Shown one piece after another: positions 1 to 64,000 of a DNA stretch of 64,000 bases. The stretch lies in NCBI RefSeq assembly GCF_018873765.1, contig NC_057916.1:25033001-25097000 (forward strand), read 5' to 3'. Source of the stretch: Telopea speciosissima (Eukaryota; Streptophyta; Magnoliopsida; Proteales; Proteaceae). A program made the translations under genes and the position numbers. Numbering within the stretch: position 1 is the first letter of the stretch; the number at the start of each line of letters is the position of its first letter. A model generated the notes under the pieces. The model made no database searches. It saw only the letters and a list, made by a program, of their open reading frames with translations, and had not been told where the DNA came from.

Positions 1-215
1 TGTCATCTTAATGATCAATATATTGATCATAACTAGGCTTAAAGAAACAACAGCCCCATTACTTATATACATGACCAAATTCCACCTAAGAAGAACAGCA
101 CAAATTCAAATTACATTGGGGCTGCTACTACATGAATGGATCCCATATCTAAGTTGTCATCTTATGGTAAATATATTTAATCAGAACTAGACTGAAGAAA
201 CCACAGCATCCTATA
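1..215. repeat. Diverged direct repeat downstream of the NAC gene
   Basis: The block at 1-60 (TGTCATCTTA, then AACTAGGCTTAAAGAAAC) recurs at about 154-210 in diverged form (TGTCATCTTA, then AACTAGACTGAAGAAAC). It is a local duplication of about 150 bp lying in or beyond the 3' UTR of the NAC gene. Confidence 0.55.
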
Positions 216-238
216 CTCAGTCATCTGCCATAAAATCT

Positions 239-2522
239 TCACAGCTTGATATTACAGGTGAACATTTTGAGATGATTGATGCATCTGAGCACCAGGAGGA
301 ACAAAACCAGTAAGGCCACGATTTTGAAAATCATAAATATGAGCCTAGTGTCTGTCCCAACTGAAAATATACTTTCCATTCTTTTAAAACAATACCTCGC
401 GTCCTGCCTTATCATTTTCTCTACATCAGTTACTTCTGGGGCTGCAAGATAAAACCTTACTTCTTGCTTTTTTAATCTGATTCTCCGTTGTGCTGTACCT
501 TGGCTAGGAAGCTCCGAAGCCTTCATTGCATTTTCCCTCTGTTTATATGTTCTCTCAATCAGGGACATCTTGTCGATTTTTGGCAACAATGAAGGACTTT
601 CTCGCAGTGAAGAGTAATCAAGTTGGATGATATCCTCATTCAAAATATCAGCAAAACAATCATCTTCTGCGTCATGATCCTGAAATTGAGGAGTAAATGC
701 CAGGTTCAATTTACAGAAAGATATTAAGAAGGATAAGGTAAACCATGAAATTTGTATCTTCATAAGAATTCTTGGTAATAGGAGAATATGACAAGATGAT
801 TGAAAGGTAAGATCAGTTAATATTCCTCTTCCTTAGGATTGGAAGAAGCTATATAGGAGAATCGAACTTGTATCTTTGTGGAGAAACAAAAAGTTGGTTT
901 CGTGCATGAGATTTAAGCAGGCATTTCCGTTTAGGACTTGCAAAAGAGAGAAATGTGATGTGAGGGATTGTAGGAAAAAAATCTTCCATTGAAAACTCAC
1001 CATGCTGAGGTGATGAAGGTTGGGAAGTTCTTGGTTATATCAGAAATTAGTCTATTGAATCAGACAGAATATCTAGATCATACCTTTTGGCCAGAGCATT
1101 CTCCATTCTTTTGAACGGATTCAGATGTAGATTCACTTTGTTCTATAAAGAGGGTATCCAAAGTGCTGCTTTGCTTCGTGGATAAACATCCTGTTTCCTC
1201 AACCTCTTCTCCCATTCTTGTCTCTGCCTGCTTCATTACATTTCCATGGTGGTTCACAACGGAAAGACCAGCATCTGTCGCTGCAAAATCTCCTTGACTC
1301 ACTGAATTGCTGTTTGAACTATCATCATTTGCTTTAATTGGAACTTTTTTCCGGAGACGACAGACGACAAAAGAATCCTGCAGAAGCAACAATCCCAGAT
1401 CTAGATCAGCAGATGTTAACTAACATCTTTCTCTAAAATTATTAAGCATGATTCGAGGATATAAGCAATGAAAAGTGGAAGTGGTAAACATGTTTCTGTA
1501 ACTAGTTCCAACTCCAACCCTTGGCATTGAAATTATAGAGTTTAGGAAAGGAAAAGGGGTAGGGGGCGAAATTCCTCAAGATCAAATCTGCACAAGGGAA
1601 ATCATCATGCATGGATAATCTTATAAGAAGGTATCCTCAACAAAAGTAGTTTAGTGAGCACGAATATCCTTAAGCAACAATCATTTACAAGCAAATCCAG
1701 TGATTGCAATCTAACACGAATCATAAGGAGTTAGACACTGGCATTGCACCTATAATTTAGTTCTGTGTGTCTCAAGGGTTCTTTGTGTATGTGACTGCAG
1801 CTGATTAAGGAACAAGACTTGTATAGAAAGTGAAGCAATAAAGCACATAGATAATCAGCATAAATGGAGCAAGGGTTTTAGGATCTAAGGATTGAGTTTC
1901 AGGACAAGGGGGTCAGATAGGTGAAGGAATATACATAGTATATACCTGGCCTCTGCCTTTGACAGTAAATTCGTGCATTATCCAATGCGTCCTCTCCCCA
2001 TCAGGTGCACGGCCGATGTGGAAAACCAGAGTTCTTTTGGTTCCAATCAGATTAGAACCAGACTTGACGTCACGCTCTTTCCCAGTTGCTTTCCAGTATC
2101 CCACCGTGGTTGCCCTCTTCGTTTGCGACCCATTTGGGTATTTCTTGCCTCTAGGGCAAAAGAAGAACCATTCGTTGTCTGATGGGATGATGGACTTGTC
2201 TGGTTCCGAAGAAACGAAACATGAATCAGGAATAAGAGAATTGCAAGAAAACTGCTTAAATTCAATATCAAGGCTTAATTATGTAATCGAACTCTGTTTT
2301 TTCCTAATGGAATCTCTTGTCTCAATTCTCACCTGGTAGGTCCCAAGGTTCGAATCGACAGATGTCAACTTCAGAGATCACCTGGACGCTCTGCTCCAGC
2401 CCATCAAGCTTCCGCTTCAAATAATAGGAAATCAATTCTTCGTCAGATGGACAGAATCTAAAACCAGGAAACACAGAAGTGTCCACCGTAGAACTCGAAC
2501 CATCCCTGAAAGACAGAGGCAT
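239..2522 (-). CDS. Membrane-tethered NAC transcription factor (NTL; NAC089/NAC040-like)
   Basis: Four exons on the minus strand join in frame: 2522-2333, 2199-1946, 1377-1084 and 679-239, giving 392 aa. Each junction has GT-AG borders and matching phase. Exons 1-2 carry the NAC domain: [20 protein letters not shown], then [42 protein letters not shown] and [19 protein letters not shown]. Exon 3 begins with [11 protein letters not shown], the end of the domain. Exon 4 has an acidic [12 protein letters not shown] patch and ends in a hydrophobic helix at about residues 358-379 ([20 protein letters not shown]). The family's one-pass C-terminal anchor holds the factor in the ER or plasma membrane until proteolysis or re-localisation sends it to the nucleus. 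An in-frame ATG eight codons upstream (2546) would give 400 aa; I chose 2522 because the family's variable N-terminus is short, but this is uncertain. The membership call rests on remembered family sequences; the NAC domain itself is beyond doubt. Confidence 0.93.
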
Positions 2523-2738
2523 CTCCAACAACCCGCAGACACACAAACAGAGAACTCGCAGTTTAGCACACAGAGGGGGGGGGGGGGACGAAGCAAAAAC
2601 AGAAATTGATGGCTTCGCTAGTTCGATTCCAAGGGATTTTTGTGAGACTTGTTTACGTCAGGGTCTTCGATGGTTCTCCTCCCAGGCAAAGAACAGAATC
2701 AGAAACATTCTTTCGTGTCCGCTACTCCGCATCGTCTT

Positions 2739-2773
2739 TGCTTCTTCTTCTTCTTCTTACTCTTCTTCTCTTC
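2739..2773 (-). repeat. GAA/CTT microsatellite upstream of the NAC gene
   Basis: A pyrimidine-rich run of TTC/TCT units on the plus strand reads as (GAA)n on the gene's strand, about 220-250 bp upstream of the NAC start. Such runs are common in plant 5' leaders and core promoters. A G homopolymer also sits nearby at about 2574-2587. Confidence 0.6.
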
Positions 2774-2859
2774 ACGCCTCTCTCGGCCCTTGTTGAGGAG
2801 TTTTTTTTGTTGTTTAGCTCTTTTTTGGGTACAAGAAAATGCTTTAAGGATTAAACCAA

Positions 2860-3798
2860 GACTGGGGCGGCCATACCAAGTGGAAGACTGACTTGGTTAT
2901 GACTAATGACGCCTGGTGCTGAGACATGCTCTGTTAAGCTTTACACGTGGATACTTGGATACGTAGAGATATCCACATTTTTTATTTTTTTTTCCTGATA
3001 CAAAAGATACATACCCACATCTACGCTACGTCGTTCGACGGTTCGAGCGCGCGTGACCGGCACTTGCTTTTCCTGTTCTGGTAATACGGATTCCACGTGG
3101 TTTAAGGTATCTCTTCACGTGCCTTTGAGAATTAAAAAAAACTTACCCTCATGTTATCCCCAAAAAATAATAAACTTGTCCTCACTTGTAAACCCTCGTT
3201 ATAAAGTAGAAAAGTGAAATTTGAGTCACAACCCTTTTCTTACTTTAGAATTTCTTGTTTTGTTATGTGCAGGATTTTACTCCATAGACCTAAATTCTGT
3301 TGGATGGGTTTTGGTATTTTGTTAGATGGCAAATTGACTTTGGTAAGCACAGGTTTCACTAAGAATGGCCATATTTTGGACACAAAACTGATTATCAAGA
3401 GAGGTGTGAAGCTGAAAGAAGTTTAGTGTTCTGACAAGTCCTTGTCTGGACTTCTTCCAACTCTATCCCAATCTCCTTGGCCTTTTGAGCTTCTAACACA
3501 TTTTTTGCTGATTTCAAAAAAGTCTAAGAATATCTCCTTCCGAAATTTAATAAATGATAAGACTCTAACCTGACTAAAATATAAAGCCAAAAAAGCGGCC
3601 CTTCAATCTCTTTTTTGTAACTATGAACAATGTAAGTTGTCATCCACTTAGTAGTAATATTACTTTTCCTTTCACCAAAAAAACTCTTTCCCTACGTTAA
3701 CGTGATAGGCTTGTAAAATCTTTGCCCATTGTAAGTACCGTGGCTCTCTGCGATGAGGTTTCCTCAACCTTAATGGCGACAGACTATCGGTCTGGTAT
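2860..3798. other. Intergenic, no gene seen
   Basis: AT-rich DNA upstream of the NAC gene. The first part, to about 3130, has several ACGT-core words (for example CACGTGG at about 3094 and CACGTG at about 3117) that could belong to the NAC promoter. I see no coding segment with family resemblance. Confidence 0.4.
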
Positions 3799-4966
3799 TG
3801 TGGGGGTATCGTTTTGATACATTATCATGGGGTAAGGGTTATGCTTCATAAAAATATTAAAACAAAATGAGGAGTCGCCACTTAGGGTTAGGGCCTAGGA
3901 CCCAATAGGTGTAACCCTATCCGTTATGAACGGAAACAGGTTACATGATTCCATATGGTCTAGTCAGAGATTAGGGTAAAGGGTCAAGTTACAAGCATGG
4001 GAAGGGGTTAGGCACCCATCTTGCCCTGCGAAAATCGATCTTTCTATTATAGATGTTAAAGGGGCGAATATTCTCTTTTTCTATGACAATGAGGCTATAT
4101 AATGTACATTATAACTATATTTATAATATACACATTAAAACGGAAAAATACAGAAGACTACATTGTAACGACAAAAATACAATGATTATACCTTCATAGG
4201 GGTATACCTCAGATCTTGACGGTCCCCTAGCTCAAGGGAAGACGGACGAATGGACCAACACCGATTTTTCGAACAAGGTAACGGCTCTCGGGATGTGTCT
4301 TTCAGACAGAATAACGGCTAATAAGGAGGAAGTTTCGTTATCCGTAAGCGAACAGAATAACAGCTATAAAAAGGAACTTTCGTTATCCATATACAGATAG
4401 AATAACGACTTGATCGAAATGGGATCGCTCTTCGAATGTATGAGTAATCGACGGATCTACCCACAACTCGAGTGGGTAATCGATGGATCTATCCGCAACT
4501 CAAGTGGGTAATCGATGGATCTACCCACAACTTAGAACACCGCTCAAAACTCGCTCACAAAGGCCTGAAAGAGGGGAAGAATCAAGATGGGAGGGTCTCC
4601 CTAAGCTTGGGATTGCTTCAAATGAGGGGAGGGGGACCCCCTTATTTATAGGGGGTGTCCCATTTTCAAGGCGTCGTAGATGACGTCATCCCGCTGATGT
4701 CATGACCCTCCACGGCAACGTTGCTCCGTACACCACTGCCATGGGAGGCCTCCACGGGGTCGTGGGGCACTGTCCACGGCACCGTGGACAATGTGGTCCC
4801 CCTCTTCCTACTTTTTAAGCCTTAAATGGGCTTTCTTGGGTTTTTGGATGTGTTTGGGCCCATGGATCCGATCTTTTTTGTCTTAGGAAAGGGAACGGGG
4901 TGTGATGTCCATTGTCCTTATCCCGTTGTCATCATCGCCAAGGGGTGGCAAAATTCAGTGTTGACA
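3799..4966 (-). mobile_element. Probable solo LTR of a Ty3/gypsy-type retrotransposon
   Basis: Read on the minus strand the segment starts TGTCAACACTGAATTTTGCC and ends in CCCCCACA, so it has TG...CA ends. It contains the GGCGACTCCTCATTTTG motif common at the 3' side of large plant gypsy LTRs. A TATA-like CTATAAATAAG lies on the minus strand near 4645. No gag or pol is nearby. I found no matching 5-bp flanks, so the boundaries are less secure than for the other LTRs here. Confidence 0.5.
4300..4535. repeat. Short tandem repeats inside the LTR at 3799-4966
   Basis: Two arrays lie side by side. One has units of about 55 bp around CAGAATAACGGCTA...TTTCGTTATCC. The other has three units of about 35 bp around GGGTAATCGATGGATCTACC. 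They are diverged copies inside an LTR, and are possible enhancer-like or slippage repeats. Confidence 0.6.
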
Positions 4967-5014
4967 CCCATGTTCTGCTGTTGCATACTTCAACGTGAAA
5001 TTTGCATGACTCAG

Positions 5015-5404
5015 TAGGGGTATCAACTGGTCAGTTAAGGATGGTTTTAGTAGGATATGTGATAATAGCGAATCTGAAACCAAACCTCTTACCCAAAATA
5101 TATATCTAAAACTAAACCAATAAGAAAAGATTTGGTTTTGATTTTGATTTGATTTGGTCTCGGGTTTTTATCGGGCAAGTTTCGATTTTGGTTTACTTTG
5201 GTTCAGTTTCACATATATATGTACTATAAAATTATGAAAAAACAAAATATATTGTTTTTTATAAATTTTTTGCTGATATCATGTTATATCGGTTTGGTTT
5301 CGATTTTAGCCTGAGTCAGAGTCGGGTTTGGCCTAGCTAAGGGGACTCAGGTTTAGACTTGGGTTTTAAAAGGCCTGGACCATCCCGACGTTGTTACAGC
5401 CCTA
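5015..5404. mobile_element. Putative hAT-like MITE (TAGGGGT...CAGCCCTA)
   Basis: It starts TAGGGGTATCAA and ends TTACAGCCCTA, with an internal GTTTCGATTTTGGTTT-rich part. The 3' part (GGCCTAGCTAAGGGGACTCAGG) is shared with the better-preserved elements at 10626-12646 and 48973-49404. No 8-bp target duplication is visible, so the left end is tentative. Confidence 0.45.
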
Positions 5405-6254
5405 TGTGGTGTTCGGCTATAAATTTTTTTTTAAGGATAAAAATAATGAGATTACGAGGATCCACCACAATCTCACCTCCTCAACTATAAAGAAAAGGAT
5501 CAAAGTAGAAAAAATTCATCAAATAAATCCATTCATAATCATAAATTGGAAATAACAACAATAGTATAAATAAATGAAAAAAAAAAAAAAGCATTTAGGA
5601 AATTAACTTTAAAACAAGAGTTTTCTTCCATGTCACTGTGCCTAGTGAAGTATATAATGTTTCACTATTTACCACATGGTAGTACATGGGTTAGTCCATG
5701 TGATAGAGGATCAAACAAACATCTCATTTGTATAATTTTAGTTTTAAATGATTGGAAGAAGTAGCTAAAATTACAAATGATGCAATTTTGTCACTATAAA
5801 GACAAAATGAATTTAACAAATACAACATTTAAAAAAATATTAAAGTCAACAAAATTGAAAATCAATAGTTAGTAGCAAACTTCTAAAATCTCTCACATGC
5901 AAATTAATGATGGATTTTTTTATAATAAACAATATGGGGAGGGATCTTTTTGAGCAAGCGGCCTAGGGAGCGCACCAATGAAGAGTGTTGAAACAGTTTT
6001 ATATATAGGGGTAGAGAGGTCATTTCATATGAGGAGAGATATATACATAGGGTGCTAGTATACCCTTTGACATCAGCTCAAAGAATCTCTTCCCTAAGGC
6101 TTGATTGATGCAACGAAAACAATTTGAAATTTTTGACAAAAAAATCTATTTATTGAATATTTCACAAAATCAAATCAAAATCGAAATAAAAATCATACCA
6201 AATTTGGCCTAAATAATAATGCCCAACACTCTTGTAGAGAAATGCAAATTAGCC

Positions 6255-9200
6255 TGTAGACACCACATTTTGACACCTTGGAAGTATGTCTTGGCAATGA
6301 TGGTTAAGGACGTAACTCGTGTGGTGACTGAATGGCAAGAATTACCAAATTACCCCTACCCCATTTTTTGTAACCAAACTGTCCCAAATAGAGCCTAAAC
6401 CCTTAACATAGCCATATTTAACCATTTTAAGTTCACATTTGAAGTTTCACCCAAATCCAACACCTTTCATGAAAATGACCGTTTTGCCCCTGGCACGGTT
6501 CTCGGTATCTAGACCACCCGATTTAGTCTGAAATACTTTGGATGACCTCATTTGGTCATATTAAGTTTTCACGTAAAGTTTCGGCCATATCGGGTAACTT
6601 TTGTGAAAATGACCGTTTTGCCCCTGGCACGGTTCTCGTATCTGGACCACGATTTAGTCCAAAATACTTTGGATGACCTCATTTGGTCATATTAAGTTTT
6701 CATGTAAAGTTTCCTCGGGTAACTTTAAAAATGACCCCATCTGACCACCGATTTAGTCCGAAATACTTTGGATGACCTCATTTGGTCATATTAAGTTTTC
6801 ACGTAAAGTTTCGGCCAAATCGAGTAACTTTTGTGAAAATGACCATTTTGCCCCTGGCATGGTTCTTGGTACCCGAGCCACCCGATGTGACCTGATATCA
6901 TTTGGATAACTTTATTTGGTCATATTGTGCTTACACGTAAAATTTCATGTAATTTTGGTATCATTTGGACCTTGATCGGTGTGAAACACCATTTATGTAC
7001 TTTCCTCGATATCCATGCCATTTTTAGGCAAAATCCAGCATATCTGCCACACGGATGGAAAGTACAGGCTGAGACCTTCGCGGCAATATGTGGCGCGTCA
7101 AAATCGGCCACATGGATTGGGAGATATTAGCATTTGAACGTGGACCTTTAAAATGGAATCTTTACATGGTTTATTAAAAAATAAATAAAATAAAAAAGGT
7201 GGGTCAAACTGAGTTGACCCGAACCGAGTCAACCCAGTCTGACCCGGCCCAGCTGGACTGTCGGCAGGGGACAAGCCCCCACCATTTAGGCTGAGCCACA
7301 CATGGCCCATCACCCATGCCCACCTGCCCAGCAGGCCTAGGCACACGCATGCCCAGGCTGCACAGCAAGCCTAGGCACACGCAAGCCCAGGCTGCTCAGC
7401 AAGCCTGGCCACACGCAAGCCAGCCCAGAGTCATTAAGGCCCCAAGGGTCTTTGAGACTTTTCCTCGAACAGATTTTCTCCTATAAATAGCAGACCATTT
7501 GGAGGGTCTAGGGACGTAGAAAAATTAGTGAAAAATTACCTTCACGCAGTCCTTGACCCCCTCTTTCCAAACATGATTTTCTCATCCATAGTTTATGCCT
7601 CATTACTGATATAAAATTCCATAAATACCCCTTCTTCACCACTCTTGCCATTCAGAGCAACCACAATTGGAGCGGCTTTTGGAGGTTTACGGCGACTATT
7701 TACGGTCACACCAGGTTACTCAAGCTGAGCCTAGGCACTTCCACGCTTCAAGGGTATTTTCCCATATTTTTTACTTATTTTTAAGCATTTGTTTTGATTT
7801 TCTTTACAACAAAGGTTGTTTTTCAGTTATAAAAATGTTAAAAATAATTCAAGAGTGATAAAATTCTGAGATATTTAGGGATGATGTCTACCACTATGTT
7901 TGATATTCATTAATTTTCTCAAGCTCCAAATCATGTTTTTTGTGATATTTTTGCCCCTGTGAAGAATTTCAGATTATGTAAAATCTGAACATGTGGGTGG
8001 GTATTTGGACAAAAGTGTTATGACCATGTTAAAGATCATGTTTTTATTCGTGGGAATGAGCTCTGGTTTGATCCAATTCGGATCTGTGATGGGCATTTTG
8101 TATTTTTCTTTGTTTTCCATTTTTTTTAGTATTTCAGAAAATATTAAAAATAATATAAATGCATAAAAATTCACAAAAAAATTATGGAATGCATATTTCA
8201 TCATGCTTGATTTTATGGAATCATTATCCACTGACATGCATGTTTTATAGTTTTTATATACGTTTCCCACCTCATTTAGGGGTATAAATGTCATTTTTCT
8301 AATTATAATGAAAAATTCTGGAAAAATAAGAAAAATGTTTTTCATGCATGACATGCTGTTGTAGAATGTTTTAAGATGTTTTCATATGCATGTGACCATC
8401 ATGCTTGATAAATATGAATAAAAAGTCATTTTTGCCCTCCAGGGGTGTTTTTGTAATTTACCAAATGCGGGCCCAGACTATCATTCTAGAAATATCATTT
8501 GGTGTGTTCAGTCATTTTAGGATGTTTAACATCACTTTCGATGCCTACAATGATTCTAAGTGTCTTTTTGACACTTTACCATTTTGCCCTTAGGGGCATT
8601 TTGGTCATTTTGCGACCAAACCTTGTTTAGGACCCCAGAAAGGCTCCTGCTACTTTTGCCGCATATTTTGACTTTAATAAACATGTTTTAAGCATAAGTC
8701 AGCATTTTCATGAATTATCATGCATTTTCTATATGTTTGCCATGACAGGGGCATTTTGGTAATTTTTACCACCCCCACATTTTCTTGCCATTTTATGTGC
8801 TCTTGATGATCCAAATGCATGATGTTAATGTTATTTAATCATGTTTTGCTTATTTACAGCATTTAAATATGATTTCATGCCTCTGTACATATTTTAGCCC
8901 TTCAGTGGCATTTTCGTAATTTTGGCTATTTTGGTCTATAAGCTGTTTTGCTTATCAATATAATTGTCCTTCTCCATGATATAATTAGACTTGGTTTTCT
9001 TTTTTACAGTCAACCATGTTTTAGACCATAGAGTTAGGCTTTCTAATTTAGGTAAAATCCATTAATTAGCTTAACTAGGATACATAATGTACATAACCAT
9101 CTAGCCTAGTGATAGTAATCAGGATTAAAACATTAATCTTAATTAGCTTAACTAGGTTCATAAATTTCAATTAAGATAATAAAAAATCTTCAAAAAAAAA

Positions 9201-9523
9201 AAAAAAATAGTTTAATTAGATACATAATATGTATAAAACAACAGTACACAACAGAGTTTGGTCTAGGAAGACCGACCGTCGACCGGGCGGTTGCTGGGTG
9301 CCTAACACCTTCCCAGCCCGTAACTTGACACTTACCCAGAGATCTAGGGTAGACCATCCATTGAGTCATTGAAATTAAATTAGCGCCCCTTCTGTGAAGG
9401 AGGGGCACCATTCATGGGTCCTAGACCCTAAATCTAGGTGGCGACGCCCATTTTCCCATTTTCTCATTTTCTTTCTTTCCCACCGGGTGCACGCCCAGCG
9501 ACCCTCCGTCTGCTGCACCTACA
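6255..9523 (+). mobile_element. 3.27-kb solo LTR with target-site duplication TAGCC
   Basis: The element opens with TGTAGACACCACATTTTGAC, a typical start for large plant gypsy LTRs, and closes with CTGCACCTACA (TG...CA). It is flanked by a perfect 5-bp duplication, TAGCC at 6250-6254 and 9524-9528. A TATA-like CTATAAATAG lies near 7482. The 3' end has a gggtgcctaacacc...ggtggcgacgccc block found near the ends of such LTRs. There is no coding domain inside, so this is one LTR left by unequal recombination. Confidence 0.8.
6440..6905 (+). repeat. Tandem repeat block inside the 3.27-kb LTR
   Basis: About four units share GACCGTTTTGCCCCTGGCAC, TACTTTGGATGACCTCATTT and GGTCATATTAAGTTTTCAC. The GACC anchors fall at about 6477, 6611, 6733 and 6841, spacings of about 134, 122 and 108 bp. 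The third unit is internally deleted. The words TTTTGCCCCT and GGCATTTTGGTCATTTT recur singly to about 8930. Confidence 0.75.
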
Positions 9524-10617
9524 TAGCCCTACCTTGTTATGTGATAGTTCTTAGGTGTGGTTATTTGTGATTGTGGTTAGTTATTATTAATTATATATAT
9601 GTACAGGATTGTGGTTAGTTATTATATATAGTTATTAGAAGTGAGATGAATTGTAGAGAGAAATTCTAGGAGGGTGGGGAGAAATTGTAAGAGTGAGGAA
9701 GTGAGTAGTTAAGATTATCCATGTTTTTATTGATGAATGAAGAAGTAGAAAGGGAATTAGAAAATTATTAATTTAATTCGAAAGTTAATCTCGAGAAAGG
9801 ATTGGCGGCCTCCAAATTGCGCCATGACCCTGACTTCGTCCGTAAAGTCAAATCTCTACTTTCTCTCCTGTCTTTTATTTTATTTTTCTATTTGTTTTCT
9901 ATTTTCTCTCCACCAAGATCTGCACACGTAACATGTTATTGGCGAAGCCTGATTTCGGTCCGAAAAGTGGTTCAATGAATCTTCGAAGGCCGTTTCGAAA
10001 TGGCCTCGGATGGCCGAAAAAGAGCGTACGTCAAAGCCAGAGGTGGTGCGTTGTGTTGGGATCGTCTAAACCTTGGAAACGATGTGTATTTTGACATATG
10101 TTATGTTTTGGTCCGACCCTGACCGGTTTGGCAATTTTTGGGTCTGGGGGCATTTACGCACTTTCTAGGTTAGGGCTTCTCTATATAATGTTCTTATCTC
10201 TGGGAGGGCTGGATGTGAGGATTTGTAACATTTCAAAGATAGTGAAATTCGTTCTGTTGCTCGGCCGTGGACATAGCTTCCCATCTTGGGGGTGAACCAC
10301 GTAAATACTTTGTGTTGTGCGTTGTGTGCCTTCTCTGTTTTTCGTTTTCTTCTGCAAATCACCACTTCTGGGCATTGCTTTCTTAACATAACATATCTCC
10401 TCGTGTTTTATGTGTGTATACAGTTTTACACCCATATTTTTAAGCATGATTTTAGGTATATTTTGGATTGGAGTTGGATTTAATTGATATGGACCGGAGA
10501 GATCTTGCTCATTATTAAACGGATAGGCCAAAATCAGGTTGAGTCATAAGCCTCTGCCATAAACTGGGTTAGAAATGGAATTTTCTTTTTCTTTTTTTTT
10601 TATTGGGTAAGAAACGG
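9524..10617. other. Intergenic, no gene seen
   Basis: AT-rich, repeat-like DNA between the solo LTR and the nested MITE. Short open frames exist, but none resembles a known domain and both strands are equally open. Confidence 0.4.
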
Positions 10618-10625
10618 ATTGGACC

Positions 10626-12646
10626 TAGGGGTGCAATTTTGGCCTTGTCAGCCCGAACAAGGCCTGGACTGAGATATTTGGCCCAGAGGGCGGGTCAGGG
10701 CTAGAAATTTCTGACCCTGAGTTAGGGTTGGGTTGGGTTAGGGTTGAGGCCTCGGGCTAAGCTTGGCCTGGCTCGGCCCAGCCCAACCCAAATTTAAGTT
10801 ATACTATAAAATATATATTAATATAATATATACGTTATAAATTTTAAATGTCACCCACATTTTTTTATATAATATATTATACATGAAGACAATAAGTGAT
10901 ATAATACATTTTGGGATAATGTACACATACCACCCCTGAGGTTTGACGAAAGGATAATTTTACCCCTCAGTTTTAAAAAATTCTGCGTAGCCCCATGAGG
11001 TTTGCAAACAGTAACAAATAAGCCTATTCCGTTAGTTCATGACTAATAGTGTTAAAAATAAGAGGTGAACTGACAAAATTACCCTTGCAAAAAAATAAAA
11101 AAACCTACAACTCATCATCCCCGAATCGGTTGGGGAAGATGAGTTGCAGGTTTCAAAACCCTTTCAACCTAGAGATGCAGAGATCTCTTCCGATCGCTTA
11201 CTAGGATTTCTTTTTCTTGTTTTGAGTTGTAAGCTTCTCTTTCTCTGTGTCTCTAGATGAAACAATATTCAACCCAATAATCACGCAAGCAAGAGTCAAG
11301 CTATATTTATCTCAGATTCTTGCTTGGTTCATAGAATCTATTGCAGAGCACAATCCCAGTAAGGTAAAGATCTTCCTACTTTTCAGCTTAAATAATCTTT
11401 CGTCATCTCGTTCAATAAAATCACACAAAAAGAGAAGAGAGGTGAGGTCAGGTGAGGGACAAGAAGAAGAACAAAAATAAATGACTCATACGAAACTTGT
11501 AGTTCGCTTAGAATGCTTTTGGTTTTAGGGTTTCAAATTGGGAAAAAATCCCAAATCAAATAGTAGTTTCAGAAACCCTAGTTCGTGACATTTTCATATT
11601 TGGCTCCGTACTTCAAATTCTTACATATACAAAGTCATCAATCGCACTGAAAAGCCAAACAAAATCCAACAAGGGAGACACAATTAATGATGTTCATCGT
11701 TTTTATTTTTAATAAAAAACAATTATTATAACTAAAAACTTGAAATCTTTAGGATGAGTTATGAGATTCAATAATGGAGATTAGACGCAGAAAAGCAAAA
11801 TCAAGAGAACAACAAACAAGAACAAGATGACAAACTAACAAAAGAAGAAATTCAAAGGCTATTGGTCATTCTCTAAAGGCGCAAAGAAGATCCACAACAC
11901 AACAGAGACACTGAAAAATAGCATCATAAAAGGATCATGTCAGAAATTGCAGAGAAAAGAAAATCTGCAGACGGGTTCTTCTTATTTCTGCAAGCGAACG
12001 ATGGAGAGACAAAGAAGGAAAAAAGATAATGAGAGAACAGACCTTGATGATCGGAGACAAAGATGGGGATGTGAGAGAGTCACTCCTCCCTTGCGTTGAA
12101 GCTCTGGTGATGGATTGTACCCTTTCTTTAGTTATACGAGTTTGAACCAGAATCAAGACCTCACATAACCGATTCAGGGGAGTTTGAAAATCAGATCAAA
12201 TAGTCATCAATCGCACTGAAAGGATTTTAATTTGGGATTTTTTTCCAATTTGAAATCCTAAATTCCTTAAGGGTTGAAAGGGTTTTGAAACCTGCAACTC
12301 ATCTTTCCCAATTGATTTGGAAGATTTTTTAACACTGAGGGGTAAAATTATCCTTTCATCAAACCTCAAGGGTGGTATGTGTAAATTACCCTACATTTTA
12401 TTATAGTGTTATTTTATTTAAAATTGATAATGTTCTCTCTAGCCCATTCCAGCCCATGTAGTTCTTACCCCCCTCCCCATGATTAAGGCCAATCAGGGTC
12501 AGCCCGGCCCGACCCTGAGGATGGATCAGCGTTGGATTTTTCTGGCCCTGAATCAGGGTCGGGTCAGGCTTGGGCCCAGCTAAGGAGACATAGGATTGGA
12601 TTAGGATTCTATAAAGCCCGGCCAACCCAACCCTATTGCAGCCCTA
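10626..12646. mobile_element. hAT-like MITE split by a nested TIR element; 8-bp duplication ATTGGACC
   Basis: The outer element begins TAGGGGTGCAATTTTGGCC and ends TTGCAGCCCTA. It is flanked by ATTGGACC at 10618-10625 and 12647-12654, a perfect 8-bp duplication as expected for hAT transposition. Its two halves (10626-10912 and 12400-12646) align with the uninterrupted copy at 48973-49404. Between them sits a second element (10913-12391), so the insertion order is clear. Confidence 0.8.
10913..12391. mobile_element. Non-autonomous TIR transposon of 1.48 kb, nested
   Basis: The ends are long inverted repeats: GGGATAATGTACACATACCA on the left against GGGTAATTTACACATACCA on the reverse complement of the right, extending for about 60 bp. 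More inverted blocks follow inside (CAACTCATC...TTTCAAAACCC against GGGTTTTGAAACCTGCAACT; TCAATCGCACTGAAA in direct copies). Flanks TACATTTT at 10905-10912 and 12392-12399 form an 8-bp duplication. There is no transposase frame. The same end motif occurs at 63455-63841. Confidence 0.78.
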
Positions 12647-12654
12647 ATTGGACC

Positions 12655-14270
12655 TGTATGCAGATTAGGCCTGTCAACATCCCCAACCGTTATTAGTCTA
12701 GGGCCTCTATCGGTCTATCCTATCTAATCACCAAGGGCACGATTCAATTCGGCTTTGATTTGGTTTCAGAAGTGTTGGTGTGAATCGAAATCAAATCCGT
12801 TTTGAAATTTGATACTTAAACCGAACCTGTTGAGTTTGATTTGATTTTGATTTTGTCATTCGGTTCTTACACGGTTTTAGTTCGGGTTCCTATACTAGAT
12901 TCATATGCTATAATATATATGTATTGGTAGAACATATACTATAATACAGTAGTAATATAAATATTAATATACTATATATAGTATAATATAATACTATTAT
13001 TAGTAATATGTACTATATATTATTATTGTCATTATTATAATATATTAATATGGGAAAAATAATGTTCTTTGGTTGCGTGGTTCATATGCCCCAGACACAA
13101 GAGCACTAAATTACCACTTAGCCCCTCTTGAAATTAAACATTCCATCCATGTTAATGCCATGCATGCGCCTTCATTGACTCTCGCGCTAGTGCAGGGGCT
13201 ACATGACCATCGATCTTTGTCCCATTAATATATTATAATACATAGTATACCAATTTGGTTCGGTTTTGATTCAAATAGATGATTCTTATGTTGGAACTGG
13301 AATCAATCCGAATTGAAGCCTACAATCCAGAAACGAATGGGAAACAAATTTATTCAGTTTGATTTGGTTCAACTTATTTAATCTGATTTTGGTTTCGATT
13401 TTCAATTCCAATTCCAATTTGACCTACCATCATGCATAAATTAGAACCACTGGTAAATTGTGTCAATCCTTCTACACTAGCAAATCCGGTGCATTGTTGG
13501 ATGTAGAGGGTTCCTAATCCCCACTCCTTGAGAACAATTGTCACCTCTAATTCCTGCAATTCCTTTAATAGGGGGGAGTGGACCTCATCTTGGGTAGGGA
13601 GTAGAGTGGTCATTTTTGTTTCCATGTGAGGAATCAGAGGAATTGGAGGGGGCAGCGAAATGGAGGGGATATTGATTTCACTCCTTGAAGGTAATGATAA
13701 GATACCAATAAGTATTGGTTGGATTAGTCAATATGTTTTTTTTTGTCAATTCTAATCAAGGGTTGTTAGACCAACTAAAAACTACATAGGGAAGGCTACG
13801 ATAGGCCAACAAAACCTACAACTAACAAACAACGGGGAGAGGGAAAGGTTGTCTTATGATACAAATGTGACCAGGAGAGTCGACCCTCGACCTCCGAGGG
13901 GGATAATGCACTTCAATTGACAGCCTCCAATCAACCAAGCTAGCAGCTATTCACGATCTGTCCGTATTGAACAGATATAAATCAAGCATATGTTTTTCAA
14001 CAAAAAAATGGACGTCCCTATGGTATCAGCTGATCCGAAGCAGTCACGTATTGGTATTGGTAGTAACGTCACGGATATGAATCGGCCGATACTGATACCT
14101 AAAATCATGTTTGACTGTTTGTTTGAGGGCCAAAGTTCATTTTAAAAAACGTGGACCAGTGTATGACCTGGTCCGGTCCGGTCTGTACTATAGTACGGTC
14201 TCGGAATTTCAGGCGGCAATTAAAGATCCTCCACGCGGTCGACCACGGAGGAGAGAAGAGAGGGAAAAGA
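12655..14270. other. Intergenic repeat-like DNA upstream of the TCP-nitrilase gene
   Basis: The first part (to about 13400) is a degenerate repeat rich in GATTTTGATTTGGTTCGG words and ATATA runs, like copies at about 5100, 44300, 52650 and 63120. The stretch 13620-14270 has no recognisable coding frame and must contain the promoter of the gene starting at 14380. I could not pick out a convincing TATA box. Confidence 0.4.
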
Positions 14271-14379
14271 GAGTAATGTGACATTGACACACGCAAACAC
14301 TCTGTGTCGAGGAGAAGAACGGAGAATTCGATCAAGAAGGAAAGAAAGAGAGAGGGCAAGGATTGATGAAAGCCACGAC

Positions 14380-17300
14380 ATGGAGATAGAACCCGCCGGC
14401 AATGCGGTTGGGACTCTGCAAACGGCTAAACGCCAACGAATGCACATAGACCGTCACGTAACGGTCGAAGGTCGCGACAGGAGGGTCAGAATTCCTGTAA
14501 CCTGTGCTTCTGGCATCTTCCGTCTGACTCGGGAACTTGGTCACAAATCCAACGGACAAACGATTCAGTGGCTCTTGGAGCAGGTTCGCCCTGAACTCGT
14601 CATCCCCAAGCCCAAAACGCTTCCTTCCAAGAGACTTTCGGCCGGGAACTCCGCCAACGATTCCGCTCCCAAACCCATCTCTATCGCTTACCCTGAACCT
14701 GAAGACAATGCTAACGACGCCAGGCTCATTGCTCTTCTACCTGCTCCTGAAGACGCTGAGCCGGTGATGTCAGCCGGAGAAACCGTCTCAAGGTTTGACG
14801 CGGGATGTCCTCGTCCGACGGTTCGAGCAACTGTTGTGCAGGCATCCACTGTCTTCTATGATATCCCCGCGACATTAGGTCCTTTATTCCACTGTCATTG
14901 TTTTCTTTTTCTTTTATATTCTTATTCTCTCTGGATATTATTTGACTATTTTGAGCAATTCTGTTGATAGAATTTCACCTTGGTTATTTGCATTGATAGT
15001 CGATTAGTTTTCTAGTGTTTGAGGTTTGGACCATAGGACTGACTTCTTGTGAATGCCGTGTAAGCGGAAAAGGAGGTTGTTGATTTCTCATTGAGGTGTC
15101 CCCTAGGTTTACTACTAAGATTTTATATGAACCCAGTAACTTGGTTAAAGATTTGATGGCAGTGCCTTCTTGCAACGTGTTTCTTTTGATCACTGCATTT
15201 TCTTTCTGCGGGGTTTTTTTTCGCCCGGGGGGGGGTGGTGTGGTGCCATCAGTTGACCGGTTACTGATGGGTGTAGAGGGTTCGTCATTGCACAAATCAA
15301 AAAGAGATCCTTCATCTCTTACTTTCCCGTGGTCTGACATTTGTCATATTGGGGCACTGATGGAAGAATACCAATATGTCTTAGACAGCATATTTTCCCT
15401 CCCATCCCCTTTCCACACTCAATTTGTTTATTCAACAACTTGGTGGCACGAATCCCTTCTGATCTTGTTTCTGTGGAAAATGTTGCGTTGTTGGCTTCCT
15501 CAAAGGTGGCATTTTCAGCATTTCTATCATGTGCTGGTCACTGACAATTTGAATTTAATTGCCTGTCACTTGAACAATAAAATGAAGAGCATTCCATTGG
15601 GTTCTCCATACATCTAACTTATTTAAAACTAAACAGAACCTTCACTGCTTTCCTTGATTAGTGGGAACATTACATGGGATGAACATCTATATAAAGCAAC
15701 AAAACGAATGATAGCTGTTGGTTTTGTATGTCTATCCATCATTTGAGTAATCGATGCCTTTTGGGCTGTTGCAGCTGCCACATTAAACAAATTATTTTTT
15801 TCCCTTTATACTTCATATAAAATTGATGCTCATGTGTGGGCAGGTTGATGCAGATTCATCACCTAATAGGGCTTGTTTCATTGGGAATAAGTCTAGGGTT
15901 GGGTTACATACATGTTGGGCCTTTGATCCCATGGGTTTCTAATGTGATAGGCCACTTTTATGGGCCTAAAATATGGATAAATAGGTTGCATACGGGATTA
16001 GCTCCCATACTTGGCTTTTTATTTGGTGTTTTAAATTGAACCGGTTCAACCAATGGTTCAATTTAAGTGATTTTATTAGTTTTTCTTTTAGTTGTTTAGT
16101 TAAGCTGGATTAGGACTCTATTTTGAGTCTATTTCAGTTTCCTAGTCAGTTTACGTTAGTTAATAGGTTAGGGATAGGATTAAGCCTTTCCTTTTTAGTG
16201 TCTAAGTCTATTTTTGAGTCTTCTATATAAGTTTGTAAGGAAGGCCAGCATTGAATACGAATTTTGATTAATAAAAACTCAGCTTTATGCTTGCTGTCTT
16301 TGTTGCTGCTATTCTCTCCTATGAGATCTAGTCTTGTGAGTCATATCAAGACCCCCCTTGTGAGTCATATCAAGGATTGAAGGACTGGAATCCCCAGTGA
16401 GTAGTGACTCCTTGCATCTTGAAGATCGGGAGGTTTCTTCTAGTTTCAAGTTGCTACCATTATTCTTTGCAATCCAGTGAGTTTGAAGTTGTCATTTTTA
16501 TTTTAACCTTCTTCTTCTAATCCTCTAACCCTAGCCTACCTATACTGTTCAGCATTCCCCTCTACTAAACCTAGCTTCCATTAAACCTGCAACTCCCACC
16601 TTCGAATCATAGCTTAGTTTCTAAGCAACCATCATCCCATCATCAGATCTGTCCCAAACTTTCAGCATACATCCACCACACTCCCCCTACACTCGATCCT
16701 ACTTTCAGCCCAATCAGACCACTCAAACCCTAATCCCCCTAATCTCCCATAAAACCCAAAACCCTAAAAACCATTCTAAATTCTATCTAGCCCTAATTAA
16801 CCATCAAAACACCAGCAAAGCCTGATCGAGTTACCCCCCTGCTGCCAGCTACACTCGATCACAAACCCTGCCCCAAAGCCCCTTCCTAAATCCTAGAATT
16901 AGCCTAATATCTGAAACCTAAAATCCTAAACCTATCCAAACCCTACTTTCTTTATACCATATTAATCCCCTAAACCTACATATTAAAACCATATATAAAC
17001 CATACCTGAATTCCTAAGCCTAACCCTAATTTCATCCTAAACAATCCACATCTGTAAACAGTTACAGAATTCTGTTTTTCCTGGTTCCTATTAGGCCTTG
17101 CCTATATAGGACTACATTACAGGTCAACAGAAAGGTCTGAGGAACGTTATGACTAAAGTTTTTGTTGCCAGCAAATGCACTTCTTTTTTCGCCTTCTTTC
17201 ACATATGCTTTTGTAATTGTCACTATGAAAGTTGGTTTTTTATCAGAAAAGATTCTCCTACTTGTGCAAGGACTCATCATTTTAGGTGAAATGAGGAAAT

Positions 17301-20300
17301 CCTCTGTCATTAAAGTATTTTGTTGGAATTAAACTAAGAATATAGAACTTATCTTTATATGCTTAATTCTCTTGAATGAAACAACCATGAATAGTAGGAG
17401 ATGATGATACACAAACAGGGTCACGAATAAAACTTGGTGGGGCTGACTCGTGCCACTAGTTACTCTCCTAAAGATTGTAGTCGCCTCCTATGATGCAATA
17501 CGGGTACTTGCGAATTGACCTCCAAGATGAAACATCCCCTAAGGCTTTCCAATGGTTGTTGCACTCACTTACTGGGCAACGTTAGGGCACTATCAGGTTG
17601 GGCTCAATCAACCAAAATAATTGCACTGAGGAACTTTGAAAAATTGGTATGTAATAAGCCAAAACAAAGAGAGCATGCAAAGAGCAAGGGAGAGAGATTT
17701 TTAGCACTTAGAATGAATGAAAAGAGAGCCAAGAACGCCCTCTATTTATGGAGGAAAGTAACCCCTTGAAAGCACCTCTACGAAAGGAGGTGACTTCTCA
17801 AGAAACTAGGCATTACTAGCTCAGAATAGGCATTGACCGGCACCCAAAGAGGACAATCAGCGCCGTCAATACGCCAACTGGTGCCAGCCAGCCAACCGTC
17901 GACACTGGAGAAGCGTCGGATAGAGAGGTAGGAGAGTCGGCGGGGGTCCTGACAAATCCCGACATCTACTGAAGAGAGCTTGCTTCAGAGAAGCGTTGGG
18001 CAAAGTGCATTCGATGATGACGAGGTTCCCTTCAATGCCGGATAGAGAGTAAGTGAAGCCGGATAGGTCCCTAACCATAGTTGTCAACGTGTCGCTAGAC
18101 ATCCTGGAGCCTTGGTCGCCTAGGCGGGCCCCTTGGACATCTTGGTCACCTAGTTGGTGTCACCTTGATTTTGGACCCTCTCCAACGCCTTGGGTCGCCT
18201 AGACGCCGTGAAAACTATGTCTCTAACAACCCCTGACACAAGAAATGTTCTGACCGGCGCTTGACGCCCAAGAGCTGACGTCATAATATGAAACTTGGGT
18301 GTCGGAAAAGTCCTATTGGACGTTGGCCAAAATCTGGATCCATATCCGGGTCTGGAGCATATATATATTAATGACTCGCCACACCACGACCCGATTTGGC
18401 TCAGCGCGCGCACCCTCATGTGTGAAAAACACCTTGGACCAATCCCAAACGTGAGGGAGGAGAGATACCTCTCTTTAAGGAACCTTACCGTTGTAGTTCC
18501 CATTCCCATACATTAACCTCTCTTTTTTCTCATCCACTTCCAATGTGAGACTAAAGCTCCCACACAAACAAAATGTGCTTTACAAAAGCAACATCCAAAA
18601 GTTAAACCTTGTGGGAGGAAAAAACAAAACCAATTTTCAAAATGTAAATTATTGTAACTTTCATTGAAATTCGTTTTACAACATATTTAAATACATATAT
18701 TAATTGATTTGGTTGCATCTGTCAAAGTTGCAGTTGGGTAAGTATTATGAAGAGCTTAGGACATCAAATTGCTTATTGGAGCAATTGAACATTTAGTGTT
18801 GAAAAGGAATTCTTTTGCTGCTTTGCGGAGGCGATATTGCTGTGCAAACAAAGCCCCCCCCCCCCCTAATGTAGTCCTAGATAGGTAGGAGACCTACTAG
18901 GAGCCAAAACAACAGGACCAAACAGCCAAAGGGGTTGCTGGTTCGAATGGACAGCACTAGGATTTAGGTTAATTCTAGGGTTTAGGAGAGGAATTTGGGA
19001 ATGGGTCTTATATAGTTTTAATATGCAGGTCTAGGGGGTTATTATGGGATAAAAATAATAGGATTTGGTTAAGTTTGAAAAATCTGCAGAATTAGGGTTA
19101 GGGTTTCGGGTTTTAGGTTTTAGATTCTAGGCTGACACTAGGGTTTTAAGATGGGAGTTTGGACTCAGGTTTCTGGTCGAATTTTCCAATGAGGGGGAAG
19201 AACACTCGATCAGAACATGGAGGGGAATTGATGGGCAGAAGTGACTGATCTGGGAATCCTAGAGTTTTGGGGTTTTAGAGGGATGAGGGGATTAGGGTTT
19301 AGAGTTGTAAGTTGGGGCTGAGAATGAGGGGGTTGTGTTTAAAGTTTTAAAGGGCTTGACTGTGAAATTTAGGCTGGACAGACTCTACATGGAGTTAGGG
19401 TTATGGGGGTCGATTAGGGTAAGCTGGAGGAAGAAGAAGAAGATTGTTAAATAGCAGAAACTATAAAATACTCACTGGGTTTTGTAGATCTGCAGCAACA
19501 ATAGCTTGAAGAAGCTTGAGTGAAGAAGAAGAAGAACCTCCCGGTACTGGACAGACGCAAGGAGTCATGAGAGTCCACTCACCCTAGCACCTTGAGATCC
19601 ACAAGGCAACACTCACACAAAGGGAGCAATGGCAGCAGCAGCAAAGGCAGCAAAGCAACGAAATATTTTTTCAAAATAAACTGTGGGGGAGCCTCTCCCA
19701 CGATTCTCTTATTAATAAGGGCCTAAGGGCCAAAACAGAATACAATTCAAACTCTCCTTCATCAATCGTGAATGGGAGTAGCTAGATTAAAATAACTTAA
19801 ACTTAAAAGGAAAAGACTCATCTACCCCTAATAACTTAAGACAACTTAAAACAACTTAAATAAAAGATACCCTAGGAACCAATAAGAATAAAACAATCTC
19901 AGCCTATAGGATTATGTCCTTAAGGCTGCTAAAAAAACTAAGTATAGAACTGAAATAAACTATCCTAAGGGCCAAAACAGAATACAATTCAAACTCTCCT
20001 TCATCAATCGTGGATGGGAGTAGCTAGATTAAAATAACTTAAACTTAAAAGGAAAAGACTCATCTACCCCTAATAACTTAAGACAACTTAAAACAACTTA
20101 AATAAAAGATACCCTAGGAACCAATAAGAATAAAACAATCTCAGCCTATAGGATTATGTCCTTAAGGCTGCTAAAAAAACTAAGTATAGAACTGAAATAA
20201 ACTATCCTAAGGCTCCTACTAAAACCCTAGGTTCAGGGTGGCTTCCTCAATTCGAGGAGGCTTGGATCTATGCCAACTCTCTTCGATTTAGAAACATTCA

Positions 20301-23300
20301 TCTCTGATGAATGGGTGAAATCCATGCAACACTCTTGCAACTTGGAGCTGAGCTTCTTGACATCATGAGTAGGAGTCCAAGTGCTACGTTGTTTGGAAGA
20401 AACCCGTCCATAAACTTTGTGACGAAGAGGGGGAAGCAACATGTGGGCAGAAGCTTTAACACTTCCCGGGCAGAATTCTGTTGAGGCTAGAACGGTAGGA
20501 ATATAGTCTTCAAGTCGTGGAGCCTTTTCTTCAAAGAACCAAGGGGGCATCACAAAATCTATGTGTTCAACCTCTATAGGGTCTTCAATGTTAACACCCT
20601 TCTCATTGAGCTCCACCTCTTCAAGAGTAGTAACTTGATCGTCATTGTCTTCCTGTGAAATGCTCCCAATTACCTCTTCACATTCAGCCACATCATTCAT
20701 GAAGACTGGAGTAATAATATGAGCGCCTCGAACATCACCACCCAAATCTTCAAAGTAACCATCTAAGTCTTCATCATCATCAAGGGGTAATGCATATATA
20801 CCATGCTCATCATCAGAGTTCTTCTCTTCCTTTTCAGCCACATTAACAGGTTTATGCTTTTGTTGGCATTCCTTGGTATGGTGGCCTAAATCATTGTAGG
20901 GATAACACCTGCGCGGGCCATTGCTGACCATAGGGGCTTTGCCCTTGTTGTCCACACGTGAGGAAGCTATAGGACGAGAAGTACTGCCATTTGAATAGCT
21001 TGATCATGTAGGGCCAGGCGGCCAGCAGTAGTGTTGGTAGACTTGGGGGCTGGAAAAGAGGCTTTGGTATCTTCAGTGGAGGAACCGACTTTTCTAGTCA
21101 ATAACTCTTCAGCCTTTAATGCCTTCTCAAAACAGTCCCGCACATCTCTGACATCAGTTACTCCAATACCTCTGATAATGTCATCCCTTAATCCCAGTCG
21201 AAACCGAGACAGCATCTGAGTATCACTTTCTCTGGTGTCAGTACGAGAAGAAAGAGCGTCAAACTGCTGCATGTACTCAGCTACAGTCATAGTCCCTTGT
21301 CGTAGGGAGTTGAGTTGATCTTGCATTTGAGATCTGTAATGTTTGGGCAAATATTTCTCCTTCAAGTCATACCTCATGTCCTCCCAATTAGTAGGTGCAT
21401 GACCTTCGCGTTCCATGTCTCTCTCTGTCTTTCACTACCATTCTCGGGCAAGGCCAATCAACTTGGTACGTGCCAGTCTCATCTTTCGATCTTCAGGCAA
21501 GTCATACCAGTCAAAATAATCATCCAGGGCAGCAAGCTAGTCTTAGAACACCTGGGGATCACGGTTCCCATCAAACTCCTTCAGCTCGAGTTTAACCTTC
21601 TGCGTATCATACCTCTTATTGGTGGCTTCATCAGCAGTGAAATAGGATCTCATGTACTCCTCAAAGTTAGGTCTTCGAGGTCCTTCTCTAATTCTGTCCC
21701 TATCTTCTCTGTAACCACCTCTGTTATGTCTTCTTCTGTCCCTGTGATCTCCACGGTTCTTGGAGTGATCTCTGTAGTCTCCATGTCCTCTGGAATGATC
21801 TCTGTGATGTCGGTTCCTTCCCAGAGTTCCATGTACTTCAGAGTGAACTTGAAACCTGTCCTCCTCTACATAAAGAGGGTTGTCTACAAGAGGCACAGTC
21901 TGCCGTTGTTCCATTACCAACATTCGATCACTAAGAGCTTGCTGTTCTGCTGAAATTTTCTGTAACATAGTCATAATTGCAATAAGGGGATCGGGTGGGG
22001 GTGGCTGTGTGGGGTCCACAACAGGGATGGGGGTGGCTGATACCGTAGTCCTAGATAGGTAGGAGACCTACTAGGAGCCAAACAACAGGACCAAACAGCC
22101 AAAGGGGTTGCTGGTTTGAATGGACATCACTAGGATTTAGGTTAATTCTAGGGTTTAGGAGGGGAATTTGGGAATGGGTCTTATATAGTTTTAATATGCA
22201 GGTCTAGGGGGTTATTATGGGATAAAAATAATAGGATTTGGTTAAGTTTGAAAAATCTGCAGAATTAGGGTTAGGGTTTCGGGTTTTAGGTTTTAGATTC
22301 TAGGCTGAAACTAGGGTTTTAAGATGGGAGTTTGGACTCAGGTTTCTGGTCGAGTTTTCCCATGAGGGGGAAGAACACTCGATCAGAATATGGAGGGGAA
22401 TTGATGGGCAGAAGTGACTGATCTGGGAATCCTAGGGTTTTGGGGTTTTAGAGGGATGAGGGGATTAGGGTTTAGAGTTGTAAGTTGGGGCTGAGATGGC
22501 AGTCGAGTGGAGGGTCTGCTGTGAGGGGGTTGTGTTTAAAGTTTTAAAGGGCTTGACTGTGAAATTTGGGCTGGACAGACTCTACATGGAGTTAGGGTTA
22601 TGGGGGTCGATTAGGGTAAGCTGGAGGAAGAAGAAGAAGAAGATTGTTAAATAGCAGAAACTATAAAATACTCACTGGGTTTTGTAGATCTGCAGCAACA
22701 ATAGCTTGAAGAAGCTTGAATGAAGAAGAAGAAGAACCTCCCGGTACTGGACAAACGCAAGGAGTCGTGAGAGTCCACTCACCCTAGCACCTTGAGATCC
22801 ACAAGGCAACACTCACACAAAGGGAGCAATGGCAGCAGCAGCAAAGGCAGCAAAGCAACGAAATATTTTTTCAAAATAAACTGTGGGGGAGCCTCTCCCA
22901 CGATTCTCTTATTAATAAGGGTCTAAGGGCCAAAACAGAATACAATTCAAACTCTCCTTCATCAATCGTGGATGGGAGTAGCTAGATTAAAATAACTTAA
23001 ACTTAAAAGGAAAAGACTCATCTACCCCTAATAACTTAAGACAACTTAAATAAAAGATACCCTAGGAACCAATAAGAATACAACAATCTCAGCCAATAGG
23101 ATTAAGTCCTTAAGGCTGCTAAAAAAACTAAGTATAGAACTGAAATAAACTATCCTAAGGCTCCTACTAAAACCCTAGGATTAGGGTGGCTTCCTCAATT
23201 CGAGGAGGCTTGGATCTACATCACCCCCCCCACCACCATGTTTTTCTTTTTGACATTTCTTGTTTGTGTGAGGGGCTGAGATTCAATTCACTTTTTGTGG

Positions 23301-26300
23301 ACGCCAGTTTTTTGATAGTACCTTGCCTAATTACTTTCACATTTCCACATTAGGGTCACAAGAAAGTACTGAGCTATTTTGGGAGTTGATTGTTGGAGCA
23401 ATGTGTACATGGAAGGAGGCATTGGTTTTGAACTTATGAGTACTTGATAAATATGCTGAGAAAACATTCACACTCCCTGGTGAAGGTATTAATTTTATGT
23501 TTGGATTGGATGTGACACTTGGCTTACTGATCAGTGACTGACACTAAGCTATAGGAGTGGGTTTGAATATCATATCATCATGTATATTTTTGCCGAGTAA
23601 ATTATAAAGGAACTTGTGCTTCATATAAGGCATGCCATTTCTTCAGCATTATATGTTAGGATCTGATCATTACCAAAAAAAAATAAACTGTGTCAGAGGT
23701 ACACAATTTTTCTTGTAATACCATTTTATGTTATACTTTTATAGTCATAAAACACTTTGCACTCATCTTTGATGTATTTTTTTTTATCCAATGAGAATTT
23801 TATAGGCATATTTAATAACTCTAGCTTGACATAGTGGTTTAAAGGATAGTAATGCAGTGCTAATCTCAAACCAGTGAGATCCAATTGGAAATCAACTTCC
23901 AACAGGATCGCAGGTGAGGAATGAAATCAGATTTCCGAAGAATTTTAATAATAGAGAATGAAGGAATCAGATTCAGCCTAAATTCTGGTCAAAGGCTCTA
24001 ATTGGATGGGTGAATATAGTATTAGAAATCAGGCTTGATCCAATGGTCAAATTCTTAGGCCCTGAAGATTCTTACTTGACGAAGGAATTCCTGAATCTGA
24101 GAATCGATGGAAGGTTTAGACAAACCAGATTTGAGGTTGATTTCAATACCAAATAACAAGCCTAATGAAGTCAGAAATCTGAGATGAGACTTCGAAAGCA
24201 GAACTTGAAAATCGAATAAACTGAAATCAGAAAAGAAATTGATATGAAGGGAGAAGAGAATTAGAAAAATTATACATAGAATTCGAGAGAACAAGAAGAA
24301 CAGAAAAGAAGCGAGGAAATAACACATCTGATCTTAGAGATGAACAGAACAAATCTGGAATTCCAATCCCGTTTGCACAGCTCAACGACCCCAAAACTCT
24401 TGAAAAAAAAACTCAATTTTTTTTAGTCAAATCATGCTTTAACTGATGTGGGTGTATTACATGTATAAAGACCTTTTAAAAATCCTAAATTGACTCATAA
24501 AAGGACTCCTAATCACTCTCACACACTGAATAAAGTAAATAGACTCAAAACATAACTCTTAAAAGCTATTAATTATCCTAATCTAACTCAAACACTTAAT
24601 TATTAATTTCGTGTACTAACTTTACCCTCACTTTATAATTTTATAAATCAGGTCCACTACAATGAAACCCAAGAAAATCAAAGGCTTAACCTGTAATATT
24701 ACTACCCAAAGCTTAATTTCCGCCCACTGGACTGCCACCAGCAGGTTATGGACCTCCAAACTTGCATCTAGGCCTTCATACGGGATAAATGTCTAATGTA
24801 ACTACATCAGATAGAGCATCTTCTGAAGTAAATGAACCATTACAAGGTCTTATTATTTATTGTTTGTTTGCAAGTGTTGGCTGTTATGCTATATTACTTG
24901 TGTTTATATTGAAGCCTACCTATTGATCTTGAGAGTTTATGGTTCTATTGATGGGAATCTTGCCCATTTCCCAGCATCTCTACAACAGGACAGTTCAGAA
25001 TTCAGATCACTTGGTGCTTCTCCATGATCTGTTCGAGTGAACTCCACCTTCCGCTGTTATTAAGCATAGAGATTAGAGCATACTTCTGTGTTCTTAAAAA
25101 ATTTCTTTGTCGTCTCTTTTTCTTATTTTATTTTATTTTTAAATTTAATTTTGTTCGTAGTAACAATGCTCCCCTTTGTTATTGTAAGCAGATAAAGCAG
25201 AAAGATTGATTGCAGGTGCTTCTGCTTATGGCTCTCAATTAGTTGTGTTTCCAGAAGAATTTGTTGGTGGTTATCCTCGACGCCCTCATTGTTCAAACTT
25301 AGATGTTCCGACTGGGATGCTACCAGCTGAGGGGAACAGTGAGTTTCTGAAGTATCATGCCTCAGCCATTGACGTGCCTGGTGAGATATCCCTTTTCAAT
25401 CAACCGCAGCATTTGATGTATTGGCATAATCTGGGAATCTGGTCTAAATATCTACCAGAAAATCTCCAACAATGGCAGTAACTAATGCAGTGAAGTGCAA
25501 ATAGTAAATTAGCTGGATCGCCCAGAAAACTTGATCTGATCTCATGCATTTGAGTTTTCTGCCATGATCAAAGAAATAATTGCCTGATTTATCTTATAAA
25601 CTCATCTTAACATTTATTCTGGATTCATGATCTGCTTGGTTATTCCCCTCAAAACTCCCTACACCTGCAACAGAAAAGTAGAAACATAAAATGGAAATGA
25701 AACTTCAAGCCTCCCTTACACATTAGGCTTTTTTTCAATTTGAAAAACAAAAAGAATAACCCTGTTTAATATCAAAGCTAAGCTTCATTGTTAGATGCAA
25801 ACCAAACCAAATCACAAAAAGGAAGAAAGAAAATTGAAAAGTTTTCTACACCAGTGGGTTTAGAGGGTATCTCTTCACCAGCACCCAAAATTTTGCCACT
25901 TGGAAGGTGATGTTGCAATTTCAACTATAGGATATCTAGGTAATGGTGTGAATTGGCCACACACCTAATTTCAGACTCAGATCCAGTCATATCCACCATC
26001 CCATGTAATGGCAACTGTCCTGTGTAGGTCCATGCACCTCTCTCCATATTTGGTAGTTTTCAAGGTAGTCTGGAATTTTCAATGCTTTATTTTGCCACTT
26101 GCCTACAATACTCCATTCTTAACCAATGTGCCACATGCATACCTTGGAGTGCTGGTGTAGAGATACAATTTACACCTGCTGGTGTAGAGAACTTGCCCCC
26201 TTTTCAAAATCTTGAGTGGAATAACCAATGCTTAGTTGAAGGTAAGCTGAATTAGGTGACCATGGGGGAATGGTCCAGGAATGGTTGAGAGTTGGGAGTC

Positions 26301-29300
26301 ATAATTGATTTGATTAGAGGATTAGAGAGGTGAAATGTTTCCTGCATGCCTTCTACTTTTTCAGCCATAATCGATTTGCCAAGGGCTGACTGTTGGATAC
26401 TAGATAGCTTTGAGACCTCTCTGATATGCCACCTATCAAATTTGGTAGCCTATTTTAATTGTATGGCCCCTCATGTATGGGTTTTCCCCTTGAGTTTTTT
26501 GAATTTTCCTCGTAAGTTTGTAATGAAACATTAGAATGTCAAATGAGTCAAAATTTTAACCATGTATAGCATAGTGCCGCCTTGGCCGTCTAGGCGGGTG
26601 CCTTGGATGCCTTGGTCGTTTATATGGTGTCACCTTGCATCCAAGCCCCCTCCAACGCCTTGAGTCGCCTAGACGCTGTGACAACTATGATGTATAGATA
26701 ATGATGTGGACAACATGTCTACAAAATTTGGGTCTAAACCAAACTGCTATGTGGTAGTTATAACTTATAAGGTTGTGCACTAATTGGTTCCAAGTACAGG
26801 CATGCAGAAATATGCTCCCTCGGGGTTAACACATTGGATGGTTACATTGAACATTGATTATTGGGCATACACATAGAGTTTGAAAGTCAAGATTGGCATT
26901 TCTCTGTCAGCTATTTTGTGTCACTGTTGCCTTTTTTGTTAGACCCTTGTCTCCTCTGATGGAGAACAGCATGGAATCCAATTTTATTGGATACGTCTTG
27001 GGAAATCCAAGTCCCTTTAGCATTAGTTGAATAGCTAATTTAGCTTGGGCTGGTGTTATGATATACTTGATCTTCTAGGAGTTTGGGACTGCTATTGAAC
27101 TGTGAGATCATGGACATGCTTCATGGGCTTTGGATCTCTCATTTCTTTAGGTGCAGAGATTGGTTATATAGGGAATTGCAGCTGTGCTTACTGGATGGTT
27201 TAGTACGGATTCCAGGGGTGCAATGGATTTTTTTTAATCTCTTTTTCAGCATCTTTGATGACCGTCTGTTCAATTGAATACAAGGACTGCCAACTCTATT
27301 GCTGGTGACTTAGCTAAAAACAGAAGAACTCAGGCTCAATATGTATCCAGGCTATCTTGATCGATGGAGCACAGTTTTATTCTTGTTCTCTTTCTAGTAC
27401 TGTTATCCCCCTTCCTCATTTTCACCCCCAATCTAAGGGAGATTCTTTGTTTTCCCATTTTACTCTGAAATGTATGTAGCTGAAGGGTTATTACAGCTGA
27501 CAATTGAGCTCTAATATGGGAACCTGGTAGGCCTGTTATCTGTTGTTATTCTCTATAGCATATTTTTATCCATTTTTGTCTTCACCGAAAAATGCTTAGT
27601 GAATGTGATGACGCATAATTTTATTTCTAGAGATGTACCAAATAATGTCAATTATGGAAATCTCTCTTAGTCACACAGACACACTTGCAAACCCTCAACC
27701 ACTGTAATGTAGTCCTAGGTTTGAATAGTCAAACTAGGAACCAAATAACCAGTATCTGATCAGAACAGTAATTCGTCTAGGTCAAATTAGGGTTAGGGTT
27801 TAGTGGGTCTAGGGTTTGATGCTAGGGTTAGGTCAAGAAGATATTGGGGAGTCTTCCAGTGAAGGTTATGTTAAGAATTAATGGATAGAAGGGTGCTGGA
27901 ATGAATCAGCAGCAAGAGAATGTGGTTAGGGTTTGGGTTTTGTAAAGAGGGAGGTTTGGGATTTCTAGGGTTTAGTGTGGTCAGAAAGGACCAGCCTTGG
28001 ATCCAGTTCTCTATGGGGGCAGAGGAGAATTCGATCCAAATTTGGGGTGGTTTCTATGGTTGGAATGGGCTGGGGAGATCTTAGGGTTTTGGGAAAACAA
28101 GAAAAATAAGGTGGATTTAGGGTTTGGGATGTTGAGAGGATTAGAAGAAGAACGGCTGGGGTTTGGGATGATTCAAACTTACTGTTGTTGAATCAGTACT
28201 TGGACAGCAGCTTGTTTGCTTTAAAGATCCTTGAAAATCAGAACTTGAACAATGTTGAAGAACAAGAGAGCTAGAATGAACCACCCGGGCTTCACACCGC
28301 AAGGTGTCGACTGGATCAAACATCAATCCCACCAGCCTTGATCAAAGTCATCAAACACAAGACAAAAATCTTCAATGGAGAAGAAGAGCAACAAAAAGCT
28401 TTTCATTAATCAAAATTCATGTTCAACACTCTCCCCTTACAACCTTATATTAAAGACTCAAAAATAGACTCTTACACTAAAAAGGAAAGGCCTAACCCAA
28501 TCCTTAACCTATTAGGTAGCCTAAACTGACTAGGAAACTGAAATACTGAAGGAAATAGACTCAAAACATTGCTGGACTTATAGATTCCTAATCCAGCCCA
28601 ACGTACATGACAATTAAATAGTCACATGACCACTTAACCAAGTCAAATGATCACTTAAGTGATCAAATGACCACTAATTACATAAAAATAAAACTAAAAA
28701 GAACTAAAACAGCTAATCCCGTATGCAACCCTATTACCCATACTTTAGGTCCATAAAAGTGACCTATTACATTGGAAACCCATGGGATCAAAGGCCCAAC
28801 ATGTATACAACCCAACCCTAGACTTATTCCTAATAAAACAAGCTTATTTCGGTGTTGAATCTGCATCACACTGCCACCACATTCAGTTTCTTTGATGAAA
28901 GGGTTTCGGTTACATCAAAGAAATGGTGATGGTCATGTAACAGTCAATTCTGATGGCAGAGAGGACTCACCCAGCTCTGTCCCCCTCTTCTTTTTGTTTT
29001 GTTTTGCGAATGTGAATTTCTGAGCATTGTGATCTAAATGGCCATATCACTCTTCAATTGTTAAACAAGGTTTTGTTCTTATTACAGTGTATTTTCCTGC
29101 TTCTGTTCTTCTAAGTGTGAACTATATTTGATAAATGTCATCTTGATTTTGTTCTGATTCTGAAATTTTGTGGAAACAGGTCCTGAAGTTGACCGACTTG
29201 CTGCAATTGCTGGAAAATATAAAGTTCATTTAGTTATAGGAGTGGTGGAGAGAGAGGGATTCACACTTTTCTGCACAGTTCTGTTCTTCAATTCACAAGG

Positions 29301-32300
29301 CCAGTATCTTGGGAAGCACCGCAAGTTCATGCCCAAATCATCAGAATGCATGGTATGGTGTTCTGGGGAGAAAACGACGCCGCCTGTGTACGAGACATCA
29401 ATTGGGAAGATAGGCGGTCTTATCTGCTGGGATAATAGATTGCCACTTTTAAGAACGAAGCTGTATGCTAGAGGTAAATCTTATGGAACTTGGATTTTGA
29501 TCCACGGTTTATTGTTAGAGAGTCAATTGGGACCTAATATGTTATGTTCTCAAGGATTCTGATACCATAAATCTCATGAGGCCTGTTGGTTGTTCCTTGA
29601 CAACATAGAAATTACAGTTAGAAAATCCAGAGATGATCTATGACAGGATTGGCAGTGTACTCACTCATTTTATATATCAAGCCTTTATTAATATTAAGTT
29701 CAAGAGGTTAGCCAGACCTCGTAATTGGGTGGGGGTATTGACCTCGGCCTGTATTTGCTTGTTCTTAATGAAAATCTTAAGAAACCCAACCATTTATATA
29801 GTCTCAATCTCAAGCCCTAGCCTAGCTAACCTTGGACAAGGCTTCGGTATCCATTATTCCATTATGCAAGTCCACCCATGGAGCCCTCCCCTCCCCCTAT
29901 GGCAGGCTCTAGCTAACCTTGGGCAAGGCTTCGGTATCCATTATTTCTTTATGCCAGTCCACCCATGGAACCCCTATGATAGGCTCATTAGGAGAGCACT
30001 ATGTAATTTTAATAGGATGGACTTTGAGGTGTTTGACGTATTTATATTATTTGTTGTTCAGCTTGAATTTCATGGCTTTCTGTTTGCAGTTCCACCTTTT
30101 TTTTGGGGCTAAATGACACCCAAGGTACCTAATGTTTTGGCAAATTGTAGCTTAGGTACCTGACATTTCACATATTGCATTTGGGGTTCCTAAACTGGAT
30201 TATAATTATTCGGTTACTCAAATTTTTTCTATTTCCAATTTTACTCTTGTAAATAATTTTTTTTTAATATGAAAATTTAGTGGGATCCACATCACCGTCC
30301 CTGCCTTCTCCTTCCTGCATCCCCACTGGTCCCCACCCCCTACTGCAACCCAACCCACCACCACGCCCCACACTCCCTGTCTCCCCCCTCCCTCTGTTCC
30401 TTCCCCAACCCCCACCCCTGTTTCAATCTCAGCCCCCCTGCAACCCCAAACCCCCACCCTTGACTCCATCTGGCCACACAACCTCCCTTTGCGACCCAAC
30501 CCCGTGATGCCGGCCCTGCCGCTACTCCACACCATCCCTATAATCACCTCAACCTTGCAAATACCAACCCTGCCCCACCAAAGAATATTCAAGTTTTGTA
30601 GTAGCTGATGTGGGTGATGGGGCTGGGTCATGTTTTCAAAGAAAACAAGGGCGGGGAGGGTGATACTGGCTTGTCCTTTCCCTCTTCTTCTCTTCCTCCT
30701 TGCAGCAGGCAATCCTGATGCAAGGGTGGGTTCGGGATGTTTGAAGGGTTGCTGCAGGGAGTGGTGTGGTGAGGGTGAGCGGAGAAGACGAGGGGGTGGG
30801 GTTGTTCGCAGGGTTGCAGTAGGTGTGTTTGAGGATGGGTTCAGGTGGTGCTGACGCACGCTCGTAGCAGGAGGTGGGGGTTCTTGGATGTTGTAGTCAT
30901 AGTTCAAAAACTCGTCGAGATCTCGACCTGGTCGGGATGAAACTGCATACGAAATATCAAACATGCATTGTTTCGATCGAGTTTTCCGAGATCTAGACTA
31001 TGGTGTCTATGACATATGTATTGTTCACTATACTTGAGTCGGGTGTCTATGTAGTATGCATTGTTACTTTGTAGTTTCTACTTTAAGTCTTTTACTATTT
31101 CTTAGATAATCATTCAATATTATGTGACTTCATCCATTGTTGCATAATTTACTTATTTTATTTGCCAATTATGTCTCGTAGCACTCAAACCATGTGTAGA
31201 ATAGACAATATTACATAAGGGTTCGACGTTTAGTGCCAACCAAGGGTGAAATCCAAAACACCAAATTGGGTGTTTTTTTTTAAACAATTTGAAGATTTAA
31301 ATATGTTTATTAAGCCTAATACAAGCTTCCCTTAAAGTTTCAGAGTCAACTATGGTCATTTGCCACCGGAAAAAAAAAATGCATTGTCTCGCCGAGATTT
31401 CGGTTGTCTCGACCAGGTCGAGACACCGAAACTAGACGAGTTTTTGAACTATGGCTGCAGTGGTAGCAGGTTGGACAGGAGGGCAGGCAGGCAGGCAAGC
31501 AAAGGGTGGGGTGGGTTTACAGAACTAGAAAACTGGTCTACCCAGATCCACTGGCTAACTGGTTCTCCTATGCTGGTACTTAATAGTGTACCTATGTTCT
31601 GCATCACTAGTCTTCCAACTTGGAGACCTTGTATTAAATCAGTCATATTTTTCTTTCTTTTTTAGGGGTGGAGAGGAGGGTTGATGGTTCTAATCAGCAA
31701 TGAAAGTATGTTGGCATTCATTTCATGTAGAAAGGGCATAATGAAGGAAATAGCATTTTTCATCCATTATCCGAATAAATGATCCAACAGAAGCACATAA
31801 TTTAGATATGGTACATGACAGTCATACAAACATACTCGGATGACTTCTTTCTGAAAGACCCCCAAAAGTCTCAAAGGTGCCATTGCATAGAATTCTATGA
31901 TGTGTGCTAGGGGGTGTATTGGGTGAATATATAAAGAGATCATTAGTTGGGTTGTTTAGAATCCATGCAGTCTCAACCAAGGCCATGAACTAGCCCTAGA
32001 CATTCCATGACATTCTACAATAACTTAAATGTTATTCACTTGAGGTACATCTATTGAGTGTATGATCTCAATGCTTTGTGAACAAATTCTTCTCTGAAAA
32101 ACTAATACCTTTTAAAGATCTATATCACTATGTCATTCTCATTTACCTCAAAAGTGAAACCAAACTTGAGTGGAAATAAATTTTGCCTCTTAAGTTGTCA
32201 TTGGATTGCAAATGGTCATTTCATTAGATAGTACAAGCAATTTGAAGAAATCAATGGCTGGGCACCTGGGCCTATCAATTTGTGTTCTTATAATGGTTAG

Positions 32301-33614
32301 ACGCTTTTTATTTTGTCCCATGATTTTGATGCTATGTTTGTATGTATTCCTAGGATGACTTCTTTGTTGTTCCTGCTGTATATTTAATCTCATTTGTAAA
32401 TTTCATCTCTGTAATGAGTTTCCTCTGTTCATAGGTATTGAAATATACTGTGCACCTACAGCAGATGCCAGTGATGTATGGCGTGCATCAATGACCCACA
32501 TTGCTATTGAAGGTAGCTGCTTTGTTCTGTCTGCGAATCAGTTCTGCCAAAGGAAAGATTATCCACTTCCAGAGGAATGTGTGTCTGAAGATGCAAACAA
32601 CAATCTCTCACCAGAATCTGTAGTTTGTGCTGGAGGCAGTGTAATTATTTCACCATCAGGCGTCGTTTTGGCAGGACCCAATTACCAAGGGGAGTCTCTC
32701 ATCTCAGCTGATCTAGGTATGGCAGAATTTGTTGAATAATTATTTGCATAACTGAGTAAAGTTTGAAATAGTATGGAAATTGGATAGTCTTTGAGGTTCC
32801 TCTCATTTTTTCCTTGGGGGCTCTTTGAGGTGCTCATTCATTGGCATAGGCACTTTGATTGAATGATGTTAATCTCCTCCCTGGTTGGGATTTTTTGGAT
32901 GGCTGGGAAGCATGGTGAGTATCCATGAGGGCACATTAAAAGAACACGGTGAAAGTCGATTGCTGGAGTACTAACAATCTTCTGATTAGGTACATCTGGA
33001 GCAGCCATGTTGGAGATGTCTCAAGTGTAAGACATCAAACGATTGTTTCATCCAAAATTCCAAACTCCATTGCATGTACTCCATGTGTTGGTAGGCTATC
33101 TTAGCAGTCTACGCTATGGGAACATGTAAAGGGGTCTACGTCTTTCTCAATTCTTTTACTCCAATTGATCTTGGACTTGGATCAATATTTATCTGAGGGC
33201 CATGTACATTGTAAGGGCCTATGGCTGGAGAATCCTCTGCTAACATCTTTTCATTGCTCATGTTTTCTTAATGAATTACAAAAAGTGAAAAGGTGCTTAG
33301 AGGGTTAACCACTAACATCAGACTCATTTATTACAAGACTTAGCCCTGTACGTGTTAACTTTTGAACACATCAACAATGAATGATGGCAGCAAAGCTCTC
33401 TCAATTAGCACATTTTAAACATTATAATCAAAACCATGTAATTCTTATCAGCTGTACTCTAATTTGTGTAGATCTTGGAGAAATTGCACGTGCAAAGTGT
33501 GATTTCAACTGTGGCAAACAAAGTGCAGCACACAACTCCCTTGGCATGATCAAGAATGACTATAATTCAGTTTCATTTGCAGCTGCGGTGAAAACGGAAC
33601 CTACCAGTGATTAG
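14380..33614 (+). CDS. TCP-domain-nitrilase fusion protein (NIT4-like), five exons
   Basis: Exons 14380-14878, 25192-25380, 29180-29473, 32435-32716 and 33472-33614 join with GT-AG borders (phase 1 throughout) to give 468 aa. Residues about 23-73 are a class I TCP basic-helix-loop-helix domain ([19 protein letters not shown], then [20 protein letters not shown]). The same open frame continues into the NIT4 N-terminus ([20 protein letters not shown], residues 147-165). The nitrilase core follows, with catalytic Glu188 ([11 protein letters not shown]), Lys278 (LGKHRKFMP) and Cys312 (GLICWDNR). NIT4 enzymes hydrate or hydrolyse beta-cyanoalanine in cyanide detoxification; TCP proteins bind GC-rich promoter sites. 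The last exon keeps DLGEIARAK but has lost the family's GHYSRP-type tail. An upstream in-frame ATG (14278) would add 34 residues; 14767 could start a nitrilase alone. The join is seen directly; that the whole protein is made is inference. Confidence 0.85.
14446..14598 (+). other. TCP domain segment of the fusion exon
   Basis: The segment encodes a class I TCP domain. The helix I-loop-helix II part ([20 protein letters not shown]) is nearly canonical. The basic part is altered: where class I proteins have K-D-R-H-x-K-V, this one has I-D-R-H-x-T-V, so two lysines are replaced, and GRGRR reads GRDRR. The IIAATGTGT-like stretch that usually follows class I domains is absent. TCP20-type proteins look closest from memory. 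Confidence 0.8.
15846..17119 (+). mobile_element. Solo LTR (TR-GAG-related family) with duplication CAGGT
   Basis: It starts TGATGCAGATTCATCACC and ends GGACTACATTA, flanked by CAGGT at 15841-15845 and 17120-17124. A TATA-like TATATAAG lies near 16225 and an AATAAAA near 16269. Its body matches the reverse complement of the element at 27705-28868 (for example GTTGGGCCTTTGATCCCATG). The ends are TG...TA rather than TG...CA. Confidence 0.82.
18076..18218. mobile_element. Mutator-like MITE, copy A
   Basis: It starts CATAGTTGTCAACGTGTCG and ends ACGCCGTGAAAACTAT, so the ends are inverted repeats. The flanks GTCCCTAAC (18067-18075) and GTCTCTAAC (18219-18227) form a 9-bp duplication with one mismatch. 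The internal CCTTGGTCGCCTAGGCGG matches copy B at 26570-26688. Confidence 0.72.
18867..20275 (-). repeat. 3' LTR of the TR-GAG element (1409 bp)
   Basis: It is the left copy on the plus strand, starting TAATGTAGTCCTAGATAGG. It matches the right copy closely along its length. It is longer because it carries a 242-bp tandem duplication (19722-20205). A minus-strand TATA-like CTATATAAGACCC lies near 19010. Confidence 0.85.
19722..20205. repeat. 242-bp tandem duplication within one LTR
   Basis: Units 19722-19963 and 19964-20205 are almost identical (one visible change, CGTGAATGG against CGTGGATGG). Both begin with CCTAAGG, which also follows the second unit, so the duplication has a 7-bp junction microhomology. 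The other LTR has one unit only. Confidence 0.85.
20233..22019 (-). pseudogene. Degenerate gag of the TR-GAG element
   Basis: The frame opens at 22019 ([20 protein letters not shown]) and has an Arg/His/Asp-rich stretch. It then shows the retrotransposon gag core in pieces: [10 protein letters not shown], then [18 protein letters not shown], then [20 protein letters not shown]. In-frame stops interrupt it near 21543-21530 (TAA, TAG) and 21439-21434 (TAG, TGA). A frameshift near 20970-21000 moves the rest to another frame (20955-20233). The zinc knuckle reads [14 protein letters not shown], so the second Cys is replaced by Tyr. A long acidic tail follows and overlaps the LTR start. It cannot make a normal Gag as it stands. 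Confidence 0.85.
22041..23223 (-). repeat. 5' LTR of the TR-GAG element (1183 bp)
   Basis: It is the right copy on the plus strand and ends ATCTACATCA. Against its partner it has a 28-bp insertion near 22495 (GATGGCAGTCGAGTGGAGG...) and lacks the 242-bp duplication. Its minus-strand 3' end reads CTACGGTA, overlapping the tRNA primer-binding-site match. Confidence 0.85.
23224..25191. other. Remainder of intron 1, no gene seen
   Basis: AT-rich intron DNA with no recognised element. It ends in a T-rich tract and the acceptor GTAAGCAG used by exon 2 of the TCP-nitrilase gene. Confidence 0.45.
26570..26688. mobile_element. Mutator-like MITE, copy B
   Basis: It starts CATAGTGCCGCCTTGGCCG and ends GACGCTGTGACAACTAT. 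The flanks CATGTATAG (26561-26569) and GATGTATAG (26689-26697) match in 8 of 9 positions. The internal TCCAACGCCTTGAGTCGCC equals copy A apart from one base. It lies in intron 2 of the TCP-nitrilase gene. Confidence 0.7.
27030..27365 (+). mobile_element. LINE remnant (end of RNase H region)
   Basis: A frame near 27265-27360 reads [19 protein letters not shown], the ANxxADxLAK-type end of the RNase H domain found in plant LINE ORF2 proteins. Upstream codons are interrupted by stops. It is a decayed fragment in intron 2. Confidence 0.5.
27705..28868 (-). mobile_element. Solo LTR (TR-GAG-related family) with duplication CACTG
   Basis: On the minus strand it starts TGATGCAGATTCAACACC and ends AGGACTACATTA. 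It is flanked on the plus strand by CACTG at 27700-27704 and 28869-28873, a perfect 5-bp duplication. It is the inverse partner of the solo LTR at 15846-17119 and shares the TGTAGTCCTAG end with the TR-GAG LTRs. It lies in intron 2 of the TCP-nitrilase gene. Confidence 0.85.
29825..29990. repeat. 87-bp tandem duplication in intron 3
   Basis: GCTAACCTTGG(A/G)CAAGGCTTCGG starts at 29825 and again at 29912, followed in both by ATCCATTATT and GTCCACCCATGGA. The units are close but not identical. Confidence 0.7.
30898..31453. mobile_element. Mutator-like MITE with CATAGTTCAAAAACTCG ends
   Basis: The left end CATAGTTCAAAAACTCGTC matches the reverse complement of the right end exactly over 19 bases, and a further TCTCGACC block is also inverted. 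The flanks TGTTGTAGT and GGCTGCAGT could be a decayed 9-bp duplication. No transposase. It lies in intron 3 of the TCP-nitrilase gene. Confidence 0.7.
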
Positions 33615-34100
33615 TAATAGCAATACTTGGGGGAGTCATGTTCTGAATCACCTTCCTTCTCCAGCCTTGCAGCCGCGTTATGCCTATTTTGTGGATTGTA
33701 CAAATTCTCCTCTATGTATTCTTCTAACCCATAGGTTTCTAGCGCCTTGATAGAATGGCTGCTTTTTCTGTTTGCAGTTGGGGATTATGGTAGTACATAG
33801 CTTAATGGAGGAGACACTGACTTTGGAGGTGATTTCCTTTTGCCCTTTTCCTTTTGGCATTACATGTATGTATATAGCATCGCTGGAACTTGCAAACCTT
33901 ATACCAAGACACTTTTTCCAATAGAGAGTAAGTTGAGGGCAAGGAATCTGGTTCTGTGCTATTGACTTCCCAATGGAAATGCCAAAGCCATTGGTGTTAA
34001 GTGAGAAGTTGTAACCTTCTTTTGATTGTCGGGTTGCCTTGTTCCCAAAAAGTATGCAAGTCGGGGTAAAAAAGGTTTTCAAAATTATTTGAAGGCAATA
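33615..34100. other. 3' flank of the TCP-nitrilase gene
   Basis: The non-coding sequence after the stop presumably contains the 3' UTR. No clear plant polyadenylation signal stands out close to the stop. Confidence 0.35.
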
Positions 34101-34103
34101 GTT

Positions 34104-34236
34104 TTTGGATCCGGCTCCTCTCCAGGTAGTCCATCGTCCGGGGTGTGGGTGTTGCCCAGGGGGGCATCCAATGGCTCTGGCACACATCCAGTGGCCAGTG
34201 TCGTCGGATGCCTCCCTGGGCGTTGGGTTCCCTGGA
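34104..34236. mobile_element. Possible short fold-back MITE
   Basis: GGCTCCTCTCCAGG at the left is mirrored by CCCTGGAGAGGTGC at the right, with a GC-rich middle (GTGTGGGTGTTGCCC...TGCCTCCCTGGGCG). No target duplication was identified. Confidence 0.4.
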
Positions 34237-34562
34237 GAGGTGCTCAGTGCATAGTTTTCATGCATGGCCTGCAGTCTTTTGAATGTCTGTTTCCCTTATT
34301 CCCAAAGATCCCTGCCCACTATATAAGACACACTCGATGAGGGGACTGTGCACGAGTCCTGTACCCTTATTTGAAAGTGATTTATCATGTCATTTTCAAG
34401 AGTTAACGTTGTCCACTTGTCCCTATGAAATTTCAGGAATTATCCTCATTTAAAACCAAGTGAATTGTACTGAAATGGCAAAACAGTAAGGTTACAACAG
34501 GAATTACTCTAGTTGAAAAAAGAAGTGAGTTATACTAAAATATCAAAACAATAAGGGGGAAG

Positions 34563-34704
34563 TTTTCATACACGGCCGTGTAAACATGTACGGTCGTGTT
34601 TCCTCTCACAAAGAGTTGGAAAAGTCATAAATCCCCACTCGTTAGTTAATACCTTGAAACTCCCACCCTCTGACATACACTGCTTACACAACCGTGTATG
34701 AAAA
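34563..34704. mobile_element. Short TIR MITE (TTTTCATACACGG ends)
   Basis: The left end TTTTCATACACGGCCGTGTAA pairs with the reverse complement of the right end (TTTTCATACACGGTTGTGTAA). The middle is non-coding. No clear target duplication. Confidence 0.6.
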
Positions 34705-36184
34705 TATGATTTCACGAACTGAAGTCCAAGTTCCTCTCAATTCCTTGGGATTTCTTATATCTTCTTTGTGCTATAAAGATGAGATAGCGTTAACTGGGCA
34801 AGTAGTTTGACACAGTTACTTGTGTATACCATGAGTTTTATGGTGATGAAAATGCCCGTGTTTATAATTAAGATAATAAATTTCAGGGAGAGAATTTCCC
34901 ATGCTGCCAGTTAAGGGGAATCTCCCACACCACACCAATGGTGATGCAGCAAATGATATCATTTGCATAGGGCCCACGTGGTTAGGGAAAGTGAGAGAAT
35001 AAAAATCCATGCGAGAGAACGTATGATATTGGCTGAGTGAAAATTTTTTTCCCAAAATTTAAATATGTTTTACCATTTTCTTCATATTTTTATAGTGATA
35101 ATGAGCACATATCCATGTGAATCCGGGTATGCGAAAAATTCTCCCCTTTCATTTTCTTTTATGAGAAAAAGACCCCCTTCCTGTCCATGTGGGTATGCTT
35201 CCCAACCCCCCACCCCCCCCCCCCCCCGCCCCTAACTTGACCATGTGTCTCAGTCTGACACTCTCTTTTCCTTGACCATGTGAGTCCCTTATTGATGAAA
35301 CCACGCGTGATTGGTATAACATGAGAAACCCTCTTATTTTATTTTTCCAAAGGTTTCTTTGTCTGAATAAATTGTTTATGAGAGCTTTGTTCAAAAATTT
35401 ATTTTTTTTATATGAATGAATTTTGGTTGAATTGGTTCAAGTATGTTGGTAATTTTAGGTTCTTTGAATATTTCAATGAAGTAATGGAGATGTGTTGTTT
35501 TACCACGTATCTTTTGTTGTGCAATCTGAGCATGGTGCTCAATGAATTAAGGTTATCTTGAATCTTTTTGATGATTTATCGGGTTAGCAAAACAATTTTT
35601 CTAAAAGTAGGGTATTCTTCTTCAGTAAAAGGACGTCCATTAGGGACTGGAATACATTTTTCCATGTTTTGGGAGTTTCCCCTTGGAAGAGGGAGCTCTT
35701 TATTAGGGACTCCGATTGTATTAAAAAAAAAAATTAATCTAGAATAGTGTTCATAATCTGGTCTGTTCTAAAGCTGGGGCTTTGGAAGGCACCTCTTTTA
35801 TCTTAGGCTGGTAGGTCAGTCCTTAATTATATCCCCACCTAGTGGATGTCTTGTTTTACTTTTTCTAGTGTTTGTAATCAATTGGATTCTATTAGTACTA
35901 GATTCTGGCGAGGAGAGAGTACCGAGTGTAAACTCTTATTTGATTTTTAGTTTCTTCATAGCCTTGAATGCAGTTTCCTTCTCTGTGGATTTTACCTTCA
36001 TAATTCCTATTTCATAAGTTATCAATGTGCCATGCAACTCGTCTAACTCTTTTTTCCCCTTGTATTGTTTAAGCTATTTTGAAAATTCCAATTGTTTAGA
36101 AACATGATAATGAAGAATAGTTTGTCCTCCCTCTAGTAGAGGTGTATTGTCCAAACGTTTAGTTGTTAATGATATGGTTAGGAC

Positions 36185-36816
36185 CATAGTATTATATCTC
36201 GCGATATATCGGTATCTCGGGCTTATCGAGATATCCGAAATTTGGTGAAACTTCACCGAAATATTGTATTTTTTTTGTAATATTTTAGGAGTCCATCTCG
36301 GTAGGTATTTGGCCATATCTAGGCCTGATACTTCATGGACACCCTTATTTAAGCTAAATAAACACATTTAAACCTTCATATTGCAAAAAAAATGAACTCA
36401 AAGTGGTGTTTTGGATTTACACCCTTGATTGACTGTAGATGGTCGGACCCTGTTGTATAAAATAGTTAAATACATATTGTTTAAATACTAAAAGACATAA
36501 TAAGAAATTTAAACAAAGTAATGAAACAAAAATAAAGTCAAATGTAGCCTTTAGTTTAAACTTTAAAATTTAAACTCATAAAGTCATAAGTGCATAAGTC
36601 ATAACTCATAAATTTCATAATAGTCAATAGTTCAATACTTACACAAAGTATTTCTATGAAATTTATCGAAATTTACCGAAATGTATTGCTCAATACACAA
36701 TATTTTTACGAAATATACTGAAATTTCGTCGAAATTGAAACTTTTTTCATTTCGGAAACCCATCTCATCTCGGTAGTGTCGAAATTTCGACGATATTTCA
36801 CAAAATTTTGTACCAT
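36185..36816. mobile_element. Mutator-like element with 9-bp duplication GGTTAGGAC
   Basis: It starts CATAGTATTATATCTCGCG and ends CACAAAATTTTGTACCAT. The flanks GGTTAGGAC at 36176-36184 and 36817-36825 are a perfect 9-bp duplication, diagnostic of Mutator-like transposition. The interior is rich in CGAAATTT and CGATAT words and has no open frame. Confidence 0.78.
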
Positions 36817-36859
36817 GGTTAGGACTGAGTTAGGTAATTATCGGCTGAATAAGAGAAAG

Positions 36860-37215
36860 TGTGGAAGTTAATTTGAAAACTTAGAATTCATCCTAGGTTT
36901 AAGATGTTTTCATGGGAAACAATTGAGTGGAGGTCTGTCTACTAAGTATAAGCTTGCAAATTTCATGTCTGTTAATACTTCTTGTGAGCTTTGTAACACT
37001 GAGAGTGAGTCTTCATAGCATTTGTTTTTTCATATTTGGATGGCAGGACCTTTAGGCATGGCACGGAGTTTTGCCGATCTTCTTCTCTCCTTCAGTTGTT
37101 TGAATCTTTTGCTAATTCTTCTACCTGATCCCTATCTGATAAGCATCTTTTTTTATCTATTGCTGCTATCGCTATGTAATTCTTACTTTCTTTGATGATC
37201 CATTCATTCTCTCTT
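36860..37215 (+). mobile_element. LINE remnant (zf-RVT region)
   Basis: A frame reads YKLANFMSVNTSCELCNTES and continues HLFFHIWMAGPLGMARSFAD after one stop. This is the Cys/His-containing zf-RVT segment that follows reverse transcriptase in plant LINEs. It is broken by stops and lies next to the Mutator-like insertion. Confidence 0.6.
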
Positions 37216-37747
37216 ATCCTTCCTTTAAACTCTGTTACATGTCTTCGCCTGAATACCAAGCATTACCTTCCTTCTATGGATCATCCAGTTCTTATCTGTA
37301 AAGGGTGTCTTGATTCGGCTACCAATAATGCTGGATGTCATTTAGCTGCCACGCCCAATTGAGCTGGCTAAGGATCCTCTCCAGTCATTTAGGGAGGGGG
37401 TGTTTATCTGAAGGGTTGATGCATCTCCTCTGCTTTGTTTCACACAAGTACTTTCAAGTGACTAGAGAGGACCACGCCCAAGGAACAGATGATTACCAAG
37501 ACAAACGGGGCATGCAACTCCAAAATTTTGATACTCGTAGAGCATATATTTATTGCTCAGTAACACCAAAAGTATTTGTACAAAAACGTCCAAGTCCTTG
37601 AGATGGACTTGCAGAGCTTTCAAGCAAAATCAATGAACAGACAAGTCTTTTTTTAAGTGAAAATTTGATCTAAATATTAAGAAGACACTAGAGTGAAGAG
37701 CAACAATTTCAGAAGAAATTGAAAAGATGGATTGTTTTTGGCTGTGA

Positions 37748-40083
37748 CTACCTAGAACGCCTCGGATGCTGACCTTCCAATATTAGCCGAGCCTTCAAAT
37801 CATTCCCCTGCGTACCAACATTCGGCCTTTCGCGTCCTGCATTGCTGGAGTCTCGCGAAGGCCATGGTTGGCCCCATTGGCGTGTAGGGCTGGCGAAGCC
37901 TCGAGCTGATGCCATCCTTGAACCAGACAATAGGTGATCTCTAATACCCTTCACCGATTTGTATCTCTGTGTTTCATCTTCGTAATCTTGTCTCGGAATT
38001 TGCCTTTCTAACTCTGGGAATATCCCCCATACAATCCCATCTTCTGAATTCTGGCCATTGTCACTTCTCAGATTCCACTCAATTCCATCCGAAATACTCC
38101 TTTCAAGAGAGCCAGCTCCACGGGCTATCTTCTCAGAGATGGATTTCCTTCCCCTAATTTCTTCCTCAACCGAAACCCTTTTTGGATCTTCATGAGTAGT
38201 AGTAGTAGTAGTAGCTCCTGCAGCATAATTCCACTTGCAGCCCTTGCTTGTGTTGTCCATGTTCAGCTCGATCGAATGAAGATCACTTTCAGCCGAATCT
38301 TCTTCTTCTTCTTCATCATCTTCATCATCATCATCTTCTTCTTCTTCTTCCAATTCACCATCATCGTCTCCTTCCTCATTCTGATAATAACCCAGACGAG
38401 AATTACTTACAGTGGACCCAACTACTTGGTTCTCCTTGACCTTCTTGGATCTCAGAATGGTTTCAAGCTCGCTCCGCAGCTTGTCCACGGCCGCATTTTT
38501 CTCCTCGAACTGAAACTTGGCATCTGAGAGCTTCATCTGGACTCTTTCCTCACGCAATACGTCTGCTAATTGAAGCATCTCTCTCTCCTTCTCTACCTCT
38601 TCCCGAACCATAGCAGATTCTCTCTTCAGCTCTTCCACTTCGGCCTTGTCTTCTCCAATACTCCTGGCCAACGCTTCACACGCTTCTTCCACTACCCCCC
38701 TCACTCTCTTCTCGCTCTCAAGTTCTTTGATCGCCTTTGAGAGAGATGCTTTGGTATCGGCTAATTCCCTTCCGAGCTTCTTGTTCAAGCTCTCAGCACG
38801 TCTCCTTAGCTTCCTCTCCATATCAAGGTCCCCTGCAACAGAATCGATTGCAGCTTGGATCCTTTCTTGCTCCTTACTCTTCCAAGCTGCTTTCTCTTCT
38901 GCAAAACGCTTCATAAGGTAATTAATCTCGTTAGAATCAGACTTCCGTTCTTGGATCAGCTGTTCAACCTGCAAGCGGGCACGATCGAGCTCGACACGCA
39001 AGGCCGAGACAAGAGACATGCTTGAGGAATGCTGATCTTCCAGACCCCAAATCCGGTTGAGTATTTTAAGAAGCTCCTTAGATGTGGTGAGACCATTGCT
39101 GAGGTCCTTCAAACGGTTCTTAGTTCCCAAGACGGAACCCGTCGGAGTCCGGCCTCGAGATCGTGTCTCGATCTGCAAACCGAAAAAAAAATTAAATTCC
39201 GATACAGGTTTAGTTCTTCCTCGTTGTTTCTTTCTTTCTTTGAATGTGAACAAAATCATCACAGATTGAAACCCTTAGATCACGTACGTTCCAAGGAATC
39301 AAGTTAGTTGTTTTGAAAGCTTCAGGATAAAAACTGTATTAAAAAAAACAGAACGGAAAAGAATAATCAGAGAGACAGAGACATTAAAAAACGTCTTTTT
39401 TACCTCCATCAAACTGGCATTGCTCCGAGAGTCCAAATATCCAACATTGTGATCAGTCGCCCGAAGCTTCTGAGAAATGGTGGATGATCTTCTTCGGAGA
39501 CTCTCGGTTCCTGAACGATCCATCCTCTACAAAATTTAAAAGGGAAAAAAATTTGGGTCGGAAAATTTCAGGAATATTTCTAGGAAGAAGAAGAAGAAGA
39601 CGAGGGAGAACAAAACCGCACCTCTGAAGCAGGGCTATGGGATGGATCGGACAAATGTGGAGGGAGAGAGCCCGACAGGACTGACCTGGAGTTCCTGTCT
39701 CTGCCTTTCATCTCTTTCTTGAGAAGGACTCTTCTCCATTCCGAAACGTCCTCTTTCATTTGAGGAGAAGGGATCTCGTTCATCTCCCACAGAGTGGCGG
39801 CGAGCTTCCGGGCCGAAACGGGCGGTAGCTTTCCTTTACCACCGTTCTGAGACGGCGGGTATTTCGGGGATTCTATAATTCCGACCACAGAAGAAGATCT
39901 GGAACTCAACTTCCATGTCGGAACAGGGGTACTCGATCCTCCCCTCTTCCCAACCAAAATCGCCCTTTTGAAACGGTAATTCTGCACTAGCGATGACGAA
40001 GACGATGAAGAAGAGCAACCTCGTTTCCGGATCTTGCAGTGTCCCCTGATCAGACCCTCGATGCTGCGATTCTGCCTCGACAT
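37748..40083 (-). CDS. Coiled-coil protein of the At5g41620 family
   Basis: Three exons, 40083-39622, 39526-39404 and 39172-37748, join at phase 0 GT-AG borders to give 669 aa. The N-terminus (RGHCKIRKRGC, then VSARKLAATLWEMNEIPSPQ) matches plant proteins annotated as At5g41620-like or USO1-related. Residues about 240-437 are a long coiled coil rich in Glu, Lys and Arg (for example LNKKLGRELADTKASLSKAI). An acidic run of nearly pure Asp/Glu lies at about 458-487. The C-terminal half is polar and Ser-rich (ARGFASPTRQWGQPWPSRDS). The family's biochemical role is unclear; relatives have been linked to cytoskeletal functions in cell shape, but I would not transfer that here. The start is the first ATG of the conserved MSRQNRSIEG end. 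Confidence 0.9.
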
Positions 40084-40514
40084 TTCCTCCTGTAGCGCTT
40101 ACGATTTCTCCCGGGACTCAAACTGAAACGAAAACCAAAAACAAAAACTTCAATCCATTTACTCACACATATCACTTCTTTGCATCATTCCCTTCATAAC
40201 CAGTGGAATAATAAAGAAAATGAACCCAAAAACTTTCACAGGATGAGACTAGAGATCCAGAAGCGTTACCATTATAGTCTCCTCTCCTCAAGCCCTCCTT
40301 TTAGGAAAGGATCTTCCACAGCATCCACCTCGAATACCACGAGAGAAAAGGCTCCAAACACTTCCGAATTACAGAACCAGAGATCCTAATAGCGGATCCG
40401 TATATAAATATAAAGAACAGTTGACGATGGAAGTATAAATCAGAGCTACCGATCCGATCGGATTACATTAGAGATTAGAGAGGATTGTTTCCTTAAATCT
40501 GACTATCTGAAGCA

Positions 40515-40556
40515 TTTCGTTTCGTTTCTTTTCTTTTCGTTTCGTTTCGTTTCGTT
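40515..40556. repeat. (TTTCG)n repeat upstream of the coiled-coil gene
   Basis: Units of TTTCG with a TTTCT/TTTTC interruption lie about 430 bp upstream of the start. They read (CGAAA)n on the gene strand and are probably in the 5' leader or proximal promoter. Confidence 0.7.
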
Positions 40557-40599
40557 AAGGAATCGAGTCTCTCTGTCTTAATGAAGAACCCTGAAACCA

Positions 40600-43280
40600 A
40601 GGGAACAGAGGAAAAAAGGCAAGGGAAGAAAAAGAACGGAGGAAGGAACTAATATATGTCTTTAATCCCAAGGGCGATGTGCATTAGCTTCCTTTGATTA
40701 TGACAGTGAGAGACACGTGGCATACATTTGAGTCCAATTGGCAATCTTACACGTGTTTAAGGCACCAAGAATCTTGGCCAGGTTGTACGTATTTTTGCTT
40801 TACTTTTTTTTTTTTATAATTAATTTGGAAAAGGAAAGAGAGACATATTAGCAAATACCATAGTCATTGCCTTATATTATTTTCAACTCCCCTAAGTTTT
40901 TAATATTCTTACATAAACTCACGAGCTTTATGTTTGGGATTAATAATAACTATGACTTTGAATAGAATTGATTGGAGTGAAGAGGAAGGATATGCATAGC
41001 TTGGGATTAATAATAACTATGACTTTGAATAGAATTGATTGGAGTAAAGGAATTTATGTAACCAATCCTATAATTGGGATAAAGGTGAATTAAATTAAGC
41101 AAAAACCTTTAGTAGAAAAGTTAGGTGTTCAATGCATTAAGCAAATGATAAAAAATTTATGACTAACTAGTTAGTAGGGTCTTGAAAATTAAAATAGAGA
41201 AATTAATTGAACTAATATTAATGATATATATGATAGTAGTAAAGCATAAGATATCTTTTTAGGAACGATTCGATTGTAACTAGTGGAAAATTGATCGTTT
41301 CTATTTATAGTAATTTAAGTTAAAGGTTTTTTTTTTTTTGGATGAAATTTTCGTAATCAAGTAGGTCCCGAGAGTTTTTCTAGACTAGCATTAATTCAAC
41401 AATGCGACATATATGATGGAACTTAAATTTCTTGAACAAGTGTATTTGAAAGTCATATGTCAAGTTTCAACCAAAACAAAATTGGCCAACTGGTAATAAG
41501 GTTTTTAAAATTCAGTAAAACAATAAATTTTTGTTAAAAGATATAAAAATAGGGACAATGTTTTTTGTATGGGAGCAGAGGGTGCACTAACACCTCCCGT
41601 TCTCTGTCTCTCCTCTAGGCATAAAATGACCTCTTTGCCTGAAGGACCGAAACAGAGAGTGGGAGGTGCTAGCAGCCTAGCACATCCTTTATTCCTGGAT
41701 AAAGAACACTCACCCTTGAAATTAATATAAGACTGTATTAGGTTACAATTCTTTGATTCCAAGAAGAGTTATAAGATTGAGACTTCATGGAACTTCATGA
41801 ATCATGATATCATTTTTATCCTTTTCTTTTTGTTGATTGAATTGCTCCTCATAATAATTGATTTATTATTATGAATCATAACTTTTTTGTGTTTGGGTAA
41901 ACTTATTATGAATCATAACCCTTTTTTTTTTGGGGGGGGGGGTAAATTTATTATAAATCATAACCATGCACAAGGTAAGTTTGAGAATAAAAATCCCCCC
42001 GAATCATCAATGGAGAGCCCCATTTTACTTATGAATATGTTAGTCTTTAAAAATGGATAAAAAAATACTGAACTATGCGGTGAGTTCACAATAGTAATCA
42101 GAGTATTGTAAGTGACTATAAATATATATGCATGGGGATGCTACCAGCACATTGGAGGATACTTGCTTACACTAGACTTTGAATTTTGAAAATGTTGTTA
42201 ATATAGACCACATTCACTCTTACCAATGGTTAGAATTGTTGCATCATCTATCCACATGTCTCAACATCGTGGTTAATTTAGAAAACAATTCTAAAATGGG
42301 ATCATGCAAAGGTAATTTTTCCTTTTTAGATATACATTGTATAATGTATTTTATAAATATAAATAAAAATATTTTAATATTTTATGAATAAAAACATTAT
42401 TCATATTTTCTTACATTTTTTTATAATATGCAAATTAATACAACTAATAGAAATTTAATTAGAAAATTTGTAAATATACATTAAATTTCCTCTATTAAAA
42501 TTTTTTTTTTTAATGAAAATGAATATATTTTCTTCCAGGCTTCCCATGTCATAATTTTATAGAACCCAAATTGATTATGGATGAGACCAAAATGACATCA
42601 ATAGAAGAATCAAGAACAAAAGCAGGAAAATAATTATATGGGTGTAGAGAGAAAACCACATGGTTTTTACGTGCAAAGTTAAAACAATATGAGAATTCAA
42701 GTCTGAGGCAAGAAGTAAATGATTCCTCAAGTTGTTTCTTGCTTTGGATTGATGCAAATGACACAGTTGACTCTTGGCGTCGCATTTGTCATGAGGTCAT
42801 GTTTTTCTTCTAAATACTAGCTAGACGTGTATTTCTAAGTGAGTGAGTTCATGTTATGAAGGATTATATTATCTTTTGACATATAATATTTCAATTAGAA
42901 ATAAATAAAGGAAGTGCTTAAAAAATTTGTATAAATTTTATAAAATTACAAATAATGCTTTTTCATTATAATGGCCACCTCTCTCTTTAATTTTTCATTA
43001 TTACAGATGTACTTGATATGATAATAAGATGCTCTTCATACTTCTTTTGGAGCAAATTAAAAGTTTTCTAATGAGAGGAGAGACGTACAAAAATCAAGTA
43101 TTTCCTGAAATATTGATAGTATTTATATATGGTCGTGTATGAATCTTCCACCTTATCTTAAAGAGACCCTAAGGGATGCGAGAACCATACAATGTAATTT
43201 CTTTTTTATTTTTTATAAATTTTCTTTTGCAATAAATATTTTTATTTTTAGGAAAATATGGGGTTGGGGAGAGAGAGGGA
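40600..43280. other. Intergenic, no gene seen
   Basis: AT-rich DNA with a local duplication (GGGATTAATAATAACTATG occurs near 40936 and again near 41003) and a short inverted segment near 41570-41690 (GGGAGCAGAGGGTGC... and ...GTGGGAGGTGCTAGC). No coding frame resembles a known protein. Confidence 0.45.
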
Positions 43281-43288
43281 ATTAAAAT

Positions 43289-43407
43289 CCTCTGCAATAC
43301 CGGCCGGGCTGCGATGCACATCCGACGGTATAGCAGAGGCCATGTGTGCCAACTAACCTCTGCTGTGCCGTCGAATGTACATCACCACCCCGCTGGTACT
43401 GCAGAGG
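43289..43407. mobile_element. Fold-back MITE
   Basis: CCTCTGCAATACCGGCCGGG at the left faces CCCGCTGGTACTGCAGAGG at the right. An inner repeat (CGACGGTATAGCAGAGG against CCTCTGCTGTGCCGTCG) is also inverted, so the segment folds into nested hairpins. Confidence 0.6.
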
Positions 43408-46400
43408 ACCTGATCCAAAGGGAGGGGGGTTAAACGACATTAGGCCAACAGAGACCTTATTGTAGAAGTTGAGAAGTAGAAGGGTGTTTGAAAGAAATAT
43501 CATATTTCATAGGGCAATAAAGTAAAGTTTAGGATCCATCGGTTTCCTTCCTTCCTTCCTTATAAATGGTCGAAGAAGTAAAGAACAGAAAGGGACAGTG
43601 GAGGGAACATCAGATCATGCGATCCTATTGAGACGGATTTCACGTGGAAGGGCCCCACCAACGGCTCCGATTTTCGTTTTGATTCACACTCTCACCAGTG
43701 ATTCCCTCCTCCATCGCAATCCCTTGTACCATAAACCCAAATCATCAATGTTCCCAAATAGTCCCCACTATATGGGCCACCCATGACCTTTGGGCCCATA
43801 TGGGACAATCAATGATTTGAATAATACATAGACAACACCTTAGTACGAGTTACGACTTTGGTTCAAGTTTTTGTGTATTGCGGGCAAAGCTTATAGTTTT
43901 CTTTTAGAACCACGTGTCAAACATCTGTGGTCTAAGCTGAAATATTTCTTTTTTCCATAACGGAAAGAGACAGGGACGGTTGGACTTCAGAAGTTAAAAA
44001 AAAGTCGGAATTATTGAGGTATTAAAACAGATGTGGGAGTAGATGTAGACGTGTAGCTACTGTGTCACAAAAATAACGATGTGCAGCTACTTCATCTTTA
44101 TTTGGGGAGTTGGATACTTGTGATTGTCTTGGGAAGGAACAAGTATCCACACATAATGTAAACTCTTAAATCGAATCGAATTATCTATTTTTTAAAATAA
44201 ATAAAGGATAAGAGAGGTTGCCACGATGTTAAACCGGGATTGACTTAATCAGTATGAGTAAGGGTATTAATTTAGAATCGAATCCGAACTTTTAAAATTG
44301 AATCGAATCAAACCAAATTAAATTGGTTCGATTTTGATTTCAAAATTTAGAATCTTTCATTCGTTTGTAATTTAAAGAAATTTCCTATTTTCAAACTGAA
44401 TAAATCATATTCTTTTTTCATGTTTTAATTTACTTAAATGATATATAACTTTTATTCCATTTTAATGTTTGGAAAAAAGTTTAGTGGATTATGGCTCTAA
44501 CAAACAAGGGGTTCTTTTGTTGTAAAGAGGTAAAAAGTTTGCTCAGATAACTAAGATAGGTCCCAAACCAAGTACAAACTGGGATCAAAGTTGAATATGA
44601 AACTGAATAAAATCGAACAGAAATCACATAGGAGAGACATGCTTCGGTTTGAATTTGGTTTCCACATGTTGTGTTTTGGACCGAACCGAAATCAGACAAA
44701 AAAATGAAACAAACCGGTTGACATCCTTAACTATGAGGGAGGGGGGGATCGTTTCAAGACATCAGATAGGAGTAGTCCATACCAACAACGTAAGACTGGC
44801 ATGCATGGGTTCTCTGAGCAAGTGGCATAGGGAGTGTACTAATGAGTAGCAACGAAATGATTTCACATGAGGAAAAGAGCAGTCATTTCATATGAGGAGG
44901 AAAGATAGAAAGAGATGATGCTAGTGTATCCTACGCAATTGACTCAGAAAACCTACTTGTATAGGTGGGATCATGCTTTTAAACATTGGATTAATTTTCA
45001 AGAGGCCTCCGGTTGTGGATTGGACCTGAATCTTTGTGTTGACAACTTAGTGAGCAATGTGGTTATGTTAGGTACAAAAAAAGTTTCTTTGGATGACCCA
45101 AGTAAGAAAGGTTTCGTCTGTGGTCACTTTAATTGTGCCATATAGAAGGATGATGTGGTAAGTTCACATCGGATTCATACTTCATACATTATATGTAGTC
45201 TCTTGGTGGTCTTGGAATTTCAAACTCTATTTCGCCGGCCACATGGTCAATTTTATTTATACAAAAATTAACATTTGAGTTTATAAAGACTTTAAAGTCT
45301 AACTGTCCACAAAATTTAGGCCGTATCCAAATAACCACATGATAAATATTTAGCCCATATTTGTAAACGATATAGTTATAGGGTGGGTGTTCTCAGAGTT
45401 AGTGCGGAGTAATCCATGTCCTCTCACATCATATATTTTATTAAATTTTTTACATACAAAATAATAAAAATATTTACGAGGGGGCATGAGCTACGCCGAC
45501 TACTTAGAGACATTATTTCCATAATTATATATAATAATAATAAAAATAAATGTATGGTTTAGGCAGCTACCACACATTCCTTAATTAGTTTTATTGTAAT
45601 TTGGTCCAAAGAATAATTGTTTAATAGTTATTATAAAGTTTGAACATTCTATCACATGGGTTATTGTAGATTAATAAATTGATTTTTGTCCAGCTATGCC
45701 ATTGAATAATGGGTGGTGGGGGTGATTTTCAATGACAAGAAACATCTGTTCTTCTTCTACATACTACAAATAATCAATTTCATATTTCAAAGACTAATTA
45801 ATTGAATTCAAAGCAACCTTATATGGTCTTATTTATAAAACAAAAAAAAACAAAAAAAAACAAAAAAAAAACAGAAAGAATACAAAACAACGTGATATGG
45901 TAATTGAGACTAACTGGAAATATTTTTAAAATGGGTCAACTAGATTTTCTCCCTAATTGGGCCTTTTTGATAATCATGCCCATGTGGAAGGATTAGATAG
46001 TGATTTGTCTTATCCATTAAGTTAGAGGCTCTTTAATTAGCAACATTAACATTATTAAGTTTCATGGTACATCACAATTGCAATCTCCATAACAAAATAT
46101 CTTTTACTTTATTTTCATGTTTTCTTTTTTAAATTTATGGATCGAGTTTCCCTTCACTCACGGTGAATGAGTTCTCATTCATCGAGGGGCTGGAGAGGGC
46201 AAGAATGGGTATTGGGAGGGTATTTTGGAACATACTAAAATCCTAGGAGGGGTTTTTGAACACCAGGATGGTGGGTAAACCGTCCTTTATGGATGGAGGA
46301 AAACTTTGTCCTTCATTTATTGTCAAAATTCTAATTTTTTTTTTAATTAATTGCATGTGTCAAATTTATTTAAAATTTGAATTCAATCATATATTATCGA

Positions 46401-46425
46401 GTCTTACTCCTCCTCACTTATCTCT
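43408..46425. other. Intergenic repeat-rich DNA, no gene seen
   Basis: It contains a repeat (about 44808-44950: GAGCAAGTGGCATAGGGAG, CATTTCATATGAGGAG) related to 5950-6080. An A-rich run with C every tenth base lies at about 45838-45873. No credible exon was seen. Confidence 0.4.
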
Positions 46426-46427
46426 CA

Positions 46428-46700
46428 GTTGAACTTAAGCTCCTTTGCTTTCGAGATTCTTAATATTTGCAAGGATATTTCTCAATTACATATGTATTTC
46501 TCCTCTTGCACTTTTTTGTATGTTCCAAGGTCCTCCAATGTTTTGGTGGATTTCTTGGTTAGGTCTGCCTTGTCGGCTCCATCCCCCGATCATTTGGCCT
46601 AGTACCACCCAGTGGCTAATCCAGCTTGGTTTAGTTGATGCTACTGCTTGTATGGATGCGGTTCTTCAATAAATTTTCTTTCTACCAAAAAAATAAAAAA
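46428..46700 (+). mobile_element. LINE 3' end (RNase H tail and A-rich end)
   Basis: A frame from about 46428 reads LNLSSFAFEILNICKDISQL, and then FLYVPRSSNVLVDFLVRSAL, which resembles the VPRxxNxxADxLA end of LINE RNase H. It ends in an A-rich tract (CTACCAAAAAAATAAAAAA). Confidence 0.6.
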
Positions 46701-47524
46701 TTCAATCATATATTCTTTCATATATGCATACATTGGCATGTTTTCTCCGAGTAGTGAGTAGTCAAGATTTTTTATTTTTTTTTTTAATATCTTGATTAAC
46801 TGGCTAACTCTTTATTAAAAGAAATCAATTGTGGAAAAACTCCTTTGAGAGAGCAAATATATTTACAAGAAAAGGAAGTGGATTTAGCAACCAAACATTG
46901 AGAAAACCCCAATTTAAAAGCCTCTTTTATTGGAAAAAAAACAACTCGGAATCAGGTATGAAATCGGTTGTATAGATTCCAATTCAAATCATTTTGGAAC
47001 TGGCCAGACTTGCTCGGACTTGGCTTAACTTTTTCAGACTTAATTATAAGTGTAGAATCGGAATATAATTCTAAATTAAATCAGTCGATTCCAATACAAA
47101 TTTTAAAATCATATGTTTGTGATCGAATAAGAAGTGGGTATAGTAGTGACCAAAACATGTGAACCTTTTGATTTGCCAACTAATTTAAGCTGTGAAGGGA
47201 AAATAGATTAATCTATTATCACTTGGATTTCCTTTCTAAAAATAATTATTGATCACCAACTGTGCACGAGCAACGAGCCAACAAGAACAACCACCAGGTC
47301 CACCACCACCAAAATGTTTAGCGTTTTGATAATTAATCGGAAATTAATTGGGTCAAGCAGGAACCAGCATTCCCTATCTCGTGGTCATGCCTCGTGGGTT
47401 CTCGATCCCCTGCCACATTTGCTGTTTCTTTTATAAATGAATGAATGACTATATGACTTATCTTGCACAAAAAATAAATGATTATAGGATTGATCAAAAT
47501 CAAAATAATAATAATAATAAGAGA

Positions 47525-47694
47525 GAAAGAATGCCACCTGGTCATGCAGTGCATACCACCCCTGTGCCCTGACACAGGGGCATACGAAATGACCGTCACA
47601 TCTCCTTGGAACCCCAGAAATGACCAGGGAAGTTGTGGTCATTTCACATCTCCATGTGTTAGGGCACAGGGACGACGTATTTGCCTCGACTGGG
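47525..47694. mobile_element. Fold-back MITE, family F copy 1
   Basis: It shares the layout of the 53488-53658 element: GCATACCACCCCTGTGCCCTGACAC on one side and GTGTTAGGGCACAGGGACG on the other, around AAATGACC...GGTCATTTCAC inner repeats. Confidence 0.55.
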
Positions 47695-48822
47695 TGAGAT
47701 TATGTCTCCCTAATATTAATGAATACGACAACTCATGGAAGTCTCCAAATTCATCTTTTGGTTTACGGAAGCTTGATTCCCACACGATTGTGGTGGAAGG
47801 AATTCTTATTTTGGAAAAAAGTTCTCTGAACCCGAAGGGAGCACCCTCTCTCTCAACATGTTGATCATTTATATTGGAATCTCATACACCTAACCTACAG
47901 CGAGAATTGAAAGTGAAGAATTTTACAGGTGTTGGTGCATCATATAAGAGAACTTACATCTTTAATGAGGAGCGAGTGTGTGTGTGTGTAAATCTTTGTG
48001 AGAGTGCGTGTACTACTTTCTTCCTATTTACTTAATCTAAAATATTTCAAAATTAAATTGAATATAACATACACACAAAATAAATAAATAAATAAATAAA
48101 AGAAAAGTTAGGCATATAGTTCATGTGTTTGGTTACAAAAGAGAGGTTAATGCACATATACGTAGACTAAACAGACAATATTTACAGAAATGCCTTATAT
48201 GAACGAATAACTAAGTAACCATCAAAGTAAAATAAAATAACTCAAATTTTACTAAATACCCCCAAAATACCCTAAATGCATGTAAGAAACTCTTCCCCAA
48301 TACCAAGCCAAGTTGACATCTCTCTAATTCCCCTATTTCAAACCCACCAAAGCAGATGTAGCAGTCATTACTTAACTTTCCTTCTATTTGAAGGAACATA
48401 AATTTGAAGTAGGTCCATGGCATGAGATAAATCATTTTATCACACTCAATTTGAATAGGAATAAATGTAAAACCTAAAAACATAAAACAAATCATTGCAC
48501 GCGGTTTTGTTCCTTGACATGGATTGGATAGGAAAGGTTCACCCACAATGATACAAAAAAAGCCTTATGACTTGTACTTTACCAGACCTTATCACTCTTC
48601 CTCATATTTTGATTTTTTTTTTAATTTTTAATTAGGCCCTACCTTTCATTGAAACTTGTCTATGTATTTCCCTACATTTGTTATTTTCCTTTTAATTCTA
48701 ATTGAGGTCAAAAGTTTTCCTAAATGGTAGTTAAGGAAGAAATTTTTTTGATAACCCACCTAGTTGTGTTATGTGGAAGAATAATGTGGTAATGCTGATC
48801 ATTGAATATTTAAGAAATTGTA

Positions 48823-48850
48823 CAATATATATATATATATATATATATAT
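48823..48850. repeat. (AT)n microsatellite
   Basis: About 13 uninterrupted AT units lie in intergenic DNA. Confidence 0.8.
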
Positions 48851-48972
48851 GGAAAGAACTGCTTGGATCTTTGATTGTGTTCATTTTTATATTTAATCCA
48901 ATAATGTAGTCAATCATTTATTGGCATACCTATGTATTTTCTTTCTTATCACTATCCGTAGTGAAGTATAAC

Positions 48973-49404
48973 TAGCTAGGGGTGCAATTTTGGCCCTGAT
49001 GGCATGAATCCGTCCTTGCCCGCCTTGAACCCGAACAAGGCTTGAGTTGAGATATCTTGGCCCTGAGGGTGGGTCAGGGTTGAGAATTTCTTGCCTCGAG
49101 TCCCGACCCAATCCGACCCTGTCTTCTTCTTCGTGTTCTTTCTTTCTTTTTTTGTTTTTGTTTTTTATGTTTTCTTCTTCTTCCCAGCCTGGCTAGCCAA
49201 GCATCTCTCCCCCCCCCCCCCCCATGGTCGGGGCCAAACAAGGTCAGTCCGGCCCGACCTTGAGGACAGGTTAGTGTTGGATTTTTTTGGCCCTAAGTTA
49301 GGGCCGGACTGGGTCTGGGCCCAACTAAGGGGACTTAGGGTTGGACTGAGGTCTAAAAAGGCCCGGCCCAACCCAACCCCCAACCCAACCCTGTTGCAAC
49401 CCTA
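48973..49404. mobile_element. hAT-like MITE, uninterrupted copy, duplication AGTATAAC
   Basis: It begins TAGCTAGGGGTGCAATTTTGG and ends TGTTGCAACCCTA. The flanks AGTATAAC at 48965-48972 and 49405-49412 are a perfect 8-bp duplication. Its interior (GGCCCGACCTTGAGGACAGG, GGGCCCAACTAAGGGGACTT) aligns with both halves of 10626-12646. Confidence 0.8.
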
Positions 49405-50552
49405 AGTATAACATTTCATTGTTTACCATAGGACACATTGAATGGGTTAACCCATGTAATAGAAGGCCATGCAAGCATCATGTTGGAATTTCAGCTTAAC
49501 ATAAGTAAAGGAAGTAGCTAAATTTACAAAAGATGTCATTTTGTATTTTATATTCATTTTCATTTGATGATATTTTAATAATTTTACTAAAATTTGGAGT
49601 TAGAGTTTGAGCATTTTTCCTTGCTTACTAGCTTTGGACTAAAATCTGGTTAATATATGTATGGTCCTAGTCTCCTAGATTATATGGACTAATCCATATA
49701 CTATCAAGTGCTAAATAATGAAACGTTATATTTCATTAGACATAGTGATGCGATTGACGCCTAAAATGACCTATTTTCAATTATTATTTATCACTAGATT
49801 TTTTTAATATTTTTTTTGCAGGGTTTGAGCTGAAACTTGAAATTTGAGCTAAAGACCTTGGCTTCTATCGATACGTAATATTATATATATCAAACTTACT
49901 ACGTGATAGATATTTGTGCAGTCGAAGTAAACCTTCTTGCTGTCTATCTTTCTTTTTTTATGAAGCGGATTCCCCTCTTGGCTTATGCGGAATTGGATCT
50001 TAATTTCCATGGATTTAATCGTTCAAGATGTTTTTATCAATCTAATTGGGTTTTTTATTACTAATTAAGTAATTATATTTTGATTATATCCTTATAAAAT
50101 GGGAGGAAGCTGCCGTTTTAATAAATTAGAAAAAAAAATGTGTGCACATGTCATTATCATGTCGTGGAGAATCGAAATTCTATTTCTTTTTTGACTTGTT
50201 CTATAAATAAATGGAAAAGTTACATTACATGATTGTCAAGGAAGTAATCCACTTAAAAAAGTCTTAGTTGTGATATGAAAGAATGATGCAACAATTTTGA
50301 TTATTGGATATCGAGAAAGGATAGTATAGATTAGCCTTATATCAAATATCAAACTCAATCATATACATTTCATATATGGGCATTTTTTCTTGTATTTTCA
50401 ACTGTTTATTTCTTTTTAATCATTTATTTTATAAATTTTATTTTGTATTATATTTTTGAAGTATTATTTTTCCATTGACTGGCCAACTTTGCTACGGGTG
50501 AAAACTAATTTATGAGCAAACGACCTTAATTTCAACACCATGCAACTTCTTC

Positions 50553-50700
50553 TTTTTTTGGCAAAGGAAAATCTATTGATAAGCAGGTGTTTAGCACCCA
50601 ATTGATCAGGGATTACATAATCCTCTCAACCAGAGAGTGAAGATTGGCCACTCTGTCCTACACTGCAAAGATAGGGCAATCCAGGCTAGGGTGTTCGCAC
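50553..50700 (-). mobile_element. Possible LINE 3' end
   Basis: On the minus strand the segment ends CAATAGATTTTCCTTTGCCA followed by A-rich sequence, as plant LINEs often do. It is short and has no coding part. Confidence 0.35.
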
Positions 50701-52342
50701 AATAATGTATATGATTGGATTGTAAAAGATTGAAGCTAGTTTAAAACTTGACAATTGGCCTTTACGGTCCCCGTTAAACCCCCCCCCTCCCTTAAAAAGT
50801 TTATCTACAATGGTCCTAAGTGTATCCAATGGTTTATGCGGTCCCTGCGTTAATCTCCCCACACTAGCAACGTGGGAAACCCTCTTCCTGTTTTTTTTGA
50901 TTTTTCAATTAAAGTTCTTGTATTAAGGAGTAAACCTTAATTCGATTATTCAACTAAAAAAAAAACTTAATTAGATTATGTTAAGAAATCCTTTTTTTAA
51001 GGGGTAAGAAATACGACCATGGATGTGGGTCACATAGAATGAAGTACCTTATGATGGCAATGAATTGGGAACATGATTATATTATCTTTCTACTGTTGGG
51101 TTATAGATTGAAATGTTAATTAAAGAGGAAGGGAGGGAGGGAAAATTTCGAAAAACCCTTAATATTAGTCGTCTTTAGCTTCTAAAAAGCGGTGAAGCGA
51201 CTTTATCCTATAAATTGCCGTTAAAATAAAGGGAAATGATTAGGGCGCACCCCCCATGTTTTTGATAGAAACTACTGAGATCAAGCTGTCATTAAGGTTA
51301 CTGTACCTTTCTTTTAGGCTTTAGTTTGGCTCTAAAATCTTGGAAATAAAATTCCACCTTTTTCGGTTCAATGAAGCAAAGAAAGTTGTTTCAAAGTGAT
51401 ATAAACCTCCTACTATATATCTTCCTTTAATTTCAGACTCTCTCTTTCAAACTTGACCAATACCTTCTACATCTCGTATTTGAGAAAAAAAGAGAGATAT
51501 TCACTTTGTCAGCTTTTGATGAGAGTTGAAATGTGAATTATTTTTCTTTTTTCATGAAATCTTTTCATCCACCACTGTGATCTCATTGTTCTTCTATTAT
51601 GGACGAACCCTAAGTCCCTCCCCTTAACTGAGTCCAGACTTTAAGATCGATATCAATATGAATTGAACTCCATTTCTTAGAAAGCAAGTAAATGTAGACT
51701 TGATACTGCTAAGGAGACTTGAACCATCGATCAAAGATTCTGATGCAGTTCTCCCAAAGGAGTAACGAACCACCAGGGCAAGCCCTGGATCAGCAACTTT
51801 AGTAGGTTTTATGTATCTTGCATTATTGTCTCTTATCATATGCGGCTTTTACTTAGAAATTTATTTTATGTTTAATTAAAAAATTTGACAGACTACAGTA
51901 GATAGCACTGAAACATAAATATGGGTTTGCAGCAGACATGGGCCCAAGCTAGAAATTTTGGCTAAAACTTCCAAATAAAGGCCCAAACACTGGCCAAGCT
52001 GCCTGTTTCCAGCCCCACAGCGAACATACATGACAGTCCTTGTTGTCTCCTTGGTTCCCTACAAACTGGAAGAACCATGAAGGCAAGAAGTTTCACAACA
52101 GGTTGAAGATGAAGTAACAATGACATTTTAAAAGGGAAATAAGAATTGTGAATTGTGAATGACCTTTCTTGTAAAGATAATGAGGTCCTCTGTTTGAACT
52201 TCAAGATAAGGAGAGGTCTATGGGACATACATCTTGGAATTGTGTCTACCTTCTATAATCCTTCTGTCTTTTACCTATAATGTTGGGAGGTGGGGTTCTC
52301 CTCCACATGGTAGGAAAAAAAAATTGGAAAAAAACTCTGTTT

Positions 52343-52479
52343 GGGAGTGTAACTTACACCAGCATTCCCATGAGTCTATCTCTCTCCTCCCAATATAAAA
52401 AGACACCTCTGCCCCCTTGTCCTTGTTTTGAGGAGGAGAGAGATAGACACATGGGAGTGTTGGCATAAACTACACTCCC
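52343..52479. mobile_element. Fold-back MITE, family E copy 1
   Basis: GGGAGTGTAACTTACACCAG and CATTCCCATGAGTCTATCTC at the left face GAGATAGACACATGGGAGTG and AACTACACTCCC at the right. Copy 2 is at 54220-54333. Confidence 0.65.
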
Positions 52480-53109
52480 GGACATAAAACTATTATCCAA
52501 AAATGGGAAAAAAAAATCTCTGTTTGGGAGTGTGCGCAACCAATTTTGCAGCGCAGTGTGTGCCTGAGCCTAGGCATAATTGCATGCAAAATGACCCGCG
52601 CACCTCCTAGTAGGGGTGTAAATCGGTCCGGAACTGGGTATTCGGTTCAATTCCGGTTCGGTTCCAAGGAGTATTAGTGTGATCCAGATTCGGACCAAGT
52701 CCCACCTCGGTTATGAAATTTGGTACTCATATTTAACTTGTACGGTTCCGGTTCTGGTTCCTATACTTGGTTTATACTATATAGATATAGTATAATATAC
52801 TATATTAATATAATATAGTAGTATTATAAAATCTAATACTAATACTAGTAGAATATATATTATAATATATTACTAATATACTATGTTAATATATAATATA
52901 TTGGTACCCAAATTCAGTTCGGTTTCGGTTCTAACCATTTGTTCCTATGTTGGATTCGGAAAGTAACCGAGTCTTGCCTAAGTTCTGCTCCTTAGTTTCG
53001 GATTTTAACCAAATTCTATTCTGGTTGGTTTGGATCCAATGTGTTGGTCATTTCGCGCACAACTATGCTTGGGTCAAGGTACATCCTGCGCTGCAATACT
53101 AGTGAGTGT

Positions 53110-53284
53110 TCCTTTTCCCAAAAACTAATAACAAGGGCGAGGCTCCAACTATTGCGGGGTTTGGTGAGGATCATTAATGTATATGGTCTTACTGTTGTTT
53201 CGCAGATAGGTTGTTTCCAAACTTGAACCAAACCAATGACCACTAGGTTGTAGTGGAGCAATCTTACTATTGTGCCGAGGCCCA
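53110..53284 (-). mobile_element. tRNA-derived SINE (Au-SINE-like)
   Basis: On the minus strand it starts GGCCTCGGCACAATAGTAAG and has a B-box-like GGTTCAAGTTTGG and GAAACAACCTATCTGCGAAA. It then reads CCCCGCAATAGTTGGAGCC. This layout matches the widespread plant Au-type SINE as I remember it. A second, truncated copy is at 60829-60916. Confidence 0.6.
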
Positions 53285-53487
53285 CAAAATAATGATAATA
53301 ATAAATATCTTTAGCTGGTTCACCTGGAAATGAATTTTTTTATGGTTTATCTTGTTTATGTCACATGAAAGAATGATGTGGTAATTCTAAATATAAAAAA
53401 TTTAGGAAAAACCTGAAATTTGAATTAGCAAATTTGGATTGGCTGGGTCAATCCAAATTTAAGTCTCAAATTTAATTATGGGAGAAA

Positions 53488-53658
53488 GGATGCTATCTGG
53501 GCATGTGCGGTGCGTTGCCCCTGCGCCTTGACATAGTGGCGGGCAAAATGACCATCACCCCCATGGAAAGGCAGAATTTCCTAGGAGTGTGGCGATCATT
53601 TCACCCGCCACTGTGTCTAGGCGCAGGGCAGTGCACCACATGCACCCAAGTAGCATTC
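53488..53658. mobile_element. Fold-back MITE, family F copy 2
   Basis: GGATGCTATCTGGGCATGTG pairs with the reverse complement of the right end (GAATGCTACTTGGGTGCATG). GCGCCTTGACATAGTGGCGGG is mirrored by CCCGCCACTGTGTCTAGGCGC. Confidence 0.65.
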
Positions 53659-54219
53659 ACTTTTTCTTTAATTATTAACCCTCCCAATGGACCCACTCAT
53701 ACCTAATTTTTTAATCCTTTGCGTTAGTCTATTAAATAAAATGGGATAACTAAGGTTATGTTTGGTATGCATACACGGGCACGGTTCAGGGTTCCGTGCG
53801 GTTTCTCCTGGAATTTGATCTATCCATTGGGCTGGAATGCCCTTAAAACTTAAAAGCATGACAACAAGCTGGTTGAACAGTCCATGACTGGCCTAGAATG
53901 GTACACTTGACCTTTGGATCAATTCCAGCCATGGGCTCTCCTGCTCTCCTTAGTGGCTTTGTCTATGAAGCAAATGGGCTGGTTAGTCATTTCTGCATTT
54001 CCTCTCAGATTAGGCGCACTGTTCCAATTTTTCTTTAATTGAAAACTGCTATAGGCCCATCCAAAAGTCCAGAACTTTAAGAGTCATCCACTGAGTTTAG
54101 AAATTGAGGATCACTTTAAAGCACGGCCTGAGTACCTGACCATGGTGTTCACTTTTAAGAAAAGTTTGGTAAATCCTCATTCATGGTAATTTTAAGTTAA
54201 GGGAAGTAGTTTTCAGTAT

Positions 54220-54333
54220 GGGAGTGTGGCCTATCCCAGCACTCCCATGAGTCTTTATCTCTTCTCTATATGAATAGATACCTCCTTGTTTTGAGGAGGA
54301 GAGATATAGATACATGGGAGCGTGGCATACAGG
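54220..54333. mobile_element. Fold-back MITE, family E copy 2
   Basis: GGGAGTGTGGCCTATCCCAG and ACTCCCATGAGTC at the left face CATGGGAGCGTGGCATAC at the right, with GTTTTGAGGAGGAGAGATAT in the middle as in copy 1. Confidence 0.6.
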
Positions 54334-54926
54334 GGGTTCTCAGAGAATTAATGTTGACACCTTTTGTCCATTCATTTATTACTCATTTTTTCTAATCTAC
54401 CTAACCTACTATTTGCATTGGGCTTAACTTTTCTCTACCCAAGGTGAGAATTCACCATCCACCTTTTGATTAGCATGAGGAAGGGTATTTTCGACTGTAT
54501 ACAATAGGAGTTCGGATCAGTTGCACATACGTGCATATATAACTGTCCTTTTTTGCTTTAGTAAATGCCACTCTTGACCTTTTAAATGGTAGCAAGCATG
54601 GTAAGTGTGATCATATGTGTGGTGTACATAACTTGTATATAATTCAATCTCATACAATAAGGGATAATAAAAATTTAGATGATCTAGGAATTCAATCATA
54701 TGGTCACATCATCAATAGTGAAGAAAAACTTAATTCTATTACTAATGTCTACAATTCAAAAGAAATAAATAATATTCCTTCGCCTGAGCCTGATCTTGAC
54801 CCTAAAAAACTCATTCTTCCCCATCATAACTAGATTGGATCTATATTATTCAAGTGCTCCATGACCAGACTCAACTTGATTTGCATGGAGGCTATATTGA
54901 GAGTGGGACTCACGTTAACAACAAGT

Positions 54927-55060
54927 GTCTAGCACACTTGGTAGCTTGTGGTGCATAAAAATCCGTTATTTCCGGCAGGTCTTGGGTTCAAGCCTTTGGT
55001 GCACACTTTTTCCCACCCCCTAAATACAATAAAGTAGGATAAAGAAAAAATAAAAAGGAA
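54927..55060 (+). mobile_element. Possible tRNA-related SINE
   Basis: An A-box-like TAGCACACTTGGTAGC and a B-box-like GGGTTCAAGCC lie about 40 bp apart, followed by an A-rich end (AATACAATAAAGTAGGATAA). The sequence does not fold as a functional tRNA, and no target duplication was found. Confidence 0.4.
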
Positions 55061-56148
55061 GCAGAAGCCAAAGACAACCTAGAATCACAATCAAGAATTC
55101 AAGTATTATTCCTACCCCTGTTCATAGCGCATGGCCTTGGCATTTGGTTCCTAATCTTCTCAAATTAAATTTTTTTTTTTTTTTTAAAAAAAATATTATT
55201 TTTCATGTATGGGATCTTGGGATTTTTGTTAATATTTAAATAAAAATTCAAGTATTAATGGCTGCCAGCAACCTAAACTCCTAAAGGTCAAGGCTTGGGC
55301 AGGGGAGGGTGTAGTGAGCTTTTGTACCTTTATGACCCTGACAGAGACTGCCATTTTAGGGGTCCAGCCGCCTAAGACACCACAGGTTGGGTTTGTGAAA
55401 TGGCTTTGTGGCCAATGTGAGGCCACCTAAATGGAATCGTAACATGTGTCCTTTCAGAGGGAAAGTATGAGGGAAGACTTTTCTTCTCTAACAAAAATTT
55501 TGCAACACAAGCCCTAGCCCCTAGTTGGTTTGGTACATTGAACCATGGTTGACGTTAGTGTGGCTGGATCGACTTCATGCCCAACTGGGTTTATTGCAAT
55601 CCCCCAGGATTTAAAAAATGGGGATTTGATGGACCAATCTCGATTAAGGCTTATCTAGATCAACTGATCCCATTCCAAAATCTACGGTTAAAACAACTTG
55701 AAGCTGTTTCTTTATTAAACTTACGGATTCAGATCCGATCTGGATAACGATTCCGGTTTTTTAAACCCTGCAAATTCCCATTCTCCACTCCCTAATCCCT
55801 GATTCCCTGGGGCCTACATGGGTGGTAGATGTCAAAACACCAAAACTTTATTAGCTGGAATCTAATGACACCGTGCCAATCCCTATAGAGAGTCATTATC
55901 CTAATCCCATCTCGTTATCTCCACCTCCACACCCTTGAATCCGTTGGATTCCAGTTTCCAAACGAACCTCTCCCTCTCTCCCTCTCTCTGAAAGTCCAGA
56001 AATAAGGTACAGATCTTGACGACAAGAAATATTCTTGGGTAGGGGAACAACTTCTGACTTTGATTCAGAGTTGGTACTGAACTTTGAACAATTAACCAAC
56101 AATCTTATCTGGGTAAACTAAAGAGTTCATTCAAGAAAGAAGGAGATA
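55061..56148. other. Upstream region of the S28 carboxypeptidase gene
   Basis: No gene seen. A CTCTCTCC pyrimidine tract lies at about 55968-55990, within about 180 bp of the start codon, and may belong to the 5' leader or core promoter. Confidence 0.4.
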
Positions 56149-59100
56149 ATGATAGCATCAGCAGGGTCCATGTTTCCATGGTTCATCGTCTTCTTCCTCC
56201 TCTTCCATTTTTGTTCAAATATATCAATTGCCAGTATCACTCCCAGGTTCCCTTCTTCCATTGCAAGGCCTGAATTGATCTCCTCTTCCACTACAGGAAA
56301 GAAGGTGGTTTATGAATCCAAGTATTTCACACAAACGCTAGATCACTTCAATTTCCAGCCCCAAGGCTACCAAACCTTTCAACAAAGATATCTCATCAAC
56401 CACAACTACTGGGGTGGTGCCAAGAACAATGCTCCTATTTTCGTTTACACAGGAAACGAAGGCAACATCGAATGGTTCGCCCAGAACACAGGTTTCATGA
56501 TTGACACTGCTCCTCATTTCAAAGCCCTTCTGGTCTTCATTGAGGTAATACTAATTCTACACTCCTATCACTACCTGGGTTTCCTCTGTTTCTACTCTGT
56601 TTGAGAGGATTATTGATTGCAGCATAGGTTTTATGGGAAATCTATCCCTTTTGGAGGTAACCAAGATGTGGCTTATTGCAATGCGAGTACGCTTGGGTAT
56701 TTGAGTTCCACACAGGCTTTGGCCGATTATGCCACTTTGATCATCGATTTGAAGAAGAATTTAACAGCTGAGGACTCTCCAGTGCTTGTTCTTGGAGGTT
56801 CTTATGGAGGAAGTAATCTATTATCAATCAATCCTTTCTGATTTCTTGTTTTAAATTTTCAATTTCTGAATCAATTTTTGGGGGATTTGGCAGTGCTGGC
56901 AGCATGGTTTAGGTTGAAGTACCCACATGTAGCCATGGGAGCTCTGGCATCTTCTGCTCCAATCCTCAACTTTGAAGACATTATTTCTCCATATAGTTTC
57001 AACGACATTATCACTCAAGATTTCAGGGTAAACAGTGACTTTTTTTGCACTTACCGTTTCTCTCTCATCTAATCATCAATGCATACTGTGCTAAAGATAG
57101 GTGGGTTAGTACCGTGGGTTACAAGGTTATTAAAACCAAAATCGGGTCCAGCCGATTAGATTGTGTTCTGAACCGGCTCGAATATGAACCCTAGAAATCG
57201 GGTGTGAATTGGAGGAATTGGCTCTATTTAATCGTCCGAACCATATCGATATCGATAGTGACCAATATGGCCAACCAATTGATACCTATAACCAACTGGC
57301 CTCATTAATTAAATGCTACCCATTCTTAGGCTGCATTTGGTATGCATTTTAGGTTGGTTTCGTGTTCTGGATTGATAAAAATAGTTGTTCTTATCGTTCA
57401 AAACCAAGAATGCATACCAAACACAGCCTTAAAAAACAAATGTCTCAATCTATTTCTCTTAAGACTATTACCGGTTACTCAAATAATTATCTTTCTACAA
57501 AATTTTGTGTGTCAATAAATATCAGAGTGTGAGCGAGAATTGTTACAAAGTTATCAAAGGGTCGTGGAAGCAGATGGAGGAAACTGCTCGAAAACATGGT
57601 GGACTTGAGCTGCTAAGAAAGTCATTTAGGATCTGCAAGTAAGTACCTTCCTAATAAAAGAAACCCGGGTCCTACAAGCATGTGGTAGAAACCTTTCTCT
57701 ATCGAAAATTACATTTTGAAATTTGACAAATAGCTAGCTAATCTAGATTATGAAATTTTTATCTAACGGTCAGAATTATCACATCCTCTATCCACATGAT
57801 AGGATATTAACCTATTAGGAAAGATTCTTACAACGGGTGTGTAGGAACCTTTTTCCTCCAATGAAATCTCAAAACTATTTTCCCAAGTTCCCATCTTAAT
57901 TTTCTTTGGTTGTTACTATTGAATTAAATAATGGGGCGTTGTTCTCTGTGCCGCAGCGCAGCCTGCGCTCAGGCACATGAAGGTGGATGCAATGTCCACC
58001 ATGCCCATGCATAGGCTGCCCATGTGCCTGTGCGCAAGCTACGCTACAGCATAGAGAACATTCTCCCAACTTATTCTCTATCTTGATCTTTTCAGGAACT
58101 ACATAAGCATAGATTCTCTAGAGAGTTGGTTGTCTACTGCACTCATATATACTGCCATGACTGATTATCCTACTCCTTCAAACTTCTTGAATCCTTTGCC
58201 AGCTTATCCTGTGAAACAGGTCCTTCTTAAGTTCTCTAATTAACATTTTTTTTGGGGGGTGAAATCTTCTATTACCACAAATATTTTTTTTTTTGAGGTG
58301 TGTTTGGGTGGAATAAATTTTACAGATGTGTAAGGCAGTTGAGGATCCAATGGCAGGGAATGACACATTTAAGAAGCTGTATGGTGCAGCCAACATCTAC
58401 TATAACTACACTGGTAATGCCAAGTGTTTTGATCTCAACGATAATTCCGATCCACACGGCCTTAGCGAATGGAATTGGCAGGTTTGGAATATTCCTCCCT
58501 TCCATTTCTCTATTATTTTGATACATGTTCCAAGATTAAAATAGTATTAATTTTGTGTGTGTGTGTGTGTGAGGGCGGTGCTCCATGTGCCTCTCTCACA
58601 CAAGTCAGAATTTAGAGGTTTCAGTCACTGATAAATGGGTCACAGTTGGAAATGATTCTAATGAGCATTAAAAAAGAAGAAAGAATTCATTTTAGGAATA
58701 AATTATGACACCAAACTAATAAAAAAGATCCCTTAAAGCCAATCTTTGGTTTGATTCCTCAAATACTTTAAAAAGGGTTTTGCCCATTTTTTAACTCTCT
58801 ATTATTGAATCAAAATCCTTCAAAGGCTAACAACTGCTAGCTCAGTTGGTTGGTGGCATTGCAAGTTGATGCATACGCCCCAGGAGGTCAAGGGATCGAT
58901 TCTCCTAGATTGCATATTGTGCCAAGACAAAGGCACCTTTCTTCCCCTCCCCCCTCCCCTAGTTATAGATTGTGGGCTTGTCTTAGCCTTCCCCCTTAGC
59001 TTGTTGTTAGCCTATGGGCCTTTCAGTAGGATAGTCCAAAAAAAAAAAAAATCCTTCAAAGACTCCACCAATTAGGGACAGAAGAAGCATTGGACCCAAA

Positions 59101-60209
59101 ATAATTTAAAATTTCCAATGCTTTTATTGGAAATACAGTCTGTAGACACAGTATTTTAACTCACAGTAATCAATGGATATGGTTAGAGTAGATCTCCTCC
59201 TATACAATTTCTTCTTCCTTTTGGTCCTTTAGTAGAAGATACCCCACTTGAATTATATTAATTTCCACATAACTTTTCCCTCTTTTTAAGAATTGGTGAA
59301 GCCTGCAAACCCTATCGATCTTTACCTACTAAAACATTTCTAGGTACTACAACTTTCCTTGTTTCCCATCCTAATACATAATAAGAAGGTAAAAGCCCAA
59401 GGAAGGCCCAAAACAAGGATAAGGCCCCCAGGTTTATTATTTTCTACAGGCCCATTTATCTATCTTCTTCAATTCACAGAATTCTTATTATGTGGTTTCA
59501 AATTGATGCAGGCATGTACAGAAATGATTTTGCCCACAGATGGTAACAATGAGGAGAGTATATTTCCTCCATCTCAGTGGAACTACAGTGATAGAGCCAG
59601 TTTCTGCAATATGATATATGGAATTGAACCCAGGCCCAATTGGATTACAAGTGAATTTGGTGGCCATGTAGGTATCTCCCATCACTTCTATTTCTTAAAT
59701 AAATTATTGACAATAAAAATGCTTAATTTTTGGAGCTTTTGATTCTCTCTCTGGGTCAGGATATTAGTAGGGTCTTGAAAAGTTTTGGAAGCAATATCAT
59801 CTTCTTCAATGGGTTAAGAGATCCTTGGAGTGGTGGAGGGTATGTCCCCTTAACCCTTTATGACATTCTCTCTCTTTCTCTTTCTCTTTCTCTTACACTT
59901 TAATGGTTTTTTTGACAGTGTATTAAAGAACATATCCAAAAGCATTACTGCCATTGTTGCAAAAGAAGGTTAGTTCACACAACAAAGCAAACTCCATTTC
60001 TGTTTTTTTTGTTTTTTTTTTAGGTGTTTTGGTAGTGGAAATCTTATATGGAGAAGGAGGTAATATATACAGGTGCACATCATGTTGACCTGAGGTTCTC
60101 AACAGAAGAAGATCCAGAATGGCTTCGAAATGTAAGGAAAAGAGAGATCAGAATCATATCAAAGTGGCTCAAACAATACTACCTCGATTTGGCCCAATAC
60201 TTACACTAG
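56149..60209 (+). CDS. Lysosomal Pro-X carboxypeptidase-like serine peptidase (S28)
   Basis: Ten exons: 56149-56544, 56623-56812, 56894-57027, 57526-57638, 58096-58219, 58326-58481, 59512-59667, 59760-59839, 59919-59968 and 60073-60209. All junctions are GT-AG and keep the frame, giving 511 aa, the usual family length. Residues 1-28 are a hydrophobic signal peptide ([16 protein letters not shown]). Family marks follow: [42 protein letters not shown], and the nucleophile motif GGSYGGM (Ser192). The catalytic Asp is in [10 protein letters not shown] (Asp444) and the His in EGAHHVDLR (His469/470). Several N-glycosylation sequons (NAS, NLT, NYT, NIS) fit a secreted or vacuolar enzyme. The family removes a residue C-terminal to proline. 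The gene looks intact. Confidence 0.93.
57940..58060. mobile_element. Fold-back MITE in intron 4 of the S28 gene
   Basis: GTTCTCTGTGCCGCAGCGCA at the left pairs with the reverse complement of the right end (GTTCTCTATGCTGTAGCGTA), about 40 bp with few mismatches. The loop holds TGGATGCAATGTCCACC. It ends about 35 bp before the exon 5 acceptor. Confidence 0.7.
58552..58572. repeat. (TG)n microsatellite
   Basis: About ten GT units in intron 6 of the S28 gene. Confidence 0.75.
58826..59051 (+). mobile_element. tRNA-derived SINE with 11-bp target duplication
   Basis: It has an A box (TAGCTCAGTTGG) and a B-box-like GGGATCGATTCTC, a pyrimidine-rich middle and a poly(A) end. It is flanked by ATCCTTCAAAG at 58815-58825 and 59052-59062, a perfect 11-bp duplication. 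It sits in sense in intron 6 of the S28 gene. Confidence 0.82.
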
Positions 60210-60828
60210 CTAGCTAGTTGTTTAATTTTCACTCTTTCTTAATCCTTAAAAGTTCACTTATTCAAGTTTTTCCTCCCAATCATTATTTCTTTTCAAGTGT
60301 TTAATTAGTATGATCACTTCCTCAGTTTTCTTTCCAATCAATCATATGTATATTGTATATTGACGTAAAAATTTTATCCCAAATATATAACAAAAAAAAG
60401 ATACAGATTGGCTAATTGGGGGCAAAAAGACCTCCAGTACAATGGTTGTGGCTTGATGCGCTTAGGGCCTTAGGCTATAGTATAAATCTAATTCTGATTA
60501 AATCTGGATTCAGAATTGGAATAATCTTTGGAAGGGAATAATTTTGTAGATTCTACAAGGCGAGTTCAAAATTAGGATTTAAGACCAATTCAATTCTAAA
60601 ATTCTGGAGAGTTTGAAGGTGTGATTTTGAAATCTCATTATGCCATTCCATACAGAATTCTGTGCTTACCCATTAAGTTGAATGGGCTAATATTTCACGA
60701 GGAGAGAAACCGATCATGAAATTAACACAAGCGTTTCAGCGTGTTTGACAGTAGAAATAGAAACCGAAGATTTTATAAACAGTTCCAATTTCCATGTTTT
60801 TAAACGGTTTTGATTTTGATTTTATTAC

Positions 60829-60916
60829 CACAAAGCAGGGACAAGGCTGCGTACAGTATGACTCTCCACAGACCCTGTAGTGGTAGGAGCCTCGTGCACT
60901 GGATATTCCTTTTACC
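60829..60916 (+). mobile_element. Truncated Au-SINE-like fragment
   Basis: AAGCAGGGACAAGGCTGCGT, ACAGACCCTGTAGTGG and GGAGCCTCGTGCACTGG match the 3' half of the Au-type plant SINE, ending in CCTTTT. The tRNA-like 5' half is missing. Confidence 0.65.
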
Positions 60917-61109
60917 GATTTGAAATAAACGATTCCCTTAAACAAGTGTAAGTTTAACCCACTTCAAAATTCTCAAGCCATTGTAATGTCAAAATTCAAC
61001 ATGCACAGCTACCATCCTTGGTATAAAGTACACATAACAGCCCCATTATAATACAATACAGCGTATCATCAAAACCCTTAATTGATGTTGTTGTTAGCCG
61101 GTTAACAGT

Positions 61110-61321
61110 TTGGAAACCATTTGATCAAACGGTTTCAAATCGTTTATTTAAATAGTTTGAACCAAATTGAAACCGTTTAAATAAATGATTTAGTTTGTTT
61201 TTAAAATCAGAATTTATGCATTTAATAAATGGTTTTACTTTGGAAATCATTTGGTTAAACGGTTTCAAACTGTCTGTTTAAACAGTTGGAACCAAATCAA
61301 ACCGTTTAAATACATAATTTA
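61110..61321. repeat. Direct duplication of about 129 bp
   Basis: TTTGGAAACCATTTGATCAAACGG at 61110 recurs as TTTGGAAATCATTTGGTTAAACGG at about 61239. Both are followed by TTTCAAA, TTTAAATAG/TTTAAACAG and AAACCGTTTAAATA. Each unit also contains short inverted AAACGGTTT/AAACCGTTT words. Confidence 0.6.
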
Positions 61322-62094
61322 TTTTTTTAAAATCATAACTTGACCTCGGGTTTGGTTTTGACACCCCTTAGTCTCCATGTAGAGAATAGTAAATTTCTCT
61401 GATTCACCCTAATATTTTGTTCCTTTTTTTTTTGGTGGTTTCATATGTATTTTAGAATTTGTGTAAACTAAACATGATTCTTGAATTCTAGTCATTGATA
61501 TGTCAAAGATCATGTTATGTGTCTAATGAGGCCCACTCTAATGTATGAGCGCTAAATTGAGTCAGTTTAGTATGGAATAAATTAAAGGACTTGGTTTGAC
61601 ACGTAATATTAGCTTTAGAGCTTTTGGCGTATCAGTTAAGTAACTAACATATCATAATTTTAGAACTTCTAAAATTGAGCTAGAATTGGCCAAAATCCCA
61701 ATATTAGGATTTGAAACGAACCCTACCTACACTAAGTTTTAAGCTTCACAAAACGAAACATTTTGCCCTATTTTGCTTTCAACTATCACTACCAAGTTTC
61801 AATTTGGGAATAATTTAGAATTGAAAACTTTTAGATTTAATTGGATTTATTTGAATATTGAATCGGTTCAGCTAGTGACACTTTGATTTTCTCATCGATT
61901 TATCACAAAGAAAGAAAGCAAAAAAAAAAAAAAAAAAAGAGAAAAGAAACGGTTACTTGATCCAAAGCTAAAATAGGTTTTAAACACGAAAGTTACAATT
62001 AAATTCGATGGAGAGAGAGAGAAAGAAGGGAAGAAAGAGAAGATAGCTATAGTGAATACATACAGAAATCACAAAAAGCGAAGTATAAGAAAGC

Positions 62095-62777
62095 TCAGAA
62101 GTATTCCTCGGTCCTTCCCTTGAAGCCAATTTGACCGAAAGTGAGGCAAATGAAAAGTCCCAAATGCCAAGTGATTAACCACAACCTACGTACACCGCCA
62201 CCACCACCACCACCATTAATGTTAAAAATAAACAAATCCATTTACATTCCAAAGAAATTAAGCAAAGTTAAATAGAACTACTCACCAGAACTGAGAAGTG
62301 AGAGCAGGGGGTGTAGGGAAATGGGAGAGCTCCGACCCAATGCTTTGAAAGAAGAGTCCCGTCAAGCTGTTACCGTTAATTATTGGAATGCTTGAAGGCG
62401 CTAACCACCCTATAAACCCGAACCCTATTACGTTCAGGTCTGTCCTCAGCCAATCTCTCTGGAAGCTTTAATTATAAATTCACTCAAATCAATGCCATTA
62501 TTAGTATTTAACTATAGCCGTTAAGTTAATTTACAAATTTTTGCATATTTTATTAATCTTTTTATAGAATTAATATTGTAGCAGGAATGAAGATGATTAA
62601 TTACCATGTAAACTTTCCACCTGAAGAGAGTTGTTGCTTCAAAGGGTTTCTGGCTGCAACTCCACCTGACCGTATGAAACTTGAGTTGAGATTTGATCTC
62701 TTGGGCGGAGACGATAAGAGGGAGGAGGTGGCCAAGCCTACCACGGTGGTTGATGTGGACATGATCGTCGCTGCCAT
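62095..62777 (-). CDS. PSAO: Photosystem I subunit O (PsaO), chloroplast precursor
   Basis: Three short exons, 62777-62605, 62465-62286 and 62185-62095, give 147 aa with GT-AG borders. Exon 1 encodes a Ser/Thr-rich chloroplast transit peptide (MAATIMSTSTTVVGLATSSL to SSGGKFTC). The mature protein starts around FQRDWLRTDLNVIGFGFIGW and continues APSSIPIINGNSLTGLFFQS, HFPTPPALTSQFW and WHLGLFICLTFGQIGFKGRT, ending EEYF. This is the PsaO sequence as I know it from Arabidopsis (about 140 aa), with two membrane spans. PsaO sits at the PsaL/PsaH edge of PSI, where LHCII docks during state transitions. The first two junctions split the codon TG|C, which restores the cysteine before FQRDWL. The exons are small and were found by reading the strand. 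Confidence 0.93.
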
Positions 62778-62889
62778 CCTTGCTAAGTTAGGGTTTCAGG
62801 CCTGAGTGAGCTTTAGGTTTTTGAAGCTTTAATTTTTTTATTTTTATTGGGGGCTGTCGTATGGTGGAGATTTCGTGGCTCATTACCTG

Positions 62890-63002
62890 TAGATAGAGAT
62901 AATAGATAGGATCAATAGATTCGTAGGGATTGGATATTGTTTTGTTTTCAATTCAGAGTAGACCAATTAGCTCTCGCCACATCAGACTTCTTTGGATAAA
63001 GT
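62890..63002 (-). promoter_or_regulatory. PSAO: Possible light-gene promoter motifs upstream of PSAO
   Basis: Within about 230 bp upstream of the start there are clustered GATA words (62892-62912: GATAGAGATAATAGATAGG), an inverted CCAAT (near 62963) and a GATAAA I-box-like word (near 62996). GATA/I-box motifs are typical of nuclear photosynthesis genes, but these words are short and could be chance. Confidence 0.3.
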
Positions 63003-63454
63003 GAGGGGTGGGGTTGCTGCTGGCCTTGTGTATCGACTATCGACGTCTTTTCTGTGTTTCTTTTAGGGCTACGTGTAACCCTGCGTGAGAGTTTCAGTAC
63101 TCTTATTGGTTAATTAGTTTGGTTTTATAAAATCGGAATCGGATCCAATCGAGAACCTGATGATAGCCCAATTACAAACCGACAACAAAGACTGATAAGA
63201 AACCGGATCGAAACATCTTTAACGGTTTGGTTTTTTGGGTTGGCCTAATAATATACTGAAAATTGATTCAACCAGACATAAATCAGACCAAATCGACCAA
63301 TTGACACCCTAAGTCTCAAGATAGAACTGAAGTGAAATTAAGAAAGTTTATGGACAATTAATTAGGAGCAATAGATAAAAATTAAAAGTTTTCCATAATG
63401 CATGTTGAAGAGAGACTTGACCTTGTGATTGGATTCTGTGAAACATAAATATTA
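63003..63454. other. Distal upstream region of PSAO, no gene seen
   Basis: The stretch 63120-63310 resembles the GGTTTGG/ACCGG-rich degenerate repeats found elsewhere here. Nothing coding was recognised. Confidence 0.35.
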
Positions 63455-63841
63455 GGATAAATTACACATCATCCCCTGGTTTTCAAACGAAACTCAAATC
63501 ATCCCTTGATTTTTGAAAATACTCAAATCACCTCTTGTATTTAGACCTCAATATGACAAATTAATCCTTACCGTTAGTTTTATGTTGTTAAGTGATGATG
63601 TCAGCTAGTTAAATAAATTTAAATTTCTATATTACCCTTGACATCCAAACATAATTTTTTTAAGGGTAGTATTGTAAATTTAATTCTAATGTTTTAGTAC
63701 AAAAGTAAAATAGTCCTTTCACACCAATAACTAACAACAATCTAACACCGTTACTGTAGAGGAAGACAGATGAGTATTTTAAAAAACCAGGGGGTGCTTT
63801 GAGTTTCGTTTGAAAACCACGGGGTGACGTATAATTTACCC
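63455..63841. mobile_element. Short non-autonomous TIR element
   Basis: The left end GGATAAATTACACATCATCCC pairs with the reverse complement of the right end (GGGTAAATTATACGTCACCCC), then both have CTGGTTTTCAAACGAAACTC-like sequence. The ends resemble those of 10913-12391. The flanks (AAACATAAAT and AAACATTAAC) are only suggestive of a duplication. Confidence 0.65.
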
Positions 63842-64000
63842 AAACATTAACTTTCACACCCTATTGTATGAGATTAAAAACTTACTTTCCTTGAGTTCAA
63901 TCATATGGTCAAATCCTATGGTTGAAGAGATTCACTCTTCACTCATTTGAAGAGAGGATGAGTCCATAAATTGTTGAGGAAAACAATGGAAAATTTTATA

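Follow-up and report, generated by a model that had tools for sequence, protein, structure and literature searches.

The BZR1-BAM proteins of plants (BAM7 and BAM8 in Arabidopsis) reportedly place a DNA-binding domain N-terminal to a metabolic enzyme fold with a regulatory role. A fusion within the nitrilase superfamily is NitFhit of the worm. The protein described here, in which a TCP domain precedes a NIT4-type nitrilase, may find its closest functional parallel in BZR1-BAM, since in both a DNA-binding domain lies in frame with an enzyme fold and is conserved across species; however, the domains themselves are unrelated, and for the TCP-nitrilase a regulatory function is a proposal. Like NitFhit, it is a fusion of a nitrilase-superfamily member, but NitFhit has Fhit as its partner and belongs to another branch of the superfamily.

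In poplar, Gunther et al. (2018; PMC6196558) remarked on a TCP-like domain in the nitrilases PtNIT2 and PtNIT3. The architecture is thus known from at least one previous remark, and the statement in the initial annotation that no described protein combines the two domains is not supported. Expression of both poplar genes is given as seemingly absent from leaves in the abstract of that paper, and as very low, with transcripts slightly raised by herbivory, in its section 8. Like the family described below, PtNIT2 and PtNIT3 are NIT4-group nitrilases with an N-terminal TCP-like domain, and the poplar proteins P0132 and P0134 fell within the fused clade; unlike the Telopea protein, P0132 and P0134 have no intact basic arm. 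In the portions of PMC6196558 concerned with these genes, the domain is reported for poplar, and no wider family, age or comparison of motifs among fused members is given. Our search of the open-access literature yielded at least this one remark on poplar, and we found no account of a TCP-nitrilase family there; further papers among the matches, such as TCP surveys of poplar, Prunus and Rosaceae, may mention the architecture.

We lean, if only modestly, towards a gene of single origin that has been kept as a TCP regulator, in which the nitrilase would be a repurposed scaffold or sensor effector and not an ordinary beta-cyanoalanine enzyme.

Gene structure and domain organization

The window, i.e., the whole stretch of DNA analysed, comprised 64,000 nucleotides of the waratah Telopea speciosissima (Proteales). 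An in-frame fusion of a TCP domain to a nitrilase had been proposed for this locus, and the fusion is confirmed: five exons with GT-AG borders gave a joined, stop-free frame of 468 aa, and the translated frame was uninterrupted between the two domains. The TCP domain, the linker and the start of the nitrilase all lie in the open frame of exon 1; because the domains are joined inside one exon of raw DNA, the join is independent of any gene model. The features of the gene were as follows:

14380..14878, + strand: exon 1, with start codon, TCP domain, linker and nitrilase N-terminus (aa 1-166 and the first base of codon 167)
14431..14496, + strand: TCP basic arm (aa 18-39; aa 33, at 14476-14478, is Asp, against Gly in 111/111 class I TCP matches)
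14497..14604, + strand: TCP helices I and II, the dimerisation unit (aa 40-75)
14605..14817, + strand: fast-evolving linker (aa 76-146; 71 aa)
aa 97-105: P-K-P-I-S-I-A-Y-P stretch in the linker
14767-14769: Met130 in the linker, poorly conserved
25192..25380, + strand: exon 2, holding catalytic Glu188 (25254-25256)
29180..29473, + strand: exon 3, with Lys278 (29323-29325), Glu285 (29344-29346), Cys312 (29425-29427) and Asp314 of the altered C-W-D motif (29431-29433)
32435..32716, + strand: exon 4, C-terminal half of the nitrilase
33472..33614, + strand: exon 5, last part of the nitrilase with the C-terminal tail and the stop codon

Pfam assigned a TCP domain to aa 24-73 (58.7 bits against a cut-off of 23; E = 1.3e-15) and a CN_hydrolase domain to aa 149-429 (186.2 bits against a cut-off of 23.2; E = 9.3e-55). 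We placed a class I TCP domain at aa 24-74, with the NIT4-type nitrilase following after the 71-aa linker. The TCP segment, initially delimited as 14446-14598, was indeed present, although its limits are better set at about 14431-14604. Among solved structures, the TCP part best matched TCP15 (7vp3) by sequence and the nitrilase part Arabidopsis NIT4 (6i00), which aligned over query residues 140-458.

The catalytic tetrad of nitrilases is described in PMC6637149 as Cys-Glu-Glu-Lys. It was complete in Telopea, as in NIT4 (6i00): alignment to 6i00 and alignment of all the proteins collected identified Glu188, Lys278, Glu285 and Cys312, and the first, second and fourth of these had been correctly named in the initial annotation. 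Unlike NIT4, the Telopea protein had a TCP head, a changed lid loop, and C-W-D and W-C where separate NIT4s read C-W-E and W-G. Its basic arm was of the class I type, with both Arg15 and Cys20 (basic-arm numbering) present. In the AlphaFold model of the relative from Macadamia (P0003; mean pLDDT 53), good modelling was confined to the TCP helices, where aa 41-80 reached a pLDDT of 81-92, and to a few portions of the nitrilase; a Foldseek match of the model to 6i00 added little beyond sequence.

Distribution among plants

The same architecture was sought in relatives and found in 28 named genera. A full-length search gave 3213 matches; among the best 120, both Pfam domains were present in Macadamia (89%), Protea (83%), Nelumbo (65%), Liquidambar (65%), Macleaya (64%) and many rosids. 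A second search, with the TCP-linker-nitrilase start of the Liquidambar protein as query, gave 498 matches; 57 of the best 120 rows (including isoforms and several cotton species) carried both domains by a hand count of the Pfam column, and these represented the 28 genera. Fused proteins spanned Proteales, Ranunculales, Saxifragales and rosids, with poppies, lotus, oaks, cherries and cotton among the named carriers. Proteales, Ranunculales, Saxifragales, Brassicales (papaya) and Celastrales were verified by taxonomy; the other genera were placed in the orders to which we take them to belong. In the rows listed for poplar, willow, cassava, rubber, castor, papaya and flax, the TCP part was degraded and received no Pfam call. 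Fused rows from asterids, legumes, Brassicaceae, monocots and magnoliids were absent from the best 120 of either search, below which strongly decayed copies could rank; the gene therefore looks dispensable.

Conservation in 28 named genera speaks against an exon-capture relic, the alternative offered in the initial annotation, and we rejected this reading on one-exon continuity, breadth and the constraint reported below. Many of the source names for fused proteins were plain NIT4B-like; members of a chimeric family may be hidden in eudicot gene lists for NIT4B-like proteins and for TCPs. For one Fagus sylvatica protein (P0154), protein kinase domains were listed alongside a fused-type TCP domain, and its gene model may be a merger.

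Phylogeny of the two domains

We chose 35 fused and 30 separate NIT4 proteins from the two match lists, about one per genus. In the unrooted nitrilase tree, fused and separate proteins were split with a support of 100/100. The split was again 100/100 in the unrooted tree of a reduced set (28 fused and 28 separate), from which we left out Closterium, placed oddly in the first tree, as well as Linum, Erythroxylum, Carica, Salix, Castanea, Cannabis and two "lgn" sequences. The 100/100 values were read from the unrooted trees; after re-rooting, the labels 75.3/69 and 73/49 belong to other branches. In the TCP tree, built without Linum and Erythroxylum, 33 of the 35 fused domains were separated (97.8/100) from TCP15 and the 34 distinct domains of 111 class I proteins, a sample made up only of the nearest class I TCPs. 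These trees support a single origin for each half.

Regarding the parent NIT4, the fused clade grouped with Acorus (86.5/92) and then with other monocots (91.2/91), a placement that we treat with caution given the long stem branch. Macadamia integrifolia has both a fused (P0003) and a separate (P0044) NIT4, which means that the fused gene there is a duplicate and not the sole NIT4. The fusion would be about as old as the eudicots, i.e., more than 100 million years, if its occurrence in Ranunculales, Proteales and core eudicots is due to descent.

Changes in the nitrilase half

Motifs were counted in the 35 fused proteins and in 29 of the 30 separate NIT4s, Closterium being left out. The last residue of C-W-E was Asp in all fused proteins (35/35) and Glu in all separate ones (29/29); in a wider NIT4 set, C-W-E was found in 68 of 69 proteins. 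The Gly following Trp was lost in every fused protein with a letter at this position (34/34) and present in 29/29 separate NIT4s, and the Arg following the second Glu was present in 1 of 34 versus 29 of 29. Among the catalytic positions, Glu76 and Lys163 were retained in 35/35 fused proteins, the second Glu in 32/34 (Asp in the other two), and the nucleophile Cys197 in 27/35. The eight proteins without Cys197 were those of Durio, Herrania, Pterospermum and Gossypium (Tyr), papaya and castor (Gly), and rubber and flax (Ser). In the wider alignment, Tyr replaced Cys in 28 rows, all from named plants whose genera we take to be Malvaceae. Cassava and Mercurialis, which lie near rubber and castor in the nitrilase tree, retained Cys, which implies about five independent losses. 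Position 169 is one of three specificity sites of AtNIT4 according to PMC6637149; it was Ser in 32/34 fused proteins and Leu in 27/29 separate NIT4s. The lid loop differed in the eight fused sequences compared.

With nitrilase signature residues lost in nearly all fused proteins and the nucleophile lost in several lineages, the plain DNA-binding enzyme proposed earlier seems doubtful. We also think it rather improbable that the protein is a working nitrilase that hydrolyses a nitrile, perhaps not beta-cyanoalanine, and uses its TCP part only for nuclear targeting or assembly. Such an enzyme would account for the constraint on the nitrilase part and for the retention of Glu76 and Lys163 throughout and of Cys197 in 27/35 proteins, and Ser at position 169 together with the altered lid loop would fit a new substrate; it is harder to reconcile with about five losses of Cys, with a nitrilase still constrained in four Malvaceae that lack it, and with the alteration, in nearly all fused members, of motifs that are constant in separate NIT4s. 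The Malvaceae form, without Cys and yet constrained, is what one would expect of a pseudoenzyme inside a regulator.

Changes in the TCP half and evolutionary constraint

An intact basic arm, as defined by a pattern of our own, was found in 23 of the 35 fused proteins and was missing from 12. These 23 proteins had Arg15 (23/23) and Cys20 (22/23). As in class I TCPs (TCP15, 7vp3, and proteins that are TCP9-, TCP19- or TCP20-like by name), the Telopea protein has the basic arm with these two residues and both helices; unlike in class I TCPs, a nitrilase follows the domain and position 11 of the basic arm is changed to Asp or His in 19 of the 23 intact-arm proteins. Gly at this position, said to have been identified as a class I marker by Viola et al. 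in 2012, was found in 111/111 class I TCP matches and is missing in Telopea; the fused proteins had His (11, including Macadamia), Asp (8, including Telopea), Gly (3) or Asn (1). We take position 11, Asp in class II, to be the class-setting residue. That one residue of the basic region sets the site preference of class I versus class II is stated in PMC10049435.

Relative speeds were estimated at the protein level, with all partitions on one tree, for 33 of the 35 fused proteins (Linum tenue and Mercurialis left out), including the 23 with an intact arm; the linker served as a yardstick and is not a neutral standard.

Speeds in the 23 intact-arm proteins: N-terminus 2.50, basic arm 1.52, TCP helices 0.41, linker 2.34, nitrilase 0.51, C-terminal tail 2.12
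Mean pairwise identity in the same 23 proteins: arm 0.68, helices 0.73, linker 0.31, nitrilase 0.75
Speeds in the 33 proteins: basic arm 1.38, helices 0.60, linker 2.15, nitrilase 0.53
Speeds in four Malvaceae, all with Tyr for Cys: basic arm 0.57, helices 0.55, linker 2.88, nitrilase 0.51
Speeds in 10 of the 12 arm-less proteins: arm 1.95, helices 0.86, linker 1.95

A neutrally evolving TCP segment, which it had been suggested to look for, was not observed at the protein level: the helices were constrained (0.41 versus 2.34 for the linker, n = 23; 0.60 versus 2.15, n = 33), and were gap-free in both sets. The linker thus evolved 3.6 to 5.7 times faster than the helices, whose pace was about that of the nitrilase. 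In the 10 arm-less proteins the helices were still slower than the linker and the arm was not, so that the dimer unit is kept more widely than the DNA-contact arm. As a whole, the fused clade evolved 2 to 2.7 times faster than separate NIT4s (0.601 versus 0.296 and 0.589 versus 0.216 in two near-matched pairs).

These data bear on whether the protein dimerises with class I TCPs in a dominant-negative manner, with the nitrilase fold as bulk that blocks or sequesters them and DNA binding beside the point. The lack of an intact arm in 12/35 proteins, the slow helices in the 10 of these examined and the gap-free helices in 33 proteins are compatible with this role, which we nevertheless hold to be unlikely: the arm is kept in 23/35 and is as constrained as the helices in the four Malvaceae. 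A TCP regulator with a repurposed nitrilase is suggested by the helices being the most widely kept TCP part and by the retention of the DNA-contact arm in 23/35.

A linker motif occurred in 13/35 fused proteins, 0/111 class I TCPs and 0/30 separate NIT4s; its pattern was written after inspection of the sequences and is suggestive only. The Telopea protein has a C-terminal V-K-T-E (33588-33599), and many fused proteins have a SUMO-site-like V-K-x-E ending, which may be ancestral, as Vitis P0029 has it too.

Isoforms, start codons and transcripts

P0002, a database entry whose source name is Telopea speciosissima NIT4B-like isoform X2, was identical to our translation except for aa 167-187, and was reproduced letter for letter by dropping 25192-25254, with an acceptor AG at 25253-25254 within exon 2. 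The 21 residues removed lie in the core of the nitrilase and directly precede the catalytic Glu; not every transcript would therefore make a full nitrilase, if the isoform is real. Between the TCP domain and the nitrilase, 22 of 34 fused proteins, including that of Telopea, had at least one Met and 12 had none; in these 12, translation of an intact nitrilase must begin within or upstream of the TCP part. Met130 was rejected as a general start, given these 12 proteins and a Met at this position in 4 of 33 aligned proteins only (Telopea, Protea, one Nelumbo and Macleaya). An internal start may exist in Telopea itself.

Three database contigs of 1571-1690 bases carried full or near-full frames of 428-474 residues (P0016, P0032 and P0034) and would be transcripts, if their genes have introns as in Telopea. 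It is very improbable, in our estimation, that the gene is a slowly decaying duplicate without a role, retained by chance in some lineages: although the faster clade, the patchy presence, the repeated losses of Cys and of the basic arm and the very low expression in poplar leaves would suit it, the open frame, the constraint on the helices, which resembles that on the nitrilase in proteins of Proteales, Ranunculales and rosids, and these contigs of about 1.6 kb carrying the fusion without introns do not. Gene predictors do merge neighbouring genes, but an annotation or assembly artefact is scarcely credible and was rejected, the join lying within one exon of raw DNA and the same architecture recurring in database proteins of 28 named genera.

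A model for the TCP-nitrilases

If the gene serves as a regulator built on a TCP domain and a repurposed nitrilase, its history would have begun early in eudicots or before, with the in-frame joining of a class I TCP domain to a duplicated NIT4. The TCP part would form homodimers or pair with class I TCPs, and in proteins with an intact basic arm, such as that of Telopea, it would bind TCP-type sites, presumably in the nucleus. The nitrilase part would act as an oligomer scaffold or as a small-molecule-sensing effector of the regulatory output, and the protein of arm-less lineages would be a dimerisation-only TCP antagonist. Several results count against this model: catalysis is possible, with the nucleophile kept in 27/35 proteins and Glu76 and Lys163 in 35/35; the whole basic arm evolves faster than the nitrilase (1.52, or 1.38 in 33 proteins); many lineages had no copy among the best 120 matches of each search; the fused clade is faster; and expression in poplar is very low.

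A much more specific version is conceivable, though we think it somewhat unlikely to be right in full. Here, eudicot-wide nuclear TCP-nitrilases would have turned a filament-forming fold into a nitrile- or amino-acid-sensing, oligomerising effector of a TCP head with shifted site preference, would couple growth control by TCPs to cyanide/nitrile or asparagine status, and would have repeatedly become pseudoenzymes (Malvaceae) or DNA-binding-dead (Ranunculaceae, Malpighiales).

The Telopea locus thus encodes a conserved, probably old protein and no local accident, and in it an enzyme fold may have been put to new use within a regulator of genes. If so, it would be the second case, after BZR1-BAM, in which a transcription-factor domain of plants has become a fixed partner of a metabolic enzyme fold. 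The nucleophile and the DNA-binding arm have been lost separately in living lineages, so that the need for each half can be compared between plants.

Other features of the window

Intron 1 contained an LTR retrotransposon-like element (18907-23163), with direct repeats 98-99% alike and about 3.2 kb apart. Of the minus-strand frames between the repeats, one had a Retrotrans_gag domain; pol was not seen in the other two, which were scanned and had no Pfam match. Inverted segments of 172 and 111 nt, 87% complementary, linked 15832-16240 in intron 1 to 28435-28882 in intron 2 and probably represent a further repeat in two copies. Frames at 1916-2657 (- strand), which lie upstream of the fusion gene, carried parts of a NAC (NAM) transcription-factor domain, and a frame at 56122-56601 (+ strand) matched the start of serine carboxypeptidase S28.
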